Positions 1 through 52,324 of a DNA stretch of 52,324 nucleotides are shown piece by piece (positions within the stretch are counted from its first letter, which is position 1; each line of letters begins with the position of its first letter). The translations under genes and the position numbers were made by a program. The DNA is from a virus. Below the pieces are notes generated by a model, which did no database searches, had not been told where the DNA came from, and saw nothing but the letters and a program-made list of their open reading frames with translations. Where the stretch lies: positions 1-52,324 of the IMG/VR virus record IMGVR_UViG_3300034200_000513; one strand, written 5' to 3'.

Positions 1-853
1 CTTTGACTGTAACTCCTTCAGGAATAATCAGTGGAAATAATTCTATATAAGTTCCTGGATAAATGTAAACAGTGTCGCCGCTTGTTGCTTGTGCTAATGC
101 ATATTCGATCGTAGAAAAAGGACCATTAGGATGATCACCTACATTGCTGTTATTACCATTAGCAGAAACATACCAAATGTTTCCTGCACGTAATGATAGA
201 TCGATACCATTAACTATTGCGCCGCCAGAAACGTAGTTAGTTCCATTCACTAAATTTGTATGTAAATCACTCCATACATTTGAATTGGATCCTAGAGTGT
301 AAGTATCAGTTGAATCTGGAATAATATTACCAAGAATGTCTGCATTTATTGTAACATTGTCAGTATTATCTGAACCAAATATTATCGAGCCGTCAAATGT
401 TATATTTCCTGTGGCATGTAAATTACCAAAAACTTCAGTATTGTTTTTTAAATTTATCGATCCAGTGCCTGACGTAAAAATGTCAATGTTTTCATTAGAT
501 CGTAAACTAGATATTCCTAACGAACTTATTTCTATTCCGTCAACTTGAAATGTTTTAGTCGTTATTCTTGGAGATGATCCTGTAGCATAGAAAACAATGT
601 TGTTGGTACTAGTAATAGTACTGTTATTAAATTCTAGATCGCCTATTGTTGTAGGATTGTCAACAAGCAGATCATTGGAAGATATCGCAGAATTGACATA
701 CAAAGTTCTTAACGGTGTATCAGAATTTATTCCAATTCTGTTTGAATTGACATTAAGATATAATAGATCAGTTTCAAAGGCAAGATCGATGCCTTGTCTA
801 ACTAAATTTGATTCTAATACTTGCCCAGAAATTTTACCTACTGTATTAGTCAT
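1..853 (-). CDS. Fibre-like virion protein, C-terminus beyond window (partial)
   Basis: The frame is open from an ATG at 853 down to base 1, giving at least 284 residues. The N-terminal half has repeating beta-rich text typical of phage fibres (LYVNSAISSNDLLVDN; GNLHATGNITFDGSIIFG), then the module IIPDSTDTYTLGSNSNVW, which recurs in the fibre gene at 44523. From about residue 225 the text changes to WYVSANGNNSN, then STIEYALAQA and YIYPGTYIE near 262-270. This is the usual opening of a right-handed parallel beta-helix (pectin-lyase-like) domain. It is last in a minus-strand series of fibre or virion genes, 31 bases after the stop of the preceding one. It is probably a host-contact fibre or appendage; enzymatic activity cannot be judged because the helix is cut off. 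Confidence 0.8.
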   Translation of the reverse strand, partial: MTNTVGKISGQVLESNLVRQGIDLAFETDLLYLNVNSNRIGINSDTPLRTLYVNSAISSNDLLVDNPTTIGDLEFNNSTITSTNNIVFYATGSSPRITTKTFQVDGIEISSLGISSLRSNENIDIFTSGTGSINLKNNTEVFGNLHATGNITFDGSIIFGSDNTDNVTINADILGNIIPDSTDTYTLGSNSNVWSDLHTNLVNGTNYVSGGAIVNGIDLSLRAGNIWYVSANGNNSNVGDHPNGPFSTIEYALAQATSGDTVYIYPGTYIELFPLIIPEGVTVK

Positions 854-884
854 GCCTGCTCCAATACAGTATTTATTGGTTCAA

Positions 885-1454
885 TTATTTGTCGAAACCG
901 TAGAGCACGTAAACAGGTTTGTTGGCAGGCACAGCAGTTCCAAACAATAAGTAAGTTCCTGTCGCCCAAGGATTTCCAGGATTTTTAGTGTCATTACCTG
1001 GAGGATTTTGTACTAAAGTGTAATTATCTATAGGGATTTGAAAAACGTTTTCCACGAGCACTATTATGTTTTTAGCTGCTTGAGTAGCGTTCCATGTAAC
1101 ACCGCTTTGAAAATTGTAGGCCAATGGGTCTGGACTTAATGGTCCAAAATAAACTGTTGAACCGTCTCCGATGCCTACATCTTGTTTAGTTATACCTACA
1201 CTTTCTTTAAATCTAAAACTACGCCATTCGCTGCCTTGATAACCTTCAAATTCGCCTGTAGTCGTATTAAATCTAATCATGCCTGGTATATATGCTGGAG
1301 CAGTTGTATCAGGACTTCTCTGCGTGGTAGTTCCTTTTGGAACTAGCATAGAGTAGGGTCTGTTTACTACAACTTCGCCGCCAATATCAACGTACAGACT
1401 AGTGTTGCCTGTTACAGACTTTCTATCTAATATTTGTCTTCTAAGATATTTCAT
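885..1454 (-). CDS. Virion structural protein, fibre-associated, unknown role
   Basis: This 189-residue protein has no assigned function. It carries PGMIRFNTTTGEFEGYQGSE (residues about 58-77), a motif common in phage fibre and appendage proteins in which a short beta strand ends in 'fEgY..W'. The C-terminal half (VGIGDGSTVYFGPLS ... VLVENVFQIPIDNYTL) resembles the repeated 'name/peg' beta modules seen in the giant protein of the same phage. The start ATG overlaps the upstream stop by one base (TAATG), so translation is probably coupled. It lies between two other small virion genes, so a virion or tail-fibre role is inferred from context. Confidence 0.75.
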   Translation of the reverse strand: MKYLRRQILDRKSVTGNTSLYVDIGGEVVVNRPYSMLVPKGTTTQRSPDTTAPAYIPGMIRFNTTTGEFEGYQGSEWRSFRFKESVGITKQDVGIGDGSTVYFGPLSPDPLAYNFQSGVTWNATQAAKNIIVLVENVFQIPIDNYTLVQNPPGNDTKNPGNPWATGTYLLFGTAVPANKPVYVLYGFDK

Positions 1455-1789
1455 TATACGGGAATAGCAGAAATAGTTGCTACAAGGTTATAAGGTGCAG
1501 GAGTATACATTACCACAGAATCTCCGTTGTCTAAAATCATTTTTTCTGAATCAAATGTAACACTTTCTCCAGCAGGAATAGGTAATTGATTGACTACTTG
1601 GTTTGTTGTGACTACACCTGCACCATTTTTAACAAAATGTACATCTAGATATGTTAATCCTGTAGTTGGATTTAAAGGATCGTATGTAGCTGTATTACAT
1701 ATCCAAATACAAGTGATTGCATTATTTCCGCTACTTGTATAGACTGTAGTAGGTGATCCGCCAGTAATTGTTGCACTTTCAATCGCCAT
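1454..1789 (-). CDS. Small conserved virion protein
   Basis: This 111-residue beta-rich protein begins MAIESATITGGSPTTVYTSS and contains AITCIWICNTATYDP and IPAGESVTFDSEKMIL. The pattern (a strand carrying an interpolated constant signal, then 'ipaGeSvtf') is that of small phage decoration or fibre-attached proteins, but I cannot name the family. AAGGA lies just upstream of the ATG at 1789. It is followed, with a one-base overlap, by the gene at 1454-885, so the two are probably translated together. Probably a virion component; the exact role is unknown. Confidence 0.72.
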   Translation of the reverse strand: MAIESATITGGSPTTVYTSSGNNAITCIWICNTATYDPLNPTTGLTYLDVHFVKNGAGVVTTNQVVNQLPIPAGESVTFDSEKMILDNGDSVVMYTPAPYNLVATISAIPV

Positions 1790-1798
1790 TGTTGTTCC

Positions 1799-2980
1799 TT
1801 AAAATATCATTCCAAATAAAATTGCACGTCTTTTACTTACCAATTCGTCATTTCTCGCAGTAGTAATATAGAATACACCTGAATCGCCGGCGCCTGAACT
1901 AGCATGATAAACAATGTTTTTTGTTGCTGCACTACTGGGCGCGGATCCTTGTATAGCTAATTCTAAATGTCCATCCAAGCTCACTTTACTATTTGTTGGG
2001 TCAAGTATGATTGAACCGCTGGTGCTGCTTAAAGTATTAGTAGCTAAAGTTAAATTTCCTGCTATTAATCCTGTTGAATCAATTGTTGCTTTAAGTACGT
2101 TATCGACTTTAAAAGTTAATTTACTTACTGCATCGCCTGCTGTAATTGCTTGCGCACCAAATGTTAAACTAGCACTAATTTGATATGTTCCTGCGCCGCC
2201 GCTAGCTGCGATAAATCCTAGAACAGTAGTTCCACCAGGAATTCCGGCGCCGGCAATGAAATCGCCAACTTTTATGTATCCGGCTGTAACTGATGTCACA
2301 GTTAGTGTAGTACCACTACAACTGGCTACACCTTGAAATCTTACAGTATCAAAACCTTGACCTAATGTATCACCTGCTCCAAATACTTCTGCAACAAATG
2401 AAGCCAACGATGATGCTACATAATCTGACATAGCTTTTGCATTTGGAATTCTATCGTCGTCGATTACAGAAACTCCTAGTGCTGGATTTGAAGGGTCTAC
2501 ATAATTTAAAATCTTTTGTTCGTAGTCACCTGTACCTGTTACTGTTACATAACCTGTACTGCCAGAATTAATTAACCCCAAAACTCCTTGATTAGTATCA
2601 ATACTGTTTGTTTGAATTCCGGTTAAAGTTCCGTTATCTCTTCTAAAAACCCAAGTGCCTGGTACTGTTGTAGCAGTAGTAGGACTATAGTGTGTTTCAC
2701 TTTCGTCCCACAGAATTTGTGCATCTGCTCCTGATCCTCTATCAACTTGAATTCCTGAAGTTCCTAGAGTCACCGTTGATCCAGTTTCTCCGCTGTTAAG
2801 AACAATAATATTATCTTTAACAGTCATAGTTTCTGACTGTACAGTAGTTGTAGTACCTTGTACTGTTAGATTACCTGTTACTAGTACAGTTCCTGTACGA
2901 ACTCCTGTATTAAGAGTTATTGTACCAGAATTTTGTACTACAACTTGGTAATCACCGTTACTGACTCTAAGAACTTTCAT
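1799..2980 (-). CDS. Fibre-like virion protein with beta-helix repeats
   Basis: This 393-residue protein is rich in Gly, Thr, Ser and Val. Residues about 20-75 read VRTGTVLVTGNLTVQGTTTT, then MTVKDNIIVLNSGETGS. The same module (a 'GnLtVnGtttsv' strand, a 'v.Dn.I.Ln' strand and an 'ilWdes' element) is found in the fibre gene at 46651-48507. The C-terminal part is also repetitive (LTLATNTLSSTSGSIILDPT) and ends in a short basic tail (SKRRAILFGMIF). AGGA is placed seven bases before the ATG at 2980. Context between other virion genes supports a fibre or whisker-like appendage. No enzymatic motif is seen. Confidence 0.78.
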   Translation of the reverse strand: MKVLRVSNGDYQVVVQNSGTITLNTGVRTGTVLVTGNLTVQGTTTTVQSETMTVKDNIIVLNSGETGSTVTLGTSGIQVDRGSGADAQILWDESETHYSPTTATTVPGTWVFRRDNGTLTGIQTNSIDTNQGVLGLINSGSTGYVTVTGTGDYEQKILNYVDPSNPALGVSVIDDDRIPNAKAMSDYVASSLASFVAEVFGAGDTLGQGFDTVRFQGVASCSGTTLTVTSVTAGYIKVGDFIAGAGIPGGTTVLGFIAASGGAGTYQISASLTFGAQAITAGDAVSKLTFKVDNVLKATIDSTGLIAGNLTLATNTLSSTSGSIILDPTNSKVSLDGHLELAIQGSAPSSAATKNIVYHASSGAGDSGVFYITTARNDELVSKRRAILFGMIF

Positions 2981-2993
2981 CTATAATCCTAAA

Positions 2994-3428
2994 TTAGATA
3001 GCAACTAACTGAAGTGTAGTTTCAGTTGAATCGTCTGTTACAGACCATGTATATCTAACGTTATTGAAATCTCTAGCAGTTCTATTATAGAGTTTTTTAA
3101 TGTTTACATATTGACCATTTGTTTTTCTTCCTTGGATGGCCATTTCATTAGCTGCTAAAGAGCCTGCTGCTTTGTTAACTAATGTGCAAACACCAACATT
3201 GCCTGTACCTGAGCCAGCAGTAGTACGCTTAGTACCAGTTTTTAGATCATTAACTAAAAATTTACTTCCAGACTTTTGACGAATAATATAACCAGATTCA
3301 GTTTCTGGGTTACTTGCTACTTGAACATTAATTTTAATGTTGAATAGTGAATCACTGTATGGCATTCCTGCTGTGTCGGCAGCATTAGCTAGTCTACCAA
3401 AATTTCTTTTATTAATTGGACGTCCCAT
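2994..3428 (-). CDS. Conserved small virion protein of marine T4-like phages
   Basis: This is a 144-residue protein beginning MGRPINKRNFGRLANA. I chose the ATG at 3428 rather than an upstream in-frame codon at 3476 because a strong AAGGAG sits seven bases before it, and the extra 16 residues (which include MRPHRVDLERQ) would lie in the leader after the late promoter. The N-terminus is basic; the body has NIKINVQV, YIIRQKSGSKFLVNDL and YTWSVTDDSTETTLQLVAI, suggesting a small beta-sandwich. It is the first gene downstream of gp23, behind its own terminator and late promoter, which fits a protein needed in many copies such as a decoration or fibre-base protein. Function is inferred only from position and abundance signals. 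Confidence 0.78.
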   Translation of the reverse strand: MGRPINKRNFGRLANAADTAGMPYSDSLFNIKINVQVASNPETESGYIIRQKSGSKFLVNDLKTGTKRTTAGSGTGNVGVCTLVNKAAGSLAANEMAIQGRKTNGQYVNIKKLYNRTARDFNNVRYTWSVTDDSTETTLQLVAI

Positions 3429-3493
3429 TTGTTTCTCCTTATGTTGACGTTCTAGGTCTACGCGGTGGGGCCGCATAAGTCATCTAGACATAG

Positions 3494-3501
3494 TATTTAT
3501 A
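3494..3501 (-). promoter_or_regulatory. Late promoter TATAAATA
   Basis: The minus strand reads TATAAATACTATG, a perfect copy of the T4 late-promoter octamer recognised by gp55-containing RNA polymerase. It lies 66 bases before the ATG at 3428 and directly after the terminator stem that closes the gp23 transcript. It should start the separate fibre/virion transcript covering 3428 to 1. Confidence 0.75.
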
Positions 3502-3530
3502 AAAAACAAAAGGACCCCGAAGAGTCCTTT
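3501..3530 (-). terminator. Rho-independent terminator after gp23
   Basis: On the minus strand a nine-pair stem (AAAGGACTC / GGGTCCTTT, one G-T pair) closes a UUCG tetraloop within a C(UUCG)G context and is followed by TGTTTTTT. The stem occupies 3509-3530. It lies about 30 bases after the gp23 stop, so it should end or attenuate the capsid transcript. Confidence 0.85.
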
Positions 3531-3561
3531 GTATTAAAAACTTTTTTGTAAAAAGTTTTAA

Positions 3562-4731
3562 TTAGCTGAATACTGCGTTAGCAATAGTTACAGTACCTAG
3601 GTAATCAGCTGCGTTACCTAAAGAGCTTGCACTGTTAGTCAATTCAACATATCCATAACGAGTCATAAAGCTTACGACTGGTTCGAATGTTGATGGATCT
3701 AACACAACACCGCTGCTCATCAATGGAATGTATGGGCAGTAGAATGCTGCTGCATCACTTTCGCTTGATCCTTTGTAACCAATTAATACTGTATCGTTAG
3801 ATGCATAAGTGTTTACATAGACCTTCATAGCATTGTTCAATGTACCAACGAACTTAGTGTTTGTTGGAGCTTCGAATGTGCCTTCTGTTGTTCTTGCGAA
3901 CGCAGAAGTTGTAGCACTTTGAAGAATTGTTAATGCTGTTGGGCTAACTACTGCCCAGTTACCAGCGCCACGACGTGTACGCTGAGCGATTGTGTTAGCA
4001 ACACGGTTGATCATAACTGCTAGAGCAGCATGTTCGTCACCAACGAAAGTAGCAGTACCAGAAACAGCAGCCTGGTCATATGCTTGTTGGTTTTGTGTGC
4101 CTGCTAGTGTTACTAAACTAGCTAAAATTTCTTGGTCAATTTCAGCAGTGATTTCCTGAGCAAGTGCTGCCATGATTTCTGCTTCGATGTCAATACCTTG
4201 TTGGGCTTGTGCATCTTGTGCAGCTTCAAATGTCCAGCGAGCTGATAGCTTACGTGTCTTAGCTTCAACTGTTTGCTTTAAGATCTGAATGCTTAATCTG
4301 TTACCAGCTTGGCCTTCTAGAGCAGCTGTAGCAGCAGCTTTAGCAGTTGTTGTGTTACCAGAATATGCTTCAGCAATTTTGAATGGGCTTAGAGCTTCTT
4401 CACCTGCTACTGCACCACTGTTACCTGTACCTGCTGTGTCGCTGTAACGAACACGTAGGGTATGGATTTGTCCAACTGGTCCAGTCATTGGTTGTACGCC
4501 TACCAACTCGTTAGCGATAACTGTTGGCATAACACGACGGATTACTGGTAGAATCACGCGGTTTAATGTTGCGACGTTGCCGGCAGAAGTAGCACCACCT
4601 GTTGCACTTTCAGCGAGATACTTACGAGTATTCTCAAGTGTAGATGCCATTACGGATCTCTTGGTGCCTTGAAGGCCTTCCAATAGAGCCTCTTTAGTTT
4701 CTGACCAGCGGCTTGTTAGTAGTTCTGACAT
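3562..4731 (-). CDS. 23: Major capsid protein
   Basis: This protein forms the hexamers of the phage head. It has the T4 gp23 hallmarks: an N-terminal delta-like region (residues 1-41), then VILPVIRRVMPTVIANELVG, VQPMTGPVGQIHTLRVRYSD and, near the end, PYIPLMSSGVVLDPSTFEP with SFMTRYGYVEL. LAE at residues 39-41 fits the T4 prohead-protease rule (L/I-x-E, cut after E) and would free a mature N-terminus beginning SATGGATS. At 389 residues it is shorter than T4 gp23 (521), with the insertion-domain region reduced. AGGAGA precedes the ATG. It follows gp21 and gp22 as in T4 and ends before a strong terminator. Confidence 0.96.
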   Translation of the reverse strand: MSELLTSRWSETKEALLEGLQGTKRSVMASTLENTRKYLAESATGGATSAGNVATLNRVILPVIRRVMPTVIANELVGVQPMTGPVGQIHTLRVRYSDTAGTGNSGAVAGEEALSPFKIAEAYSGNTTTAKAAATAALEGQAGNRLSIQILKQTVEAKTRKLSARWTFEAAQDAQAQQGIDIEAEIMAALAQEITAEIDQEILASLVTLAGTQNQQAYDQAAVSGTATFVGDEHAALAVMINRVANTIAQRTRRGAGNWAVVSPTALTILQSATTSAFARTTEGTFEAPTNTKFVGTLNNAMKVYVNTYASNDTVLIGYKGSSESDAAAFYCPYIPLMSSGVVLDPSTFEPVVSFMTRYGYVELTNSASSLGNAADYLGTVTIANAVFS

Positions 4732-4752
4732 TATTTTTCTCCTGATTAATGT

Positions 4753-5841
4753 TTAAATTCCAGCTAGACGACGAATATCAAAGATATTGTTATCGACTTC
4801 GCTGCTACTTACGCTGTTGGTTTGTTTATTGCCTGTAATTTCTTTTGCCTCTACAAGTGCCTTTTTCTTCTGTGGTGCTTCGCCAGCAACAACTGCTGGT
4901 AAGTATTTTTCAAAATTACTACGTAACTTTGTAGTTTGAACACTTTCTAACAATTCTGTCATGATAGCTTTTTGAGCTGAAGCTAATGGGCTAATCAATT
5001 CATCAATTATTGCTTTGCGTTCTACACTTTCTTTTAGTGTTTTGATTTGTGCTTCTTTGCTTTCTGCAATTAGACGTGCTTCTGCTACAGCGTTTTTAGC
5101 AGTAGCTACTTCTAATTCCTTTAAGTCTATAACTTTAAGCAATTTAGCTGTTTCTGATTTTTCACTTAGATAGCTGTTTTGATATTCGTTAGCAAATGCC
5201 TCGAACAACTTACGACCAAAGTCGTTACGTCGAGCTGCTTCGATATCTTCTTTCAATTGACCAATTTCTTTTTGTAGACCTTGGCTAACTGTTTCTTCAA
5301 CTAACTGAGCGGCACGTTTAACAAATTGAGATTTTAGTGAAGCAAATGCTTCTTTTCCTTCTCTTACTAAACGCACTTTTGTTTCTGCGATATCTTTTTT
5401 ATCAATTTGAAACTCTGTAATTTCTTGAGCTAAAGCTTCTACAACAAAACGTTCAAGAGTTTTAAACTTTTGAGCCATTTGTACTTGATCTTCATGCAAT
5501 TCCATGACTTCCTGTGCTAGTTGACGTGTAACGAATTCGTTAACTACTCTAGCATTTTGTTTCATTGCAACTGCATATCTAGCCTTTTGTTCAGCTAGAT
5601 GCTTACGATCTTCTACAAATTCAGCGATTTCTTCTGCTAGTTTGTCACCAAGCATACGATCGATAGCCTCGACCATAACTTGTTTGTCGTGTTCATAACG
5701 TTGTGCAAATTCTTCGCGTAATTGTTGAGTGACTTGGGTACGATTTTCATTAATTCTCATTTCCCAAGACTTTTCGATATCAGCTTTGATCTCTTCAGAA
5801 ATCACATTGTTTTCAAATAGTGTTTTTAGTGCTTCCAACAT
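4753..5841 (-). CDS. 22: Prohead core scaffolding protein
   Basis: This 362-residue protein is almost wholly helical and charged, with long heptad-like stretches (QQLREEFAQRYEHDKQVMVE; LKEDIEAARRNDFGRKLFEA). The residues around 15-30 (ISEEIKADIEKSWEMRINEN) and the ending NNIFDIRRLAGI are typical of gp22 proteins. gp22 forms the inner core on which the gp23 shell assembles and is later degraded by gp21. It is longer than T4 gp22 (269). AAGGAG sits before the ATG at 5841. It is located between protease and capsid genes, the conserved T4 order. Confidence 0.93.
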   Translation of the reverse strand: MLEALKTLFENNVISEEIKADIEKSWEMRINENRTQVTQQLREEFAQRYEHDKQVMVEAIDRMLGDKLAEEIAEFVEDRKHLAEQKARYAVAMKQNARVVNEFVTRQLAQEVMELHEDQVQMAQKFKTLERFVVEALAQEITEFQIDKKDIAETKVRLVREGKEAFASLKSQFVKRAAQLVEETVSQGLQKEIGQLKEDIEAARRNDFGRKLFEAFANEYQNSYLSEKSETAKLLKVIDLKELEVATAKNAVAEARLIAESKEAQIKTLKESVERKAIIDELISPLASAQKAIMTELLESVQTTKLRSNFEKYLPAVVAGEAPQKKKALVEAKEITGNKQTNSVSSSEVDNNIFDIRRLAGI

Positions 5842-5855
5842 GTGATTCTCCTTTT

Positions 5856-6479
5856 TTATTGGAGTCCGCTTATTATTTTTAATAAGCTTTCTTTAAGATA
5901 CTTCTGCGCCTTTGGATCATCCTGAACTTCTTTCGCTATGCGTAAGCTTCTATAACCACCTTGATGATTCATTAAATGTTCATAGATAGGTGTAGGATAT
6001 GCTCCAGGAGCACTAGGTTGAGCCACCACATCTACTGTGATGATTTCAAAATCTTTTACCATTCCGTCGTTGTCTACATCGCCGGAACCTCTAGAAGAAA
6101 CTCCCAACTTTACGCCGGCCTGTAACATAGTTTTCACTAGTTCGCCCATTGGAGTTGGGAGTACTTTTAACTTTCCATAACCGTCTGCCCCTTCCATCCA
6201 CATTTCTGTGACCATATGGCATACACGATCAAGATTGATTCTTAGGTCTTCTGGATGATCTACTTCTCCGAGAACCGAATAGCCACCAGCAATTTGATCA
6301 TTAAGGGTTTTGACAGCCCTAGCAATCTCTCTTGCAGGATAAACTCTTTGATTTTGATTCCTCTTATCGCCTTGAATGCAAATCCCTTTAAGATAAAGAG
6401 ACTTGCCCCCTTGCGCTTCGTCGGACTCGATGACCATTTTTGCTTGGTCGAAACTCAGGTTTTCACGAAGTGTTCTCAT
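5856..6479 (-). CDS. 21: Prohead core protease
   Basis: This serine protease cuts scaffold and capsid proteins during head maturation. The catalytic His is in GEVDHPEDL (His about residue 75) and the Ser is in GVKLGVSSRGSG (about 128-129), as in the T4 gp21 family. FEIITVDVVAQPSAPGAY is the conserved strand after the active site. I start at the ATG at 6479 rather than a TTG one codon earlier, because AAGG lies seven bases upstream. The length of 207 residues matches T4 gp21 (212). The last codons contain a perfect seven-pair palindrome (5868-5887), probably incidental to coding. Confidence 0.95.
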   Translation of the reverse strand: MRTLRENLSFDQAKMVIESDEAQGGKSLYLKGICIQGDKRNQNQRVYPAREIARAVKTLNDQIAGGYSVLGEVDHPEDLRINLDRVCHMVTEMWMEGADGYGKLKVLPTPMGELVKTMLQAGVKLGVSSRGSGDVDNDGMVKDFEIITVDVVAQPSAPGAYPTPIYEHLMNHQGGYRSLRIAKEVQDDPKAQKYLKESLLKIISGLQ

Positions 6480-6488
6480 CAATTAACC

Positions 6489-7364
6489 TTATTTTGCACG
6501 ACTTTTAACGCCGTTTAAAGGACTACCTGCACCTTTGTCGCCGTCATCGCCGCCAGCTGGTGTGCTTACTTTTTTAAGATGCTTTACACCTGCTTTACCA
6601 CCTGGAACATTTACATTACCTGCATTATCTTCTTTAGTCGAAGGATTAGCAAGGCCTCCTTTGGTGCCACCGGATGTGCTTTCGCCGCCACCAAGGATAT
6701 TTGCTGTAGTTCCACCCATATCGTTCTTACCTGCTACGATACTTTTTGTGTTTACACCGTCGTCGCCCATTTTTCCATACTTGGTATAATCAGCGCCGCC
6801 AACTTTTTCTACATATTCACGCATAAAACTTACGTCATCTGCCATGGACATTTTCATGTCTTTTCCCATATCGTCACCGCCCATGTCCATATCATCATCA
6901 CCCATGTCCATGTCGTCGCCCATGTCGTCGTCACCCATGCCGCCTAGTTCTTTTTCAAACTGCGCACGTAACTCGTCCATTGCATCTTCTAAATCCATTA
7001 CACGATCTTCTAGATCATCCGATCCTTCTTCGTCGCCCATGTCCATATCGTCTCCTTCTTCGGAATCGATATCACCGATCATGTCGTCAGTTGGGTCGCC
7101 GCCGATAGCATCAGAATCGTCGTCGCCTTCACCGAAAGCAAAATCTTCTTCGACTTCTTCGTCATCATCGTGCATGGCTTCTTCTACTTCTTCATCGTCT
7201 TCTTCTTTTTCTTCTTCTACTTCGTCAAATTCTTCCGCTAGGATAGTTTCGTAGATTTCGCGGGATTTTTCTACTACGATTTGGTGAAAAATTTCTTTAG
7301 CTGCTTCTTGGTCTTCGTTAACAAGATGCTCGAGCATCTGCTCGAATTTTGATCGATCAGTCAT
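6489..7364 (-). CDS. Acidic prohead core protein (gp67/gp68 position)
   Basis: This 291-residue protein lies just before gp21, the place of T4 genes 67 and 68. Residues 1-45 form a helical segment (FEQMLEHLVNEDQEAAKEIF) resembling the start of marine gp68-like core proteins. Residues about 45-170 are extremely acidic, with tandem DDDMGDDMDMG repeats. The C-terminal third is Gly-, Asn- and Lys-rich and ends basic (NGVKSRAK). T4 gp67 is small and acidic and is cut up in the prohead, so a core role fits composition and position. It is much larger than gp67 (80) or gp68 (141) and could be a fusion of both roles. AGGAG precedes the ATG. Confidence 0.75.
   Translation of the reverse strand: MTDRSKFEQMLEHLVNEDQEAAKEIFHQIVVEKSREIYETILAEEFDEVEEEKEEDDEEVEEAMHDDDEEVEEDFAFGEGDDDSDAIGGDPTDDMIGDIDSEEGDDMDMGDEEGSDDLEDRVMDLEDAMDELRAQFEKELGGMGDDDMGDDMDMGDDDMDMGGDDMGKDMKMSMADDVSFMREYVEKVGGADYTKYGKMGDDGVNTKSIVAGKNDMGGTTANILGGGESTSGGTKGGLANPSTKEDNAGNVNVPGGKAGVKHLKKVSTPAGGDDGDKGAGSPLNGVKSRAK
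6882..6940 (-). repeat. Short tandem coding repeat (Asp-Met-Gly)
   Basis: The DNA repeats near-copies of cccatgtccatgtcgtcg. On the minus strand this encodes tandem Asp-Asp-Asp-Met-Gly units in the acidic core protein. Such repeats can slip in length between close relatives. Confidence 0.6.
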
Positions 7365-7418
7365 AGTTTTCTCCTATAAAGATGTAAGGCTGTCAAATTA
7401 TATTTACAATTAATTGTT

Positions 7419-7443
7419 AAAAACACTCGATAATAGTGTTTTT
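7419..7443 (-). terminator. Hairpin followed by U-run after 7444-8028
   Basis: On the minus strand AAAAACACT pairs with AGTGTTTTT across a seven-base loop, immediately after the stop codon at 7444-7446. The stem is nine pairs but AT-rich, so termination is probably partial, leaving read-through into the prohead genes. Confidence 0.5.
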
Positions 7444-8028
7444 TTACGCGATTTGATTAAATGTTGGTAGTTGTCTGTAAAATTCTTCGTATTTCATATG
7501 TTTAAAATTTGGGTAAATCCATTCTGGGTTAAAGAAATCATCTGTGATTACTCGATAAAATTTTACCCTCCAGTTTTGTTTTATCACTTGTTCTGTTTGT
7601 CTTTGCCAATTTCCGTAATACGTAGCAGTGTCTGAACTTTTTCTATAGTTGGTAGTATCGGCATACACATTGTTCAATAATCCGTTCATACCTACAAAGT
7701 CAAACCCGAAGATATAAACTTCAGTAGCTCCGTTTTTTATAGCAAGATCCAGTGCAGTAGGTCCAGAACTCCATCCTAAACTTGGATTGAAATACTTGAA
7801 TCCCGTAAAACTTCTGTACTTTTGATTAGGATTAGTCCACACTTCATGTGTTAATTGATATCCAGATTTTTCTATTTCTACAACCATTTTTGGATCTACA
7901 GCTATCAAATAATCAGGTTCAAACTCTCTATAAAGAGCATTACAGCCATACACTTTGCCGTATCTTTTAAGTTGATTTAATTTTAAATTCAGTCGACTAC
8001 GACCGTTGCCGAGCACAAAACATCGCAT
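7444..8028 (-). CDS. Rossmann-like protein resembling sugar/sialyl transferases
   Basis: This 194-residue protein starts MRCFVLGNGRSRLNL, a Gly-rich loop of a Rossmann-like fold, followed by GKVYGCNALYREFEPDYLIA with VDPKMVVEI, then SSGPTALDLAIKNGATEVYI and FGFDF. This order (VLGNGxS, N-x-hydrophobic, DYLIAVD, SGPTAL, FGFDF) recalls the DUF115 and GT42-type sialyltransferase-like folds. It has homolog-like text in marine phage genomes, where it is usually unnamed. Transferase activity is not proven by any catalytic residue I can assign. AAAAGG precedes the ATG. Its place between gp20 and the core genes means it is made with the head proteins; it may modify a virion protein or surface glycan. 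Confidence 0.6.
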   Translation of the reverse strand: MRCFVLGNGRSRLNLKLNQLKRYGKVYGCNALYREFEPDYLIAVDPKMVVEIEKSGYQLTHEVWTNPNQKYRSFTGFKYFNPSLGWSSGPTALDLAIKNGATEVYIFGFDFVGMNGLLNNVYADTTNYRKSSDTATYYGNWQRQTEQVIKQNWRVKFYRVITDDFFNPEWIYPNFKHMKYEEFYRQLPTFNQIA

Positions 8029-8048
8029 ACTAATCCTTTTATGATTAA

Positions 8049-8288
8049 TTATACTGGAGGTGCTGGTGGAGTGAAATACATTGATTGTATTAGTTCTAAT
8101 TCTCTCTCTTGTTCAAGCAAATGTGCTTCGCTAGCTTTACGAAGTTCATTTATTTGTCTTAAAGTTAGTCGTGTTTTACGTGTATCTGACCGTTCTAACT
8201 GTGTAGAATCTTTTTCGGGATTGTATTTTAGATCCATGGCTACTGCCCTAGTATCTTTATCTGCATAAAATAATTCACGTAATATCAT
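8049..8288 (-). CDS. Small conserved protein downstream of gp20
   Basis: This 79-residue protein begins MILRELFYADKDT and has the charged helical core DTRKTRLTLRQINELRKASE and a Pro-ending tail. Small proteins with the same RLTLrqIN-RKA core follow gp20 in marine T4-like phages; their function is not known, though head-core association is plausible by position. No ribosome-binding sequence precedes the ATG at 8288. The gp20 stop is eight bases upstream, so translation is probably coupled to gp20. Confidence 0.7.
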   Translation of the reverse strand: MILRELFYADKDTRAVAMDLKYNPEKDSTQLERSDTRKTRLTLRQINELRKASEAHLLEQERELELIQSMYFTPPAPPV

Positions 8289-8293
8289 ATTAA

Positions 8294-8301
8294 TATTTAT
8301 A
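8294..8301 (-). promoter_or_regulatory. TATAAATA octamer overlapping the gp20 stop
   Basis: The minus strand carries a perfect late-promoter octamer whose end is only five bases from the ATG at 8288. A transcript from it would start at or inside the start codon, so it would be leaderless. It may equally be a chance match in AT-rich DNA. Confidence 0.25.
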
Positions 8302-10018
8302 CTGGAGGAGCAGCAGGAGCGGCACCGCCTACTGGACTTGCTCCTGCTCCTTCAGGTGCAGCTTCTCCGCCAGGTGGAGGAGGTACTGCTGCATCAGAAG
8401 CTATGCCTAAATCACTGCTTATACCGGCTTGACTTATGCCTGCGCCGCGTAATTCTGCGCCGCTTTCTGAAGCTTGTGTTTCTGCTTTACCATTTTCTTC
8501 TCTCCATAGGCGTTCGTTTTCTGCTATTTCTTCTTCAGACAACCCTAAGAATCTTTTCATAGCAAAACGTTTGCTAATAGTCGGTATTTGAGAAAGTGTT
8601 TGATATGTTGGAGCTCGTGCAGTGTCTAATTCGCTTTGTCTAGTTGCTGCAAAATTTTGTGGAGGATTAAATTTAAGTTCAAACAGACTGTTGTCAATAT
8701 TAAGTCCTCGGTCATTTAGATAAAGTTTAAATTCTTTATCAAAAACTTCTTGCATTAGACTTTGAAGTCTTTCGCAATAGTTGTTGAATCGCAGTTCTTG
8801 AATATATGCAGTACCTACTCTGCCATCATTGTACTGGCTTTGACTATCGTCTGCTCCGGTAGGCAGGTAACTACTAGGAATACGTAATCCTCGAAATAAT
8901 TTATTTGTAAAATATTTTAAATCGTCTATTTCGCCTAAATTTGTTCCGCCGGGCAAAGTTTCTACTTTACTTCCACGACCTTCTGCGGTTTGTGGAAAGA
9001 AGTAATCTTCATTGATTGATAAAGGATTATAGGCTGAGTCAATAACATTAGTACCGCCACCAACAGCAGAAGGAATTCTTCTTTGATGTATTTCATTTTT
9101 CACTCGCTCCACAAAACTCATAGCCAAGTGACTGGGCATGTTTCCTACATCAATGTAGAATATTCTACGCTCAGGGGCACGTTGAATACGATAGATAATA
9201 ATAGCATCTTCTAATAATTCTTTCTGTTTGTAAACTTTAAAAACAGATTCTAACAGACTATTGCCGAACGGATAATTGTTATCCAATCCTTCGCTTAAAC
9301 TTAGATGAATTACGTGTTTTGCATCAACTGCAAGTTCGTTTTCGTTATTTTGAAATCGTGTGCCTGGACTAATTGGATAAGCACTAGCCTGGCCTCTTGC
9401 TGCTGCACCTCCTGCTATATATGCAGTACCTCTGTTATTTGTATTAACAGTGTTAGGATTAATAGTGGTTACAGTTAGCTCTTGAAAATTAGGATTTAAA
9501 TCTCTAATTACATACTGTTCAGGCTTTTTGCCTTCGCTTTCGTTAACAATTATTTTGGTTAGCTTGCCTGGATCGATGTGAAACCATTTTTTAGTTTCAG
9601 GATCACGAACAAATATACTATCGCCATATTTGAATACGTTTCTAACAATTCTGAAAATTCTAGTTTCAAAATTTTGCAGTTTGCACCACTGTTGTAAGTA
9701 TTCGCGTAGTACAGTAACTTCTGAATTAGTGGCTTTGGATCTAAAAAATAGTGTAAATGGTGTATTATTTTGTTTATTAGTCTGACTGCAAAATTCTGCT
9801 AGTATGTCCAATGCGGCATTGACTTCACTGTCCATATCCATGGTATCATATTGTAGATATCGTTCTACTCTATTAGGTGCGCCAGTATATACATCTGGTA
9901 AAAAAGAACTATAATTGGTTCTCGCTGGGCCTGCTCGACCAGCAGAACTACCTACAGGACTGTACACAGCAGGTTGTCCGCCAACATTAACAGGTGTAAA
10001 ATATTTTTTCCAGCTCAT
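8297..10018 (-). CDS. 20: Portal vertex protein
   Basis: gp20 forms the dodecameric head portal for DNA packaging and tail joining. T4-like signatures are RVERYLQYDTMDMDSEVNAA, LDILAEFCSQ, FKYGDSIFVRDPE, NYPFGNSLLESVFKVYKQKE, APERRIFYIDVGNMPSHLA and LPGGTNLGEIDDLKYFTNKL. It has 573 residues against 524 in T4. The extra length is mostly at the C-terminus, which ends in a Pro/Ala/Gly-rich tail. Its ATG overlaps the stop of the tape-measure gene by one base (TAATG), so the two are coupled. The core of the head operon follows it, as in T4. Confidence 0.96.
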   Translation of the reverse strand: MSWKKYFTPVNVGGQPAVYSPVGSSAGRAGPARTNYSSFLPDVYTGAPNRVERYLQYDTMDMDSEVNAALDILAEFCSQTNKQNNTPFTLFFRSKATNSEVTVLREYLQQWCKLQNFETRIFRIVRNVFKYGDSIFVRDPETKKWFHIDPGKLTKIIVNESEGKKPEQYVIRDLNPNFQELTVTTINPNTVNTNNRGTAYIAGGAAARGQASAYPISPGTRFQNNENELAVDAKHVIHLSLSEGLDNNYPFGNSLLESVFKVYKQKELLEDAIIIYRIQRAPERRIFYIDVGNMPSHLAMSFVERVKNEIHQRRIPSAVGGGTNVIDSAYNPLSINEDYFFPQTAEGRGSKVETLPGGTNLGEIDDLKYFTNKLFRGLRIPSSYLPTGADDSQSQYNDGRVGTAYIQELRFNNYCERLQSLMQEVFDKEFKLYLNDRGLNIDNSLFELKFNPPQNFAATRQSELDTARAPTYQTLSQIPTISKRFAMKRFLGLSEEEIAENERLWREENGKAETQASESGAELRGAGISQAGISSDLGIASDAAVPPPPGGEAAPEGAGASPVGGAAPAAPPV

Positions 10019-12405
10019 TATGTTCTCTCGTATACATTACCACTACCACTTGATTTAGTGGCTCTAATTTGCTTACCGCCAATATCAACTTGTACATCAA
10101 CTAGTGTAGTCATTGTAGTATTTAAGCGTTCTAGACGGTCAACGACATCGTTTAGGGATACACTAGGACCTCCTTTTGTTATCTGTTCCATAGCAGATGG
10201 GACCCCTTGTTCTAATGTTTGCTGTGCTTTTGGTATCAAACTAGATACTGAAGAAGAAAATTTATCGCTCATAGGCATAGACAAATTTGAAAGTTTGCTA
10301 CCTAAACTATTGAATGCTTCTGTTTCTTTTGGATTTAAAACTCTTTCGCCTTTATGAATAAATGCTAGCAAATCTTCTGGTTCTGCAGGTTTTCCTGTTT
10401 TACCAAATGTTCCAAATTCTCTTGTCCCTAGCCCAGTGACACCTTTGAGAATATTAAGTTGATCAACACCTATAGTTTGAACACCGGTTATGCTTTGGAT
10501 CTGATTCATGATGCCGCCGCCTTCTTCGGATTGTGTTCTTTGTTCAATCCTGTCATCTCTTCGGCGTTGCCATTCAGGTTTGTTCATTCTTTCACGCTCT
10601 TTTTGAACATCTGCTTCTTTAGCTTTTAATGATTCTATTACAATTTTGTCTAGTGCTTGCGGCCCTTTCGCAACCATTTCTTTAATTACTTGTTCTTGGC
10701 TAATGCCTCTTTCTTTAGCTTCCTTCATAATAGTTTCGTTTAGTTTAGCGTTTTTATCTAAGCTAGTTATAAATGCTATTAACTCAGGACTTTTGCCTGT
10801 CAATCCGGTTCCTTGTTCTTTACTTAATTTTAATCCTTCTTCGACTGCTTTCATTTTATCTTTTAACTTAGGCGAAGTATCTGCTATAGTGCCTATTAAT
10901 TTGCTAAACGCTGCATCAGTTGCTTTTTGTGTTTCTTCTCGAATATTGTTACTTTTACCTTTAGCAGCATCTAAATTTTGATAGAATTCATTTAATGCTC
11001 TTCCTAAAGGACTAGCTGGTGCCACTTGTTGCAAGATACCTTGTCTAATTCCGGCACTAGCATCTTTAGTTGCATTTTCAATTCCTGTTAATGCTTTAGT
11101 TGCTCCATCGCTCTTTTCTTGTTCTATTTTTGCACCTTGTCTTCTTAGCTCTAATGCCTTAGACAATCCTTCTTCTGTTTGAAGATTTAATTTATTAGCT
11201 TTAGCAATTTCTTGAAGTTGAGTACTAAAACCTCGAGTCTGAGTCTGCATATCAACAAAATCTTTTTCTCCTTGACGTGCTAACTGTCTATTTGTATTAG
11301 ATTGCTGTTGTAAAGCAGCAAGTGCAGCAGCTCTTTCAGTTAATTCTCTTGCCCTGACGTCATCACCTTTTTTAGCTGCTTCAGCAGCTTCATATAAAGC
11401 TTTTTGTGCAGCAGGACCAATAGCATTAAATTTGCCAATCATATCCTCTGTAGGTCTGCCCATGGCAAAAATTTGCTCGGATAACATTTGGAAATCAGTG
11501 CCACCTTGCTGTGCTGCTGTCTGCATGGCATTGAATCCTTGTTGCACATTCTTGCCGCCTCTCGCAATTTCATCTGCTAGTGCAGCTTGTACTTGGCCAT
11601 TTTCCTGCTGCTTTCTCATTAAATCTTCTTGTTCTTTACGACTATTACCGGTAAGTTTAGCCATTAAATCCATTTCTTTACCAAGCTTTTCAACTTGTTC
11701 AATGGCTACTTTTCTCGAATCAGCTTCATTTAATCCTTGTCGTCTTTGCTGGGTTATTGTGGTTGATAATAAACTGTTTAAATCTTCAGTAGTAAATCCT
11801 AGACCAGTCATTCGATCAACTAATCCTGAATCGTCAAACATTGCTTGGCTAGCTTTAGTAAATTCTTTAGCTCCTTGAGCAACTCCTCCTGGTAATGTAG
11901 CAAATGCTTTGTTATTAGTTTGCATTAATTCTGTAAATTCACGCATACCTAATCTAGTACCAGCAGCGGCCATACCTAAATCTACTAGACTGTTATTAAA
12001 GTTCATACCGCCTTTGCTTAACAATCTAAAAGCATCTAAGTTTTCTTCGTAAAATTGTGAACCTTTGGCTAGTAAACCTGAAAATTTACCTATAGTGTCG
12101 CCGAATAGAAACCCTGCACCTCTTGCGTTATCCCCTACAATATTAAAGGCTTCGCTGACACGCATACCTCCTTTGCTCAAATGAGCAAAGGTGTCAGTAG
12201 TAGCTCCTATGCCAAATTTAGCCAGGCCTGCGAACTGATCTTTAACTCCAGTTAGAACTTGATCGAACGTCGATCCGCCGCCTCCTCCGGTACCTCCTCC
12301 ACTTCCCCCAGCACCCCCTCCGCCGAAACCACTGCTGCTTCGAGAATGTTGTTTAAGAGCTTCGGCAAAGGCCTCTTTAAGATCTTGTTTTGTTAAATCG
12401 GGCAT
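10018..12405 (-). CDS. Tail tape-measure-like protein (gp29 role)
   Basis: This 795-residue protein begins with a hydrophilic Gly-rich linker (residues 18-45). It then has hydrophobic helices around 55-150 (GAGFLFGDTIGKFSGLLAKG), long Gln/Lys/Glu-rich helical stretches (240-620) and a C-terminal LLAFIHKGERVLNPKETEAF. That last motif is the 'ihkGErVl' element common near the end of phage tape-measure proteins. Tape-measure proteins set tail length and are ejected with DNA. T4 gp29 has 590 residues. Supporting context is the divergent gp26 gene with a frameshifted extension next to it, recalling the tail-assembly-chaperone/tape-measure pairing. AGGA precedes the ATG at 12405. A baseplate-hub or ejected-protein role is the main alternative. 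Confidence 0.7.
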   Translation of the reverse strand: MPDLTKQDLKEAFAEALKQHSRSSSGFGGGGAGGSGGGTGGGGGSTFDQVLTGVKDQFAGLAKFGIGATTDTFAHLSKGGMRVSEAFNIVGDNARGAGFLFGDTIGKFSGLLAKGSQFYEENLDAFRLLSKGGMNFNNSLVDLGMAAAGTRLGMREFTELMQTNNKAFATLPGGVAQGAKEFTKASQAMFDDSGLVDRMTGLGFTTEDLNSLLSTTITQQRRQGLNEADSRKVAIEQVEKLGKEMDLMAKLTGNSRKEQEDLMRKQQENGQVQAALADEIARGGKNVQQGFNAMQTAAQQGGTDFQMLSEQIFAMGRPTEDMIGKFNAIGPAAQKALYEAAEAAKKGDDVRARELTERAAALAALQQQSNTNRQLARQGEKDFVDMQTQTRGFSTQLQEIAKANKLNLQTEEGLSKALELRRQGAKIEQEKSDGATKALTGIENATKDASAGIRQGILQQVAPASPLGRALNEFYQNLDAAKGKSNNIREETQKATDAAFSKLIGTIADTSPKLKDKMKAVEEGLKLSKEQGTGLTGKSPELIAFITSLDKNAKLNETIMKEAKERGISQEQVIKEMVAKGPQALDKIVIESLKAKEADVQKERERMNKPEWQRRRDDRIEQRTQSEEGGGIMNQIQSITGVQTIGVDQLNILKGVTGLGTREFGTFGKTGKPAEPEDLLAFIHKGERVLNPKETEAFNSLGSKLSNLSMPMSDKFSSSVSSLIPKAQQTLEQGVPSAMEQITKGGPSVSLNDVVDRLERLNTTMTTLVDVQVDIGGKQIRATKSSGSGNVYERT

Positions 12406-12427
12406 TATTTTTTTCCTGAAATATACG

Positions 12428-12456
12428 TAGATAAATACTAATATAATATTTATCTA
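12428..12456. promoter_or_regulatory. Palindromic divergent pair of late promoters
   Basis: TAGATAAATA (12428-12437) and its exact inverse TATTTATCTA (12447-12456) flank a nine-base spacer. Each arm contains GATAAATA, a good NATAAATA late-promoter octamer. The left arm would fire rightward into gp26 (ATG 12465) and the right arm leftward into the tape-measure gene (ATG 12405). Each octamer lies over the other's expected start site, so the two could compete. Confidence 0.7.
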
Positions 12457-12464
12457 AGGTAAAA

Positions 12465-13292
12465 ATGACCAATCCGCTACAAAAATATTTTAGACAACCT
12501 AAAGTTTACATAACTTTGCCCAGCAAAGGCATGTATTATCCCGAAGGCGCACTAACTGGCGATCCTAATAATTTTCCAATTTTAGCTATGACTGGTATGG
12601 ATGAAATTATTATGAAAACTCCAGATGCACTTTTAAACGGCGAAGCCACAGTTAAAGTAATCGAAAGTTGTTGTCCTTATATTAAGGATGCATGGAGCAT
12701 TCCTAATATAGATATAGATGCTATATTAGTAGGAATTCGTATTGCTACATATGGGGATATACTAACTTTAGACAATATTTGTCCGTCTTGTAGCACAGAA
12801 AATTCCTATGAAGTAGATTTAAAAACTATTACAGACCATTTAAGTCAGTGTCAATTTAGTCATAGCATGGCTATTGATCCTATTTCAATTAATTTTAGAC
12901 CGCTAACTTATCGAGAATTCACTGAAGAAAATTTAAAAAGTTTTTATCTTAGACGGCAAGTATTTCAATCATCAGAAATAGACGATCAAGAAGCTCAACA
13001 AAAAGTTCTAGAAGATGCTTATGCAAAGTTAGCTGAAATGAAAGCTGATCTAGTAATTAAAAGAATAGACAGCGTTCAAACTATTGAAAATACAGTAGAG
13101 GATGCTAATTTTATTTCAGAATGGATTCAAAATTCTGATAGAGAAATTTTTGATTTAATCACTAAATTTTTAGATAACAGTCAAGAGACTTGGAATATTC
13201 CAAAATTTCAAGCAAAATGTACTAACTGCGATCACGTGGATCAAATATCAATTAACTTGGATCAATCAAGTTTTTTCGTAGCAGCCTCGTAA
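12465..13292 (+). CDS. 26: Baseplate hub assembly protein, gp26-type (zero-frame product)
   Basis: This 275-residue protein begins QKYFRQPKVYITLPSKGMYY, the 'lPSkG.yYp' opening of the T4 baseplate protein family that includes gp26. Two CxxC pairs, Cys106/Cys109 (CPSC) and Cys252/Cys255 (CTNC), could form a split zinc site. FRPLTYREFTEENLKSFYLR and LVIKRIDSVQTIENT are helical. gp26 acts in baseplate hub assembly. AAGG stands five bases before the ATG, behind a late promoter. T UUU UUC at 13271-13277, four codons before the stop, allows a -1 shift into the next frame, so a second, longer product is likely. T4 gp26 is shorter (208). Confidence 0.8.
   Translation: MTNPLQKYFRQPKVYITLPSKGMYYPEGALTGDPNNFPILAMTGMDEIIMKTPDALLNGEATVKVIESCCPYIKDAWSIPNIDIDAILVGIRIATYGDILTLDNICPSCSTENSYEVDLKTITDHLSQCQFSHSMAIDPISINFRPLTYREFTEENLKSFYLRRQVFQSSEIDDQEAQQKVLEDAYAKLAEMKADLVIKRIDSVQTIENTVEDANFISEWIQNSDREIFDLITKFLDNSQETWNIPKFQAKCTNCDHVDQISINLDQSSFFVAAS
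13271..13277 (+). promoter_or_regulatory. Candidate -1 ribosomal frameshift site T TTT TTC
   Basis: Read in the gp26 frame the bases fall as (AG)T TTT TTC, a canonical X XXY YYZ heptamer. A -1 shift avoids the stop at 13290-13292 and enters a frame open for 77 codons. There is a weak GGA ten bases upstream; downstream I see only a four-pair stem (TGTC/GACA), so stimulatory elements are not obvious. Confidence 0.6.
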
Positions 13293-13510
13293 CACTGTCT
13301 AATTCTGACATCGAAACAAGAATTCAATCGCTTGAATTATATGCCAAGCAGATTAAAGAAGATATATTTAGAATTAGTTGGTATATGCGAGGCGGTGTAA
13401 GCAGCTATGATCTATTTCAAGTGTATAGTTCTGAAGATAGAACTATTATGAATAAAATAATCGAAGAAAATATTGAAACTACAAAGAAAGCACAGATGCC
13501 GTTGCTTTAA
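13277..13510 (+). CDS. gp51-like tail-assembly extension, reached by -1 frameshift
   Basis: This frame encodes 77 residues: a coiled N-terminus (SNSDIETRIQSLELYAKQIK) followed by ISWYMRGGVSSYDLF and a C-terminal helix ending KKAQMPLL. Short proteins with this 'WymRGg...IeeNie.tkK...LL' pattern sit beside gp26 in other T4-like phages and are likely hub or tail assembly factors. There is no ATG, GTG or TTG in this frame before the Met inside WYMRGG. So it is best explained as the tail of a gp26 fusion of 348 residues made by the slip at 13271-13277. CTG at 13295 is a weaker possible start. Its stop overlaps the stop of the convergent gene at 13507. Confidence 0.7.
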   Translation, partial: RSSLVTLSNSDIETRIQSLELYAKQIKEDIFRISWYMRGGVSSYDLFQVYSSEDRTIMNKIIEENIETTKKAQMPLL

Positions 13511-14493
13511 AGCCCTTGAGCTTGCAATGCTGCTTTCAATTCAGGATCAGTAGTATACTGACTATATCTTCCTTGCTCTCCGCTAGGAGCAGGTTGATCT
13601 GATTTTCGTCTAGGATCTGCAGGGGTTTGTTTTCCAGGAGCAGGTTGGCCTCCTTGGCCTTGATTAGGTTTAGCATCTGCTGGTTTACCTTTGCCCATAG
13701 CTTCATCTATAGTTTTAGAAATGCCGTCTTTTAATTTATTCCAATACTTGGCCGCTACACTTCCAGGATCATCTAAGCTCATACCTGCTACTTTATAAGC
13801 TAGTACATTTCCTATAGTTTCTCTAACATCTGGACGATTCAGATACTGTTGCACTGCAATTAAAACAACTTCACTAGCCAGAATTCCTGCTATAGCTGCT
13901 CCGCCTGCGAATCCGCCAGTGCCTATAGTGGCTCCTAAACCTAAAGCACGAAACAACCATTTTAATCCTACAATGCTTCTTACTATAGAAGTAATTAATC
14001 CACTGGCTGTGATCTGTACAGCTAACACACTGATCAGATTGCCCTGAGTATCAAAGTAATCTTGATCCTTGGGTAGATTATTTGTTTCATAGTATTCATC
14101 TAATCCAGATATATTTGTCCAGTAATCGATGACCATTTCGCTATAACCAAAAATCTTTAATATCTTAAGAAATCCGCCTATACGTTTTGCTGCACTCTTC
14201 TCGCCCAATGCACGCCATGACGGGTCATTGCGATCTTTTAGATATTTTAGTAATTTCCTAACACTCTTTTTACCAACAATTTTAGTTGTTTGAGCAGTTG
14301 CTTGTCCAGGTGTCTTAGGAACTTTTTTGAATATTGCTGGACGCTTAATCATATCGTCCATAGCAGCTTTTTGCGAATTATAACTGCCTACTCTACGACC
14401 ATCAGGCATTTGAACACTGAACTTTCCAGTGCTAGAATCTTTAACAACTTTAGGTCTAGTGTCAGCTTCCGCGATTATTTCAAATATATTCAT
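13507..14493 (-). CDS. Hydrophobic virion-associated protein, unknown function
   Basis: This 328-residue protein begins MNIFEIIAEAD, an opening seen in several phage internal structural proteins. Residues about 12-45 form a small domain (TGKFSVQMPDGRRVGSYNSQ). Residues about 75-95 are basic, and 155-225 contain two or three long hydrophobic Gly/Ala/Ile-rich segments (LISVLAVQITASGLITSIVR; GGFAGGAAIAGILASEVVLI). The C-terminal 90 residues are Pro/Gln/Lys-rich and disordered. This could be a membrane-active protein injected with DNA, a fibre-base protein or a holin-like factor; I cannot decide. A late promoter precedes it, so it is probably a late virion product. It is convergent with the gp26 extension. 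Confidence 0.72.
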   Translation of the reverse strand: MNIFEIIAEADTRPKVVKDSSTGKFSVQMPDGRRVGSYNSQKAAMDDMIKRPAIFKKVPKTPGQATAQTTKIVGKKSVRKLLKYLKDRNDPSWRALGEKSAAKRIGGFLKILKIFGYSEMVIDYWTNISGLDEYYETNNLPKDQDYFDTQGNLISVLAVQITASGLITSIVRSIVGLKWLFRALGLGATIGTGGFAGGAAIAGILASEVVLIAVQQYLNRPDVRETIGNVLAYKVAGMSLDDPGSVAAKYWNKLKDGISKTIDEAMGKGKPADAKPNQGQGGQPAPGKQTPADPRRKSDQPAPSGEQGRYSQYTTDPELKAALQAQGL

Positions 14494-14514
14494 AGCATAC
14501 TCAGAATGATATTT

Positions 14515-14522
14515 TATTTATT
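14515..14522 (-). promoter_or_regulatory. Late promoter AATAAATA
   Basis: The minus strand has AATAAATA about 21 bases before the ATG at 14493, matching the NATAAATA late consensus. It lies just after a seven-pair hairpin, the same hairpin-then-late-promoter order as after gp23. Confidence 0.55.
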
Positions 14523-14525
14523 AAA

Positions 14526-14542
14526 GATGAACTACGTTCATC
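14526..14542 (-). terminator. Hairpin, possible weak terminator
   Basis: On the minus strand GATGAAC pairs with GTTCATC over a three-base loop, followed by TTTAAT. The seven-pair stem is perfect but the U-run is short. It could end transcripts that pass through the non-coding block at 14624-14945. Confidence 0.4.
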
Positions 14543-14623
14543 TGTTCTTCGCTTACGCTCGAACATATTGTTTTTCTTTAAATGCGAAGCACTTAAGATA
14601 TTATCTAGATTGTTCAGTCATAC

Positions 14624-14945
14624 TTAGCCCGTTGCCGGGCTAAAAAATAACATTATCTGAGTTGCACAATATCATTTAGCATTACAGCATTACAGAGGCG
14701 GTCGTCCGGTACCTCGAGCTGCGTCTTTATACGACGGCGGCATACAAATATATGCTAACATACTTGTATACGTGCAGGTTTTCCCTGCTCATTTCGCCTT
14801 TTTATCCTTTTCAAACAATCAAATCGCAGGTCTTAGTAGCGATCTTCATCCCGAAGGGTAGTGATTGAGCACTCTTAACGGCAAGAGATTTCCATCCCTG
14901 TGACCCGAGGTCCAGGTATCCGGGCACACGAAATTAGCCTGTGCC
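14624..14945. ncRNA. Hairpin-rich non-coding block, candidate structured RNA
   Basis: Between the nuclease stop (14951) and the gene at 14493 no convincing gene is visible. GC is about 50-55 percent in sampled 60-base stretches (14701-14760, 14881-14940), above the AT-rich surroundings. Perfect or near-perfect stems follow one another: 14624-14643 (8 pairs), 14742-14769 (11 pairs with a two-base bulge), 14774-14788 (GCAGG/CCTGC), 14823-14843 (ATCGC/GCGAT), 14850-14858, 14872-14887 (CTCTT/AAGAG), 14897-14916 (8 pairs with one bulge) and 14923-14945 (GGCACA/TGTGCC). CATTACAG is directly repeated at 14680-14695. It is most likely transcribed on the minus strand as the 3' part of the gp55-nuclease operon. 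No tRNA, tmRNA, RNase P or intron core could be recognised, so its class is unknown. Confidence 0.5.
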
Positions 14946-14950
14946 AGCTG

Positions 14951-15388
14951 TTAACCGTTTAATTGTTTGCCTTTGATGTGAGAGCCATGGACACGAACAC
15001 TGATCTGACCATTATAGTAGCTGTCAGATTCTAGTACTCGCCGTGTGAATTGTTCTCTTGCCTCTATGTAACTGCACTCTGCTTTGCTTTTGCAGTAGAA
15101 CAGTATCTCTCTGTGAAATTTGTCTGTGCCTAATTGTGCAACATCTTTGTTAAGTTCGTCGTTGCTGCCGTAGTATGTTTGCCAGTCCGAGTCTATTTTT
15201 GATTTAATACGTTTCTTTTTCTTTGTGCCGTTTTTTAGTTTTACTATTTTATATGTGGTTTTTGAAAATTTTGCCAGTTTTTTGCCTATATACATTCGTC
15301 CGTTAACAGTATTGGTTATACAGTATACAAATCCAATACAATCTTCAGGAAGTTCCGTTATTAGTTGACTCTGGTGGTACCACGACAT
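14951..15388 (-). CDS. GIY-YIG nuclease, Seg/homing-endonuclease-like
   Basis: This 145-residue protein has the two halves of the GIY-YIG signature: GFVYCITN (about residues 18-25) and GRMYIGKKL (about 30-38). A basic loop (KLKNGTKKKKRIKSK), DWQTYYGSNDELNKDV and FYCKSKAECSYIEAREQF follow; the conserved Glu lies in the last motif. Catalytic residues look intact. T4 carries Seg nucleases of this family as mobile genes, and a similar protein is common in marine T4-like phages. I start at the ATG at 15388; a TTG one codon upstream fits the AAGG spacing slightly better. The start overlaps the preceding gene by about 44 bases. It could be a free-standing homing nuclease or a fixed repair nuclease. 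Confidence 0.8.
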   Translation of the reverse strand: MSWYHQSQLITELPEDCIGFVYCITNTVNGRMYIGKKLAKFSKTTYKIVKLKNGTKKKKRIKSKIDSDWQTYYGSNDELNKDVAQLGTDKFHREILFYCKSKAECSYIEAREQFTRRVLESDSYYNGQISVRVHGSHIKGKQLNG

Positions 15389-15644
15389 CAACTTGTTTAG
15401 CCTTTTTTAATTCTGCCTTGCGTCGATTTGATTCAAAGTATTTTGGCGAACTGTAACTTGGTTTAGTTGCTCTATATGCCTGTACTTCTGCCCTACGTGT
15501 TCTTGCTAAAATTCTAATTTCTGCTAAAATGTGACGAAGCCTTATGCCAGATCGATGTGTACGACTATGCATCCAATCTTGATTTTCCTCAAAATATTTG
15601 CGGAAAAGTTGCATTAGTGCTTCGTGTGTTTGTTCTTCATCCAT
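15345..15644 (-). CDS. Small basic protein between gp46 and the nuclease
   Basis: This 99-residue protein is helical and basic. It has the text MDEEQTHEALMQLFRKYFEE and RLRHILAEIRILARTRRAEV, then a Lys/Arg-rich tail (SNRRKAELKKAKQVDV). The ATG overlaps the gp46 stop by one base (TAATG), so expression is coupled to gp46. Similar short proteins follow gp46 in other marine T4-like phages, without known function. The basic composition would allow nucleic-acid binding, but nothing in it proves this. Confidence 0.72.
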   Translation of the reverse strand: MDEEQTHEALMQLFRKYFEENQDWMHSRTHRSGIRLRHILAEIRILARTRRAEVQAYRATKPSYSSPKYFESNRRKAELKKAKQVDVVVPPESTNNGTS

Positions 15645-17422
15645 TATTCTACGATATCTAAATCTGTGCTGTAGCTAGTGAATCCATTTTCTTTAATAAC
15701 TTTCAAAACATTATTCACACGTCCTATTAATTCGTCCTTATGACTGATTAGGTATATATTTTTGTTACGTTCTCTGGACATTTTCTTTAGAACACTCAAT
15801 GCGTTTTCTACGCCACTGGCGTCTAAACCGTTATCGATCAATTCGTCTACAAATAACAAATTAATATTTTGATATAAACTTTCCCAGACATCTCTAAAAC
15901 TCCAGCTTAGTCCAAGAATTAATCGATTTCTTTCTCCTCTACTTAGATTGTCAAAATCTAAATCTTGACCTAGTTGAGTAATTTCTACATTTAAGTCATT
16001 TAAGAAAGTTACTTGATGAGGCAAGCCCATTTTATCAAGATAATATGTTAATCTGTTATTCAAGTATGCAAGATTTTGATCAATAATTTTTTTACGTATA
16101 AAACTATCTTTGTTAGTTAACAGTTTGAGCAAGAATTCTTGATGATCTTTAAGAGCAGTTAACTCATTAATGATGTTCCAATCAATTTCTTGAAGGGCAG
16201 TATTCTTTAAATCTTCAATTTGTTCTGTATACGGGTCTATTTCTTGTTGACGTTTACTTAAATTATCTTCGTAACTGGCGAGATTATTTTGATGACGTAA
16301 TGCTTCTTCTACAGTATCGTAGAATGTTACAGGTCTACCGTTAATATCACCTATCTGCTCTAATTCTTGTATCACTGAAGCGTAATTGTTAGTAACAGTT
16401 TCTAGATATGTGTGTGCTTCTTGTAGATTTTTATCAGCAATTGTTTGCATTTCTTGATGTTTATGATCTTGTAAGTCCTGCTCACACGCCGGGCATTTAG
16501 AATCCTGTAGCTTTTCTAGTTCTTTTGTGTACTTGGTAACAGTTTTATCAGCTTGTATTATAGCAGTCTCAATGGTAGCCTTTTCTTTATTCAAGCTTTT
16601 TATTTTTGCACTTAGATCATCGTAGTTCTTTAACTTAGTATGCTGCTCTAATTCGTGAGTTATATCCACAGCTTGTAGTTCTAAGATTTTTTCTGCTAGC
16701 TTTAAACAATCTGATTGCTGTTGAGTTAGCCATGCAGACTTTCTGGTTTCTAAACCTGTAATACTTTGTTCAATTTTTTCGTTAGATTTTTTAGCAGCTT
16801 CTATATTTGCAGTTTCTTGTTGTATTTGATCTTTAGTAGCTTTGATTTGTTCTTTTAAAGACTCTGCCTTTTCACTTAACAGTGTAATCCCTAATAGTTG
16901 TTCAATAATTTCTCGTTGATCATTGGCCCGCATACTTAGAAAAGGTTCAGTGTAGGTGTTTAACGCCACTATGTGCTTGAACATATCGTGACTCATACCT
17001 AGAAGATCATCTAAATCTTTTTGTGTCTCACGCATATCTCCTTGACTATCATCTGTTTCTTCAGAGTCTTGTTCAACATCATTAACATAGAATCTTAATA
17101 TTGTAGGTTTACGTCCTCTTTCTATTCGATAATCGACACCATCTTTTTCAAAAGATAAAGTAATCAACATATTCTTGTTGTTAATCTTGTTAATAAGATT
17201 GTCTTTTTTAATATTAGTTAAGGCATTGCCAAATAGTGCATAACTTAATGCATTAACGATAGTGGTTTTTCCTGTACCGTTACGAGATCCGCTATCATCT
17301 CCGCCCATGTCCAAGTTTTCACCTAGCACTAACGTTAGGTATTCTTTTTCAAAGTCTACGGCCTGGGTTTGATTGCCCACGCTCATGAAATTCTTCACAG
17401 TTAAATTTTTAATTCGGATCAT
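15644..17422 (-). CDS. 46: Recombination nuclease ATPase subunit (SbcC/Rad50-like)
   Basis: gp46 with gp47 resects DNA ends for recombination-dependent replication. Walker A is SRNGTGKTTIVNALSYALFG (Gly51-Lys52); an SMC-like coiled coil fills residues about 180-450 with a zinc-hook CPAC near 308-311; the ABC signature is FDNLSRGERNRLILGLS; Walker B is LLFVDELIDNGLD near 520; and the switch His is in IYLISHKDELI. At 592 residues it is a little longer than T4 gp46 (560). It overlaps the gp47 stop by four bases (ATGA), typical of tight coupling in the pair. Confidence 0.96.
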   Translation of the reverse strand: MIRIKNLTVKNFMSVGNQTQAVDFEKEYLTLVLGENLDMGGDDSGSRNGTGKTTIVNALSYALFGNALTNIKKDNLINKINNKNMLITLSFEKDGVDYRIERGRKPTILRFYVNDVEQDSEETDDSQGDMRETQKDLDDLLGMSHDMFKHIVALNTYTEPFLSMRANDQREIIEQLLGITLLSEKAESLKEQIKATKDQIQQETANIEAAKKSNEKIEQSITGLETRKSAWLTQQQSDCLKLAEKILELQAVDITHELEQHTKLKNYDDLSAKIKSLNKEKATIETAIIQADKTVTKYTKELEKLQDSKCPACEQDLQDHKHQEMQTIADKNLQEAHTYLETVTNNYASVIQELEQIGDINGRPVTFYDTVEEALRHQNNLASYEDNLSKRQQEIDPYTEQIEDLKNTALQEIDWNIINELTALKDHQEFLLKLLTNKDSFIRKKIIDQNLAYLNNRLTYYLDKMGLPHQVTFLNDLNVEITQLGQDLDFDNLSRGERNRLILGLSWSFRDVWESLYQNINLLFVDELIDNGLDASGVENALSVLKKMSRERNKNIYLISHKDELIGRVNNVLKVIKENGFTSYSTDLDIVE

Positions 17423-18429
17423 AAGTTATTATAAATTGAAAGCAGTATTTTACTATCATATGTTTCACTGTCAATATTAATTAATTGACTAGTTACTATT
17501 TGATCTACACTTTCAAATGATTGTATATCGATACTATTGCTTATTTCTATTTCTTTCTTTTCAGGAATCAAAGTCAATTCTCTAATATCGTAATCGCCCA
17601 TAAACTTTTCTTTAATAAAACTAGCTTCTTCATAACTGATATCTATGTCCAGACTTACTCTAAGATGTGCTTTGGGCAGTATGATTTCGTCTGCACGATC
17701 TATTAATTCACTTAGTTTAGTTGTTCTAAATGTAGGTTGGTCAGGCCAAGTGTGATATACTGGCTGATTACCCCATTCTAATATCATCATTCCCCGATCA
17801 CTATCCCAATTGTCGGCATAGTTATGTGGAAATGCATTGCCAATATAAATCATATTTTTTTGTTGCTGGCGTTTATGAAAATGACCACTGAATCCTAACT
17901 CGTAATTTTGAAAATCTTGTAGTTGAATCTCTCCATGATCAGGCATTTGTATCATGGCATTCATAAAAAATGTGGGTAATTCGAAGTGACCAAAGATATA
18001 ACGCCCGCCTTTTTTACTAATACTACGCCACTCGTCGCCAATTAGCCAAGGACATAAAGTCACTTCATCTATAGTCGTAGGCTGATGTATAACTGTAACA
18101 CCTGGAATGTATTTTCCAAACTCTACACTATGGATATCCCGTTTATCTTTGTAATACAGATCGTGATTACCAGGGAAAAAATAAAATTGATCAAAAGCTT
18201 TGCCCAATTTTTCAAGGGCTCTAAGGCTATAATCCATTGTAGTGATATTAAGGCTGTTGCGATTGTGATGCCAGTCGCCGAGAAAAATTCCAGTATCACA
18301 CCCTTCCTCCTTTGCTTTAGCAATATACCAGTCTACAAAATCTTCGCAATCTTTATTATGTGTTTGACTATTGCTTTTTAAGCCAAAGTGTATGTCAGTA
18401 AAACATGCAGCTTTTTTAAATAGCCCCAT
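17419..18429 (-). CDS. 47: Recombination nuclease subunit (SbcD/Mre11-like)
   Basis: This is the metallophosphoesterase partner of gp46. Metal-binding motifs are all present in order: FTDIHFG (Asp12, His14), FLGDWHHNR (Asp52, His54/55), FFPGNHDLYY (Asn88, His89), IFGHFELP and GFSGHFHKRQ. The length of 336 residues matches T4 gp47 (339). The start codon lies inside the last 14 bases of the small gene at 18416-18574, and the stop overlaps gp46. Processing of DNA ends, together with gp46, is the expected function. Confidence 0.96.
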   Translation of the reverse strand: MGLFKKAACFTDIHFGLKSNSQTHNKDCEDFVDWYIAKAKEEGCDTGIFLGDWHHNRNSLNITTMDYSLRALEKLGKAFDQFYFFPGNHDLYYKDKRDIHSVEFGKYIPGVTVIHQPTTIDEVTLCPWLIGDEWRSISKKGGRYIFGHFELPTFFMNAMIQMPDHGEIQLQDFQNYELGFSGHFHKRQQQKNMIYIGNAFPHNYADNWDSDRGMMILEWGNQPVYHTWPDQPTFRTTKLSELIDRADEIILPKAHLRVSLDIDISYEEASFIKEKFMGDYDIRELTLIPEKKEIEISNSIDIQSFESVDQIVTSQLINIDSETYDSKILLSIYNNL

Positions 18430-18574
18430 AAAATCCTTGTCCTATAACTTTTTGAACGTCTTGCATCATTTCATCGGACATATGACAAGTCCATGCATCG
18501 CTTTCATGCACTCTTATGAATAAAAGTTTTAAACACATACCTTCAGGTAAGGTTAAGGTGATATATTTTGTCAT
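18416..18574 (-). CDS. Small protein between gp55 and gp47
   Basis: This is a 52-residue frame: MTKYITLTLPEGMCLKLLFI followed by RVHESDAWTCHMSDEMMQDV and ending GQGFYGAI. Its ATG overlaps the gp55 stop as ATGA (18571-18574), and its end overlaps the gp47 start by 14 bases, so it fills exactly the space between the two genes. That tight packing and the continuous operon support a real gene. No family is recognised; it may be a small cofactor of replication or late transcription. Confidence 0.65.
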   Translation of the reverse strand: MTKYITLTLPEGMCLKLLFIRVHESDAWTCHMSDEMMQDVQKVIGQGFYGAI

Positions 18575-19392
18575 TCTTCTCCGCCTTCGTGCCTGCGTAC
18601 TGCGGCTTCATGTTCTCCTTGTCCGGTTCTACTATAACTAGGATTCATTCCGTTCATTTCTAGTAAGTCATCTCTAATAACTTGATTACGTTTTTCGATG
18701 TTAATGATTCTAACAAAACTATTAGTAACAGCAGCAGTAAAATAAGCAAATGGATTATTTGATTTTGATTCATCGAATTGTAAACCTATCTGAGTTAGTT
18801 GTAAAATAGCCTGTCCTCTCATTTCATCATTATAAGTATAGCCTCTTACGTTGCCCCTAGTAGCATATCTTTCGCATAATTTAATATACATTCTAGCTAG
18901 AGTATTGGTAATTTGTCCATGATCTTTTGAAAACTTTCCTTTTTCTATGCTGCCTTTCCAGTGACTTTTTCCTACACATACAAGTATGTCAGAGTCATCG
19001 AATTTCCAATGCTGAAAAGGCGGAAAATTAACTTTGTCGCGGCCATCTGCTACTGTTTTTGGATTCTTTTTTCTAGTAGTGTTTGTAGGAATATGATCAA
19101 ATGTCATAATTCTAAAAACAAGATCTTGTTTAGGAATTTTTTTATAATCGACTTCACACTCGGCTTGCTTTATTTTCTCGCCAGCCGCCCGTCGCCGTTC
19201 GTATTCCTTAGAACCTAATCTTTTAGCTCGATTTCTCTTAGCTTCTGCTATGGTTCGTATGTTGATTTTATCAACATGAGGTAAAATTATGTCATATTGA
19301 TGATACTCTGGTTTAATGAACGAGCAATATGTATTTTTTGATTTGTGTATTTCGTCCAATAGGTCTTTGTTATTAAGATAGTTTACTTTCAT
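18571..19392 (-). CDS. 55: Late-transcription sigma factor, extended N-terminus
   Basis: gp55 redirects host RNA polymerase to phage late promoters. The T4 gp55 core is in the C-terminal half: GYTYNDEMRGQAILQLTQIG, FDESKSNNPFAYFTAAVTNS and FVRIINIEKRNQVIRDDLLE, then NPSYSR. The first about 110 residues are extra compared with T4 gp55 (185 residues) and are basic (RTIAEAKRNRAKRLGSKEYE), with a piece VFRIMTFDHIP. This may be an added DNA- or polymerase-binding segment. AAGGA stands before the ATG at 19392, behind a sigma70-like promoter. The late octamers found in this window are its expected targets. Confidence 0.92.
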   Translation of the reverse strand: MKVNYLNNKDLLDEIHKSKNTYCSFIKPEYHQYDIILPHVDKINIRTIAEAKRNRAKRLGSKEYERRRAAGEKIKQAECEVDYKKIPKQDLVFRIMTFDHIPTNTTRKKNPKTVADGRDKVNFPPFQHWKFDDSDILVCVGKSHWKGSIEKGKFSKDHGQITNTLARMYIKLCERYATRGNVRGYTYNDEMRGQAILQLTQIGLQFDESKSNNPFAYFTAAVTNSFVRIINIEKRNQVIRDDLLEMNGMNPSYSRTGQGEHEAAVRRHEGGEE

Positions 19393-19412
19393 TAGTGATT
19401 CCTTGTTGCATA

Positions 19413-19441
19413 ATAATAAACTATGCAGTTAATTTTGTCAA
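19413..19441 (-). promoter_or_regulatory. Sigma70-type promoter for gp55 operon
   Basis: On the minus strand TTGACA (19441-19436) and TATTAT (19418-19413) are separated by exactly 17 bases: a perfect -35 and a one-mismatch -10. It would start transcription near 19406, 14 bases before the gp55 ATG. This allows the host enzyme to make gp55, gp47 and gp46 before late transcription. Confidence 0.78.
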
Positions 19442-19467
19442 CTAAATAATGAATATAGGAGTCCAAA

Positions 19468-20532
19468 ATGAGTTTATTTGATCGAGGCGCCGGTACGAAT
19501 ACAGGATCTTTCAGCGGTTCTTTTATCAATACTGGAAGACAGGTGTTAGGTGGTGCCGGAAGATTGGCAGGCGCATTAAGTAATTTATCTAACCCGTCAA
19601 TGGCATTGTCGCAATTAAGAAGTAGAAATTTGCCTGTTGGCGGCAATACGTCGTTTGCATCGTCTAGTGCTGGAGCACAATGGTCCGGATCTGAATCGTC
19701 CAATGATTGGAGAGTTAGATTAAGTTTACCAACAGATCCAACATTTTCCGGCAGTCCAGTGTTACAGCCATTGGTTGCAGCTGGCGGAATGGTATTTCCT
19801 TATACTCCTCAAATTTCTATTTCAGGTACAGCATCGTATGATGAACAAGCGTTGACACATCAAAACTATACATCAGTAAGTTATCAAAATAGCAAACAAG
19901 ATTCTATTCAAATTACAGCACCTTTTTTTGTTGAAGATGCGGTACAAGCACAATATTGGTTAGCTGCTGTACATTATTTTAGAAGCATAACAAAAATGTA
20001 TACAGGCGATGTAGGCGAAATCGCTGGAAACCCTCCACCGGTAGTGTTATTCAACGGATACGGAGACTATGTGTTTAAAAATATACCAGTAGTTGTTAAA
20101 ACCTTTAGTGTAGAATTACCTGCTGATGCAAATTATATTGCAACTACAGTAGGTAAATCTAGCACACAAACGTCACCTACTGGAAATGTTCTAGCTAATC
20201 CAGTTCCTTTAACACAAAGCTTTGCACAAAGAACTGCTCAGTTAGCTGGATTAGCTGGCGCATTAGGTGCATCTCAACTTGCACAAGTATTAGGTGTCGG
20301 AGCTATTGCTAGTTCAGCGATATCATCGTTGAGAAATGCTAGAAACAACAATCCAGCAAATGTACCAACTCCAGCTAACTTAGGTACATTTGGCGGCGCA
20401 AGCCATGTTCCAGTTAAAAGTTCTTTTACTATAACCTTAACTCCAATATACAGCAGACAGAGTATGAGGAAATTTAATTTGAACACATTTATAAGTGGCG
20501 GTTATGTGAACAATAATGTAGGATATCTATAA
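19468..20532 (+). CDS. Baseplate tail-tube cap protein, gp48/gp54-type
   Basis: This 354-residue protein follows the T4 tube-cap/initiator pattern. The N-terminal 75 residues are Gly/Ser/Ala-rich, then come WRVRLSLPTDPTFSGSPVLQ, FPYTPQISISGTASYDEQAL, AQYWLAAVHYFRSITKMYTG and PPPVVLFNGYGDYVFKNIPV, with VVKTFSVELPADANYIAT. gp48 and gp54 sit on the hub and start tail-tube polymerisation. T4 gp48 has 364 residues and gp54 320. A C-terminal hydrophobic block (LAGLAGALGASQLAQVLGVG) is unusual for gp48. AGGAG precedes the ATG. It is the first gene of the large rightward baseplate operon; which of gp48/gp54 it matches cannot be settled here. Confidence 0.75.
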   Translation: MSLFDRGAGTNTGSFSGSFINTGRQVLGGAGRLAGALSNLSNPSMALSQLRSRNLPVGGNTSFASSSAGAQWSGSESSNDWRVRLSLPTDPTFSGSPVLQPLVAAGGMVFPYTPQISISGTASYDEQALTHQNYTSVSYQNSKQDSIQITAPFFVEDAVQAQYWLAAVHYFRSITKMYTGDVGEIAGNPPPVVLFNGYGDYVFKNIPVVVKTFSVELPADANYIATTVGKSSTQTSPTGNVLANPVPLTQSFAQRTAQLAGLAGALGASQLAQVLGVGAIASSAISSLRNARNNNPANVPTPANLGTFGGASHVPVKSSFTITLTPIYSRQSMRKFNLNTFISGGYVNNNVGYL

Positions 20533-20533
20533 T

Positions 20534-20833
20534 ATGGCCACTTATAAAAAATCTAGCCCATGGGCTGACACACCTATAGAAAATGATTACTTAAGTAATC
20601 TTCGTATTCGGCCAGTTAGTGCAGAGCCGGATGATTTTCTTTACACTATAGAACCTCAATATACACACCGCCCAGATTTGTTAGCTTATGATTTATATAA
20701 GGATTCAAAGTTATGGTGGGTGTTTATTCAAAGAAATATGGATGTACTTACTGATCCTATATACGATTTTATACCAGGAGTAAAAATTTATATTCCAAAA
20801 GGCGACAGCTTAAAACAAATTTTAGGATTGTAA
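20534..20833 (+). CDS. 53: Baseplate wedge protein gp53-type
   Basis: This 99-residue protein has the conserved gp53 text: EPQYTHRPDLLAYDLYKDSK, LWWVFIQRNMDVLTDPIYDF and IPGVKIYIPKGDSL. These residues (RPDllAydlY, lWWvf..rN, DPi.dF.pG..i.iP) define the gp53 family of wedge components. It is shorter than T4 gp53 (196); only the core motif region is present. It begins one base after the previous stop and is followed at once by the hub gene, so the three are co-translated. Confidence 0.9.
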   Translation: MATYKKSSPWADTPIENDYLSNLRIRPVSAEPDDFLYTIEPQYTHRPDLLAYDLYKDSKLWWVFIQRNMDVLTDPIYDFIPGVKIYIPKGDSLKQILGL

Positions 20834-20836
20834 TTT

Positions 20837-23323
20837 ATGAATGTGTTCGAAGAAAATCTAAGAGCAGCAAGAAGCATACAAGAGAATCCTAATCCAATTA
20901 TTAATAATAGTTCTGTAGTTGCAGGATCGTCTACGACACCGGTTAATAATCAAAGTAGTGGATATACGGCTCAATCGCAAGCACAACGATCTCCAAGCCA
21001 GAATGTTGCATCTACTCCTACATCTAATAATAATCAAACACAAACGCCGCCTTTTCCTAATGTGTTAACGCAATACACCAGTTATAATTATGCGTTTACT
21101 TTAAGCGTTTTATCTAGAGATCAAATTAACACATCAAGTTACAAACGAGGAGATTACGGTCCTTTATTATTGCGTACAGCCAGCGGTGCTCCAGACAAGG
21201 ATTTAATAGGAACACAATACGGTCAGTATGAATTTTATATGGATAATCTTAGGATCGATAGTGTTATAGGATTTGATAAACTTTCAGGCAATACAAATGC
21301 AAATAAGATTAGTTTTGAAATTTTCGAACCTTACAGTATGGGATTGTTTTTTCAATCAATTCAATCTGCCGCTAAAACTGCTGGTTATGAAAATTATTTA
21401 GATGTTCCGGTATTATTAACAATAGAATTTAAAGGGCATGTATTTGATAATGATCGTCAAGAAATGTTTGTCACTATTCCTGATACTAAAAAACATATTC
21501 CTCTTAAAATAAGAACTATCCAGATGAAAGTCAGTGGAAAAGGAACTTCATATACTGTTGATGCGTATCCTTGGAATGAAGGTGCATATAGTGCTCAGTA
21601 CAACATTTCTAAAACAGATATTACAATTAAATGCGACACTGGTAATTATACAGTACAAAATTTATTACAAACAGGAGAACAAAGTTTACAAGTTGTTTTA
21701 AACAATTATTTTAAACAACGAGTAAAAGACGGTCAAGCAGAAACTGCGGATGAAATAGCAATTATTTTTCCAACTGATATGTTTAATCAAAAATCATCAG
21801 GGCCCGATGAAAAAGCCGATCAATCAGCAACTAGATCCTCGACAATCAATAGCGGTGATTCTTCTGTGTTTAAATCTATAGGAATAGTAAGGGGAACAGG
21901 TAATAATAATAACCTTGTTCAAGACACTACTAATGGAACTGCCGCAGTTAACAAAATAGGACAGTCGCTATTAGCCTTTAATGAGCTCTATAAAGGAGAT
22001 AGTTCTTTTCCAAAAGATAATGTGGTCTATGATGAAAAGACCGGAATTTATCAAAGAGGAAATATAACGATAGATGTTAAGAATAGTGACTTTAAATTTA
22101 ATCAAGGATCAACAGTTGTTGATATGATTAACCAAGTTATTATGACCAGCGAATACGCTAGAAACGCTTTAACAGAAGGTAATAAAACACCACAAGGACA
22201 AATTTCTTGGTGGAAAGTTGAAACACAATTATACATTCTACGATCTAAAGAAAACGCAACTACTGGTCAAGGATCAAAACTGGCAGTTTTTAGAGTAGTT
22301 CCTTACTTAGTAGATACACATTATATTATTCCAGCAAACACTAAAAAACCTGGTCTTAAGAATTTAAAAAAAGAAAGTTTAAAAGAATACAACTACATCT
22401 ATACAGGAAAAAACACTGAAATTTTAGATTGGAATATAGATTTTAGAGCAGGATTTTATACTGCATTAGCTGCTGATGGAACTAAAAATACCGCTAAAGC
22501 TGAGTTATCTTCAGCGGCTAGTCCAGGTGCTAATCAATCAGATTTAGAAGAACAGAAAAAGAACATAATTTCAAAACATGTAGCCGGTGTTTCGCCTACT
22601 ACACAACAAACTCCGTCAGTGGTTAGAAATGACAAAATAGAAACTCAAAATTCGAATCAAGGTGGTCCATCGTTACAAGATGAAAAAACTGTAGCAGCAA
22701 AAGTATTCCAAGATATGTTAGTCAATGGCAATGACATGATAAAATTAGACATGACTATATTAGGAGATCCTTACTATCTTGGAGACAGCGGCATGGGGAA
22801 TTATAATGCAGCACCTAGCCCTTATCAAAATCTTACAGGTGACGGTCAAATAAATTATCAAAGCGGTCAGGTCGCTATTACAATTAATTTTAGAACCCCA
22901 ATAGATGTTAACTTAGAAACAGGCTTTTATAACTTTGGATCAGATACCAAACCTGTATTACAATTTAGTGGACTTTATCTATTACAAAAGGTTTCGCACG
23001 AGTTTTCAAGAGGAAAATTTAAACAAACATTAAACGGATTTAGATTAAAAGGACAAGATAATGACGCTGCACCAGAAGCAGAATTTGTTTTAAGTCCTGA
23101 AACACCCACAGATGCAGCATCGTTTAACAAACAAACTAATGCCAGTATTCTTTCAGCAATTACATCTGGAAATAATAATAATACTAGATCTCCAGTTGCT
23201 CAAGTACCTGGACAATCTAATCAAGGTGTAGCTAGAACAACAGAAGTAACTCCTGGACCAATAACAGCTATTGACCCCTTTGATAGAAATGCTGCTGCAT
23301 TCGGCAGAAGAATAAATCCATAA
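20837..23323 (+). CDS. Large baseplate hub protein (gp27-like)
   Basis: This 828-residue protein opens with a low-complexity Asn/Ser/Gln stretch (residues 12-70), then NYAFTLSVLSRDQINTSSYK, YEFYMDNLRIDSVIGFDKLS and IEFKGHVFDNDRQ. It ends with GDPYYLGDSGMGNYN, LQFSGLYLLQKVSHEFSRGK and FKQTLNGFRLKG. The last text fits the C-terminal half of gp27/gpD-like hub proteins, which form the ring that holds the spike. A position before the gp5-like spike gene supports a hub role. It is about twice the length of T4 gp27 (391); the insert around residues 300-600 is unexplained. A gp29-type hub cannot be excluded. Confidence 0.7.
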   Translation: MNVFEENLRAARSIQENPNPIINNSSVVAGSSTTPVNNQSSGYTAQSQAQRSPSQNVASTPTSNNNQTQTPPFPNVLTQYTSYNYAFTLSVLSRDQINTSSYKRGDYGPLLLRTASGAPDKDLIGTQYGQYEFYMDNLRIDSVIGFDKLSGNTNANKISFEIFEPYSMGLFFQSIQSAAKTAGYENYLDVPVLLTIEFKGHVFDNDRQEMFVTIPDTKKHIPLKIRTIQMKVSGKGTSYTVDAYPWNEGAYSAQYNISKTDITIKCDTGNYTVQNLLQTGEQSLQVVLNNYFKQRVKDGQAETADEIAIIFPTDMFNQKSSGPDEKADQSATRSSTINSGDSSVFKSIGIVRGTGNNNNLVQDTTNGTAAVNKIGQSLLAFNELYKGDSSFPKDNVVYDEKTGIYQRGNITIDVKNSDFKFNQGSTVVDMINQVIMTSEYARNALTEGNKTPQGQISWWKVETQLYILRSKENATTGQGSKLAVFRVVPYLVDTHYIIPANTKKPGLKNLKKESLKEYNYIYTGKNTEILDWNIDFRAGFYTALAADGTKNTAKAELSSAASPGANQSDLEEQKKNIISKHVAGVSPTTQQTPSVVRNDKIETQNSNQGGPSLQDEKTVAAKVFQDMLVNGNDMIKLDMTILGDPYYLGDSGMGNYNAAPSPYQNLTGDGQINYQSGQVAITINFRTPIDVNLETGFYNFGSDTKPVLQFSGLYLLQKVSHEFSRGKFKQTLNGFRLKGQDNDAAPEAEFVLSPETPTDAASFNKQTNASILSAITSGNNNNTRSPVAQVPGQSNQGVARTTEVTPGPITAIDPFDRNAAAFGRRINP

Positions 23324-23334
23324 AGGTAATCTAA

Positions 23335-24951
23335 ATGACGTCATCATCATACACTAAAGAAAATAGTAGCGAAGAATTCAGACCAAGTATTACCAGTAAC
23401 CCGGTCAATCCAGGACCATTTATAGCTAAGGTTATTAGTAATGTTGATCCTACTTACATGGGATCTCTTCAAGTACAAATATTAAGAGAAGTAGGAAATG
23501 ATCCTGCGGTTGCAGGACAAACAAGAACAGTGAAGTATCTTAATCCTTATTACGGAATAACTGATATAGATTTTGTAACACAAAGTCCTGAAGATTTTAA
23601 TAACACTCAAAAAAGTCATGGAATGTGGTTCGTTCCTCCTGAACCAGGAACACTTGTTCTTGTAATCTTTGTCGGCGGTTCCGCAAGTAACGGATTTTGG
23701 ATAGGTTGCGTACAACACGAAAATTCAAACTTTATGATACCTGGTATAGCAGCTACTAAGTTTAAAGTTTCTGGCCAAGCCGAGCGTGTGCCTGTTGCTG
23801 AGTATAATAAAGTTGCAAGAATATCTACTCAAGATCCTACAAAAATTCCTAAACCAGAACACCCTTTCGCTACAGTATTGTCTGAACAAGGCTTATTAAG
23901 AGATGACATACGAGGAATAACTTCAAGTTCTGCTAGAAGAGAAACTCCTAGTCATGTTGTGGGAATTAGTACTCCAGGGCCACTCGATAAAAGATCTTCA
24001 TCTAAACGAGGTAAAGTAGGTAAAGCTGAACATAAAATTTCTAATTTTCCAGTAAGTAGGTTAGGAGGCTCTACTTTTGTCATGGACGACGGAGATGACA
24101 AATTTTTACGGAAAACAGATCCTTCTAAAGGGCCTCCTGAATACGCATCTGTTGAAAACAAAGAAACTACCGGAGATGTTACTAGACCTCATAACGAATT
24201 AATTAGAATACGAACACGTACAGGCCATCAAATTTTATTACATAATTCAGAAGATTTAATTTATATAGGCAATGCTAGAGGAACAGCTTGGATAGAATTA
24301 ACTAGTGATGGAAAAATTGACATATTTTCTGAAGATAGTATTAGCGTAAGAACTAAACAAGATTTGAATTTTTATGCAGATCGTGATATCAATTTACAAG
24401 CCGGTCGCAATTTTAACACTAAAGTAGCCGGAGAAATGCACACACACGTGAATAAAGATTCAGTGTTAATAGTAGATGAAAATCAAAAAATTCATATTAA
24501 GAAGAATGTAGACGAAACAGTAGTAGGAAATGTTAAAGAAAAAATTCAAGGAAACTTTGATTTAAACATTACCGGCCACAACTATCAAACATCAGGAGAA
24601 GCTAATCATACTAGAGCCAAGACCATTGTAGAAACAGCTACCCGTATTGACATGAACGGCCCAGCCGCAGCTACCGCAGCCACCGCAGGATTGCCAAAAC
24701 AATTAAAAACTCATGTTCTTCCGCAGGATACAGGAATAAAGATAAGCACTATTATGCGTAGATTGCCTACCAGCGAACCTTATCCTCAACATGAAAATTT
24801 AGATCCTGTAAAATATAAACCAGAAAAAACTGATAGAGATTCAGCTGGAAGGTACGAAGGTGAATCCACGGATTTACAAGAGCCAGCAACATATTGGAAA
24901 AAGTATTCTACAGTAATTGATACGTTTGAAAAAATTAAATCACAAGAATAA
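23335..24951 (+). CDS. Central spike protein, gp5-like, no lysozyme domain seen
   Basis: This 538-residue protein has an N-terminal OB-fold (residues about 20-130: NVDPTYMGSLQVQILREVG; MWFVPPEPGTLVLVIFVGGS; FWIGCVQHEN), as in T4 gp5 and VgrG. The middle has GGSTFVMDDGDDKFLRKTDP. From about 290 comes a triple-stranded beta-helix with short repeats: ELIRIRTRTGHQILLHNSED, then NARGTAWIELTSDGKIDIFS, with repeated DLNFYADRDINLQAGRNF. The lysozyme block of T4 gp5 (which lies between these parts) has no matching motif. The product is probably the tail spike tip that pierces the outer membrane. AAGG stands before the ATG. The C-terminal 80 residues (YPQHENLDPVKYKPEK) are an extra tail. Confidence 0.82.
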   Translation: MTSSSYTKENSSEEFRPSITSNPVNPGPFIAKVISNVDPTYMGSLQVQILREVGNDPAVAGQTRTVKYLNPYYGITDIDFVTQSPEDFNNTQKSHGMWFVPPEPGTLVLVIFVGGSASNGFWIGCVQHENSNFMIPGIAATKFKVSGQAERVPVAEYNKVARISTQDPTKIPKPEHPFATVLSEQGLLRDDIRGITSSSARRETPSHVVGISTPGPLDKRSSSKRGKVGKAEHKISNFPVSRLGGSTFVMDDGDDKFLRKTDPSKGPPEYASVENKETTGDVTRPHNELIRIRTRTGHQILLHNSEDLIYIGNARGTAWIELTSDGKIDIFSEDSISVRTKQDLNFYADRDINLQAGRNFNTKVAGEMHTHVNKDSVLIVDENQKIHIKKNVDETVVGNVKEKIQGNFDLNITGHNYQTSGEANHTRAKTIVETATRIDMNGPAAATAATAGLPKQLKTHVLPQDTGIKISTIMRRLPTSEPYPQHENLDPVKYKPEKTDRDSAGRYEGESTDLQEPATYWKKYSTVIDTFEKIKSQE

Positions 24952-24962
24952 GGAATTATATT

Positions 24963-25403
24963 ATGACTGCTAACTCTAAACTTTACGAAAAAGTTATTAT
25001 TAAAGGACTTAATCAAGAACAAAAGATACCAGGAACTAGAACTTATAAAGGGTTTAGTTCAGTATCTTCAGAAGCTAACAGCTTTTCTTTATATGATTTC
25101 GCTCTAATAAAGCAAGATATTTTAAATCATTTTAATATAAGACAGGGGGAAAAATTGGAAAATCCTGAATTTGGTACAATTATTTGGGACGTTATATTCG
25201 AACCTCTTACTGATGATTTAAAAAATTTAATTAGAAGAAATGTAGAAACAATTGTTAATTATGATCCTAGGGTAGCTGCCGAAGATGTAATAGTAACTTC
25301 GTACGAAAGTGGAATTCAAATTGAATGTGTATTAACATATTTGCCATATAACATTAGCGAAGCTTTACAATTAAGATTTGATAGAGATAATAATTTATTT
25401 TAA
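24963..25403 (+). CDS. 25: Baseplate wedge protein gp25-type
   Basis: This is a small lysozyme-fold-like wedge component that nucleates the sheath. Conserved text: DILNHFNIRQGEKLENPEFG, TIIWDVIFEPLTDDLKNLIR and NYDPRVAAEDVIV, with ECVLTYLP near the end. At 146 residues it compares with 132 in T4. The E-x-P-x-F-G and W-x-x-x-F motifs are characteristic of gp25/GPW families. AAGGA stands nine bases before the ATG. Position after the spike gene and before gp6 agrees with T4 baseplate grouping. Confidence 0.93.
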   Translation: MTANSKLYEKVIIKGLNQEQKIPGTRTYKGFSSVSSEANSFSLYDFALIKQDILNHFNIRQGEKLENPEFGTIIWDVIFEPLTDDLKNLIRRNVETIVNYDPRVAAEDVIVTSYESGIQIECVLTYLPYNISEALQLRFDRDNNLF

Positions 25404-25427
25404 TAAACTACGCACATTTTAACTTTC

Positions 25428-25435
25428 GATAAATA
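25428..25435 (+). promoter_or_regulatory. Late promoter GATAAATA
   Basis: The octamer lies 21 bases before the gp6 ATG, in a 53-base gap without other features. It fits the NATAAATA late consensus and would give the gp6/giant-protein genes their own late transcript. Confidence 0.6.
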
Positions 25436-25456
25436 TTAGTTATATGGGAAAAATGT

Positions 25457-28400
25457 ATGTCAGCAACTGATAGACAAAATAGACTTTTAGTAGCAGAAGA
25501 TTGGAAAAGAATTTACCAAACTTTCCAGAATGCTGATTTTCAAAGTTACGATTTTGAAAATCTTCGCAGAGTAATGATTAACTATATTAGAGAAAATTAT
25601 CCTGAAGATTTTAACGATTATATTGAATCAAGCGAATTTTTAGCTCTTATAGACCTAATAGCATTTACAGGTCAGAGTATCAGTTTTAGGACCGATCTCA
25701 ACGCAAGAGACAATTTTTTAGAACTTGCTGAACGTAGAGAAAGTGTACTACGTCTAGCAAGGCTATTAGGATATAATTCTAAAAGAAATATTTGTGCCAG
25801 CGGCCTATTAAAATTCACCACAATATCTACTACCGAAACCATTTTAGATAGTAATGGTCGCAATCTATCAGGGCAAGTAATTGTATGGAATGATTTAGCC
25901 AACCCAGATTGGTACGATCAGTTTATTAGAGTTTTAAATGGTGCGCTGCCTTTTTCAGCACAGTTTGGCAATCCTGTAGACAAAAAAACAGTTTATAGCA
26001 TTCCTTCTGAGCAATATAGATTACAATCTGCTAATTCAGATGTTCCAGTCTATACCTTTACCAAAGCAGTCGATGGCAGAAACATGGTGTTCGAAATTGT
26101 ATCTACGTCTTTTAGAGATGCTGACGAAATTTATGAAGAGCCTCCTGCTCAAGGAAATAGATTAGCGTTTATATACAGAAATGATGGAAAAGGTAATGCC
26201 AGTCCTAACACTGGTTTTTTTCTGCATTTTAGACAAGGTATTCTTAATCAAGGAACTTTTACAATTGATCAACCAGGCACTAATGAGACGGTGGATATAG
26301 ATGCAGTCAACATTAATAACAGTGACGTTTGGTTATATCGTCTAGATCAGAATGGATTAGAATCGGAATATTGGAAAAAAGTTCCAAGTTTAGAAGGCAA
26401 TAACATAATTTATAATAGTCTATCTAAATCTATAAGAAATATATACGGTGATATTACTAGAGCAGGAGACAGAGTAAGTTTAGTTTTCAGTGACGGAACA
26501 TTTGGTACCTTACCGTTAGGAACTTTTAGAGCTTATTATCGTGTTAGCAATGCTTTAAGCTACACAATTAATCCAAGAGATATTAGAAATGTAAATTTAG
26601 AAATTCCATATTTTTCTAACGTAGGAAGATTGGAAACTTTAACTATTACTTTAAATTTACAATCAGCAGTTAACAACTCTAGCGAAACAGAAACTAACGA
26701 TAATATTAAGTCTAGAGCCCCAGCTGTATATTATACACAAAATAGAATGATTACTGCTGAGGATTATAACATCAGTCCTCTTAGCGTAAATCAAGAAGTA
26801 GTCAAGGTTAAAGCAGTAAACAGAAGCTCCAGTGGAATCAGTAGATACTTTGACTTAGTTGACCCTACGGGAAAATATAGTAAAACTAATTTGTTCGCAG
26901 ATGATGGTATAGTGTATAGAGAAGAATTTACTGAAAGTTTTAAATTTAATTATGTAACTAGAACTGATATTGAAGGAATAATTTATAATCAAATCACTGA
27001 TTTGTTAAATCGACGTTCGTTAAGAGATTTTTATTATTCTAAATTTTTTAAGATAGTTATTCTCAGCTTAAATGTTGCATGGTATTCTAAATCCAGCGAC
27101 ACTAATCAATCTACAGGATACATTGGAGATAACGAACTAGCATTTACATATAAAGTAGGATCTTTTACAAACACGTTGCTTAGATACATCACAGCAGGAG
27201 CATTAGTAGAATTCAGAGCCCCAGACGGATATTATTTTGATAGAAATAATAATAATGCACTAGTACAAGGAAATCCTGTGACTCCTAACAGTACTACTAG
27301 TATTTGGTCAAAAATAGTAAAAGTTGCGGGCGACGGCACAGGCAACAGTACAGGCGAACTGTCTGACGGGTCAGGTCCAATTATTTTAAATGATGTAATA
27401 CCTTCAAATGCAATTTTATATCAACTTATTCCTACGTGGGTCACTTATCTGGATCAAAGTACAATATCTACTATGATAGATTTAGTCTTTTCGGATAAAC
27501 CGTTTGGTTTACGCTACGACATTGACTCTTTTTCTTGGAAAATAGTATTTGAAGTAGATTTAAACATTGTAGATAATTTTAGTTTAGGTCAACAGGGCGA
27601 CAACAGCAATCAACAATTAGACTCAAGTTGGTTAATTTTATTTTCAACAGATACAGAATATTATACAGTTAAGAGTAGACAGCTAAGATACATTTTTGAA
27701 AGCGACAAACAGGTAAGATTTTACTTTGACGCCAGCGACAAAATTTATGACACTAGAAGTAATACAGTGGTCAAAGATAAAATTAAAGTGTTAAGTATCA
27801 ACACAGATCCTAATTCAGTTGGACTAACTTCTGATTCTTCTGGATTAATACCATATACTTTTGATAAAGAATGGGAAATTTTAGAAGAGTTTAGAGGCAT
27901 TGACGGATACGTAGATACAAAAAAGATTCAGATTACATTTAATGATGTTGACGACGACGGCGTTGTTGATAATCCTCAAATATTTGATGAAATTGTAGCA
28001 CCTAATGTAACACCATCTTCTCGTTATATTATTCTTGAACGCTATGAACTCGCTCAAGGTCAAGAAGATTATCGTTGGGTAGAAAATAACGGTAAAGTTA
28101 TTATCTTGAATTCAGAAAATGGTTTTAATAGCAGTCAGTACAACGACGGTCAATATTTTTATTTTATTGCTACAGATGTGGTAAAGAAGTTTAATAAATC
28201 TCAGAATTTATTAATAATAAGTTTAGATTACAAAGCATATGTAGGAAGAGCAGGTATAAAGTTTCAGTATATACATAATGCAGATTTTGAGTCTAGAATC
28301 GATCCAGGTGTAAGTAACATTGTTGATATCTATATATTAACTAAACGATATGATGAAAATTTTAGACAATGGTTAACTGGAGTGATTTCACAAGAACCGT

Positions 28401-28930
28401 TACCTCAAAGTTCAGATAGTTTATATAATTTATTATCGCCTGAGTTGAATAAGATTAAAACAATAAGTGATGAAATCATTTATCATCCTGTAAAATATAA
28501 AGTGTTGTTTGGAGAAAAAGCAACAACAGATGTTCAAGCAACTTTTAAAGTTGTAAAAAATCCAGATTTAGTTATTACTGATAATGATGCAAAAGCATCT
28601 GTATTAAATTCTATTAACGAATTTTTTGCTCTTGAAAACTGGGAGTTCGGTGACAACTTCTATTTCTCAGAATTATCAACTTATGTTATGAGAAGATTAA
28701 GTCCTAATATTGTAAATTTTATTATTGTTCCTAAAAAGGACTCGAGTAGTTTTGGTGCATTATATGAAATAAGATCAGAAAAAGATCAAATCTTTATAAG
28801 TGGCGCAACTGTAAATGACATAGAAATAATTTCTACAATTACTGCTAATAAACTTAAAGCATCAGGGGCTATATCTGCAAGTTCAACAGTAGCAGGCCAA
28901 CAAATGATTACCAGTGCGGAGAATAGTTAA
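25457..28930 (+). CDS. 6: Baseplate wedge protein gp6-type, enlarged
   Basis: gp6 dimers form the inner ring of the baseplate. The N-terminus is the conserved part: WKRIYQTFQNADFQSYDFEN, RRVMINYIRENYPEDFNDYI, ESSEFLALIDLIAFTGQSIS and RTDLNARDNFLELAERRESV, then LRLARLLGYNSKR. The C-terminal end has TKRYDENFRQWLTG with PQSSDSLYNLLSPELN and YFSELSTYVMRRLSPNIVNF. At 1157 residues it is far longer than T4 gp6 (660); the added material is mainly between residues about 480 and 900. GGGA precedes the ATG. The gene ends with a one-base overlap (TAATG) on the giant gene, so the two are translated together. Confidence 0.9.
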   Translation: MSATDRQNRLLVAEDWKRIYQTFQNADFQSYDFENLRRVMINYIRENYPEDFNDYIESSEFLALIDLIAFTGQSISFRTDLNARDNFLELAERRESVLRLARLLGYNSKRNICASGLLKFTTISTTETILDSNGRNLSGQVIVWNDLANPDWYDQFIRVLNGALPFSAQFGNPVDKKTVYSIPSEQYRLQSANSDVPVYTFTKAVDGRNMVFEIVSTSFRDADEIYEEPPAQGNRLAFIYRNDGKGNASPNTGFFLHFRQGILNQGTFTIDQPGTNETVDIDAVNINNSDVWLYRLDQNGLESEYWKKVPSLEGNNIIYNSLSKSIRNIYGDITRAGDRVSLVFSDGTFGTLPLGTFRAYYRVSNALSYTINPRDIRNVNLEIPYFSNVGRLETLTITLNLQSAVNNSSETETNDNIKSRAPAVYYTQNRMITAEDYNISPLSVNQEVVKVKAVNRSSSGISRYFDLVDPTGKYSKTNLFADDGIVYREEFTESFKFNYVTRTDIEGIIYNQITDLLNRRSLRDFYYSKFFKIVILSLNVAWYSKSSDTNQSTGYIGDNELAFTYKVGSFTNTLLRYITAGALVEFRAPDGYYFDRNNNNALVQGNPVTPNSTTSIWSKIVKVAGDGTGNSTGELSDGSGPIILNDVIPSNAILYQLIPTWVTYLDQSTISTMIDLVFSDKPFGLRYDIDSFSWKIVFEVDLNIVDNFSLGQQGDNSNQQLDSSWLILFSTDTEYYTVKSRQLRYIFESDKQVRFYFDASDKIYDTRSNTVVKDKIKVLSINTDPNSVGLTSDSSGLIPYTFDKEWEILEEFRGIDGYVDTKKIQITFNDVDDDGVVDNPQIFDEIVAPNVTPSSRYIILERYELAQGQEDYRWVENNGKVIILNSENGFNSSQYNDGQYFYFIATDVVKKFNKSQNLLIISLDYKAYVGRAGIKFQYIHNADFESRIDPGVSNIVDIYILTKRYDENFRQWLTGVISQEPLPQSSDSLYNLLSPELNKIKTISDEIIYHPVKYKVLFGEKATTDVQATFKVVKNPDLVITDNDAKASVLNSINEFFALENWEFGDNFYFSELSTYVMRRLSPNIVNFIIVPKKDSSSFGALYEIRSEKDQIFISGATVNDIEIISTITANKLKASGAISASSTVAGQQMITSAENS

Positions 28931-31900
28931 TGTCAAATATGGATCAAGAAGAACCTGGATTACCAATTAATAATTCTGGACAACGATCTTCTGCTGATTT
29001 ATTACCAAAATATTTTAGAACAGCAGGTAATAGAAAGTTTTTACAATCTACTTTAGATCAGTTAATACAGCCAGGATCTGTTAAAAAACTTAACGGATTT
29101 ATTGGCCGTAAAAATGCCAAAGCTGTTAAATCAGATGATATTTTTATTAATGCTAGTGATTCTATAAGACAAAATTATCAGTTAGAACCAGCCGCAGTAA
29201 TACAGGATGATTTTAACAATATAAATTTTTTCAAAGATTATATTGATTATATAAATCAGATTAAAATCTTAGGCGGGGAAGTTTCTAATCACGAAAAATT
29301 AAATCAGCAAGAAACTTATAGCTGGAATCCATTTATAGATTGGGATAAGTTCGTAAACTTTCAAAATTATTACTGGTTACCTTATGGCCCAGATAGTATT
29401 AAAGTTGCAGGACAACAAGAAGAAATAGTCAGTACTTATAGTGTAGTTCTTGTTGATGAAGGTGACAATTATGCCTTTTTGTTTAGTCCAGACGGACTAT
29501 TAAGAAATCCTACTTTAAGATTATATAGAGGGCAAACTTATAATTTTCAAGTAAATGCACCAAACAATCCGTTTAGTATAAAAACTTCAAGAATTCAAGG
29601 AAGCACTAATAGGTATAATAACGGAGTTACAAATAATGCTACTTCTAACGGAGTTATTACATTCACAGTTCCTGTTAATGCTCCAGATGTGTTGTTCTAT
29701 GTAAGTGAAAACGACGTTAATGCCGGCGGTGTTTTTCAAGTTTTAGATGTCGAAGAGAATACTTTTTTAGATCTGGATAAAGACATCTTAGGTAAAAAAA
29801 CATATACTATGATTAATGGTATAAGCATGTCTAATGGCATGAAACTAAAATTTATAGGAAGAGTTACTCCTGAAATTTATGCAAATGGCTATTGGTATGT
29901 CGAAGGTGTAGGAACAGAAATTAAATTAATTCCTGAATCCGAATTAGAAATAATTAGCTCATATTCAGATTCAAAAGAATTATTGTTTGATGATATTGGA
30001 TTCGATAACGAGCCGTTCAGTTCAGCAAGCTCTTTTGCCGGCAAAAAAGATTATATTACTATAAGCAGAGGGTCAGCAGATAGAAATGCATGGTCTAGAT
30101 ACAATCGATGGTTTCATAAAGATATAATTGAATTTGCTGCACAATCAGAAAATCAAATACCAGTATTTGATCAATCTCTGCGAGCTAATAGACCAATTAT
30201 TGAATTTAAAAATAATATTAAACTTTTTAATTTTGGTCATAAAGCAAAAACTACCATTGATTTAATAGATAATTTTACTAAAGACGTTTTTTCAACTATT
30301 GAAGGCAGTCTAGGTTATAATGTAGACGGTGTCGATTTAGCCAACGGTATGCGAGTGTTGTTCACTGCTGACCCAGATAGATTAGTTAAAGATAAGATTT
30401 TTAAAGTAAATTTTATAAATGTAGTAGTTCCAGGTAGACAATTTACTTTCAATGCAAGCACACAGGTCGATGTAGACAACAATATTATTAGTGTAAGTAC
30501 TCCTCATAACCTATCTTCAAGCGATCAAGTTGTTTATTTGAATAATGGAAATGACAGTATTACTGGATTAGTAAACAGAAAAATTTACTACGTTTATGTT
30601 ATTGATACTTTACGTTTTCAGTTATTTAATGATAGATTATTAACAGTGCCTGTAGATATTTTTGCGACAGGTAGCGAAATTCATAAGTTTGAAGTTTATA
30701 ATAAATTACGAAGACAAATCAATTTAGTTGAAGAGCCAGACACTGATCCAATTTTTAACGAAACAATTTTGATCAAATCTGGCATAGCCAACGGCGGCTT
30801 TATGTATTGGTACGATGGCACTAATTGGAAATACGCTCAGCAAAAAACTAGTATAGGACAGCCTCCGTTATTTGATTTGTTCGATGAAAACGAAGTTAGT
30901 TATTCAGATACATCTGTTTATGATAGCAGCACTTTTCAAGGTAATAAAGTGTTTAGCTATAAAATTGGAACAGGCCCAGTTGATTCTAACTTAAATTTTC
31001 CGTTAACTTATAAAAATATCAACAATGTCGGAGATATCGTATTTGAGTTTAATTTGTTAAATGAATCATTCAATTACAAAGTCGAAACACAAGTCAAATC
31101 AAAAAATACAGATGTAGCTTATCTTAGACAGATAGAAGACCTGTCTACCTATTCTTATGCTAATGGTTGGACTAAGACGTTAGTTACAAACATTCAGCCT
31201 ATAGTTAGAATTTTTAAAAATTCAGGATTAGTAAACGACTTTCCAATAGATGTATATGATGACCCTAATAACTTAAATGATCTTGAAGTAAGAGTGTATA
31301 TTGACGGTATCCGCTTAAACAAAGATAAATTTTCCATTCAATCTAATGTTGTAAGAAAGTTTGTTCGATTAACTACAGATGTTAGTATAACAAATGTTGT
31401 CACTTTAAAGTGTTTTTCATCTCAAACGAAAAATGATAAAGGACATTATGATGTTCCTTTAAATTTACAAAACAATCCTTTAAACGATAATGTTAATGAA
31501 TTTACTTTAGGTGAAGTAATTGATCATGTAGGATCTATTGTCGAAAATTTAAATCAATTCTCAGGAGAGTATCCAGGAGATAGTAATCTAAGAGATTTAG
31601 GAAATGTTTCAGGTTACGGTACAAGATTTTTACAACACTCAGGTCCTTTAAATTTAGCACTGTATCATCTTGGTCAAAAGAACTTTAATATTTTTAAAGC
31701 TTTAGAAAAAGCTAGAGACGATTACGGTAAATTTAAAAGAACTTTCTTAGTAGCAGCGTCTAATACAGGAATAGAAACAGAAGCAAGACTTCATGTTGAT
31801 TATGTATTAGAAAAAATGAGTAAAGATCAGGCAAGTAACAAGCCATACTACCTTTCAGATATGTTTGCTTATACTGTAGCTAACAGATTAGAATATGTGA

Positions 31901-34900
31901 TCGAAGATGCAAGATTAAAAATTTATCCGATGTCAAATAATTTTAATCTGAATTCTTTATCAAATAACGCGGTATATTTGTACATCAACGGAGAGCAATT
32001 AGTACATGGTAGAGATTATGTTTTTGGTGATGATGTTTTCATTACTATCATTAGAGATCTTTATGAAAATGATTTATTAGAAATAGTCGAATATGAAAGT
32101 ACTGACGGATCTTTTTGTCCTGCAACGCCTACTAAATTAGGATTATATCCAAAATTTGAACCTAAGAAGTTTATCGATGATTCCTATCTAGAACCAAAAG
32201 AAGTTATACAAGGACATGACGGTAGTATTACTTTAGCATACGGAGATTATCGTGATGACATGTTATTAGAATTAGAAAAGAGAATTTTTAATAATATTAA
32301 ATCATCCTACGATACTAGTATTTTTAACGTATATGAATTTATTCCTGGACACAGTAGAGATACAGTTTATTCTAAGGAAGAATTTGACACAGTTTTAAGT
32401 AGATTTTTCTATCAGTGGACATTATTAATAAATGAAGATTACACTCAGCAAACATATTGGGATAGATTAAATCCGTTTACTTTTAATTATAGGGGAAATT
32501 TTACTCCTGATGGAAGGGATATTCCAGCATTTTGGAGAGGAGTATATCAGTGGTTGTTAGATACAGATAGACCACACACTCGCCCCTGGGAATGTCTAGG
32601 GTTTTCAATAGAACCTTCTTGGTGGACAGAAATATATGGACCAGCACCTTATACATCTGATAACAGAGTGTTATGGGATGATATACAGCAAGGAATTATC
32701 AGAGAACCAGGTAAGCCAATTAGAATTAATAGTTTATTTGCAAAATCTGTTTTACAATACGGAACTCCAGTAGACGACCAAGGTAACTTATTAGATCCCG
32801 TTAATGCTAACTTTGCGCAAGGTCCTCTGAAACCAACACCTGAAGGATATTATGTATTTGGAGATCAAGGGCCTGTTGAAGCAGCTTGGAGAAAATCCAG
32901 TTTTTATCCTTTTAGTTTAATTCAGGCATTATTATTATTGCAACCTAACAAAGTTCTAGCATCATGTTACGACATATCAAGAACTAAACGTAATTTTAAT
33001 AATCAATTAATTTATTCTGAAACAGGATTAAGAATAAGATTAAAAGATTTAGTGCTTCCTAGTACGATTTCTCAAAGCAACAGAATATATGCTGCTGGGC
33101 TAGTCAATTACATAGTTGACTTTATTAGTAGTGACTTGTTATCTTTAGTAGAGAATTACAAAAGCGATTTACAACGATTAACAAATAAAATTGGTTCTAA
33201 GTTAGGATCTTTTACCAGTAAAACTAAATTAAAATTATTATTAGATAGTAAATCTCCAACTAGTACAGGCGGCGTGTTTGTCCCAGAAGAAAATTATAAT
33301 ATTTTTCTTAACACATCTAGTCCAATTAAAAAAGTTGTGTACAGCGGAGTCATAGTTACAAAATATCCAGACGGTTATGAAATTAGAGGTTATGATTTAG
33401 ACAATCCTTTTTTTACATATTATCCTTATAGAAAAACTGGATCTACTATTAAAGTAGGTGGTATAAGTGAAAGTTTTGCTGACTGGGCTGAAAATAAAAC
33501 ATACGTGGCAGGAAAAATAGTTTTATATAACGGAGTGTATTATAGAGTAAAAACAACTCATGAAACTACTGACACATTTGATAGTCAGTTGTATGCTAAA
33601 TTACCTCGACTTCCAGAAATAGGTGGAGTCGAGATCTTACTAAGAGATTTATGGGATTACTCAACTCCTCTTACATTGTCATACGGAACTAAATTACAAA
33701 CAATTCAAGATGTAGCAGATTTTATTCAAGGGTACGGAGAGTATCTAGAACAATTGGGATTTGTTTTTGAAGAGTTTAATAATGTTTTACAAACAATAAC
33801 TAATTGGAAAACTTCTTTACAAGAATTTGCGTTTTGGACTACACAGAATTGGAAGGAAGGATCAGTATTAGCATTAAGTCCAGCTGCTCAAACATTGACT
33901 TTTAAATCAGATCTTGAAGTTGTTAACGATATTAAAGATCCGTTTTATGGCTATAAAATTTATAGAGTTGATGGCAAGTTGTTAGATTCTTCAAATTTAC
34001 AAGTGTATAGAAATAAAAACGAATTCTATTTAGATGTAAAAGATTCAGCTCAGGGAATATATGGAGCAGTTCTGTATACAATACAAAAAGAACATGCTCT
34101 TATAATAGATAATTCGACATTGTTTAATGATGTAATTTATGATCTAGCTCCAGGATATCGCCAAGAAAGAATTAAAGTTTTAGGTTATGTGGCTTCAGAA
34201 TGGTTTGGAGGATTTGACATTCCAGGTTTTATCTACGATGAAGCAAGAATTAATGATTGGCAAATTTGGACAGATTATAAATTAGGCGATATTGTAAAAT
34301 TCAAAGAGTTTTATTATAGCGCCAGGAAATTTATTTTAGGATCAGAAGAATTTAATTTTGAAGATTGGTATAGGTTAGATGAAAAACCTGAAAGTCAGTT
34401 ATTGTCTAACTGGGATTATAAAGCAGACCAATTCAGAGATTTTTATGATTTAGATACTGATAATTTTGACGCAGAACAACAAAGATTAGCGCAACATTTA
34501 ATTGGATATCAAAATAGACAATATCTTGAAAACATTATTAAAGACGATGTTAGTCAATATAAATTTTATCAAGGAATGATTGTTGAAAAGGGTAGTCAAA
34601 ATGTACTTAATAAGTTGTTTGATACATTAAGTGCAGATGATCAGGAAAGTTTAGAGTTTAACGAGGAATGGGCACTGAGAGTAGGAGAATTTGGTGCGTC
34701 AAGTGCCTTCGAAGAGATTGAGTTTAAATTAGACGAAAATTTATTTAGACTAACTCCTCAGCCGTTTGAATTAACTAATAACATTAATCCATCTATAGTA
34801 GATTATGTTATAAGACAGAAATCTACGGATGTTTATATTAAGCCAGTTGGGTATAATAACAATCCATGGCCTATTAGCGATGTAAAACAGTTTTTAAGAT

Positions 34901-37900
34901 CAGCAGGGTTCGTAAGATATAATGATGTTAAACTTGCTATAGATACCTTAGATGAAATACTAACGCAAGATATAGTAGATTTTATTGAGGGCGATTACAT
35001 CTGGTGTGCATTCGATACAGTTAAAAATAATTACTGGAACGTATACAGATTAACAAATGCAAATATAAATGTTGAGCGTATTCAATTTTCCTCATCAGAA
35101 TTTACAGTAGTATGCGAAAGAATTCCAAATATCCAAGTAGGTCAATATATTGGAATAGATCAAAATGAAAAAGTTAACGGATTTTATAAAGTTAAAAGTA
35201 TTCAAGGAAGATCATTTACTGTTGATAAGGATTTAACCGGCATCGATTTAGAAACTGAAGATAGCAGTGCTTTAGTAATATATAAATTCACAACTAGTAA
35301 GATAGAAGATATTAATTTTGCTAATGAATATTTGCCTCCTATTATTAAAACGGGAGAATTAATTTGGGCTAATAATGTCGGTCAAGGGCTGCGGGGAGTA
35401 TACGAAAATAATAAAGTTTACAACAGATTATCTTTTGAAACTCCGGATCCAGAACTAAATCTTAAGTTCGGACTAAAAGTTTCTTCAATCAAAGACGGAT
35501 CGTTGTGCGCAGTAACAACAGCAAACAATCAAGTCACAATTTTTAGCAAAGCAGTAAATGATGCTAAGTGGACACAAACGTTTGTTATCGACCCTCCAAA
35601 ATATATTTTTCCAGATGACATCGATGGCGGCGCCGCATTTAGAGCAGCACAAGGATTCGGATACGAAACAGCATTTACTCCAGACGGAGAATGGCTGGCT
35701 ATCGCAGCACCACTAGCTAGTCGAGTTCGTTCTGGATGGGAAGGCGACTTTACCGAAGGGCAATCGTACGATTTTGGAGATGCTGTAAGAGTAAGAAGCA
35801 CTCATTGGTATGCAAAACGTAATATATTAGGAGACAGTGCTGTTAACTTTAAAGACGATGCTCCAGGGCCAGCTTTCGGGTCAAGGAATTACGATGAGTT
35901 CAGATTTAGACAAGACTGGACTCCTGCATATCTAATTAACACTGATGCTACTAAATCTCCTAGTGCCTTAACAGAGCAAGGATATGTCGCTTTATATAAG
36001 AGAGTAGGACAAGGAGAATTTACACTCGTTCATAGTTTTGTAAGCCCAGAGCCAACAAATAATGAACGTTTTGGTAGTAAAATCTCTTTCGCGAAACAAG
36101 GTAATGATTATGTTCTAGCTATTAGCAGTCCAGGATATAGAAACCGCGGTAGGGTTTACATGTATCGATATGGAGAAACAGAAACTGATAGTACTGTAAG
36201 TTTTTGGAAAATGGATTATAATAGATTCTATGTAGGGGCATTTAGTTCATTCAATCAATATTATCCAGGAGATATAGTATTAAATCCTACTAACTATCAG
36301 TTGTATAGATGTTTAGCCTTCCAAGATCCGACTCCAATAGAAACGAATCCTAGTGCGTGGCAAATTATAACATCATCTACATCAATTCTAGGATTCTTTC
36401 CGCAAATAGTAGATGATGATATTGAAATCGACAATAATGTTACATTTGATTCTAGCTATAAATTGCCTCCGCCATTGAGAAATGATGCAGTAGAAATATT
36501 ATTTCCAGGAGATGAATTTGGGTACGATGTAAGATTAAGTGCAGATGGCGGCGACACTCTTGTAATTTCTGCACCAGCTGCCGATGAATTTAATTACGGA
36601 AATTTTAAAGGAAAATTTAAAAAGACAATCATTTATAGCAAAGGTGATGTAGTTTATCACAGAGGCGGGTTCTGGAGATACGCAGTAGATTCGGATACTA
36701 CACCTAACGAAGATGAATTTGTTGAAAGTGAGTGGGAAATTCTAAATGTGACCTATGAAGATTCTTCATACGGGTATCAAGGCGAATTTAAATTAGATGG
36801 CAGGTATTATCCAGGCGATGTTGTATATGTTAAAAATAATGCAACTGGCAAAGCGACTCTATATCAGAGCATAGGCAATTTTATCGGTGACGGCAGTTCA
36901 GGAACAGACTTAGATAAATCACACGAGTGGAGAAAACTATTTCCTAGAACAACAAATACAGGAAAAGTATTTGTTTATAAATTTGATGGGTCTGCGTATT
37001 CGTTGTCTCAGACTTTAGGAGCCGATCAAGCGTTAGATATTAATACAGAAGAAAGATTCGGAGAGTCCGTAGCTGTTAGTGATAATTCTGATGTAATAGC
37101 AGTTGGTAGTGTACTTACAGATAAAATTACAGACGATCAAGGAAAAGTTGTTATTTTTAAACAACAAGCCGATGTTTATTATAAACAACAAGATTTATAT
37201 AGTCAACGAGCCGAGCCAAGAGAAAAGTTTGGCAGTTATGTAGATTTTATGAATAATGGTGAAACATTAGTAGTATTCTCAGCTAATGGCGACATTGAAA
37301 ATATTACAACATTTGATAAAGCTAACACTACTTTCGACAATGCATTTTTACGAATAGTTGATCTTCAAATTGATACTGGAAGAATTGATATCTATGATCG
37401 ATATGATGTTAATTATGTGTATGGAGAAAGTTTAGCAACTCCATATTTAGAAGAGGATCTGCAAGTCAACGACCTATCAGACAAATATGGTTATAGTATT
37501 GCCGTTTCAAATAATAATATTTTAGTTTCAGCCCCATTAGAAGACGGTATAGATACTAATGTTGGAAAAGTTTATAGTTATAATAAATCTACAGGAAAGT
37601 TATCTTGGTCTCAAAAATATAAAGAAAGTAAAACTCCAGATGCTACTAAGATTAAAAAATCTTATCTTTATAATCGAAAAACAAATGCATTAGTATCTTA
37701 TTTAGATGTAGTAGATACTATTAGAGGAAAAATTCCAGGCCCTGCTGATCAAGAAATAAAGTTTAAAACTTACTATGATCCTGCAACGTACTCGGTGGCA
37801 TCTGAAAATTTAAACGTTAACGATGGAGCTAAGTGGGATGAAAAACATGTAGGTATGTTATGGTGGGATTTAAGTAGAGCAAAATTTATAGAAAACAGTG

Positions 37901-40900
37901 TAGGGGATGTAACATATCGTTCTGTAAATTGGAATAAGCTTTATAAAACTGCTAGTATCGACATTTACGAATGGGTATCATCTAAATATTTGCCCTCTCA
38001 ATGGGACGAATTAACCGGAACAGAAGAAGGATTTGCTCAAGGTATAAGCGGAACAACACGATACGGAGATCAGAGTTACAGCATTAAACGACGGTTTGAT
38101 ACAATTACAAAAACTTTTGTATCTACTTATTATTATTGGGTAAAAAATCCTACATTAATTCCTAATGTAGTAGGCAGATCTATGTCAGCTATTGATGTTT
38201 CTCAGATGATTGCTGATCCTATTGGTTACGGTTACCCATGTTTAGCTCTAACCGGAACAAATAGTTTTAGTCTGTCAAATGTCAAAAATTTCTTAGAAGA
38301 TGACAGAATAGTGTTAAATGTTCAATATTGGATAATAAACGATCTGACAAAAAATGCGCATAGTCAATGGAAGATCATTAGCGAGAAGCCAACTGCAATT
38401 ATTCCTAGAGAAATTGAAAGTAAATGGTTAGATAGTTTAGTAGGAAAGGATTATCAAAATCGTGTTTTACCAGACAGAAAACTTCCTTTTAAATTAAAAT
38501 ACGGCATCGAGTCTAGACCAAGACAAAGCATGTTTTCTAATCGTGTTGAGGCATTAAAAGAATTTATAGAGAAAACTAATTCAATTTTAGAAAAATTAGT
38601 AATAGTAGATATTGCAGATTTAACTGACTTAATGTCCAACGATCCTGAACCAAGTTTAATTTCAGGAATTTATGATAAGATTGTCGATGTTGATTTAGAG
38701 TTAGGATTAATTGGAACGTCAAAATTAAAAACTGCTGCAATTACTCTTATTATAACTGATGGAAGAATAACAGGAGCAGAAATAGTTAACGCAGGAAATG
38801 GATATGTAAACGCACCATATGTTAAAATAGTTGGTAATGGTAAAGGTGCAATAGTTAAAACAGTAATTTCTAATGGTAAGGTAGTCGGTGTTGATATTAT
38901 TGATTCAGGATATGGATATAATAACGATACTTTTGCAATTATTAGATCTTATTCTGTGTTAATAAAAAGCGATGCTGTTTCTCTGAATAAATGGGCAGTA
39001 GTAAATTGGAATGATGTTAAGAAAGAATGGTTAAGAGTTAAGACTCAAGCTTATGATGTAACTAATTTCTGGGAATATATTGATTGGTATGATGTTGGAT
39101 ATAATCAATATACCCCTGTTGATTTTGTAGTAGAAAATACTTATCAGTTAGGGTTCTTAGAATCAGATATTGGGTCAATTGTTAAAGTAAAAAATATAGG
39201 TTCTGGTGGCTGGGTACTGTTAGAAAAATATGATAACAATGTAACAATTGACTATACAAAAAATTATAAAGTTGTTGCAAGACAAAATGGTACAATTAAA
39301 TTTAAATCCTCTTTATATAATTTTACTAATACAACTTTTGGCTATGATGCTGATTTATATGATTCTTTATTTTATGATAATGTTGCAGAACAAGAATTAA
39401 AAATTATTATTAACACTATAAAGAATAAAATATTTGTTGAAGACTTAAGAGTAAATTATATCCAATTATTTTTTAGTAGTCTACGATATGTATTCAAAGA
39501 ACAATTCTTTGTCGATTGGGCTATAAAAACAAGTTTTGTAAATGCGAATCATAAAGCAGGATATTTACAACAAAAAGTTTCTTATAATAGTGATAGTTTA
39601 CAAGACTTTGAGGAATATATTAAAGAAGTTAAGCCGTACAGAACAAAAATACGGGAGTACGTAAGTTCTTATACTGCGGTTGATCGTTCTCAGACCAGTG
39701 TAACGGATTTTGATTTACTACCATCAATTAAGAATAACTTAATTGTCGAACCAGTAAAAGTTAAAATAAATGATAACGACGGTTCTGTTGAGTATTTTGA
39801 TCCAGTTGTAGAAACATATCCTTGGAAGTTCTGGCTAGATAATGTTGGATTTAATGTCCAGTCTATAGAAATCTCAGATCCAGGTTCAGGTTATATTACT
39901 AGACCAGTAGTTCGTATCAATGGAGGATTTGGATCTGGCGCTGAAGCAAAAGCTTATATTAATAATGGAAAACTTTCTAGAATTGATTTAATTTCTAAAG
40001 GATCAGGGTATCTTAAAGCACCTGAAGTTATAATCGATGGAGGTTTAGCAGTCGGAGGAACTGCTGCGAAGGCTGTAGCAGTTATAGAAAACAGTGTAGT
40101 CAGATCTAACAAGTTAAGTATTAAGTTTGATAGAATTACTCGAAATTATTACGTAACAGAATTAGAAGTTACTGAAACATTTGTTGGAAATAATTCTAGA
40201 AAACAATGGCCTCTAAAGTATAGTCCAAATTTAACATACAATAAGACATCGGTTAAAATAAATGGTGTAGATGTTTTAAAATTTGATTATGCTCTTACAT
40301 CTAAAAAATCTACAACACGCGGCTATACTAGTTATTCAGGCTTAATAACTTTTGAAAATGCACCACGTGCTAATGCAGAAATAGTAGTAACTTACGAAAA
40401 AGATTTTAATCATTTATCAGCAGCTGATAGAATTAATTTCTATTACGATCCTCAAACAGGACAACTAGGAAAAGATTTAGCACAATTAATGCAAGGTATT
40501 GATTTTGGTGGTGTTAATATAACTGGATTAGGATTTAATATTAACGGCGGTTGGGATAGCTTACCTTGGTATTCAGATGGGTGGGACGGATTTGATGCGG
40601 AATTTGATGATAGAATTATATCAGTGGGTGACAGCACTTATAGTTTTTATATTGGATATGTTCCTGAATCAGGACAAGAAATTAACATTTACCTTAACGG
40701 TAAACGATTAGACGATCCGTATTTTGATCTATACGATGGTGTAACAGTTCAAGCCAACGGAAGAAAGGTAGCACCAGCAGGAACTGTAATGAATACTTGG
40801 GTAGGAAATGGAATTGATGATACAATTTTATTACCAGATGGTGCAGGATTAAACATTAAGGCTGGTGATAAACTTATATTTAGAAAAAATACAAGTGATG

Positions 40901-43857
40901 GGGCATATCCAGGAGATTTAAATGAATTAGATACACAGTTGTCTGGGGGGAATTTAGCTTACATTACAGCAACAGGTTTTGCTCCAGATGATATTTTACT
41001 AGACGGAGAAGGCTTCGTTACTCCTGCACAAAGCCATGCCCCTGAAGAAATAGTTCCAGGCCATATAAGTGATGCAGTTGCTATTAAGATGTTTAGGTTA
41101 CCTAAATCTGGAAGCAGTACTATATCGTTCAACAATTACATAGCAGACGGAGTTACAAATACTTATAGCTATGGACAAATTGCAAACAGTCCTTCTGCTA
41201 TAATTGTAAAATATAATGAATTAGTGTTAAAGCAATCAGTTGGGTATACTGTAGATCATATTAATAGAACCATAAGCTTAATAGATTCGTTTGGTAATTC
41301 GTTAGTGCCTGTACAAGGAACTCTTGTAAGTGTTGCTGCATTTGGATTCGGATCTAATAGTATTTTAGACATCGGTACTACAGTGTCAGATGGAAGTACT
41401 TTAGACATTATAACAAATGCTCCATGGCCTCGATTACAAATCGACATGCTAGATACTGATGCACTAAATCGATTAGGATCAGTGGTTATAGTTGCTGGTA
41501 TATACGTAAATTACGAATTGTTTGAAACTGACGAAACATATGAGAGTCCTCATAGAGTTGGTATAAGATTAGCAGAAGCTCCGCTGGCAGGTACTGACGT
41601 GCATTATATCTTAACAGGGGACAGTAATTATTCGTTAAGCACCGTATATTCTTATCAGATTCCTATAGACGGTTTTGCACAAAATTATACCTTACCTAAT
41701 AATACTGTCGGAATTAACAAACCTTACGAAAATAATGTAATTGTAATTAAAAATGGGCAGGTTTTAACGGCTGGAATAAACACAAATTATATTATGCAAG
41801 ATAATCAACTTGTTTATACTATTCCAGCTTATCGATCAGAAGCATATTCTATTAATCCAACACAGTTTTTTATCTATATTAATGGAGTAGAATTAGTGAA
41901 TGGAGTTGATTATATTTTTTCAAGCGGTACTTCAACTTTGAGTATTTCAAAAGAAAAGTATATTGAAGGTGCAACATTAACTTTATTAGATTATACCGCT
42001 TCAGATTATTTCTTTATTGATACAGAAATAACATTTATAGAACAATTATATATTACAGACGATGTCAGAGTAATAAGTTTTTACAATCACGATATTGAAA
42101 AAATTATAAGAAGTTATGAAAGATTTGATATAAGTTCAAGTTTAGTTCCAGGAACGTCTTCATATTTTGAATATACAAAATTAAGAGGAGGATCTATTAA
42201 ACTCTTCAGAACAACTAGAAAAGATGATTATATCTGGGTGATAAAAAATAAGAGATTATTATCGCACAGTATAGATTTTTATCTTGATGATGATTTAAGA
42301 ACTATTAAATTAGCAGATGAATTAGTAGAAACAGACAAGTTAGAAGTGATTTTATTTAATGATAATAATGTTCAGTTAGGCTACGGATATATGCAATTTA
42401 AAGATATGCTTAATAGAGTTCATTACAAACGAATTAGGAAATCAAAATCTACAAGATTAAGTTCTAATCTGTTACAAAAAGATTTAACGATTCAAGTTAA
42501 GGACGGCTCAGTATTATCAAAACCAAATGCAGCAAAAAATCTTCCAGGTATTATTGAAATTAATGGGGAACGAATAGAATATTTTGAATTAAATGGAAAT
42601 ACTCTTAGCCAGTTAAGGAGAGGAACTCTAGGAACAGGAACTCCAGAAGTACATTTAGTTGATTCTTATATAATTGACATAGGACCATCGGAGACAATTC
42701 CTTACAATGATCAACATATTGTAGAAACATTTATAGGTGATGGTAGCGGACAAGAATTTATATTAAATTATAATCCTACTGTTAGTACCACTGACTGGTA
42801 CAGAGATACTATTCCTTTAGATTTTGGAAGATCAGACGAGCTTGACGTGTTTGTTGGTGGCTATAGATTAAAGAAAGTTCCTTATCAATTATATCAAGAT
42901 TCCAATAATTATCCTTACAGTCCAGAAGGTGATAGCCAATTTGAAGCAGATTTTAGTGTAAACGGCACAAATAAATTACGATTAACTAATGCTGCCACAG
43001 AAAATTCTAAAGTTGTTGTAATTAAAAAAGTAGGACGAGTTTGGGAAGATGCTGTTGATCCAACAGAAATTTTTAGAAATGTTAGACCATCAATTGGAGA
43101 TGCTTCGTTTGATGTGATAAAAGTAAATTCTAACTATTCAGTAAAATTAAGGGATACGGGAACAGTTTATAATAACGGAGATGTAATCTATCTATCAGGA
43201 GCTACGTTAGGCGGATCTAGTCCAGAAAATGACATTACGATTACGGTTACTGACATTTTGGTGGATAGAGGAAGAAATACAGCTAGGTCTGTAAAAATAT
43301 ATCCAGGAGGCTCGTTGTTTGGATCTACCTTTATTGTACCAGGAGAAAATTATATTATTGAGTTTGTTGGAACTACTGATTTTACTTTAATAGGTGCACC
43401 GTCTAACGAAGTTGGGGTAGAATTTACTGCTACTGCCGCAGGTACAGGCTCAGGTACTGCGTTTATTGTGATACCTATTGCAGAACCTAATGAAGTAATA
43501 TTCACATTAGCTACAGGTGTAGCAAGTATTTTATGGGTAGACAAGTACTTTATAGGTAATGGCGGGTCTGGTTATATAAGAAGTGTTGATAATACTGGAG
43601 TAACAGGTACATTCACCGTTGAGTTGGATAATCCTTTAGCTAATAAAAAATCTATTTCAGCTACAGAATGGGCAATATATCCTTATAAAGATCCTAGAAA
43701 ATCTATTGTACAATTTACATATACAGGAATAGGTTTAGAAAATGGATTCGTATGCAAGAGCCTATCAGAATCTAACAACTCTATTGCAGACTTTTTAAAG
43801 AATACAGAAACGGTATTTCCGACTTATATTACAGATCAAAATGATACATCAGAATAA
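28930..43857 (+). CDS. Giant baseplate/host-interaction structural protein
   Basis: This 4975-residue protein sits where T4 keeps gp7, gp8, gp9 and gp10. The start SSADLLPKYFRTAGNRKFL and FQNYYWLPYGPDSI (about 145-160) match large structural proteins of marine myoviruses. Residues about 1515-1560, 1776-1820, 2275-2310, 2438-2481, 2564-2605 and 2621-2670 have the 'YxxGDiVxxxxxxYrx...W' pattern of small carbohydrate-binding modules. Seven FG-GAP-like blades (FGYETAFTPDGEWLAIAAP; FGYDVRLSADGGDTLVISAP) lie between about 2177 and 2897. Gly-Ser-Gly-Tyr repeats follow at about 3277-3341 and 3643-3705. 'Ing..l..g.DY' modules run from about 3750 to 4450, then EINGERIEYFELNG near 4541 and YIIEFVGTTDFTLIGAPSN near 4805. 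Probably the outer baseplate platform and receptor-contact structure. GGAG precedes the ATG. Confidence 0.85.
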   Translation: MSNMDQEEPGLPINNSGQRSSADLLPKYFRTAGNRKFLQSTLDQLIQPGSVKKLNGFIGRKNAKAVKSDDIFINASDSIRQNYQLEPAAVIQDDFNNINFFKDYIDYINQIKILGGEVSNHEKLNQQETYSWNPFIDWDKFVNFQNYYWLPYGPDSIKVAGQQEEIVSTYSVVLVDEGDNYAFLFSPDGLLRNPTLRLYRGQTYNFQVNAPNNPFSIKTSRIQGSTNRYNNGVTNNATSNGVITFTVPVNAPDVLFYVSENDVNAGGVFQVLDVEENTFLDLDKDILGKKTYTMINGISMSNGMKLKFIGRVTPEIYANGYWYVEGVGTEIKLIPESELEIISSYSDSKELLFDDIGFDNEPFSSASSFAGKKDYITISRGSADRNAWSRYNRWFHKDIIEFAAQSENQIPVFDQSLRANRPIIEFKNNIKLFNFGHKAKTTIDLIDNFTKDVFSTIEGSLGYNVDGVDLANGMRVLFTADPDRLVKDKIFKVNFINVVVPGRQFTFNASTQVDVDNNIISVSTPHNLSSSDQVVYLNNGNDSITGLVNRKIYYVYVIDTLRFQLFNDRLLTVPVDIFATGSEIHKFEVYNKLRRQINLVEEPDTDPIFNETILIKSGIANGGFMYWYDGTNWKYAQQKTSIGQPPLFDLFDENEVSYSDTSVYDSSTFQGNKVFSYKIGTGPVDSNLNFPLTYKNINNVGDIVFEFNLLNESFNYKVETQVKSKNTDVAYLRQIEDLSTYSYANGWTKTLVTNIQPIVRIFKNSGLVNDFPIDVYDDPNNLNDLEVRVYIDGIRLNKDKFSIQSNVVRKFVRLTTDVSITNVVTLKCFSSQTKNDKGHYDVPLNLQNNPLNDNVNEFTLGEVIDHVGSIVENLNQFSGEYPGDSNLRDLGNVSGYGTRFLQHSGPLNLALYHLGQKNFNIFKALEKARDDYGKFKRTFLVAASNTGIETEARLHVDYVLEKMSKDQASNKPYYLSDMFAYTVANRLEYVIEDARLKIYPMSNNFNLNSLSNNAVYLYINGEQLVHGRDYVFGDDVFITIIRDLYENDLLEIVEYESTDGSFCPATPTKLGLYPKFEPKKFIDDSYLEPKEVIQGHDGSITLAYGDYRDDMLLELEKRIFNNIKSSYDTSIFNVYEFIPGHSRDTVYSKEEFDTVLSRFFYQWTLLINEDYTQQTYWDRLNPFTFNYRGNFTPDGRDIPAFWRGVYQWLLDTDRPHTRPWECLGFSIEPSWWTEIYGPAPYTSDNRVLWDDIQQGIIREPGKPIRINSLFAKSVLQYGTPVDDQGNLLDPVNANFAQGPLKPTPEGYYVFGDQGPVEAAWRKSSFYPFSLIQALLLLQPNKVLASCYDISRTKRNFNNQLIYSETGLRIRLKDLVLPSTISQSNRIYAAGLVNYIVDFISSDLLSLVENYKSDLQRLTNKIGSKLGSFTSKTKLKLLLDSKSPTSTGGVFVPEENYNIFLNTSSPIKKVVYSGVIVTKYPDGYEIRGYDLDNPFFTYYPYRKTGSTIKVGGISESFADWAENKTYVAGKIVLYNGVYYRVKTTHETTDTFDSQLYAKLPRLPEIGGVEILLRDLWDYSTPLTLSYGTKLQTIQDVADFIQGYGEYLEQLGFVFEEFNNVLQTITNWKTSLQEFAFWTTQNWKEGSVLALSPAAQTLTFKSDLEVVNDIKDPFYGYKIYRVDGKLLDSSNLQVYRNKNEFYLDVKDSAQGIYGAVLYTIQKEHALIIDNSTLFNDVIYDLAPGYRQERIKVLGYVASEWFGGFDIPGFIYDEARINDWQIWTDYKLGDIVKFKEFYYSARKFILGSEEFNFEDWYRLDEKPESQLLSNWDYKADQFRDFYDLDTDNFDAEQQRLAQHLIGYQNRQYLENIIKDDVSQYKFYQGMIVEKGSQNVLNKLFDTLSADDQESLEFNEEWALRVGEFGASSAFEEIEFKLDENLFRLTPQPFELTNNINPSIVDYVIRQKSTDVYIKPVGYNNNPWPISDVKQFLRSAGFVRYNDVKLAIDTLDEILTQDIVDFIEGDYIWCAFDTVKNNYWNVYRLTNANINVERIQFSSSEFTVVCERIPNIQVGQYIGIDQNEKVNGFYKVKSIQGRSFTVDKDLTGIDLETEDSSALVIYKFTTSKIEDINFANEYLPPIIKTGELIWANNVGQGLRGVYENNKVYNRLSFETPDPELNLKFGLKVSSIKDGSLCAVTTANNQVTIFSKAVNDAKWTQTFVIDPPKYIFPDDIDGGAAFRAAQGFGYETAFTPDGEWLAIAAPLASRVRSGWEGDFTEGQSYDFGDAVRVRSTHWYAKRNILGDSAVNFKDDAPGPAFGSRNYDEFRFRQDWTPAYLINTDATKSPSALTEQGYVALYKRVGQGEFTLVHSFVSPEPTNNERFGSKISFAKQGNDYVLAISSPGYRNRGRVYMYRYGETETDSTVSFWKMDYNRFYVGAFSSFNQYYPGDIVLNPTNYQLYRCLAFQDPTPIETNPSAWQIITSSTSILGFFPQIVDDDIEIDNNVTFDSSYKLPPPLRNDAVEILFPGDEFGYDVRLSADGGDTLVISAPAADEFNYGNFKGKFKKTIIYSKGDVVYHRGGFWRYAVDSDTTPNEDEFVESEWEILNVTYEDSSYGYQGEFKLDGRYYPGDVVYVKNNATGKATLYQSIGNFIGDGSSGTDLDKSHEWRKLFPRTTNTGKVFVYKFDGSAYSLSQTLGADQALDINTEERFGESVAVSDNSDVIAVGSVLTDKITDDQGKVVIFKQQADVYYKQQDLYSQRAEPREKFGSYVDFMNNGETLVVFSANGDIENITTFDKANTTFDNAFLRIVDLQIDTGRIDIYDRYDVNYVYGESLATPYLEEDLQVNDLSDKYGYSIAVSNNNILVSAPLEDGIDTNVGKVYSYNKSTGKLSWSQKYKESKTPDATKIKKSYLYNRKTNALVSYLDVVDTIRGKIPGPADQEIKFKTYYDPATYSVASENLNVNDGAKWDEKHVGMLWWDLSRAKFIENSVGDVTYRSVNWNKLYKTASIDIYEWVSSKYLPSQWDELTGTEEGFAQGISGTTRYGDQSYSIKRRFDTITKTFVSTYYYWVKNPTLIPNVVGRSMSAIDVSQMIADPIGYGYPCLALTGTNSFSLSNVKNFLEDDRIVLNVQYWIINDLTKNAHSQWKIISEKPTAIIPREIESKWLDSLVGKDYQNRVLPDRKLPFKLKYGIESRPRQSMFSNRVEALKEFIEKTNSILEKLVIVDIADLTDLMSNDPEPSLISGIYDKIVDVDLELGLIGTSKLKTAAITLIITDGRITGAEIVNAGNGYVNAPYVKIVGNGKGAIVKTVISNGKVVGVDIIDSGYGYNNDTFAIIRSYSVLIKSDAVSLNKWAVVNWNDVKKEWLRVKTQAYDVTNFWEYIDWYDVGYNQYTPVDFVVENTYQLGFLESDIGSIVKVKNIGSGGWVLLEKYDNNVTIDYTKNYKVVARQNGTIKFKSSLYNFTNTTFGYDADLYDSLFYDNVAEQELKIIINTIKNKIFVEDLRVNYIQLFFSSLRYVFKEQFFVDWAIKTSFVNANHKAGYLQQKVSYNSDSLQDFEEYIKEVKPYRTKIREYVSSYTAVDRSQTSVTDFDLLPSIKNNLIVEPVKVKINDNDGSVEYFDPVVETYPWKFWLDNVGFNVQSIEISDPGSGYITRPVVRINGGFGSGAEAKAYINNGKLSRIDLISKGSGYLKAPEVIIDGGLAVGGTAAKAVAVIENSVVRSNKLSIKFDRITRNYYVTELEVTETFVGNNSRKQWPLKYSPNLTYNKTSVKINGVDVLKFDYALTSKKSTTRGYTSYSGLITFENAPRANAEIVVTYEKDFNHLSAADRINFYYDPQTGQLGKDLAQLMQGIDFGGVNITGLGFNINGGWDSLPWYSDGWDGFDAEFDDRIISVGDSTYSFYIGYVPESGQEINIYLNGKRLDDPYFDLYDGVTVQANGRKVAPAGTVMNTWVGNGIDDTILLPDGAGLNIKAGDKLIFRKNTSDGAYPGDLNELDTQLSGGNLAYITATGFAPDDILLDGEGFVTPAQSHAPEEIVPGHISDAVAIKMFRLPKSGSSTISFNNYIADGVTNTYSYGQIANSPSAIIVKYNELVLKQSVGYTVDHINRTISLIDSFGNSLVPVQGTLVSVAAFGFGSNSILDIGTTVSDGSTLDIITNAPWPRLQIDMLDTDALNRLGSVVIVAGIYVNYELFETDETYESPHRVGIRLAEAPLAGTDVHYILTGDSNYSLSTVYSYQIPIDGFAQNYTLPNNTVGINKPYENNVIVIKNGQVLTAGINTNYIMQDNQLVYTIPAYRSEAYSINPTQFFIYINGVELVNGVDYIFSSGTSTLSISKEKYIEGATLTLLDYTASDYFFIDTEITFIEQLYITDDVRVISFYNHDIEKIIRSYERFDISSSLVPGTSSYFEYTKLRGGSIKLFRTTRKDDYIWVIKNKRLLSHSIDFYLDDDLRTIKLADELVETDKLEVILFNDNNVQLGYGYMQFKDMLNRVHYKRIRKSKSTRLSSNLLQKDLTIQVKDGSVLSKPNAAKNLPGIIEINGERIEYFELNGNTLSQLRRGTLGTGTPEVHLVDSYIIDIGPSETIPYNDQHIVETFIGDGSGQEFILNYNPTVSTTDWYRDTIPLDFGRSDELDVFVGGYRLKKVPYQLYQDSNNYPYSPEGDSQFEADFSVNGTNKLRLTNAATENSKVVVIKKVGRVWEDAVDPTEIFRNVRPSIGDASFDVIKVNSNYSVKLRDTGTVYNNGDVIYLSGATLGGSSPENDITITVTDILVDRGRNTARSVKIYPGGSLFGSTFIVPGENYIIEFVGTTDFTLIGAPSNEVGVEFTATAAGTGSGTAFIVIPIAEPNEVIFTLATGVASILWVDKYFIGNGGSGYIRSVDNTGVTGTFTVELDNPLANKKSISATEWAIYPYKDPRKSIVQFTYTGIGLENGFVCKSLSESNNSIADFLKNTETVFPTYITDQNDTSE

Positions 43858-43883
43858 AGTAAAAGTATCATATTATATACCCG

Positions 43884-43891
43884 GATAAATA
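43884..43891 (+). promoter_or_regulatory. Late promoter GATAAATA
   Basis: The octamer lies 20 bases before the ATG at 43912 in the short gap after the giant gene. It fits the late consensus and would drive the fibre genes that follow. Confidence 0.6.
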
Positions 43892-43911
43892 ATACATTAA
43901 AAGAGACTACT

Positions 43912-44523
43912 ATGCAAGGTAAAGACTTATCAGGAATTCATATAGAAGGGCACATTAAAATATGGTGCCCAGAAACCAATGAGATTATAATCAATAAGAG
44001 AAATGCTATTCATTATGAGAATATTAGTATAGCTCTTGCTGAATCTATAGCCAACTCAGGTCAAGGATTTATATATGAAATGGCGTTTGGTAATGGAGCT
44101 ACTACTGTAGATCCTACAGGTATTATCACTTATCTTACCCCAAATAGTACAGGTATTAATGCAGGCTTGTATAATCAAACTTACTCAAAAGTTATTGATG
44201 ATAGATCTGTAGCTAATTTAGATCCGATTAGAAATAAATTAGAAACTCGTCACGTAACTGGTACTAATTATACCGATGTATTTGTAACTTGTCTATTAGA
44301 TTACGGTGAGCCGACTGGACAAGAAGCGTTCGACAACGTTACAAATAATGAAAGTGATTTTGTTTTTGATGAGATTGGATTAAAGTCATATAGTTCTACT
44401 GGGCAGAGTAGACTACTTACACATGTTATTTTTCACCCAGTACAAAAAAGTCTGAACAGATTAATTCAAGTAGACTACACAGTAAGAATTCAAAGTCTTA
44501 CAGGATTAAGTGAGGTAGCATAA
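43912..44523 (+). CDS. Virion protein after giant gene, possible fibre connector
   Basis: This 203-residue protein starts MQGKDLSGIHIEGHIKIWCP and continues NKRNAIHYENISIALAESIA, EMAFGNGATTVDPTGIITYL and FVFDEIGLKSYS. 'GngattvdptG' and 'fdEIGL' are elements of a family of phage proteins that link fibres to the baseplate, but I cannot give a T4 number. AAGAGA precedes the ATG and a late promoter lies upstream. Its stop overlaps the next start by one base (TAATG), so it is co-translated with the first fibre gene. A gp8/gp9-like role is a guess from position only. Confidence 0.7.
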   Translation: MQGKDLSGIHIEGHIKIWCPETNEIIINKRNAIHYENISIALAESIANSGQGFIYEMAFGNGATTVDPTGIITYLTPNSTGINAGLYNQTYSKVIDDRSVANLDPIRNKLETRHVTGTNYTDVFVTCLLDYGEPTGQEAFDNVTNNESDFVFDEIGLKSYSSTGQSRLLTHVIFHPVQKSLNRLIQVDYTVRIQSLTGLSEVA

Positions 44524-46640
44524 TGAGTTATACAATTAATTTTACAGATACTCCTAATAATCCTGGCGGTATAACAGTTGAAGATCAAAGTCTAAACCAA
44601 GAAAAAAGTATAAGTTTTATAGGAAAAAATTATACAGGGTATGCTAAAGTTATTGCAGAAAGTTTTTTACATCTGCTAGAAAATTTTGCTAAATCAGAAG
44701 CACCTAATAATCCTGTTGTAGGTCAATTATGGTACGATACTGACTCTAATAACGATCCATCACAGCCTCAACTATTAGTTTATGACGGTACAAATTGGCA
44801 ACCTGCTGGAACAGTAAAAAGAAGATCCAGTCAACCCTTAGCATCTGAAAGTGTTATTGGTGATTTATGGGTAGACACTGCTAATCAACAGTTATATTTG
44901 TGGTCTGGATCTAGTTGGATTTTAATCGGTCCTGAATTTAGTGCAGGAACAGTTACAGGTCCTAAAGTTGAGTCGCTAATAGACACATTGACCATTGAAA
45001 GATTTGTAATAAGTCTATATGTCAGCGACGAAAGAATAGCAATTATAAGTTCTCAAGAATTTACTCCAAAACTATCAATAGAAGGATTTCCTAAAATTAA
45101 GAAAGGTATTAATTTAAGAGATACTAATGATAGCGGAGTTACTAATTTAAACAACAGCACTTTTAGATTTGTTGGATCTGCTACTAATAGTGAAAAATTA
45201 GGCGGCATTGATGCAAGTAATTTTGTTAGAAACGATATTAATAGTACTACGAACGGTAGTTTTAGCATTAGAAATAATGCTGGATTAATTTTAGGTTCAG
45301 ATTTATCTGTAAGTCTGTCAAATACTTCAACCGGCGCCACTGTTTTATACAATAAAACTGAGGGATCCAGCATCTTTATAAGAACTAATCAAGATGGTGC
45401 AGCTCAAGATGTTATCACAGTTAGCGGAACTAATGTAGGTATTAATAAAACAAATCCAGTGTATGAATTAGATATCAATGGCACATTACGTACTAGTGAT
45501 AATCTGTTTGTTAATGGTACAAATAATGCAGTAGATTTAAATACTGGATCAATCAGAACTGCTGGCGGATTAAGCGTACAAAAAAGTATTCATGTTGGTC
45601 AAGGAATTAAAGTTACTGGTAATATTGTTAGCAATAATATTATTCCAGAAACAACTGCTGTATATGATTTAGGCACAGAAGATACTACTTTTAGAAATAT
45701 ATATGCAACAAAAGTTGTTTCATCTAACTTTGAAGGTTCTTTTTCAGGACAATTAATCGGTTCAGTAACAGGTAGTGCCAGTCGATTAGCAAGCGCCACT
45801 AATTTTAGACTAGTAGGTGAAGTAACTAGTAATACTGTAAGTTTTAATGGATTACAACCTAGTGGATTAGCAGAATTTACAGCCACAGTTAGTGCAGATT
45901 TTATTGGAAATAAAACACTTGTAAGTTCAGTCAATGACGATGATTTATTATTAATACAACGACCAGCAACAGGTTTACAAAAAGTAACTACTGCGGCATT
46001 CTTTTCAAGAGCAGGCGTATTACCAATTGGATCGTTAATGCCGTTTGCTGGTACAGTTGCTCCGAATGGATTCGTATTGTGTGACGGAAGCGAATACTTA
46101 ATCAGTGAATATACAGAGTTATGGCAAATTATTGGATATACTTATAAACCACTAGGAGCATTACAAGGATTGAATACATTCGCTGTGCCTGATTTAAGGG
46201 GAAGATTTCCTTTAGGTTTAGATAATATGTTTAGTAATGTTAAAGTTCCTAAGAATGATGGGTCAGGAGATCTAATTTATACAATTGGAACAAGTGCATC
46301 GAGAGTTAATGCTTCTGCTGCAAATAACATAGGTTCAGGAAGCGGAACTCAAGATACTCAGTTGCAAATTAGTCAGTTACCAGAACATACACACGATATG
46401 AGGGGACTAACATCTACAGGAGAAAAAGGCCAGCAGTACTATGCAATTAGAAATAGCTCTGATCCTGCAGGAGATGTTAATACTGTAAGCCATACTACAA
46501 AAGGTCCGTCGCTGCCAAATGAAGGGCAATTTTTGCCTAACAGCGGTGGTGTCAATAACGCACTTTTAGGTGAAGCAGTTTCATTAATGAATCCTTATAT
46601 AAGTTTAAATTATATAATCTATACCGGAAAGTTTATCTAA
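44523..46640 (+). CDS. Fibre with phage collar domain (gp12-like), paralog 1
   Basis: This 705-residue protein has a shared N-terminal module (residues about 1-190: SFIGKNYTGYAKVIAESFLH, LLENFAKSE, VVGQLWYDTD, GDLWVDTANQQLYLWSG). A repetitive beta-rich shaft follows (GIKVTGNIVSNNIIPETTAV, YDLGTEDTTFRNIYATKVV). From about residue 500 there is a tail-collar domain: LPIGSLMPFAGTVAPNGFVL, CDGSEY and TFAVPDLRGRFPLGLDN, with LPEHTHDM near 620. T4 short tail fibre gp12 also ends in a collar domain, so this is probably the short-fibre or receptor-binding fibre. GAGG stands six bases before the ATG. The N-terminal module is likely the attachment to a common baseplate site. Confidence 0.82.
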   Translation: MSYTINFTDTPNNPGGITVEDQSLNQEKSISFIGKNYTGYAKVIAESFLHLLENFAKSEAPNNPVVGQLWYDTDSNNDPSQPQLLVYDGTNWQPAGTVKRRSSQPLASESVIGDLWVDTANQQLYLWSGSSWILIGPEFSAGTVTGPKVESLIDTLTIERFVISLYVSDERIAIISSQEFTPKLSIEGFPKIKKGINLRDTNDSGVTNLNNSTFRFVGSATNSEKLGGIDASNFVRNDINSTTNGSFSIRNNAGLILGSDLSVSLSNTSTGATVLYNKTEGSSIFIRTNQDGAAQDVITVSGTNVGINKTNPVYELDINGTLRTSDNLFVNGTNNAVDLNTGSIRTAGGLSVQKSIHVGQGIKVTGNIVSNNIIPETTAVYDLGTEDTTFRNIYATKVVSSNFEGSFSGQLIGSVTGSASRLASATNFRLVGEVTSNTVSFNGLQPSGLAEFTATVSADFIGNKTLVSSVNDDDLLLIQRPATGLQKVTTAAFFSRAGVLPIGSLMPFAGTVAPNGFVLCDGSEYLISEYTELWQIIGYTYKPLGALQGLNTFAVPDLRGRFPLGLDNMFSNVKVPKNDGSGDLIYTIGTSASRVNASAANNIGSGSGTQDTQLQISQLPEHTHDMRGLTSTGEKGQQYYAIRNSSDPAGDVNTVSHTTKGPSLPNEGQFLPNSGGVNNALLGEAVSLMNPYISLNYIIYTGKFI

Positions 46641-46650
46641 GGAAATATGA

Positions 46651-48507
46651 ATGACTTATCAGATTAATTTAACTAACGGATCTTTATTAACAGAAATTGT
46701 TGATAGTTCTATTGACCAGCAAGCCACAGATTTAACCTTAATAGGTAAGAACGTTTCTGGGTATGGCGAATATATTAATGAAAATTTTATAAAAATATTA
46801 GAAAATTTTGCGGCAGAAACTGAACCAAACAATCCATTAATTGGACAAATATGGTTTGATACTGCTGAAAATCGATTAAAAGTATACGACGGTAACGGAT
46901 TTAAAATAGGATCAGGGCCAATAGTAAGTGGAACTCGACCTCTTAGTTTCAGTCAAGGGGATTTGTGGATCGACAGTACTCAAAATCAACTGTATTTTTA
47001 TGACGGAATAGATCTTCAATTAGCAGGTCCTATTTACAAAGAGTCTCAAGGACGTTGTGGGTTTGTTGTAGAGGATATTGTTGATACAAACGGCTCAGCA
47101 AAAACTATTGTTAAACTTTTAGTTAATGATGTTTTATTAGGAATTTTTAGTACTTCGTCCTTATCTTATACACCATCGGCACCTATATCAGGATATACTG
47201 GTGATATATACCCAGGGTTTAACGAAGGAACATTACCAGGATCTAAATGGAGATTAACTGCAACTAAAGCAGATGCATTATTAGACGTTACAGGACAACT
47301 AAAAACTCCGTCTAACTTTATGAAAACGGATGAAAACACTGCTACAACAGGCACTTTAAGTGTTGTTAATCCAACTCCGTTAATCTTAGGAACAGACAGT
47401 AATATAGAAGTAACCACAGATCCATTTTTAACTCTTTATCAGCATAACGCATTAAATGCAAACGTTAGATTTAAAATACGAAACAATGCTGGTTATCAAG
47501 AACCGTTAACATTTATTGCTTCAACTAAAAAAGTTGGAATATTTACACCTAATCCGGCCTATACATTAGATGTCACAGGCGATGCTAGAATTACCGGAAG
47601 TCTTATTGTAAACGGCAGTACTACTTCTATTAGCACATCAAATTTATCAATTCAAGATCATCAAATAGAATTAGCAGTCAACGATGATAGTAGCGTTAGT
47701 GATACGTATGCTGATCAAGGTGGACTAGTACTTAGAGGCACGACAAATCATACTATTATTTGGGATCAAGGATCTACTTCTTGGAGAATGAGTGAAAATC
47801 TTGATATAAGAGAAGCTAGTTCAGGTGCTAGGGCATATAAAATTAATGGTGTAAACGTATTAGAATATACAGGTTCAATATTTCAATTATCTGCTTCGGT
47901 TACTTCTGCACCTGGGATCACTAGTTTTGGACCTCAAACTAGTCTAACAGTTGATAACATTTTTATAGATAATAATCGCATTTCTAGCACAAATGCAAAC
48001 GGCGATGTGGAAATTGAACCTAACGGATCAGGAAATGTAGTACTGATAGGAAGTCCAAAAATAACAGGATTATCAGATCCTATCGCAGCCACAGATGCAG
48101 TTACAAAACAATATGTTGATAACAGTATTTCCAGTAGAAATATTTGTTTTAGTATGGATATTACTGGTTTAAATGATACTCAAATTGCAGATCAGTTAGA
48201 ACAAATAGCGCCTTCGAATTACTACGAGATCGGCACAGAAGCTAGAATTCACTGCACTATACAGAATGTATCTTACACAAATATTCAATTTACTGCATCG
48301 CCTACAGGAGATTTTGTTAAGAGTTATGTAAGTGTTGATAAATCAGATAATGTAGGCACCCAACCAAGCGAGCCAGTGCTACAAGATTTTAGCATAAACC
48401 CCATTAATTTAGGTCCTGCGACTATTACAGTAACAAGAGTAAACAAATTATTTGAATTAGTATCCGATAGTACCACTTCGGTATGGCAATGGCAAATGAA
48501 TTTTTAA
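46651..48507 (+). CDS. Fibre protein, paralog 2
   Basis: This 618-residue protein has the same N-terminal module as its neighbours (LIGKNVSGYGEYINENFIKI, LENFAAETEPNNPLIGQIWF, QGDLWIDSTQNQLYFYDG). The shaft contains ARITGSLIVNGSTTSISTSN and LSIQDHQIELAVNDDSS, also seen in the protein at 1799-2980, then IIWDQGSTSWRMSENLDI. Near residue 480 'AATDAVTKQYVDNSI' is a classic fibre trimer motif. The C-terminal 120 residues (CFSMDITGLNDTQIADQLEQ and on) have no recognisable domain and may be a receptor tip. AAGGAAA precedes the ATG. It lacks the collar domain of paralog 1. Confidence 0.8.
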   Translation: MTYQINLTNGSLLTEIVDSSIDQQATDLTLIGKNVSGYGEYINENFIKILENFAAETEPNNPLIGQIWFDTAENRLKVYDGNGFKIGSGPIVSGTRPLSFSQGDLWIDSTQNQLYFYDGIDLQLAGPIYKESQGRCGFVVEDIVDTNGSAKTIVKLLVNDVLLGIFSTSSLSYTPSAPISGYTGDIYPGFNEGTLPGSKWRLTATKADALLDVTGQLKTPSNFMKTDENTATTGTLSVVNPTPLILGTDSNIEVTTDPFLTLYQHNALNANVRFKIRNNAGYQEPLTFIASTKKVGIFTPNPAYTLDVTGDARITGSLIVNGSTTSISTSNLSIQDHQIELAVNDDSSVSDTYADQGGLVLRGTTNHTIIWDQGSTSWRMSENLDIREASSGARAYKINGVNVLEYTGSIFQLSASVTSAPGITSFGPQTSLTVDNIFIDNNRISSTNANGDVEIEPNGSGNVVLIGSPKITGLSDPIAATDAVTKQYVDNSISSRNICFSMDITGLNDTQIADQLEQIAPSNYYEIGTEARIHCTIQNVSYTNIQFTASPTGDFVKSYVSVDKSDNVGTQPSEPVLQDFSINPINLGPATITVTRVNKLFELVSDSTTSVWQWQMNF

Positions 48508-48513
48508 TAAATA
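48506..48513 (+). promoter_or_regulatory. Late promoter AATAAATA
   Basis: The octamer overlaps the stop of the preceding fibre gene and lies 20 bases before the ATG at 48534, which has AAGGAG. It fits the late consensus and could give this third fibre separate expression. Confidence 0.5.
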
Positions 48514-48533
48514 TAAAGTAAGGAGTATAGTAA

Positions 48534-50024
48534 ATGGCATATGTAATAGATAGATATAATGGTACAACTTTAGCTACAGTGGAAGATGGCACCATTGATG
48601 CTACTCTTGATATAAAACTTATTGGGAAAAATTACGCTGGCTATGGCGAAATACAAAATGAAAATGCATTACATATGTTGGAAAATTTTTCCGGAGAAAC
48701 AGCACCTCCTCGTCCAATAAGTGGGCAATTATGGTATGATAGTCTTGCAAAAAAAGTCAAATTTTACAATAATTCAGCTTGGAAAACTATTGGAGCAGAA
48801 CCTGCAGGTACAAAACCTGCCGGTGGTACCGTAGGAGACCTTTGGTGGGACAGTGCTAATAAGCAATTATACACCCATGACGGAACAGATTTTTATTTAG
48901 TAGGCCCGCAGGCCGCTGAAGGTCTAGGCACAACACAAATGAGGTCTCGATCAGTACTTGATGACACAGATGTTGCCCATGCTATTATTGAAGCTATTGT
49001 AGATGAAGAAGTAGTTTATATAATTGCCACAGAAGAATTTACGTTAAATGGAGCAGTGAATCCAATTCTAGGATTTACAGTTATTAAAGCTGGTTTAACT
49101 TTAATTAACACAGGTGCTACTGGCATAACTAGTAGCACTCATAGATATTGGGGCACAGCCGCTAATGCAGAAAAATTAGGCGGGCAAACTTCTGCTAATT
49201 ATGTAACAAAAACCAGCGCAAGTTTCTTAGATGCTGCAACATTTGTTGATGCAGGATTTACGGTAGGCGACAGTAACGATTTAGCTGTATATATTACTGG
49301 TAGCGATGCATATGTAAGAAATCAAATTGGTGATAGGATTGTTTTTCAAACAACGTCTGCAGGAACACAAACGCCTTTAATACTTTTAGGCAGTTCTATT
49401 TTACCAGGAACTACACTTTATTCAAATATTGGCAGTAGCTCTTTTCAGTACAACAACATTTATGCCAGTTATTTGTATGGAACTTCTCAGCAATCAGATG
49501 CATTATCAGTAAGTGGTGTGTATAGAATTGCAGCAGTTAGTCAACCAGATATTGGAGATCCTGACACTATTGCATGTAGAGACGGCAGCGGAAATCTAAG
49601 AGCAACAGAATTTCAAGGAACAGCAACAGCAGCATACTTTGCTGACTTAGCAGAAAAATATCTAGCCGATCAAGAATATGAAGTAGGCACCGTAGTTGCA
49701 GTAGGAGGCTCAGCAGAAGTCAGAGCTTGTCAAATTGGTGACAGAGCATTTGGAGCAGTAAGTGCAAATCCAGCATTTAAGATGAATGACGGATTATTGG
49801 GCGGTACATATATTGCATTAAAAGGCAGAGTTCCTGTAAAAGTTTCTGGACCTGTTGAAAAAGGTGATAAGTTAATGGCAGCAAGTAACGGAACGGCTGC
49901 ACCAGCACATTTAATTTTGAGAGGCCAGCAAGTAACTTCAAGAAGTTTCCCTGATACATTCGCTATCGCATTAGAAACTAATCTTGACGAAGGTGTAAAG
50001 TTAGTTGAGTGCGTCGTATTGTAA
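48534..50024 (+). CDS. Fibre protein with C-terminal autoprocessing-like domain, paralog 3
   Basis: This 496-residue protein shares the N-terminal module (KLIGKNYAGYGEIQNENALH, MLENFSGETAPPRPISGQLW, GDLWWDSANKQLYTHDG), then SNIGSSSFQYNNIYASYLYG, a short shaft repeat. The C-terminus from about residue 365 reads ATAAYFADLAEKYLADQEYE, VGTVVAVGG, FGAVSANPAFKMND and ALKGRVPVKVSGPVEKGDKL. This 'DLAEkY..D..YepGtVv' unit, followed by 'GRvPvkv.GpV.kGD', is the C-terminal domain found on many phage fibres and related to self-cleaving intramolecular chaperones. Whether cleavage happens here cannot be read. AAGGAG precedes the ATG. The fibre is shorter than its two paralogs. Confidence 0.82.
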   Translation: MAYVIDRYNGTTLATVEDGTIDATLDIKLIGKNYAGYGEIQNENALHMLENFSGETAPPRPISGQLWYDSLAKKVKFYNNSAWKTIGAEPAGTKPAGGTVGDLWWDSANKQLYTHDGTDFYLVGPQAAEGLGTTQMRSRSVLDDTDVAHAIIEAIVDEEVVYIIATEEFTLNGAVNPILGFTVIKAGLTLINTGATGITSSTHRYWGTAANAEKLGGQTSANYVTKTSASFLDAATFVDAGFTVGDSNDLAVYITGSDAYVRNQIGDRIVFQTTSAGTQTPLILLGSSILPGTTLYSNIGSSSFQYNNIYASYLYGTSQQSDALSVSGVYRIAAVSQPDIGDPDTIACRDGSGNLRATEFQGTATAAYFADLAEKYLADQEYEVGTVVAVGGSAEVRACQIGDRAFGAVSANPAFKMNDGLLGGTYIALKGRVPVKVSGPVEKGDKLMAASNGTAAPAHLILRGQQVTSRSFPDTFAIALETNLDEGVKLVECVVL

Positions 50025-50036
50025 GGATAAAATATT

Positions 50037-51020
50037 ATGGCAATTACAGCAGCAGATTATAATAACATAAGAAATAAAGTAATTACAGTGTTAGGCACTG
50101 GATCAACTGGTTACGGTCAAACTCCAGTTAGTTCGTCCGCTACCCAATCAACAGCAATTAGTGCTACACTGTGGAATAACTTAAGAACAGATATGCTTAA
50201 AGCAAGACAGCATCAAACTGGGAGAGATGAAACACCTTTCGCTCCTGCTGTTCTAAATCGAACTACTACAATTACTGAAGCTATTCGAGTAGCATTTGAT
50301 AATTATGCGAATCAAATTGTAACCGATCAGAGATTGCTAGGATTGGATCCTATTTCTCAAGCACAGTCCGAATTGTTTTTTACTAGTACGCAATACGTAG
50401 CTAATTGGAACCAAACTTTATATTATCGTGCAAGAGTAAAGTTTGCTGATAATTTACAAGCAAGATATTTTTTCAATGCTGGCGGTCAAATTAGATTTTA
50501 TGCTGCAAAAATAGATAGAACTTCTAGTCTAACAAAAGATATAGAATGGGATAACATACTTGGAACCTCTACTACTAAAAATGGTACTAGCCCAGGTTCA
50601 GGTTTTGGAAAGGTAGTTTATAAGTATAATTCTGTAGAACAATTGGCTGGATCATTTGCTACAGCAGGCACTTTAACTCCGCAGTATAGTTTTTATACAG
50701 CAGCATCTAGCTATGTGACTAGTAACTTACCTACAACCGCTACTACAATTTTTACTAAATCTGCCAGTGCATACAGTTCTAATATCTATGATATTAGAAT
50801 GTATTCGGACAGTGCTGCTAGTCCAACACAATTAACATTTTTAATTAGATTTCAGGATCTAGCAGGTGGTAATGTAGATGAACAAAATACTGGAAAATTA
50901 ACACAATATGTTGAAATTTTAAGACCAGTAGTAGCTGGAGGCGTCACAGTTAGCGGACCAAGCCTAGCACTATCTGCACAAGCTGGCATTACTAACGATA
51001 TTTCTGTAGCTGGATCGTAA
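50037..51020 (+). CDS. Fibre-tip or virion structural protein
   Basis: This 327-residue protein begins MAITAADYNNIRNKVITVLG, then GTGSTGYGQTPVSS, WNNLRTDMLKARQHQTGRDE and a long beta-rich C-terminal part (YYRARVKFADNLQARYFFNA; GGQIRFYAAKIDRTSSLTKD). Proteins with this 'tdYNnIrnkv..vLGtG....GYGQ' opening are common fibre-cluster proteins of marine T4-like phages. AAGGA precedes the ATG, and a terminator follows the stop. It is inferred to be a fibre tip or neck-type structural protein. There is no evidence of enzymatic activity. Confidence 0.78.
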   Translation: MAITAADYNNIRNKVITVLGTGSTGYGQTPVSSSATQSTAISATLWNNLRTDMLKARQHQTGRDETPFAPAVLNRTTTITEAIRVAFDNYANQIVTDQRLLGLDPISQAQSELFFTSTQYVANWNQTLYYRARVKFADNLQARYFFNAGGQIRFYAAKIDRTSSLTKDIEWDNILGTSTTKNGTSPGSGFGKVVYKYNSVEQLAGSFATAGTLTPQYSFYTAASSYVTSNLPTTATTIFTKSASAYSSNIYDIRMYSDSAASPTQLTFLIRFQDLAGGNVDEQNTGKLTQYVEILRPVVAGGVTVSGPSLALSAQAGITNDISVAGS

Positions 51021-51042
51021 TCAGAAATATCTTTAAAAAACT

Positions 51043-51077
51043 AACCTCTGCATAATTAATAAGTGCGGAGGTTTTTT
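51043..51077 (+). terminator. Terminator overlapping the next gene's ribosome site
   Basis: AACCTCTGCA (51043-51052) pairs with TGCGGAGGTT (51064-51073), nine Watson-Crick pairs plus one G-T, across an 11-base loop; TTTTTT ends at 51077. The 3' arm contains GGAGG (51067-51071), seven bases before the ATG at 51079. So when the hairpin forms, that site is closed. Confidence 0.82.
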
Positions 51078-51078
51078 A

Positions 51079-51426
51079 ATGACTAATAATTTTGAAGCTG
51101 CATTTGATTTGGCTAATCTTATGTCAGCAATATCGACTCAAAAAAAAATACTAAAAGAAGAATTTGAATTATCTACATTATATTTTTGTAATGGTGGAAC
51201 TTTTAAAATTGATCAACAGCTAATCTCTTTTGTTACATCGTTAAAAATATTGCATCAAACAACCGCAGTAATTATTGATCAAAATAATTTACCAATTTTT
51301 ATTGATAACGTTTCTATATTTTTAGAAAATATTTTACATCAATATACATTTGCTTCTAATAAATTTTTAACAGATTATAAACTGCTTCAAAATACTAGAA
51401 AAACAGAAAGTATTTTAGATTTATGA
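51079..51426 (+). CDS. Small conserved protein of the fibre region
   Basis: This 115-residue protein has no named family. NFEAAFDLANLMSAISTQKK is helical, LYFCNGGTFKIDQQLISFVT is a central motif also found in small proteins of other marine T4-like phages beside fibre genes, and the ending is TRKTESILDL. GGAGG, seven bases before the ATG, lies within the terminator stem. The stop overlaps the start of the next gene as ATGA (51423-51426), so the two are co-translated. The link to the next gene suggests a partner of the glycosyltransferase-like proteins or a fibre assembly helper. Confidence 0.72.
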   Translation: MTNNFEAAFDLANLMSAISTQKKILKEEFELSTLYFCNGGTFKIDQQLISFVTSLKILHQTTAVIIDQNNLPIFIDNVSIFLENILHQYTFASNKFLTDYKLLQNTRKTESILDL

Positions 51427-52250
51427 ACAGAGGGGTAATTCTATTTGCTTTTCAGTCAACAGTTGATTATGTCTCGTTGGCAATTTTTTCTGCTGAACGT
51501 ATAAAAAAACATTTAAAATTACCTGTTTCTTTAGTAACAGATTCTAAAAGTTATTTAGAAAATTTAGATAAAACTGAAATATTCGATGAAATTATAGAGA
51601 TAGAAGATTCCACAATTCAAAAGAAAGTATTTAATAACGGCACTGCTGAATTTCAGAATATCATTTGGAAAAATTCCAATAGATCATTAGCGTATGATTT
51701 AACACCATATGAACATACTATTGTATTAGATGTAGATTACATAATTAATTCAGATTTTTTATTAAAATGCCTAGATATAAACAAAGATTTTCTAATTTTT
51801 AAAGATTCATGCGATTTATCATTTTGGAGAAATTCAAAAGAATTTACTTATGTATCAGAGTTTTCTATTCCTTTTTATTGGGCTACTGTTTTAATTTTTA
51901 AGAAATCTGAAAAAAATAAAACTTTTTTTCAACTAGTTAAAGAAATTAAAAATAATTGGAATTATTATAGATCTTTATATCAAATTCCAGATTCAAAATT
52001 TAGAAATGACTTTGCATTTAGTATAGCTATACATATTACTTCTGGATTTGTTTCTAATAATTTTAATAATATAATTCCTTCAAAAATTTATTATACTCTT
52101 GATAAAGATTATTTGTATAATATAACAGATAATTCTTGTTCGTTTTTAATTGAAAAACAAAATTCAGGAGGTCAGTATATACCTACTAAGGTCAATAATG
52201 TTGATGTTCATGTAATGAATAAATTCAGTCTTATTGAAAGTATTATATGA
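51423..52250 (+). CDS. Glycosyltransferase-like protein (GT-A-type)
   Basis: This 275-residue protein starts GVILFAFQSTVDYVSLAIFS, then KHLKLPVSLVTDSKSYLENL. TIVLDVDYIINSDFLL follows near residue 100 with a D-V-D (about 103-105), the metal/nucleotide-sugar DxD of GT-A folds. FWRNSKEFTYVSEFS and IPFYWATVLIFKKSEKNKTF fit a sugar-acceptor region. Glycosyl transfer to a fibre protein or to surface glycans is inferred; the substrate is unknown. It overlaps the preceding stop (ATGA), and the next, truncated gene begins with similar residues, so the genes are a tandem pair. DxD position and start support the call; I found no complete family match. Confidence 0.65.
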   Translation: MNRGVILFAFQSTVDYVSLAIFSAERIKKHLKLPVSLVTDSKSYLENLDKTEIFDEIIEIEDSTIQKKVFNNGTAEFQNIIWKNSNRSLAYDLTPYEHTIVLDVDYIINSDFLLKCLDINKDFLIFKDSCDLSFWRNSKEFTYVSEFSIPFYWATVLIFKKSEKNKTFFQLVKEIKNNWNYYRSLYQIPDSKFRNDFAFSIAIHITSGFVSNNFNNIIPSKIYYTLDKDYLYNITDNSCSFLIEKQNSGGQYIPTKVNNVDVHVMNKFSLIESII

Positions 52251-52324
52251 AAGGTCATTTAATTTTTGCACAAAATTCAGATGTTGATTATGTTAAACAA
52301 GCATATGCTCTTGCTTTGACTATT
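52247..52324 (+). CDS. Second glycosyltransferase-like gene, partial
   Basis: The frame is open from the ATG at 52247 to the end, giving 26 residues: MKGHLIFAQNSDVDYVKQAY and on. They align with the start of the preceding gene (an aligned FA-x-x-S-x-VDYV-x-x-A pattern). The ATG overlaps the previous stop as ATGA. The gene is cut by the window edge, so its length and catalytic residues are unknown. Confidence 0.6.
   Translation, partial: MKGHLIFAQNSDVDYVKQAYALALTI

Follow-up and report, generated by a model that had tools for sequence, protein, structure and literature searches.

Lambda-like phages keep the G and GT frames between the genes for the tail tube and the tape measure protein. The lambda gpG/gpGT pair and the wider TAC-N/TAC-NC class are said to have been described by Xu and colleagues in 2004. 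Tail assembly chaperones of T4-like phages are, according to its title, the subject of the study by Vladimirov, Gautam and Davidson (2022, Virology 566:9-15), and from homology the pair meant there would be gp26/gp51. Of two later papers, PRFect (PMC10885494) cites that study for some T4-like phages having a short gene and a long fused gene with no frameshift, and the Adele paper (PMC12846349) attributes to it the poly-T frameshift signals found in the TAC-N genes of T4-like phages. The review by Leiman et al. 2010 (PMC3004832) lists both gp26 and gp51 in a table of hub assembly chaperones, gives gp51 as absent from the final particle and cites genetic studies that put gp26 in the hub. The TAC locus of Pseudomonas phage Adele and of Vandenendeviridae and Andersonviridae, as described in PMC12846349, is alike in that a -1 frameshift at a run of T is conserved, that the extension is listed as a hypothetical gene of its own, and that the case is argued from a -1 frame open in every compared genome. 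However, its motif is GTTTTT and it belongs to another phage family, whereas the motif found here is T TTT TTC.

We analysed a gp26-like gene in a stretch of 52,324 nucleotides of IMG/VR virus record IMGVR_UViG_3300034200_000513, which is called the window in its entirety. An earlier sequence-only reading of this DNA had proposed a -1 frameshift of the G/GT kind joining gp26 to a gp51-like tail. This is the reading that we favour, with a probability of about 0.9: a conserved heptamer and purifying selection in the -1 frame suggest that a programmed -1 frameshift lets one gene make both the gp26-like and the gp51-like tail assembly chaperones. The majority of ribosomes would read 12465-13292 and produce a short gp26-like protein of 275 aa, and a minority would shift by -1 on T TTT TTC and continue through 13277-13510, yielding a 348-residue fusion with a helical gp51-like tail; both the slip itself and its rate are inferred. 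By analogy with lambda gpG/gpGT, both forms would act as chaperones, the short one coating the tape measure protein and the C-tail of the long one recruiting tail tube subunits. The likeness to lambda is one of arrangement, a short/long pair with a slip site towards the 3' end of the short ORF, and the window's family is set apart by two invariant CxxC pairs and by the T TTT TTC site.

The sequence-only reading knew of no description of the arrangement at this T4-like locus. Much of the frameshift finding is in fact anticipated, since T4-like chaperones and poly-T sites in TAC-N genes are credited to Vladimirov 2022; as to the jumbo T4-like phages, our literature search found no report of a frameshift at this gene in the parts of the sources that were available. 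A frameshift would explain why the records compared here treat the small ORF as a hypothetical protein of its own, shorten it or overlook it, and it supplies a candidate gp51 for those T4-like phages in which just a single gp26-like gene is annotated at that place.

Anatomy of the gp26-like gene and its -1 frame

The features of the locus are as follows.

10018-12405, minus strand: divergent ORF of 795 aa, candidate tape measure gene by position (most of the jumbo-phage loci compared have a large divergent ORF there)
12465-13292, plus strand: gp26-like ORF of 275 aa, proposed short form TAC-N (PF12322, phrog_150, AlphaFold, Foldseek)
12465-13277 then 13277-13510, plus strand: proposed long product of 348 aa (271 shared and 77 further residues)
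13271-13277, plus strand: in-phase slippery heptamer T TTT TTC, shared by 80/80 IMG/VR loci (the 80 top-scoring of at least 592)
13277-13510, plus strand: -1-frame extension of 77 codons and stop, proposed gp51-like C-tail TAC-C (conservation, dN/dS, model)
13284-13331, plus strand: site equivalent to the 10-bp stem-loop of relatives, not formed in the window (4/10 pairs)
13507-14493, minus strand: convergent ORF of 328 aa, overlapping the 3'-terminal four bases of the extension, with no family match below E 0.1

The zero-frame codons at the heptamer were AGT TTT TTC, giving the phase X XXY YYZ, and four sense codons (GTA GCA GCC TCG) followed before the TAA of the gp26-like ORF. The -1 frame was open from 13256 to a stop ending at 13510. 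Its first ATG, the Met of WYMRGG, was found at 13385 with no GTG or TTG upstream of it, a CTG was present at 13295, and the extension ran for 36 codons without a start codon. Translation gave a fusion of 348 residues with the predicted junction peptide ...SSFFRSSLVTL.... The sequence-only reading was thus borne out in its account of the letters, having placed the heptamer in the correct phase four codons before the gp26 stop, described a -1 frame open without ATG, GTG or TTG before the WYMRGG Met, and deduced from it a 77-residue extension with no normal start and a 348-residue fusion.

The gp26-like protein matched PF12322 (T4_baseplate) with 61.1 bits against a cut-off of 24.5, and phrog_150 (baseplate hub) at E 2.9e-19. 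Its short form was modelled by AlphaFold with a pLDDT of 88.9, and the best Foldseek match of that model in BFVD was a T4-like baseplate hub assembly protein (E 4.8e-21). Foldseek against the PDB gave no match at E up to 0.001, an absence that decides neither way, and a sequence search of solved structures gave seven weak matches (E of at least 0.045) named heat shock protein 90 or TRAPPC3. The extension alone was modelled as four helices, all-helical, with a pLDDT of 87.8.

In the window, having an open -1 frame is nothing special: one of at least 50 codons beyond the stop was found in 11/29 ORFs, in several through the overlapping next gene. TTTTTTC itself occurred 28 times when both strands were counted. 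Among the 113 classic heptamers lying in phase in the 29 window ORFs, just the one at 13271-13277 gave an extension of more than 10 codons beyond the ORF stop.

Conservation of the heptamer and selection on the extension

An IMG/VR scan with the window protein returned 16 loci, 15 of which had the heptamer and a -1 extension, the sixteenth (L016) having its extension in the +1 frame. A profile scan of IMG/VR then covered the 80 top-scoring of at least 592 loci, which are nearer relatives and no random sample, and TTTTTTC was in phase in all 80. The -1 extension was complete in 76 of these (72 of them distinct) and cut by contig ends in four (L053, L062, L068, L113). Having proposed an alignment of the junction in related phages, the sequence-only reading is supported here, the heptamer being kept in phase in 80/80 of these best-scoring loci (80 of at least 592) while the preceding residue varies.

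Eleven jumbo-phage loci all had an in-phase T-run heptamer and a -1 extension, with TTTTTTC in 10 and TTTTTTT in XacN1. Nine further phage loci comprised three with TTTTTTC and a -1 extension (Vibrio 2.275, RaK2 and the 595-kb LR756511) and six with a +1 extension. Thus, in 20 loci from a phage collection, the extension lay in the -1 frame in 14, from jumbo or large phages, and in the +1 frame in 6, and T TTT TTC was present in 13/14 of the former (Atu_ph07, Phosso, PA5oct, BF, 121Q, GAP32, Kaldavass, CBB, XaC1, XbC2, Vibrio 2.275, RaK2 and LR756511), the fourteenth being XacN1 with T TTT TTT. Among six further T4-like phages, T TTT TTC was found in P-SSM7, phiWae14, V09 and Moby, and T TTT TTG in RL2RES. 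No gp26 is annotated in the 85000-134000 stretch of S-PM2. The gp26 gene of the Salmonella phage GG32 (Ackermannviridae, L134) has a -1 extension at 2932-3117 matching phrog_9633, without a canonical heptamer; its junction reads GAG ATT TTC ATT TAA.

We assembled 99 sequences for comparison, namely the window, the 80 profile-scan loci, the 11 jumbo-phage loci and L037, L038, L009, L010, L012, L013 and L014, leaving out L001-L008, L011 and L015 (window-like set), L016 (+1) and L034 (much longer overlap). At 70% identity they fell into 73 clusters, and at 50% into 25. Extensions were complete in 71 of the 73 clusters and measured 70-79 codons (77 in 47 clusters, 76 in 13).

All 73 clusters had T TTT TTY (TTC in 72, TTT in 1). 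The residue before the FF dipeptide varied among clusters (N, S, D, H, G, A, Y, R) and FF was invariant in both family alignments, so that codon choice becomes the test. Elsewhere in these proteins there were 23 FF dipeptides, encoded by TTTTTT (15), TTCTTT (6) or TTCTTC (2) and never by TTTTTC. Since the C of the heptamer and the G after it may be held by an Arg codon (CGN) of the -1 frame, the clean evidence is the T-TTT part only; in PA5oct, the junction reads FFQ where the window has FFR. Taking the 25 clusters at 50% identity as lineages, ignoring kinship and multiplying 0.60 x 0.76 per lineage, we estimated a chance probability of about 3e-9. Given its conservation among the relatives, the heptamer is not explained by chance.

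We then compared substitutions in 22 hand-picked related pairs, using each extension from its seventh codon onwards. Read in the -1 frame, the extension had a pN lower than pS in 22/22 pairs, and dN/dS was 0.03-0.25 in the 18 pairs with unsaturated synonymous sites. The same DNA read in the other two frames gave dN/dS of about 0.7-6 where defined. Judged by these substitution patterns, purifying selection acts on the extension as read in the -1 frame, and the extension encodes a conserved protein domain.

In a further step, elements that might stimulate slippage were sought on both sides of the heptamer. A Shine-Dalgarno-like motif upstream was not enriched (3/73 clusters vs 7.8 expected). Downstream, the 50-base stretches starting 6 nt past the heptamer had a median fold z of -2.58, with z < -2 in 40/72, compared with medians of -0.32 to 0.43 for control stretches at seven offsets (-300 to -60, +60 to +180). 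These values were obtained from dinucleotide shuffles, and that of the window from mononucleotide shuffles. A 10-bp stem, with its 5' arm after 6 spacer bases, was counted in the 47 of 73 clusters that have a complete 77-codon extension, the window included. In these gap-free sequences it paired in 77.4% of cells, vs 17-54% when slid by 1-3 columns, and at least 8 of the 10 positions were paired in 29/47. Stem cells changed on both sides numbered 56, vs 23.0 in shuffles, with 0/500 shuffles as high. The numbers of stem pairs changed on both sides (8 vs 6.4; 71/500) and of further pair types (22 vs 19.8; 78/500) were ordinary, and part of the pairing may stem from -1-frame coding in both arms. 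In the window, the stem-loop was looked for and not found, with 4/10 pairs and a fold z of -0.87; thus, it belongs to part of the clade and is absent from the window. Covarying stems of the type GCCTAATTAG...CTAATTAGGC occur at the equivalents of 13284-13331, for example in L065, L079 and L084.

Relation to gp26 and gp51 of T4, gene neighbours and rival explanations

Both T4 gp26 and T4 gp51 matched PF12322 (8.8e-64 and 3.9e-52), far above its cut-off, and are thus paralogues. In gp51 the family match covered residues 1-201 and was followed by about 48 extra residues, and this tail was matched by phrog_634 (baseplate hub assembly catalyst) at 2.2e-11. The same family matched the -1 extensions of P-SSM7 (1.7e-29), V09 (5.9e-21), RL2RES (4.9e-15) and phiWae14 (1e-14), and weakly that of GG32 (0.0027); the Moby extension had no phrog_634 match. 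These profile matches show that the T4 gp51 tail is homologous to the -1 extensions of several T4-like phages. In P-SSM7 (L130), the annotated gp51 at 3274-3369 comprises just 31 codons from an internal ATG, fewer than the full -1 extension to which phrog_634 matched.

The window's own extension and those of its 15 alignment mates had no phrog_634 match at E up to 1, and in four whole fusions scanned against PHROGs the phrog_150 match stopped short of the gp51 part. Using hhalign with a gp51 tail set made without L127, we obtained a direct match of window-type extensions to the T4 gp51 tail of 0.8-0.9% (E 0.06; 10/100 column shuffles as high). Direct comparisons of the window type with the short class (3.5%) and of the +1 class with the gp51 tail (1.0%) were weak as well. 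Step by step, the window type matched the +1 class at 91% (E 1.1e-6; 0/100 shuffles), the +1 class matched the short class at 94%, and the short class matched the gp51 tail at 93% (0/100 shuffles); against the short class merged with the gp51 tail, the window type reached 9.9%, which 0/100 shuffles equalled. The gp51-like nature ascribed earlier to the extension therefore stands on the strong chain through the +1 and short classes and not on the direct profile match, and these stepwise matches suggest that the window's own extension corresponds to the gp51 tail. The locus and T4 gp26/gp51 share a homologous PF12322 core and the division into a short form and a long form with a C-tail. They differ in that T4 has two divergent genes, 26 and 51, with no heptamer or other frameshift site, whereas the window phage has one gene with the heptamer. 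The two T4 genes may have arisen by duplication.

The neighbours of the gp26-like gene in the window are the 795-aa divergent ORF and the 328-aa convergent ORF. A large divergent ORF, often labelled 'virion structural protein', lies beside the gp26-like gene in 9/11 jumbo-phage loci, and in RaK2 the annotation compares the ORF in that place with a tape measure protein. The 795-aa ORF had no family match below E 0.1, and its BLASTP matches were weak (Phosso neighbour 0.001, RaK2 neighbour 0.02, T4 gp29 0.033, PA5oct neighbour 0.51). In SP-15 and immuto the order is tail tube, gp26, second frame and annotated tape measure, and in Mel-JY01 and BRock the gp26-like gene lies between the tail tube gene and a large ORF of another label. 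The adjacency to a tape-measure gene put forward earlier thus holds in SP-15 and immuto; in the window it depends on an ORF that has no family match and that may be a tape measure gene by its position. Elsewhere in the window, the first 1357 residues of a 4975-aa ORF (28930-43857) matched PHROGs of virion structural proteins and also the PHROG 'baseplate wedge tail fiber protein connector'. At 14951-15391 (minus strand), a SegE-family GIY-YIG protein (PF19835, E 5.8e-34) with a listed TTG start adjoins AAA/SMC-type and metallophosphatase genes resembling gp46 and gp47.

The second frame might instead encode a small protein of its own, translated by coupled initiation or reinitiation at CTG 13295 or ATG 13385, at the gp26 stop or close to it, with the heptamer being incidental. 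An ORF is annotated from the gp26 stop in Phosso, BF, 121Q, Kaldavass, XbC2, RL2RES, V09 and Moby, and a start codon lies within 8 codons past the junction in 28/73 clusters and before the junction in 2/73, so that separate initiation is possible in those clusters. We nevertheless regard this explanation as improbable. The window offers no start for 36 codons, 29/73 clusters go 25 codons or more without one, and the -1 frame of PA5oct lacks ATG, GTG and TTG entirely. Moreover, selection spans the extension, T4 gp51 has its tail fused to a gp26-like body, and the heptamer is fixed in phase regardless of a nearby start codon. Relatives with a normal ATG and no conserved heptamer had been named beforehand as evidence that would count against a frameshift; the heptamer proved conserved, which favours the frameshift, and the start codons near the junction in the 28 clusters count on the other side. 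An error of sequencing or assembly in a homopolymer, splitting one fused ORF, deserves hardly any credence. The junction is indeed a run of six T, and such runs are error-prone, but the same run with a stop 1-11 codons on was found in 73/73 clusters from separate records (seven T in XacN1), the zero-frame codon choice is fixed, and a related group overlaps in the +1 frame with a different motif.

A further explanation accepts the frameshift and takes its products to be structural parts of the baseplate hub, not tape measure chaperones. We consider it unlikely, if less so than the other two. The family names read 'baseplate hub', the GenBank label of the CBB homologue CBB_250 is 'structural protein', and the genetics cited in the available part of Leiman et al. 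2010 (PMC3004832) locates gp26 in the hub; yet that same part calls gp26 and gp51 hub assembly chaperones and leaves gp51 out of the final particle. The title of Vladimirov 2022, with its tail assembly chaperones of T4-like phages, and the gene order in SP-15 and immuto, with the tail tube on one side and the tape measure on the other, also speak against structural hub parts. So does the mass-spectrometry list of the CBB virion, which in the part available passes from CBB_247 to CBB_251 and skips CBB_250, with numbering that is unsafe because the text of that paper gives the name CBB_250 to an 894-aa protein. We thus retain the frameshifted chaperone pair as the preferred reading.

A related group with the extension in the +1 frame

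Seven homologues had their extension in the +1 frame (L016, LR756508, Mel-JY01, immuto, GXN1, SP-15 and BRock). A scan with four of the seven covered the best 80 of at least 600 loci, again nearer relatives and no random sample; in these, the +1 frame was open for at least 35 codons past the stop in 78/80 (best 80 of at least 600), contig ends cutting the other 2. All 80 loci had a common motif, as TTT TTT TGG in 75, TTC TTT TGG in 3 and TTT CTT TGG in 2, and from TGG to the stop there were two or three codons, the first being CCT, TCT or ACT. An invariant (T/C)TT TGG NCT marks the 3' ends of the gp26-like ORFs of L136-L215, L016, L031 and L032.

From this conservation, the group probably shifts +1 at YTT TGG. 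The P-site tRNA would slip +1 on TTT T or CTT T, with the Trp codon helping. Slippage by -2 was considered for this group and is ruled out by the TTC TTT TGG and TTT CTT TGG variants. The nearest likeness is the bacterial prfB-type +1 frameshift. Common to both is a P-site TTT or CTT followed by T with a +1 slip, whereas the A site holds a stop codon in prfB and the Trp codon TGG in the +1 group; this is not the window's mechanism. Our literature queries, which were aimed at neither subject, found no report of the +1 group or of the stem-loop in the parts of the sources available.

On balance, we lean towards the notion that in the T4-like superfamily a recoded chaperone gene has persisted through very deep divergence while the direction of its recoding changed, with -1 at T TTT TTC, +1 at YTT TGG and two paralogues in T4. 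If true, the ratio of the two forms would be the selected trait and not the frameshift mechanism. Moreover, a family seemingly recoded in two directions, and in T4 in neither, makes the reason for having two forms testable.

The YTT TGG motif was present in L016, Mel-JY01 and immuto and absent from LR756508, GXN1, SP-15 and BRock, which would thus need another shift site. Among these four (L030, L033, L035 and L036), the GXN1 sequence reads CGT CCC CGA at that place, and their shift sites may differ.
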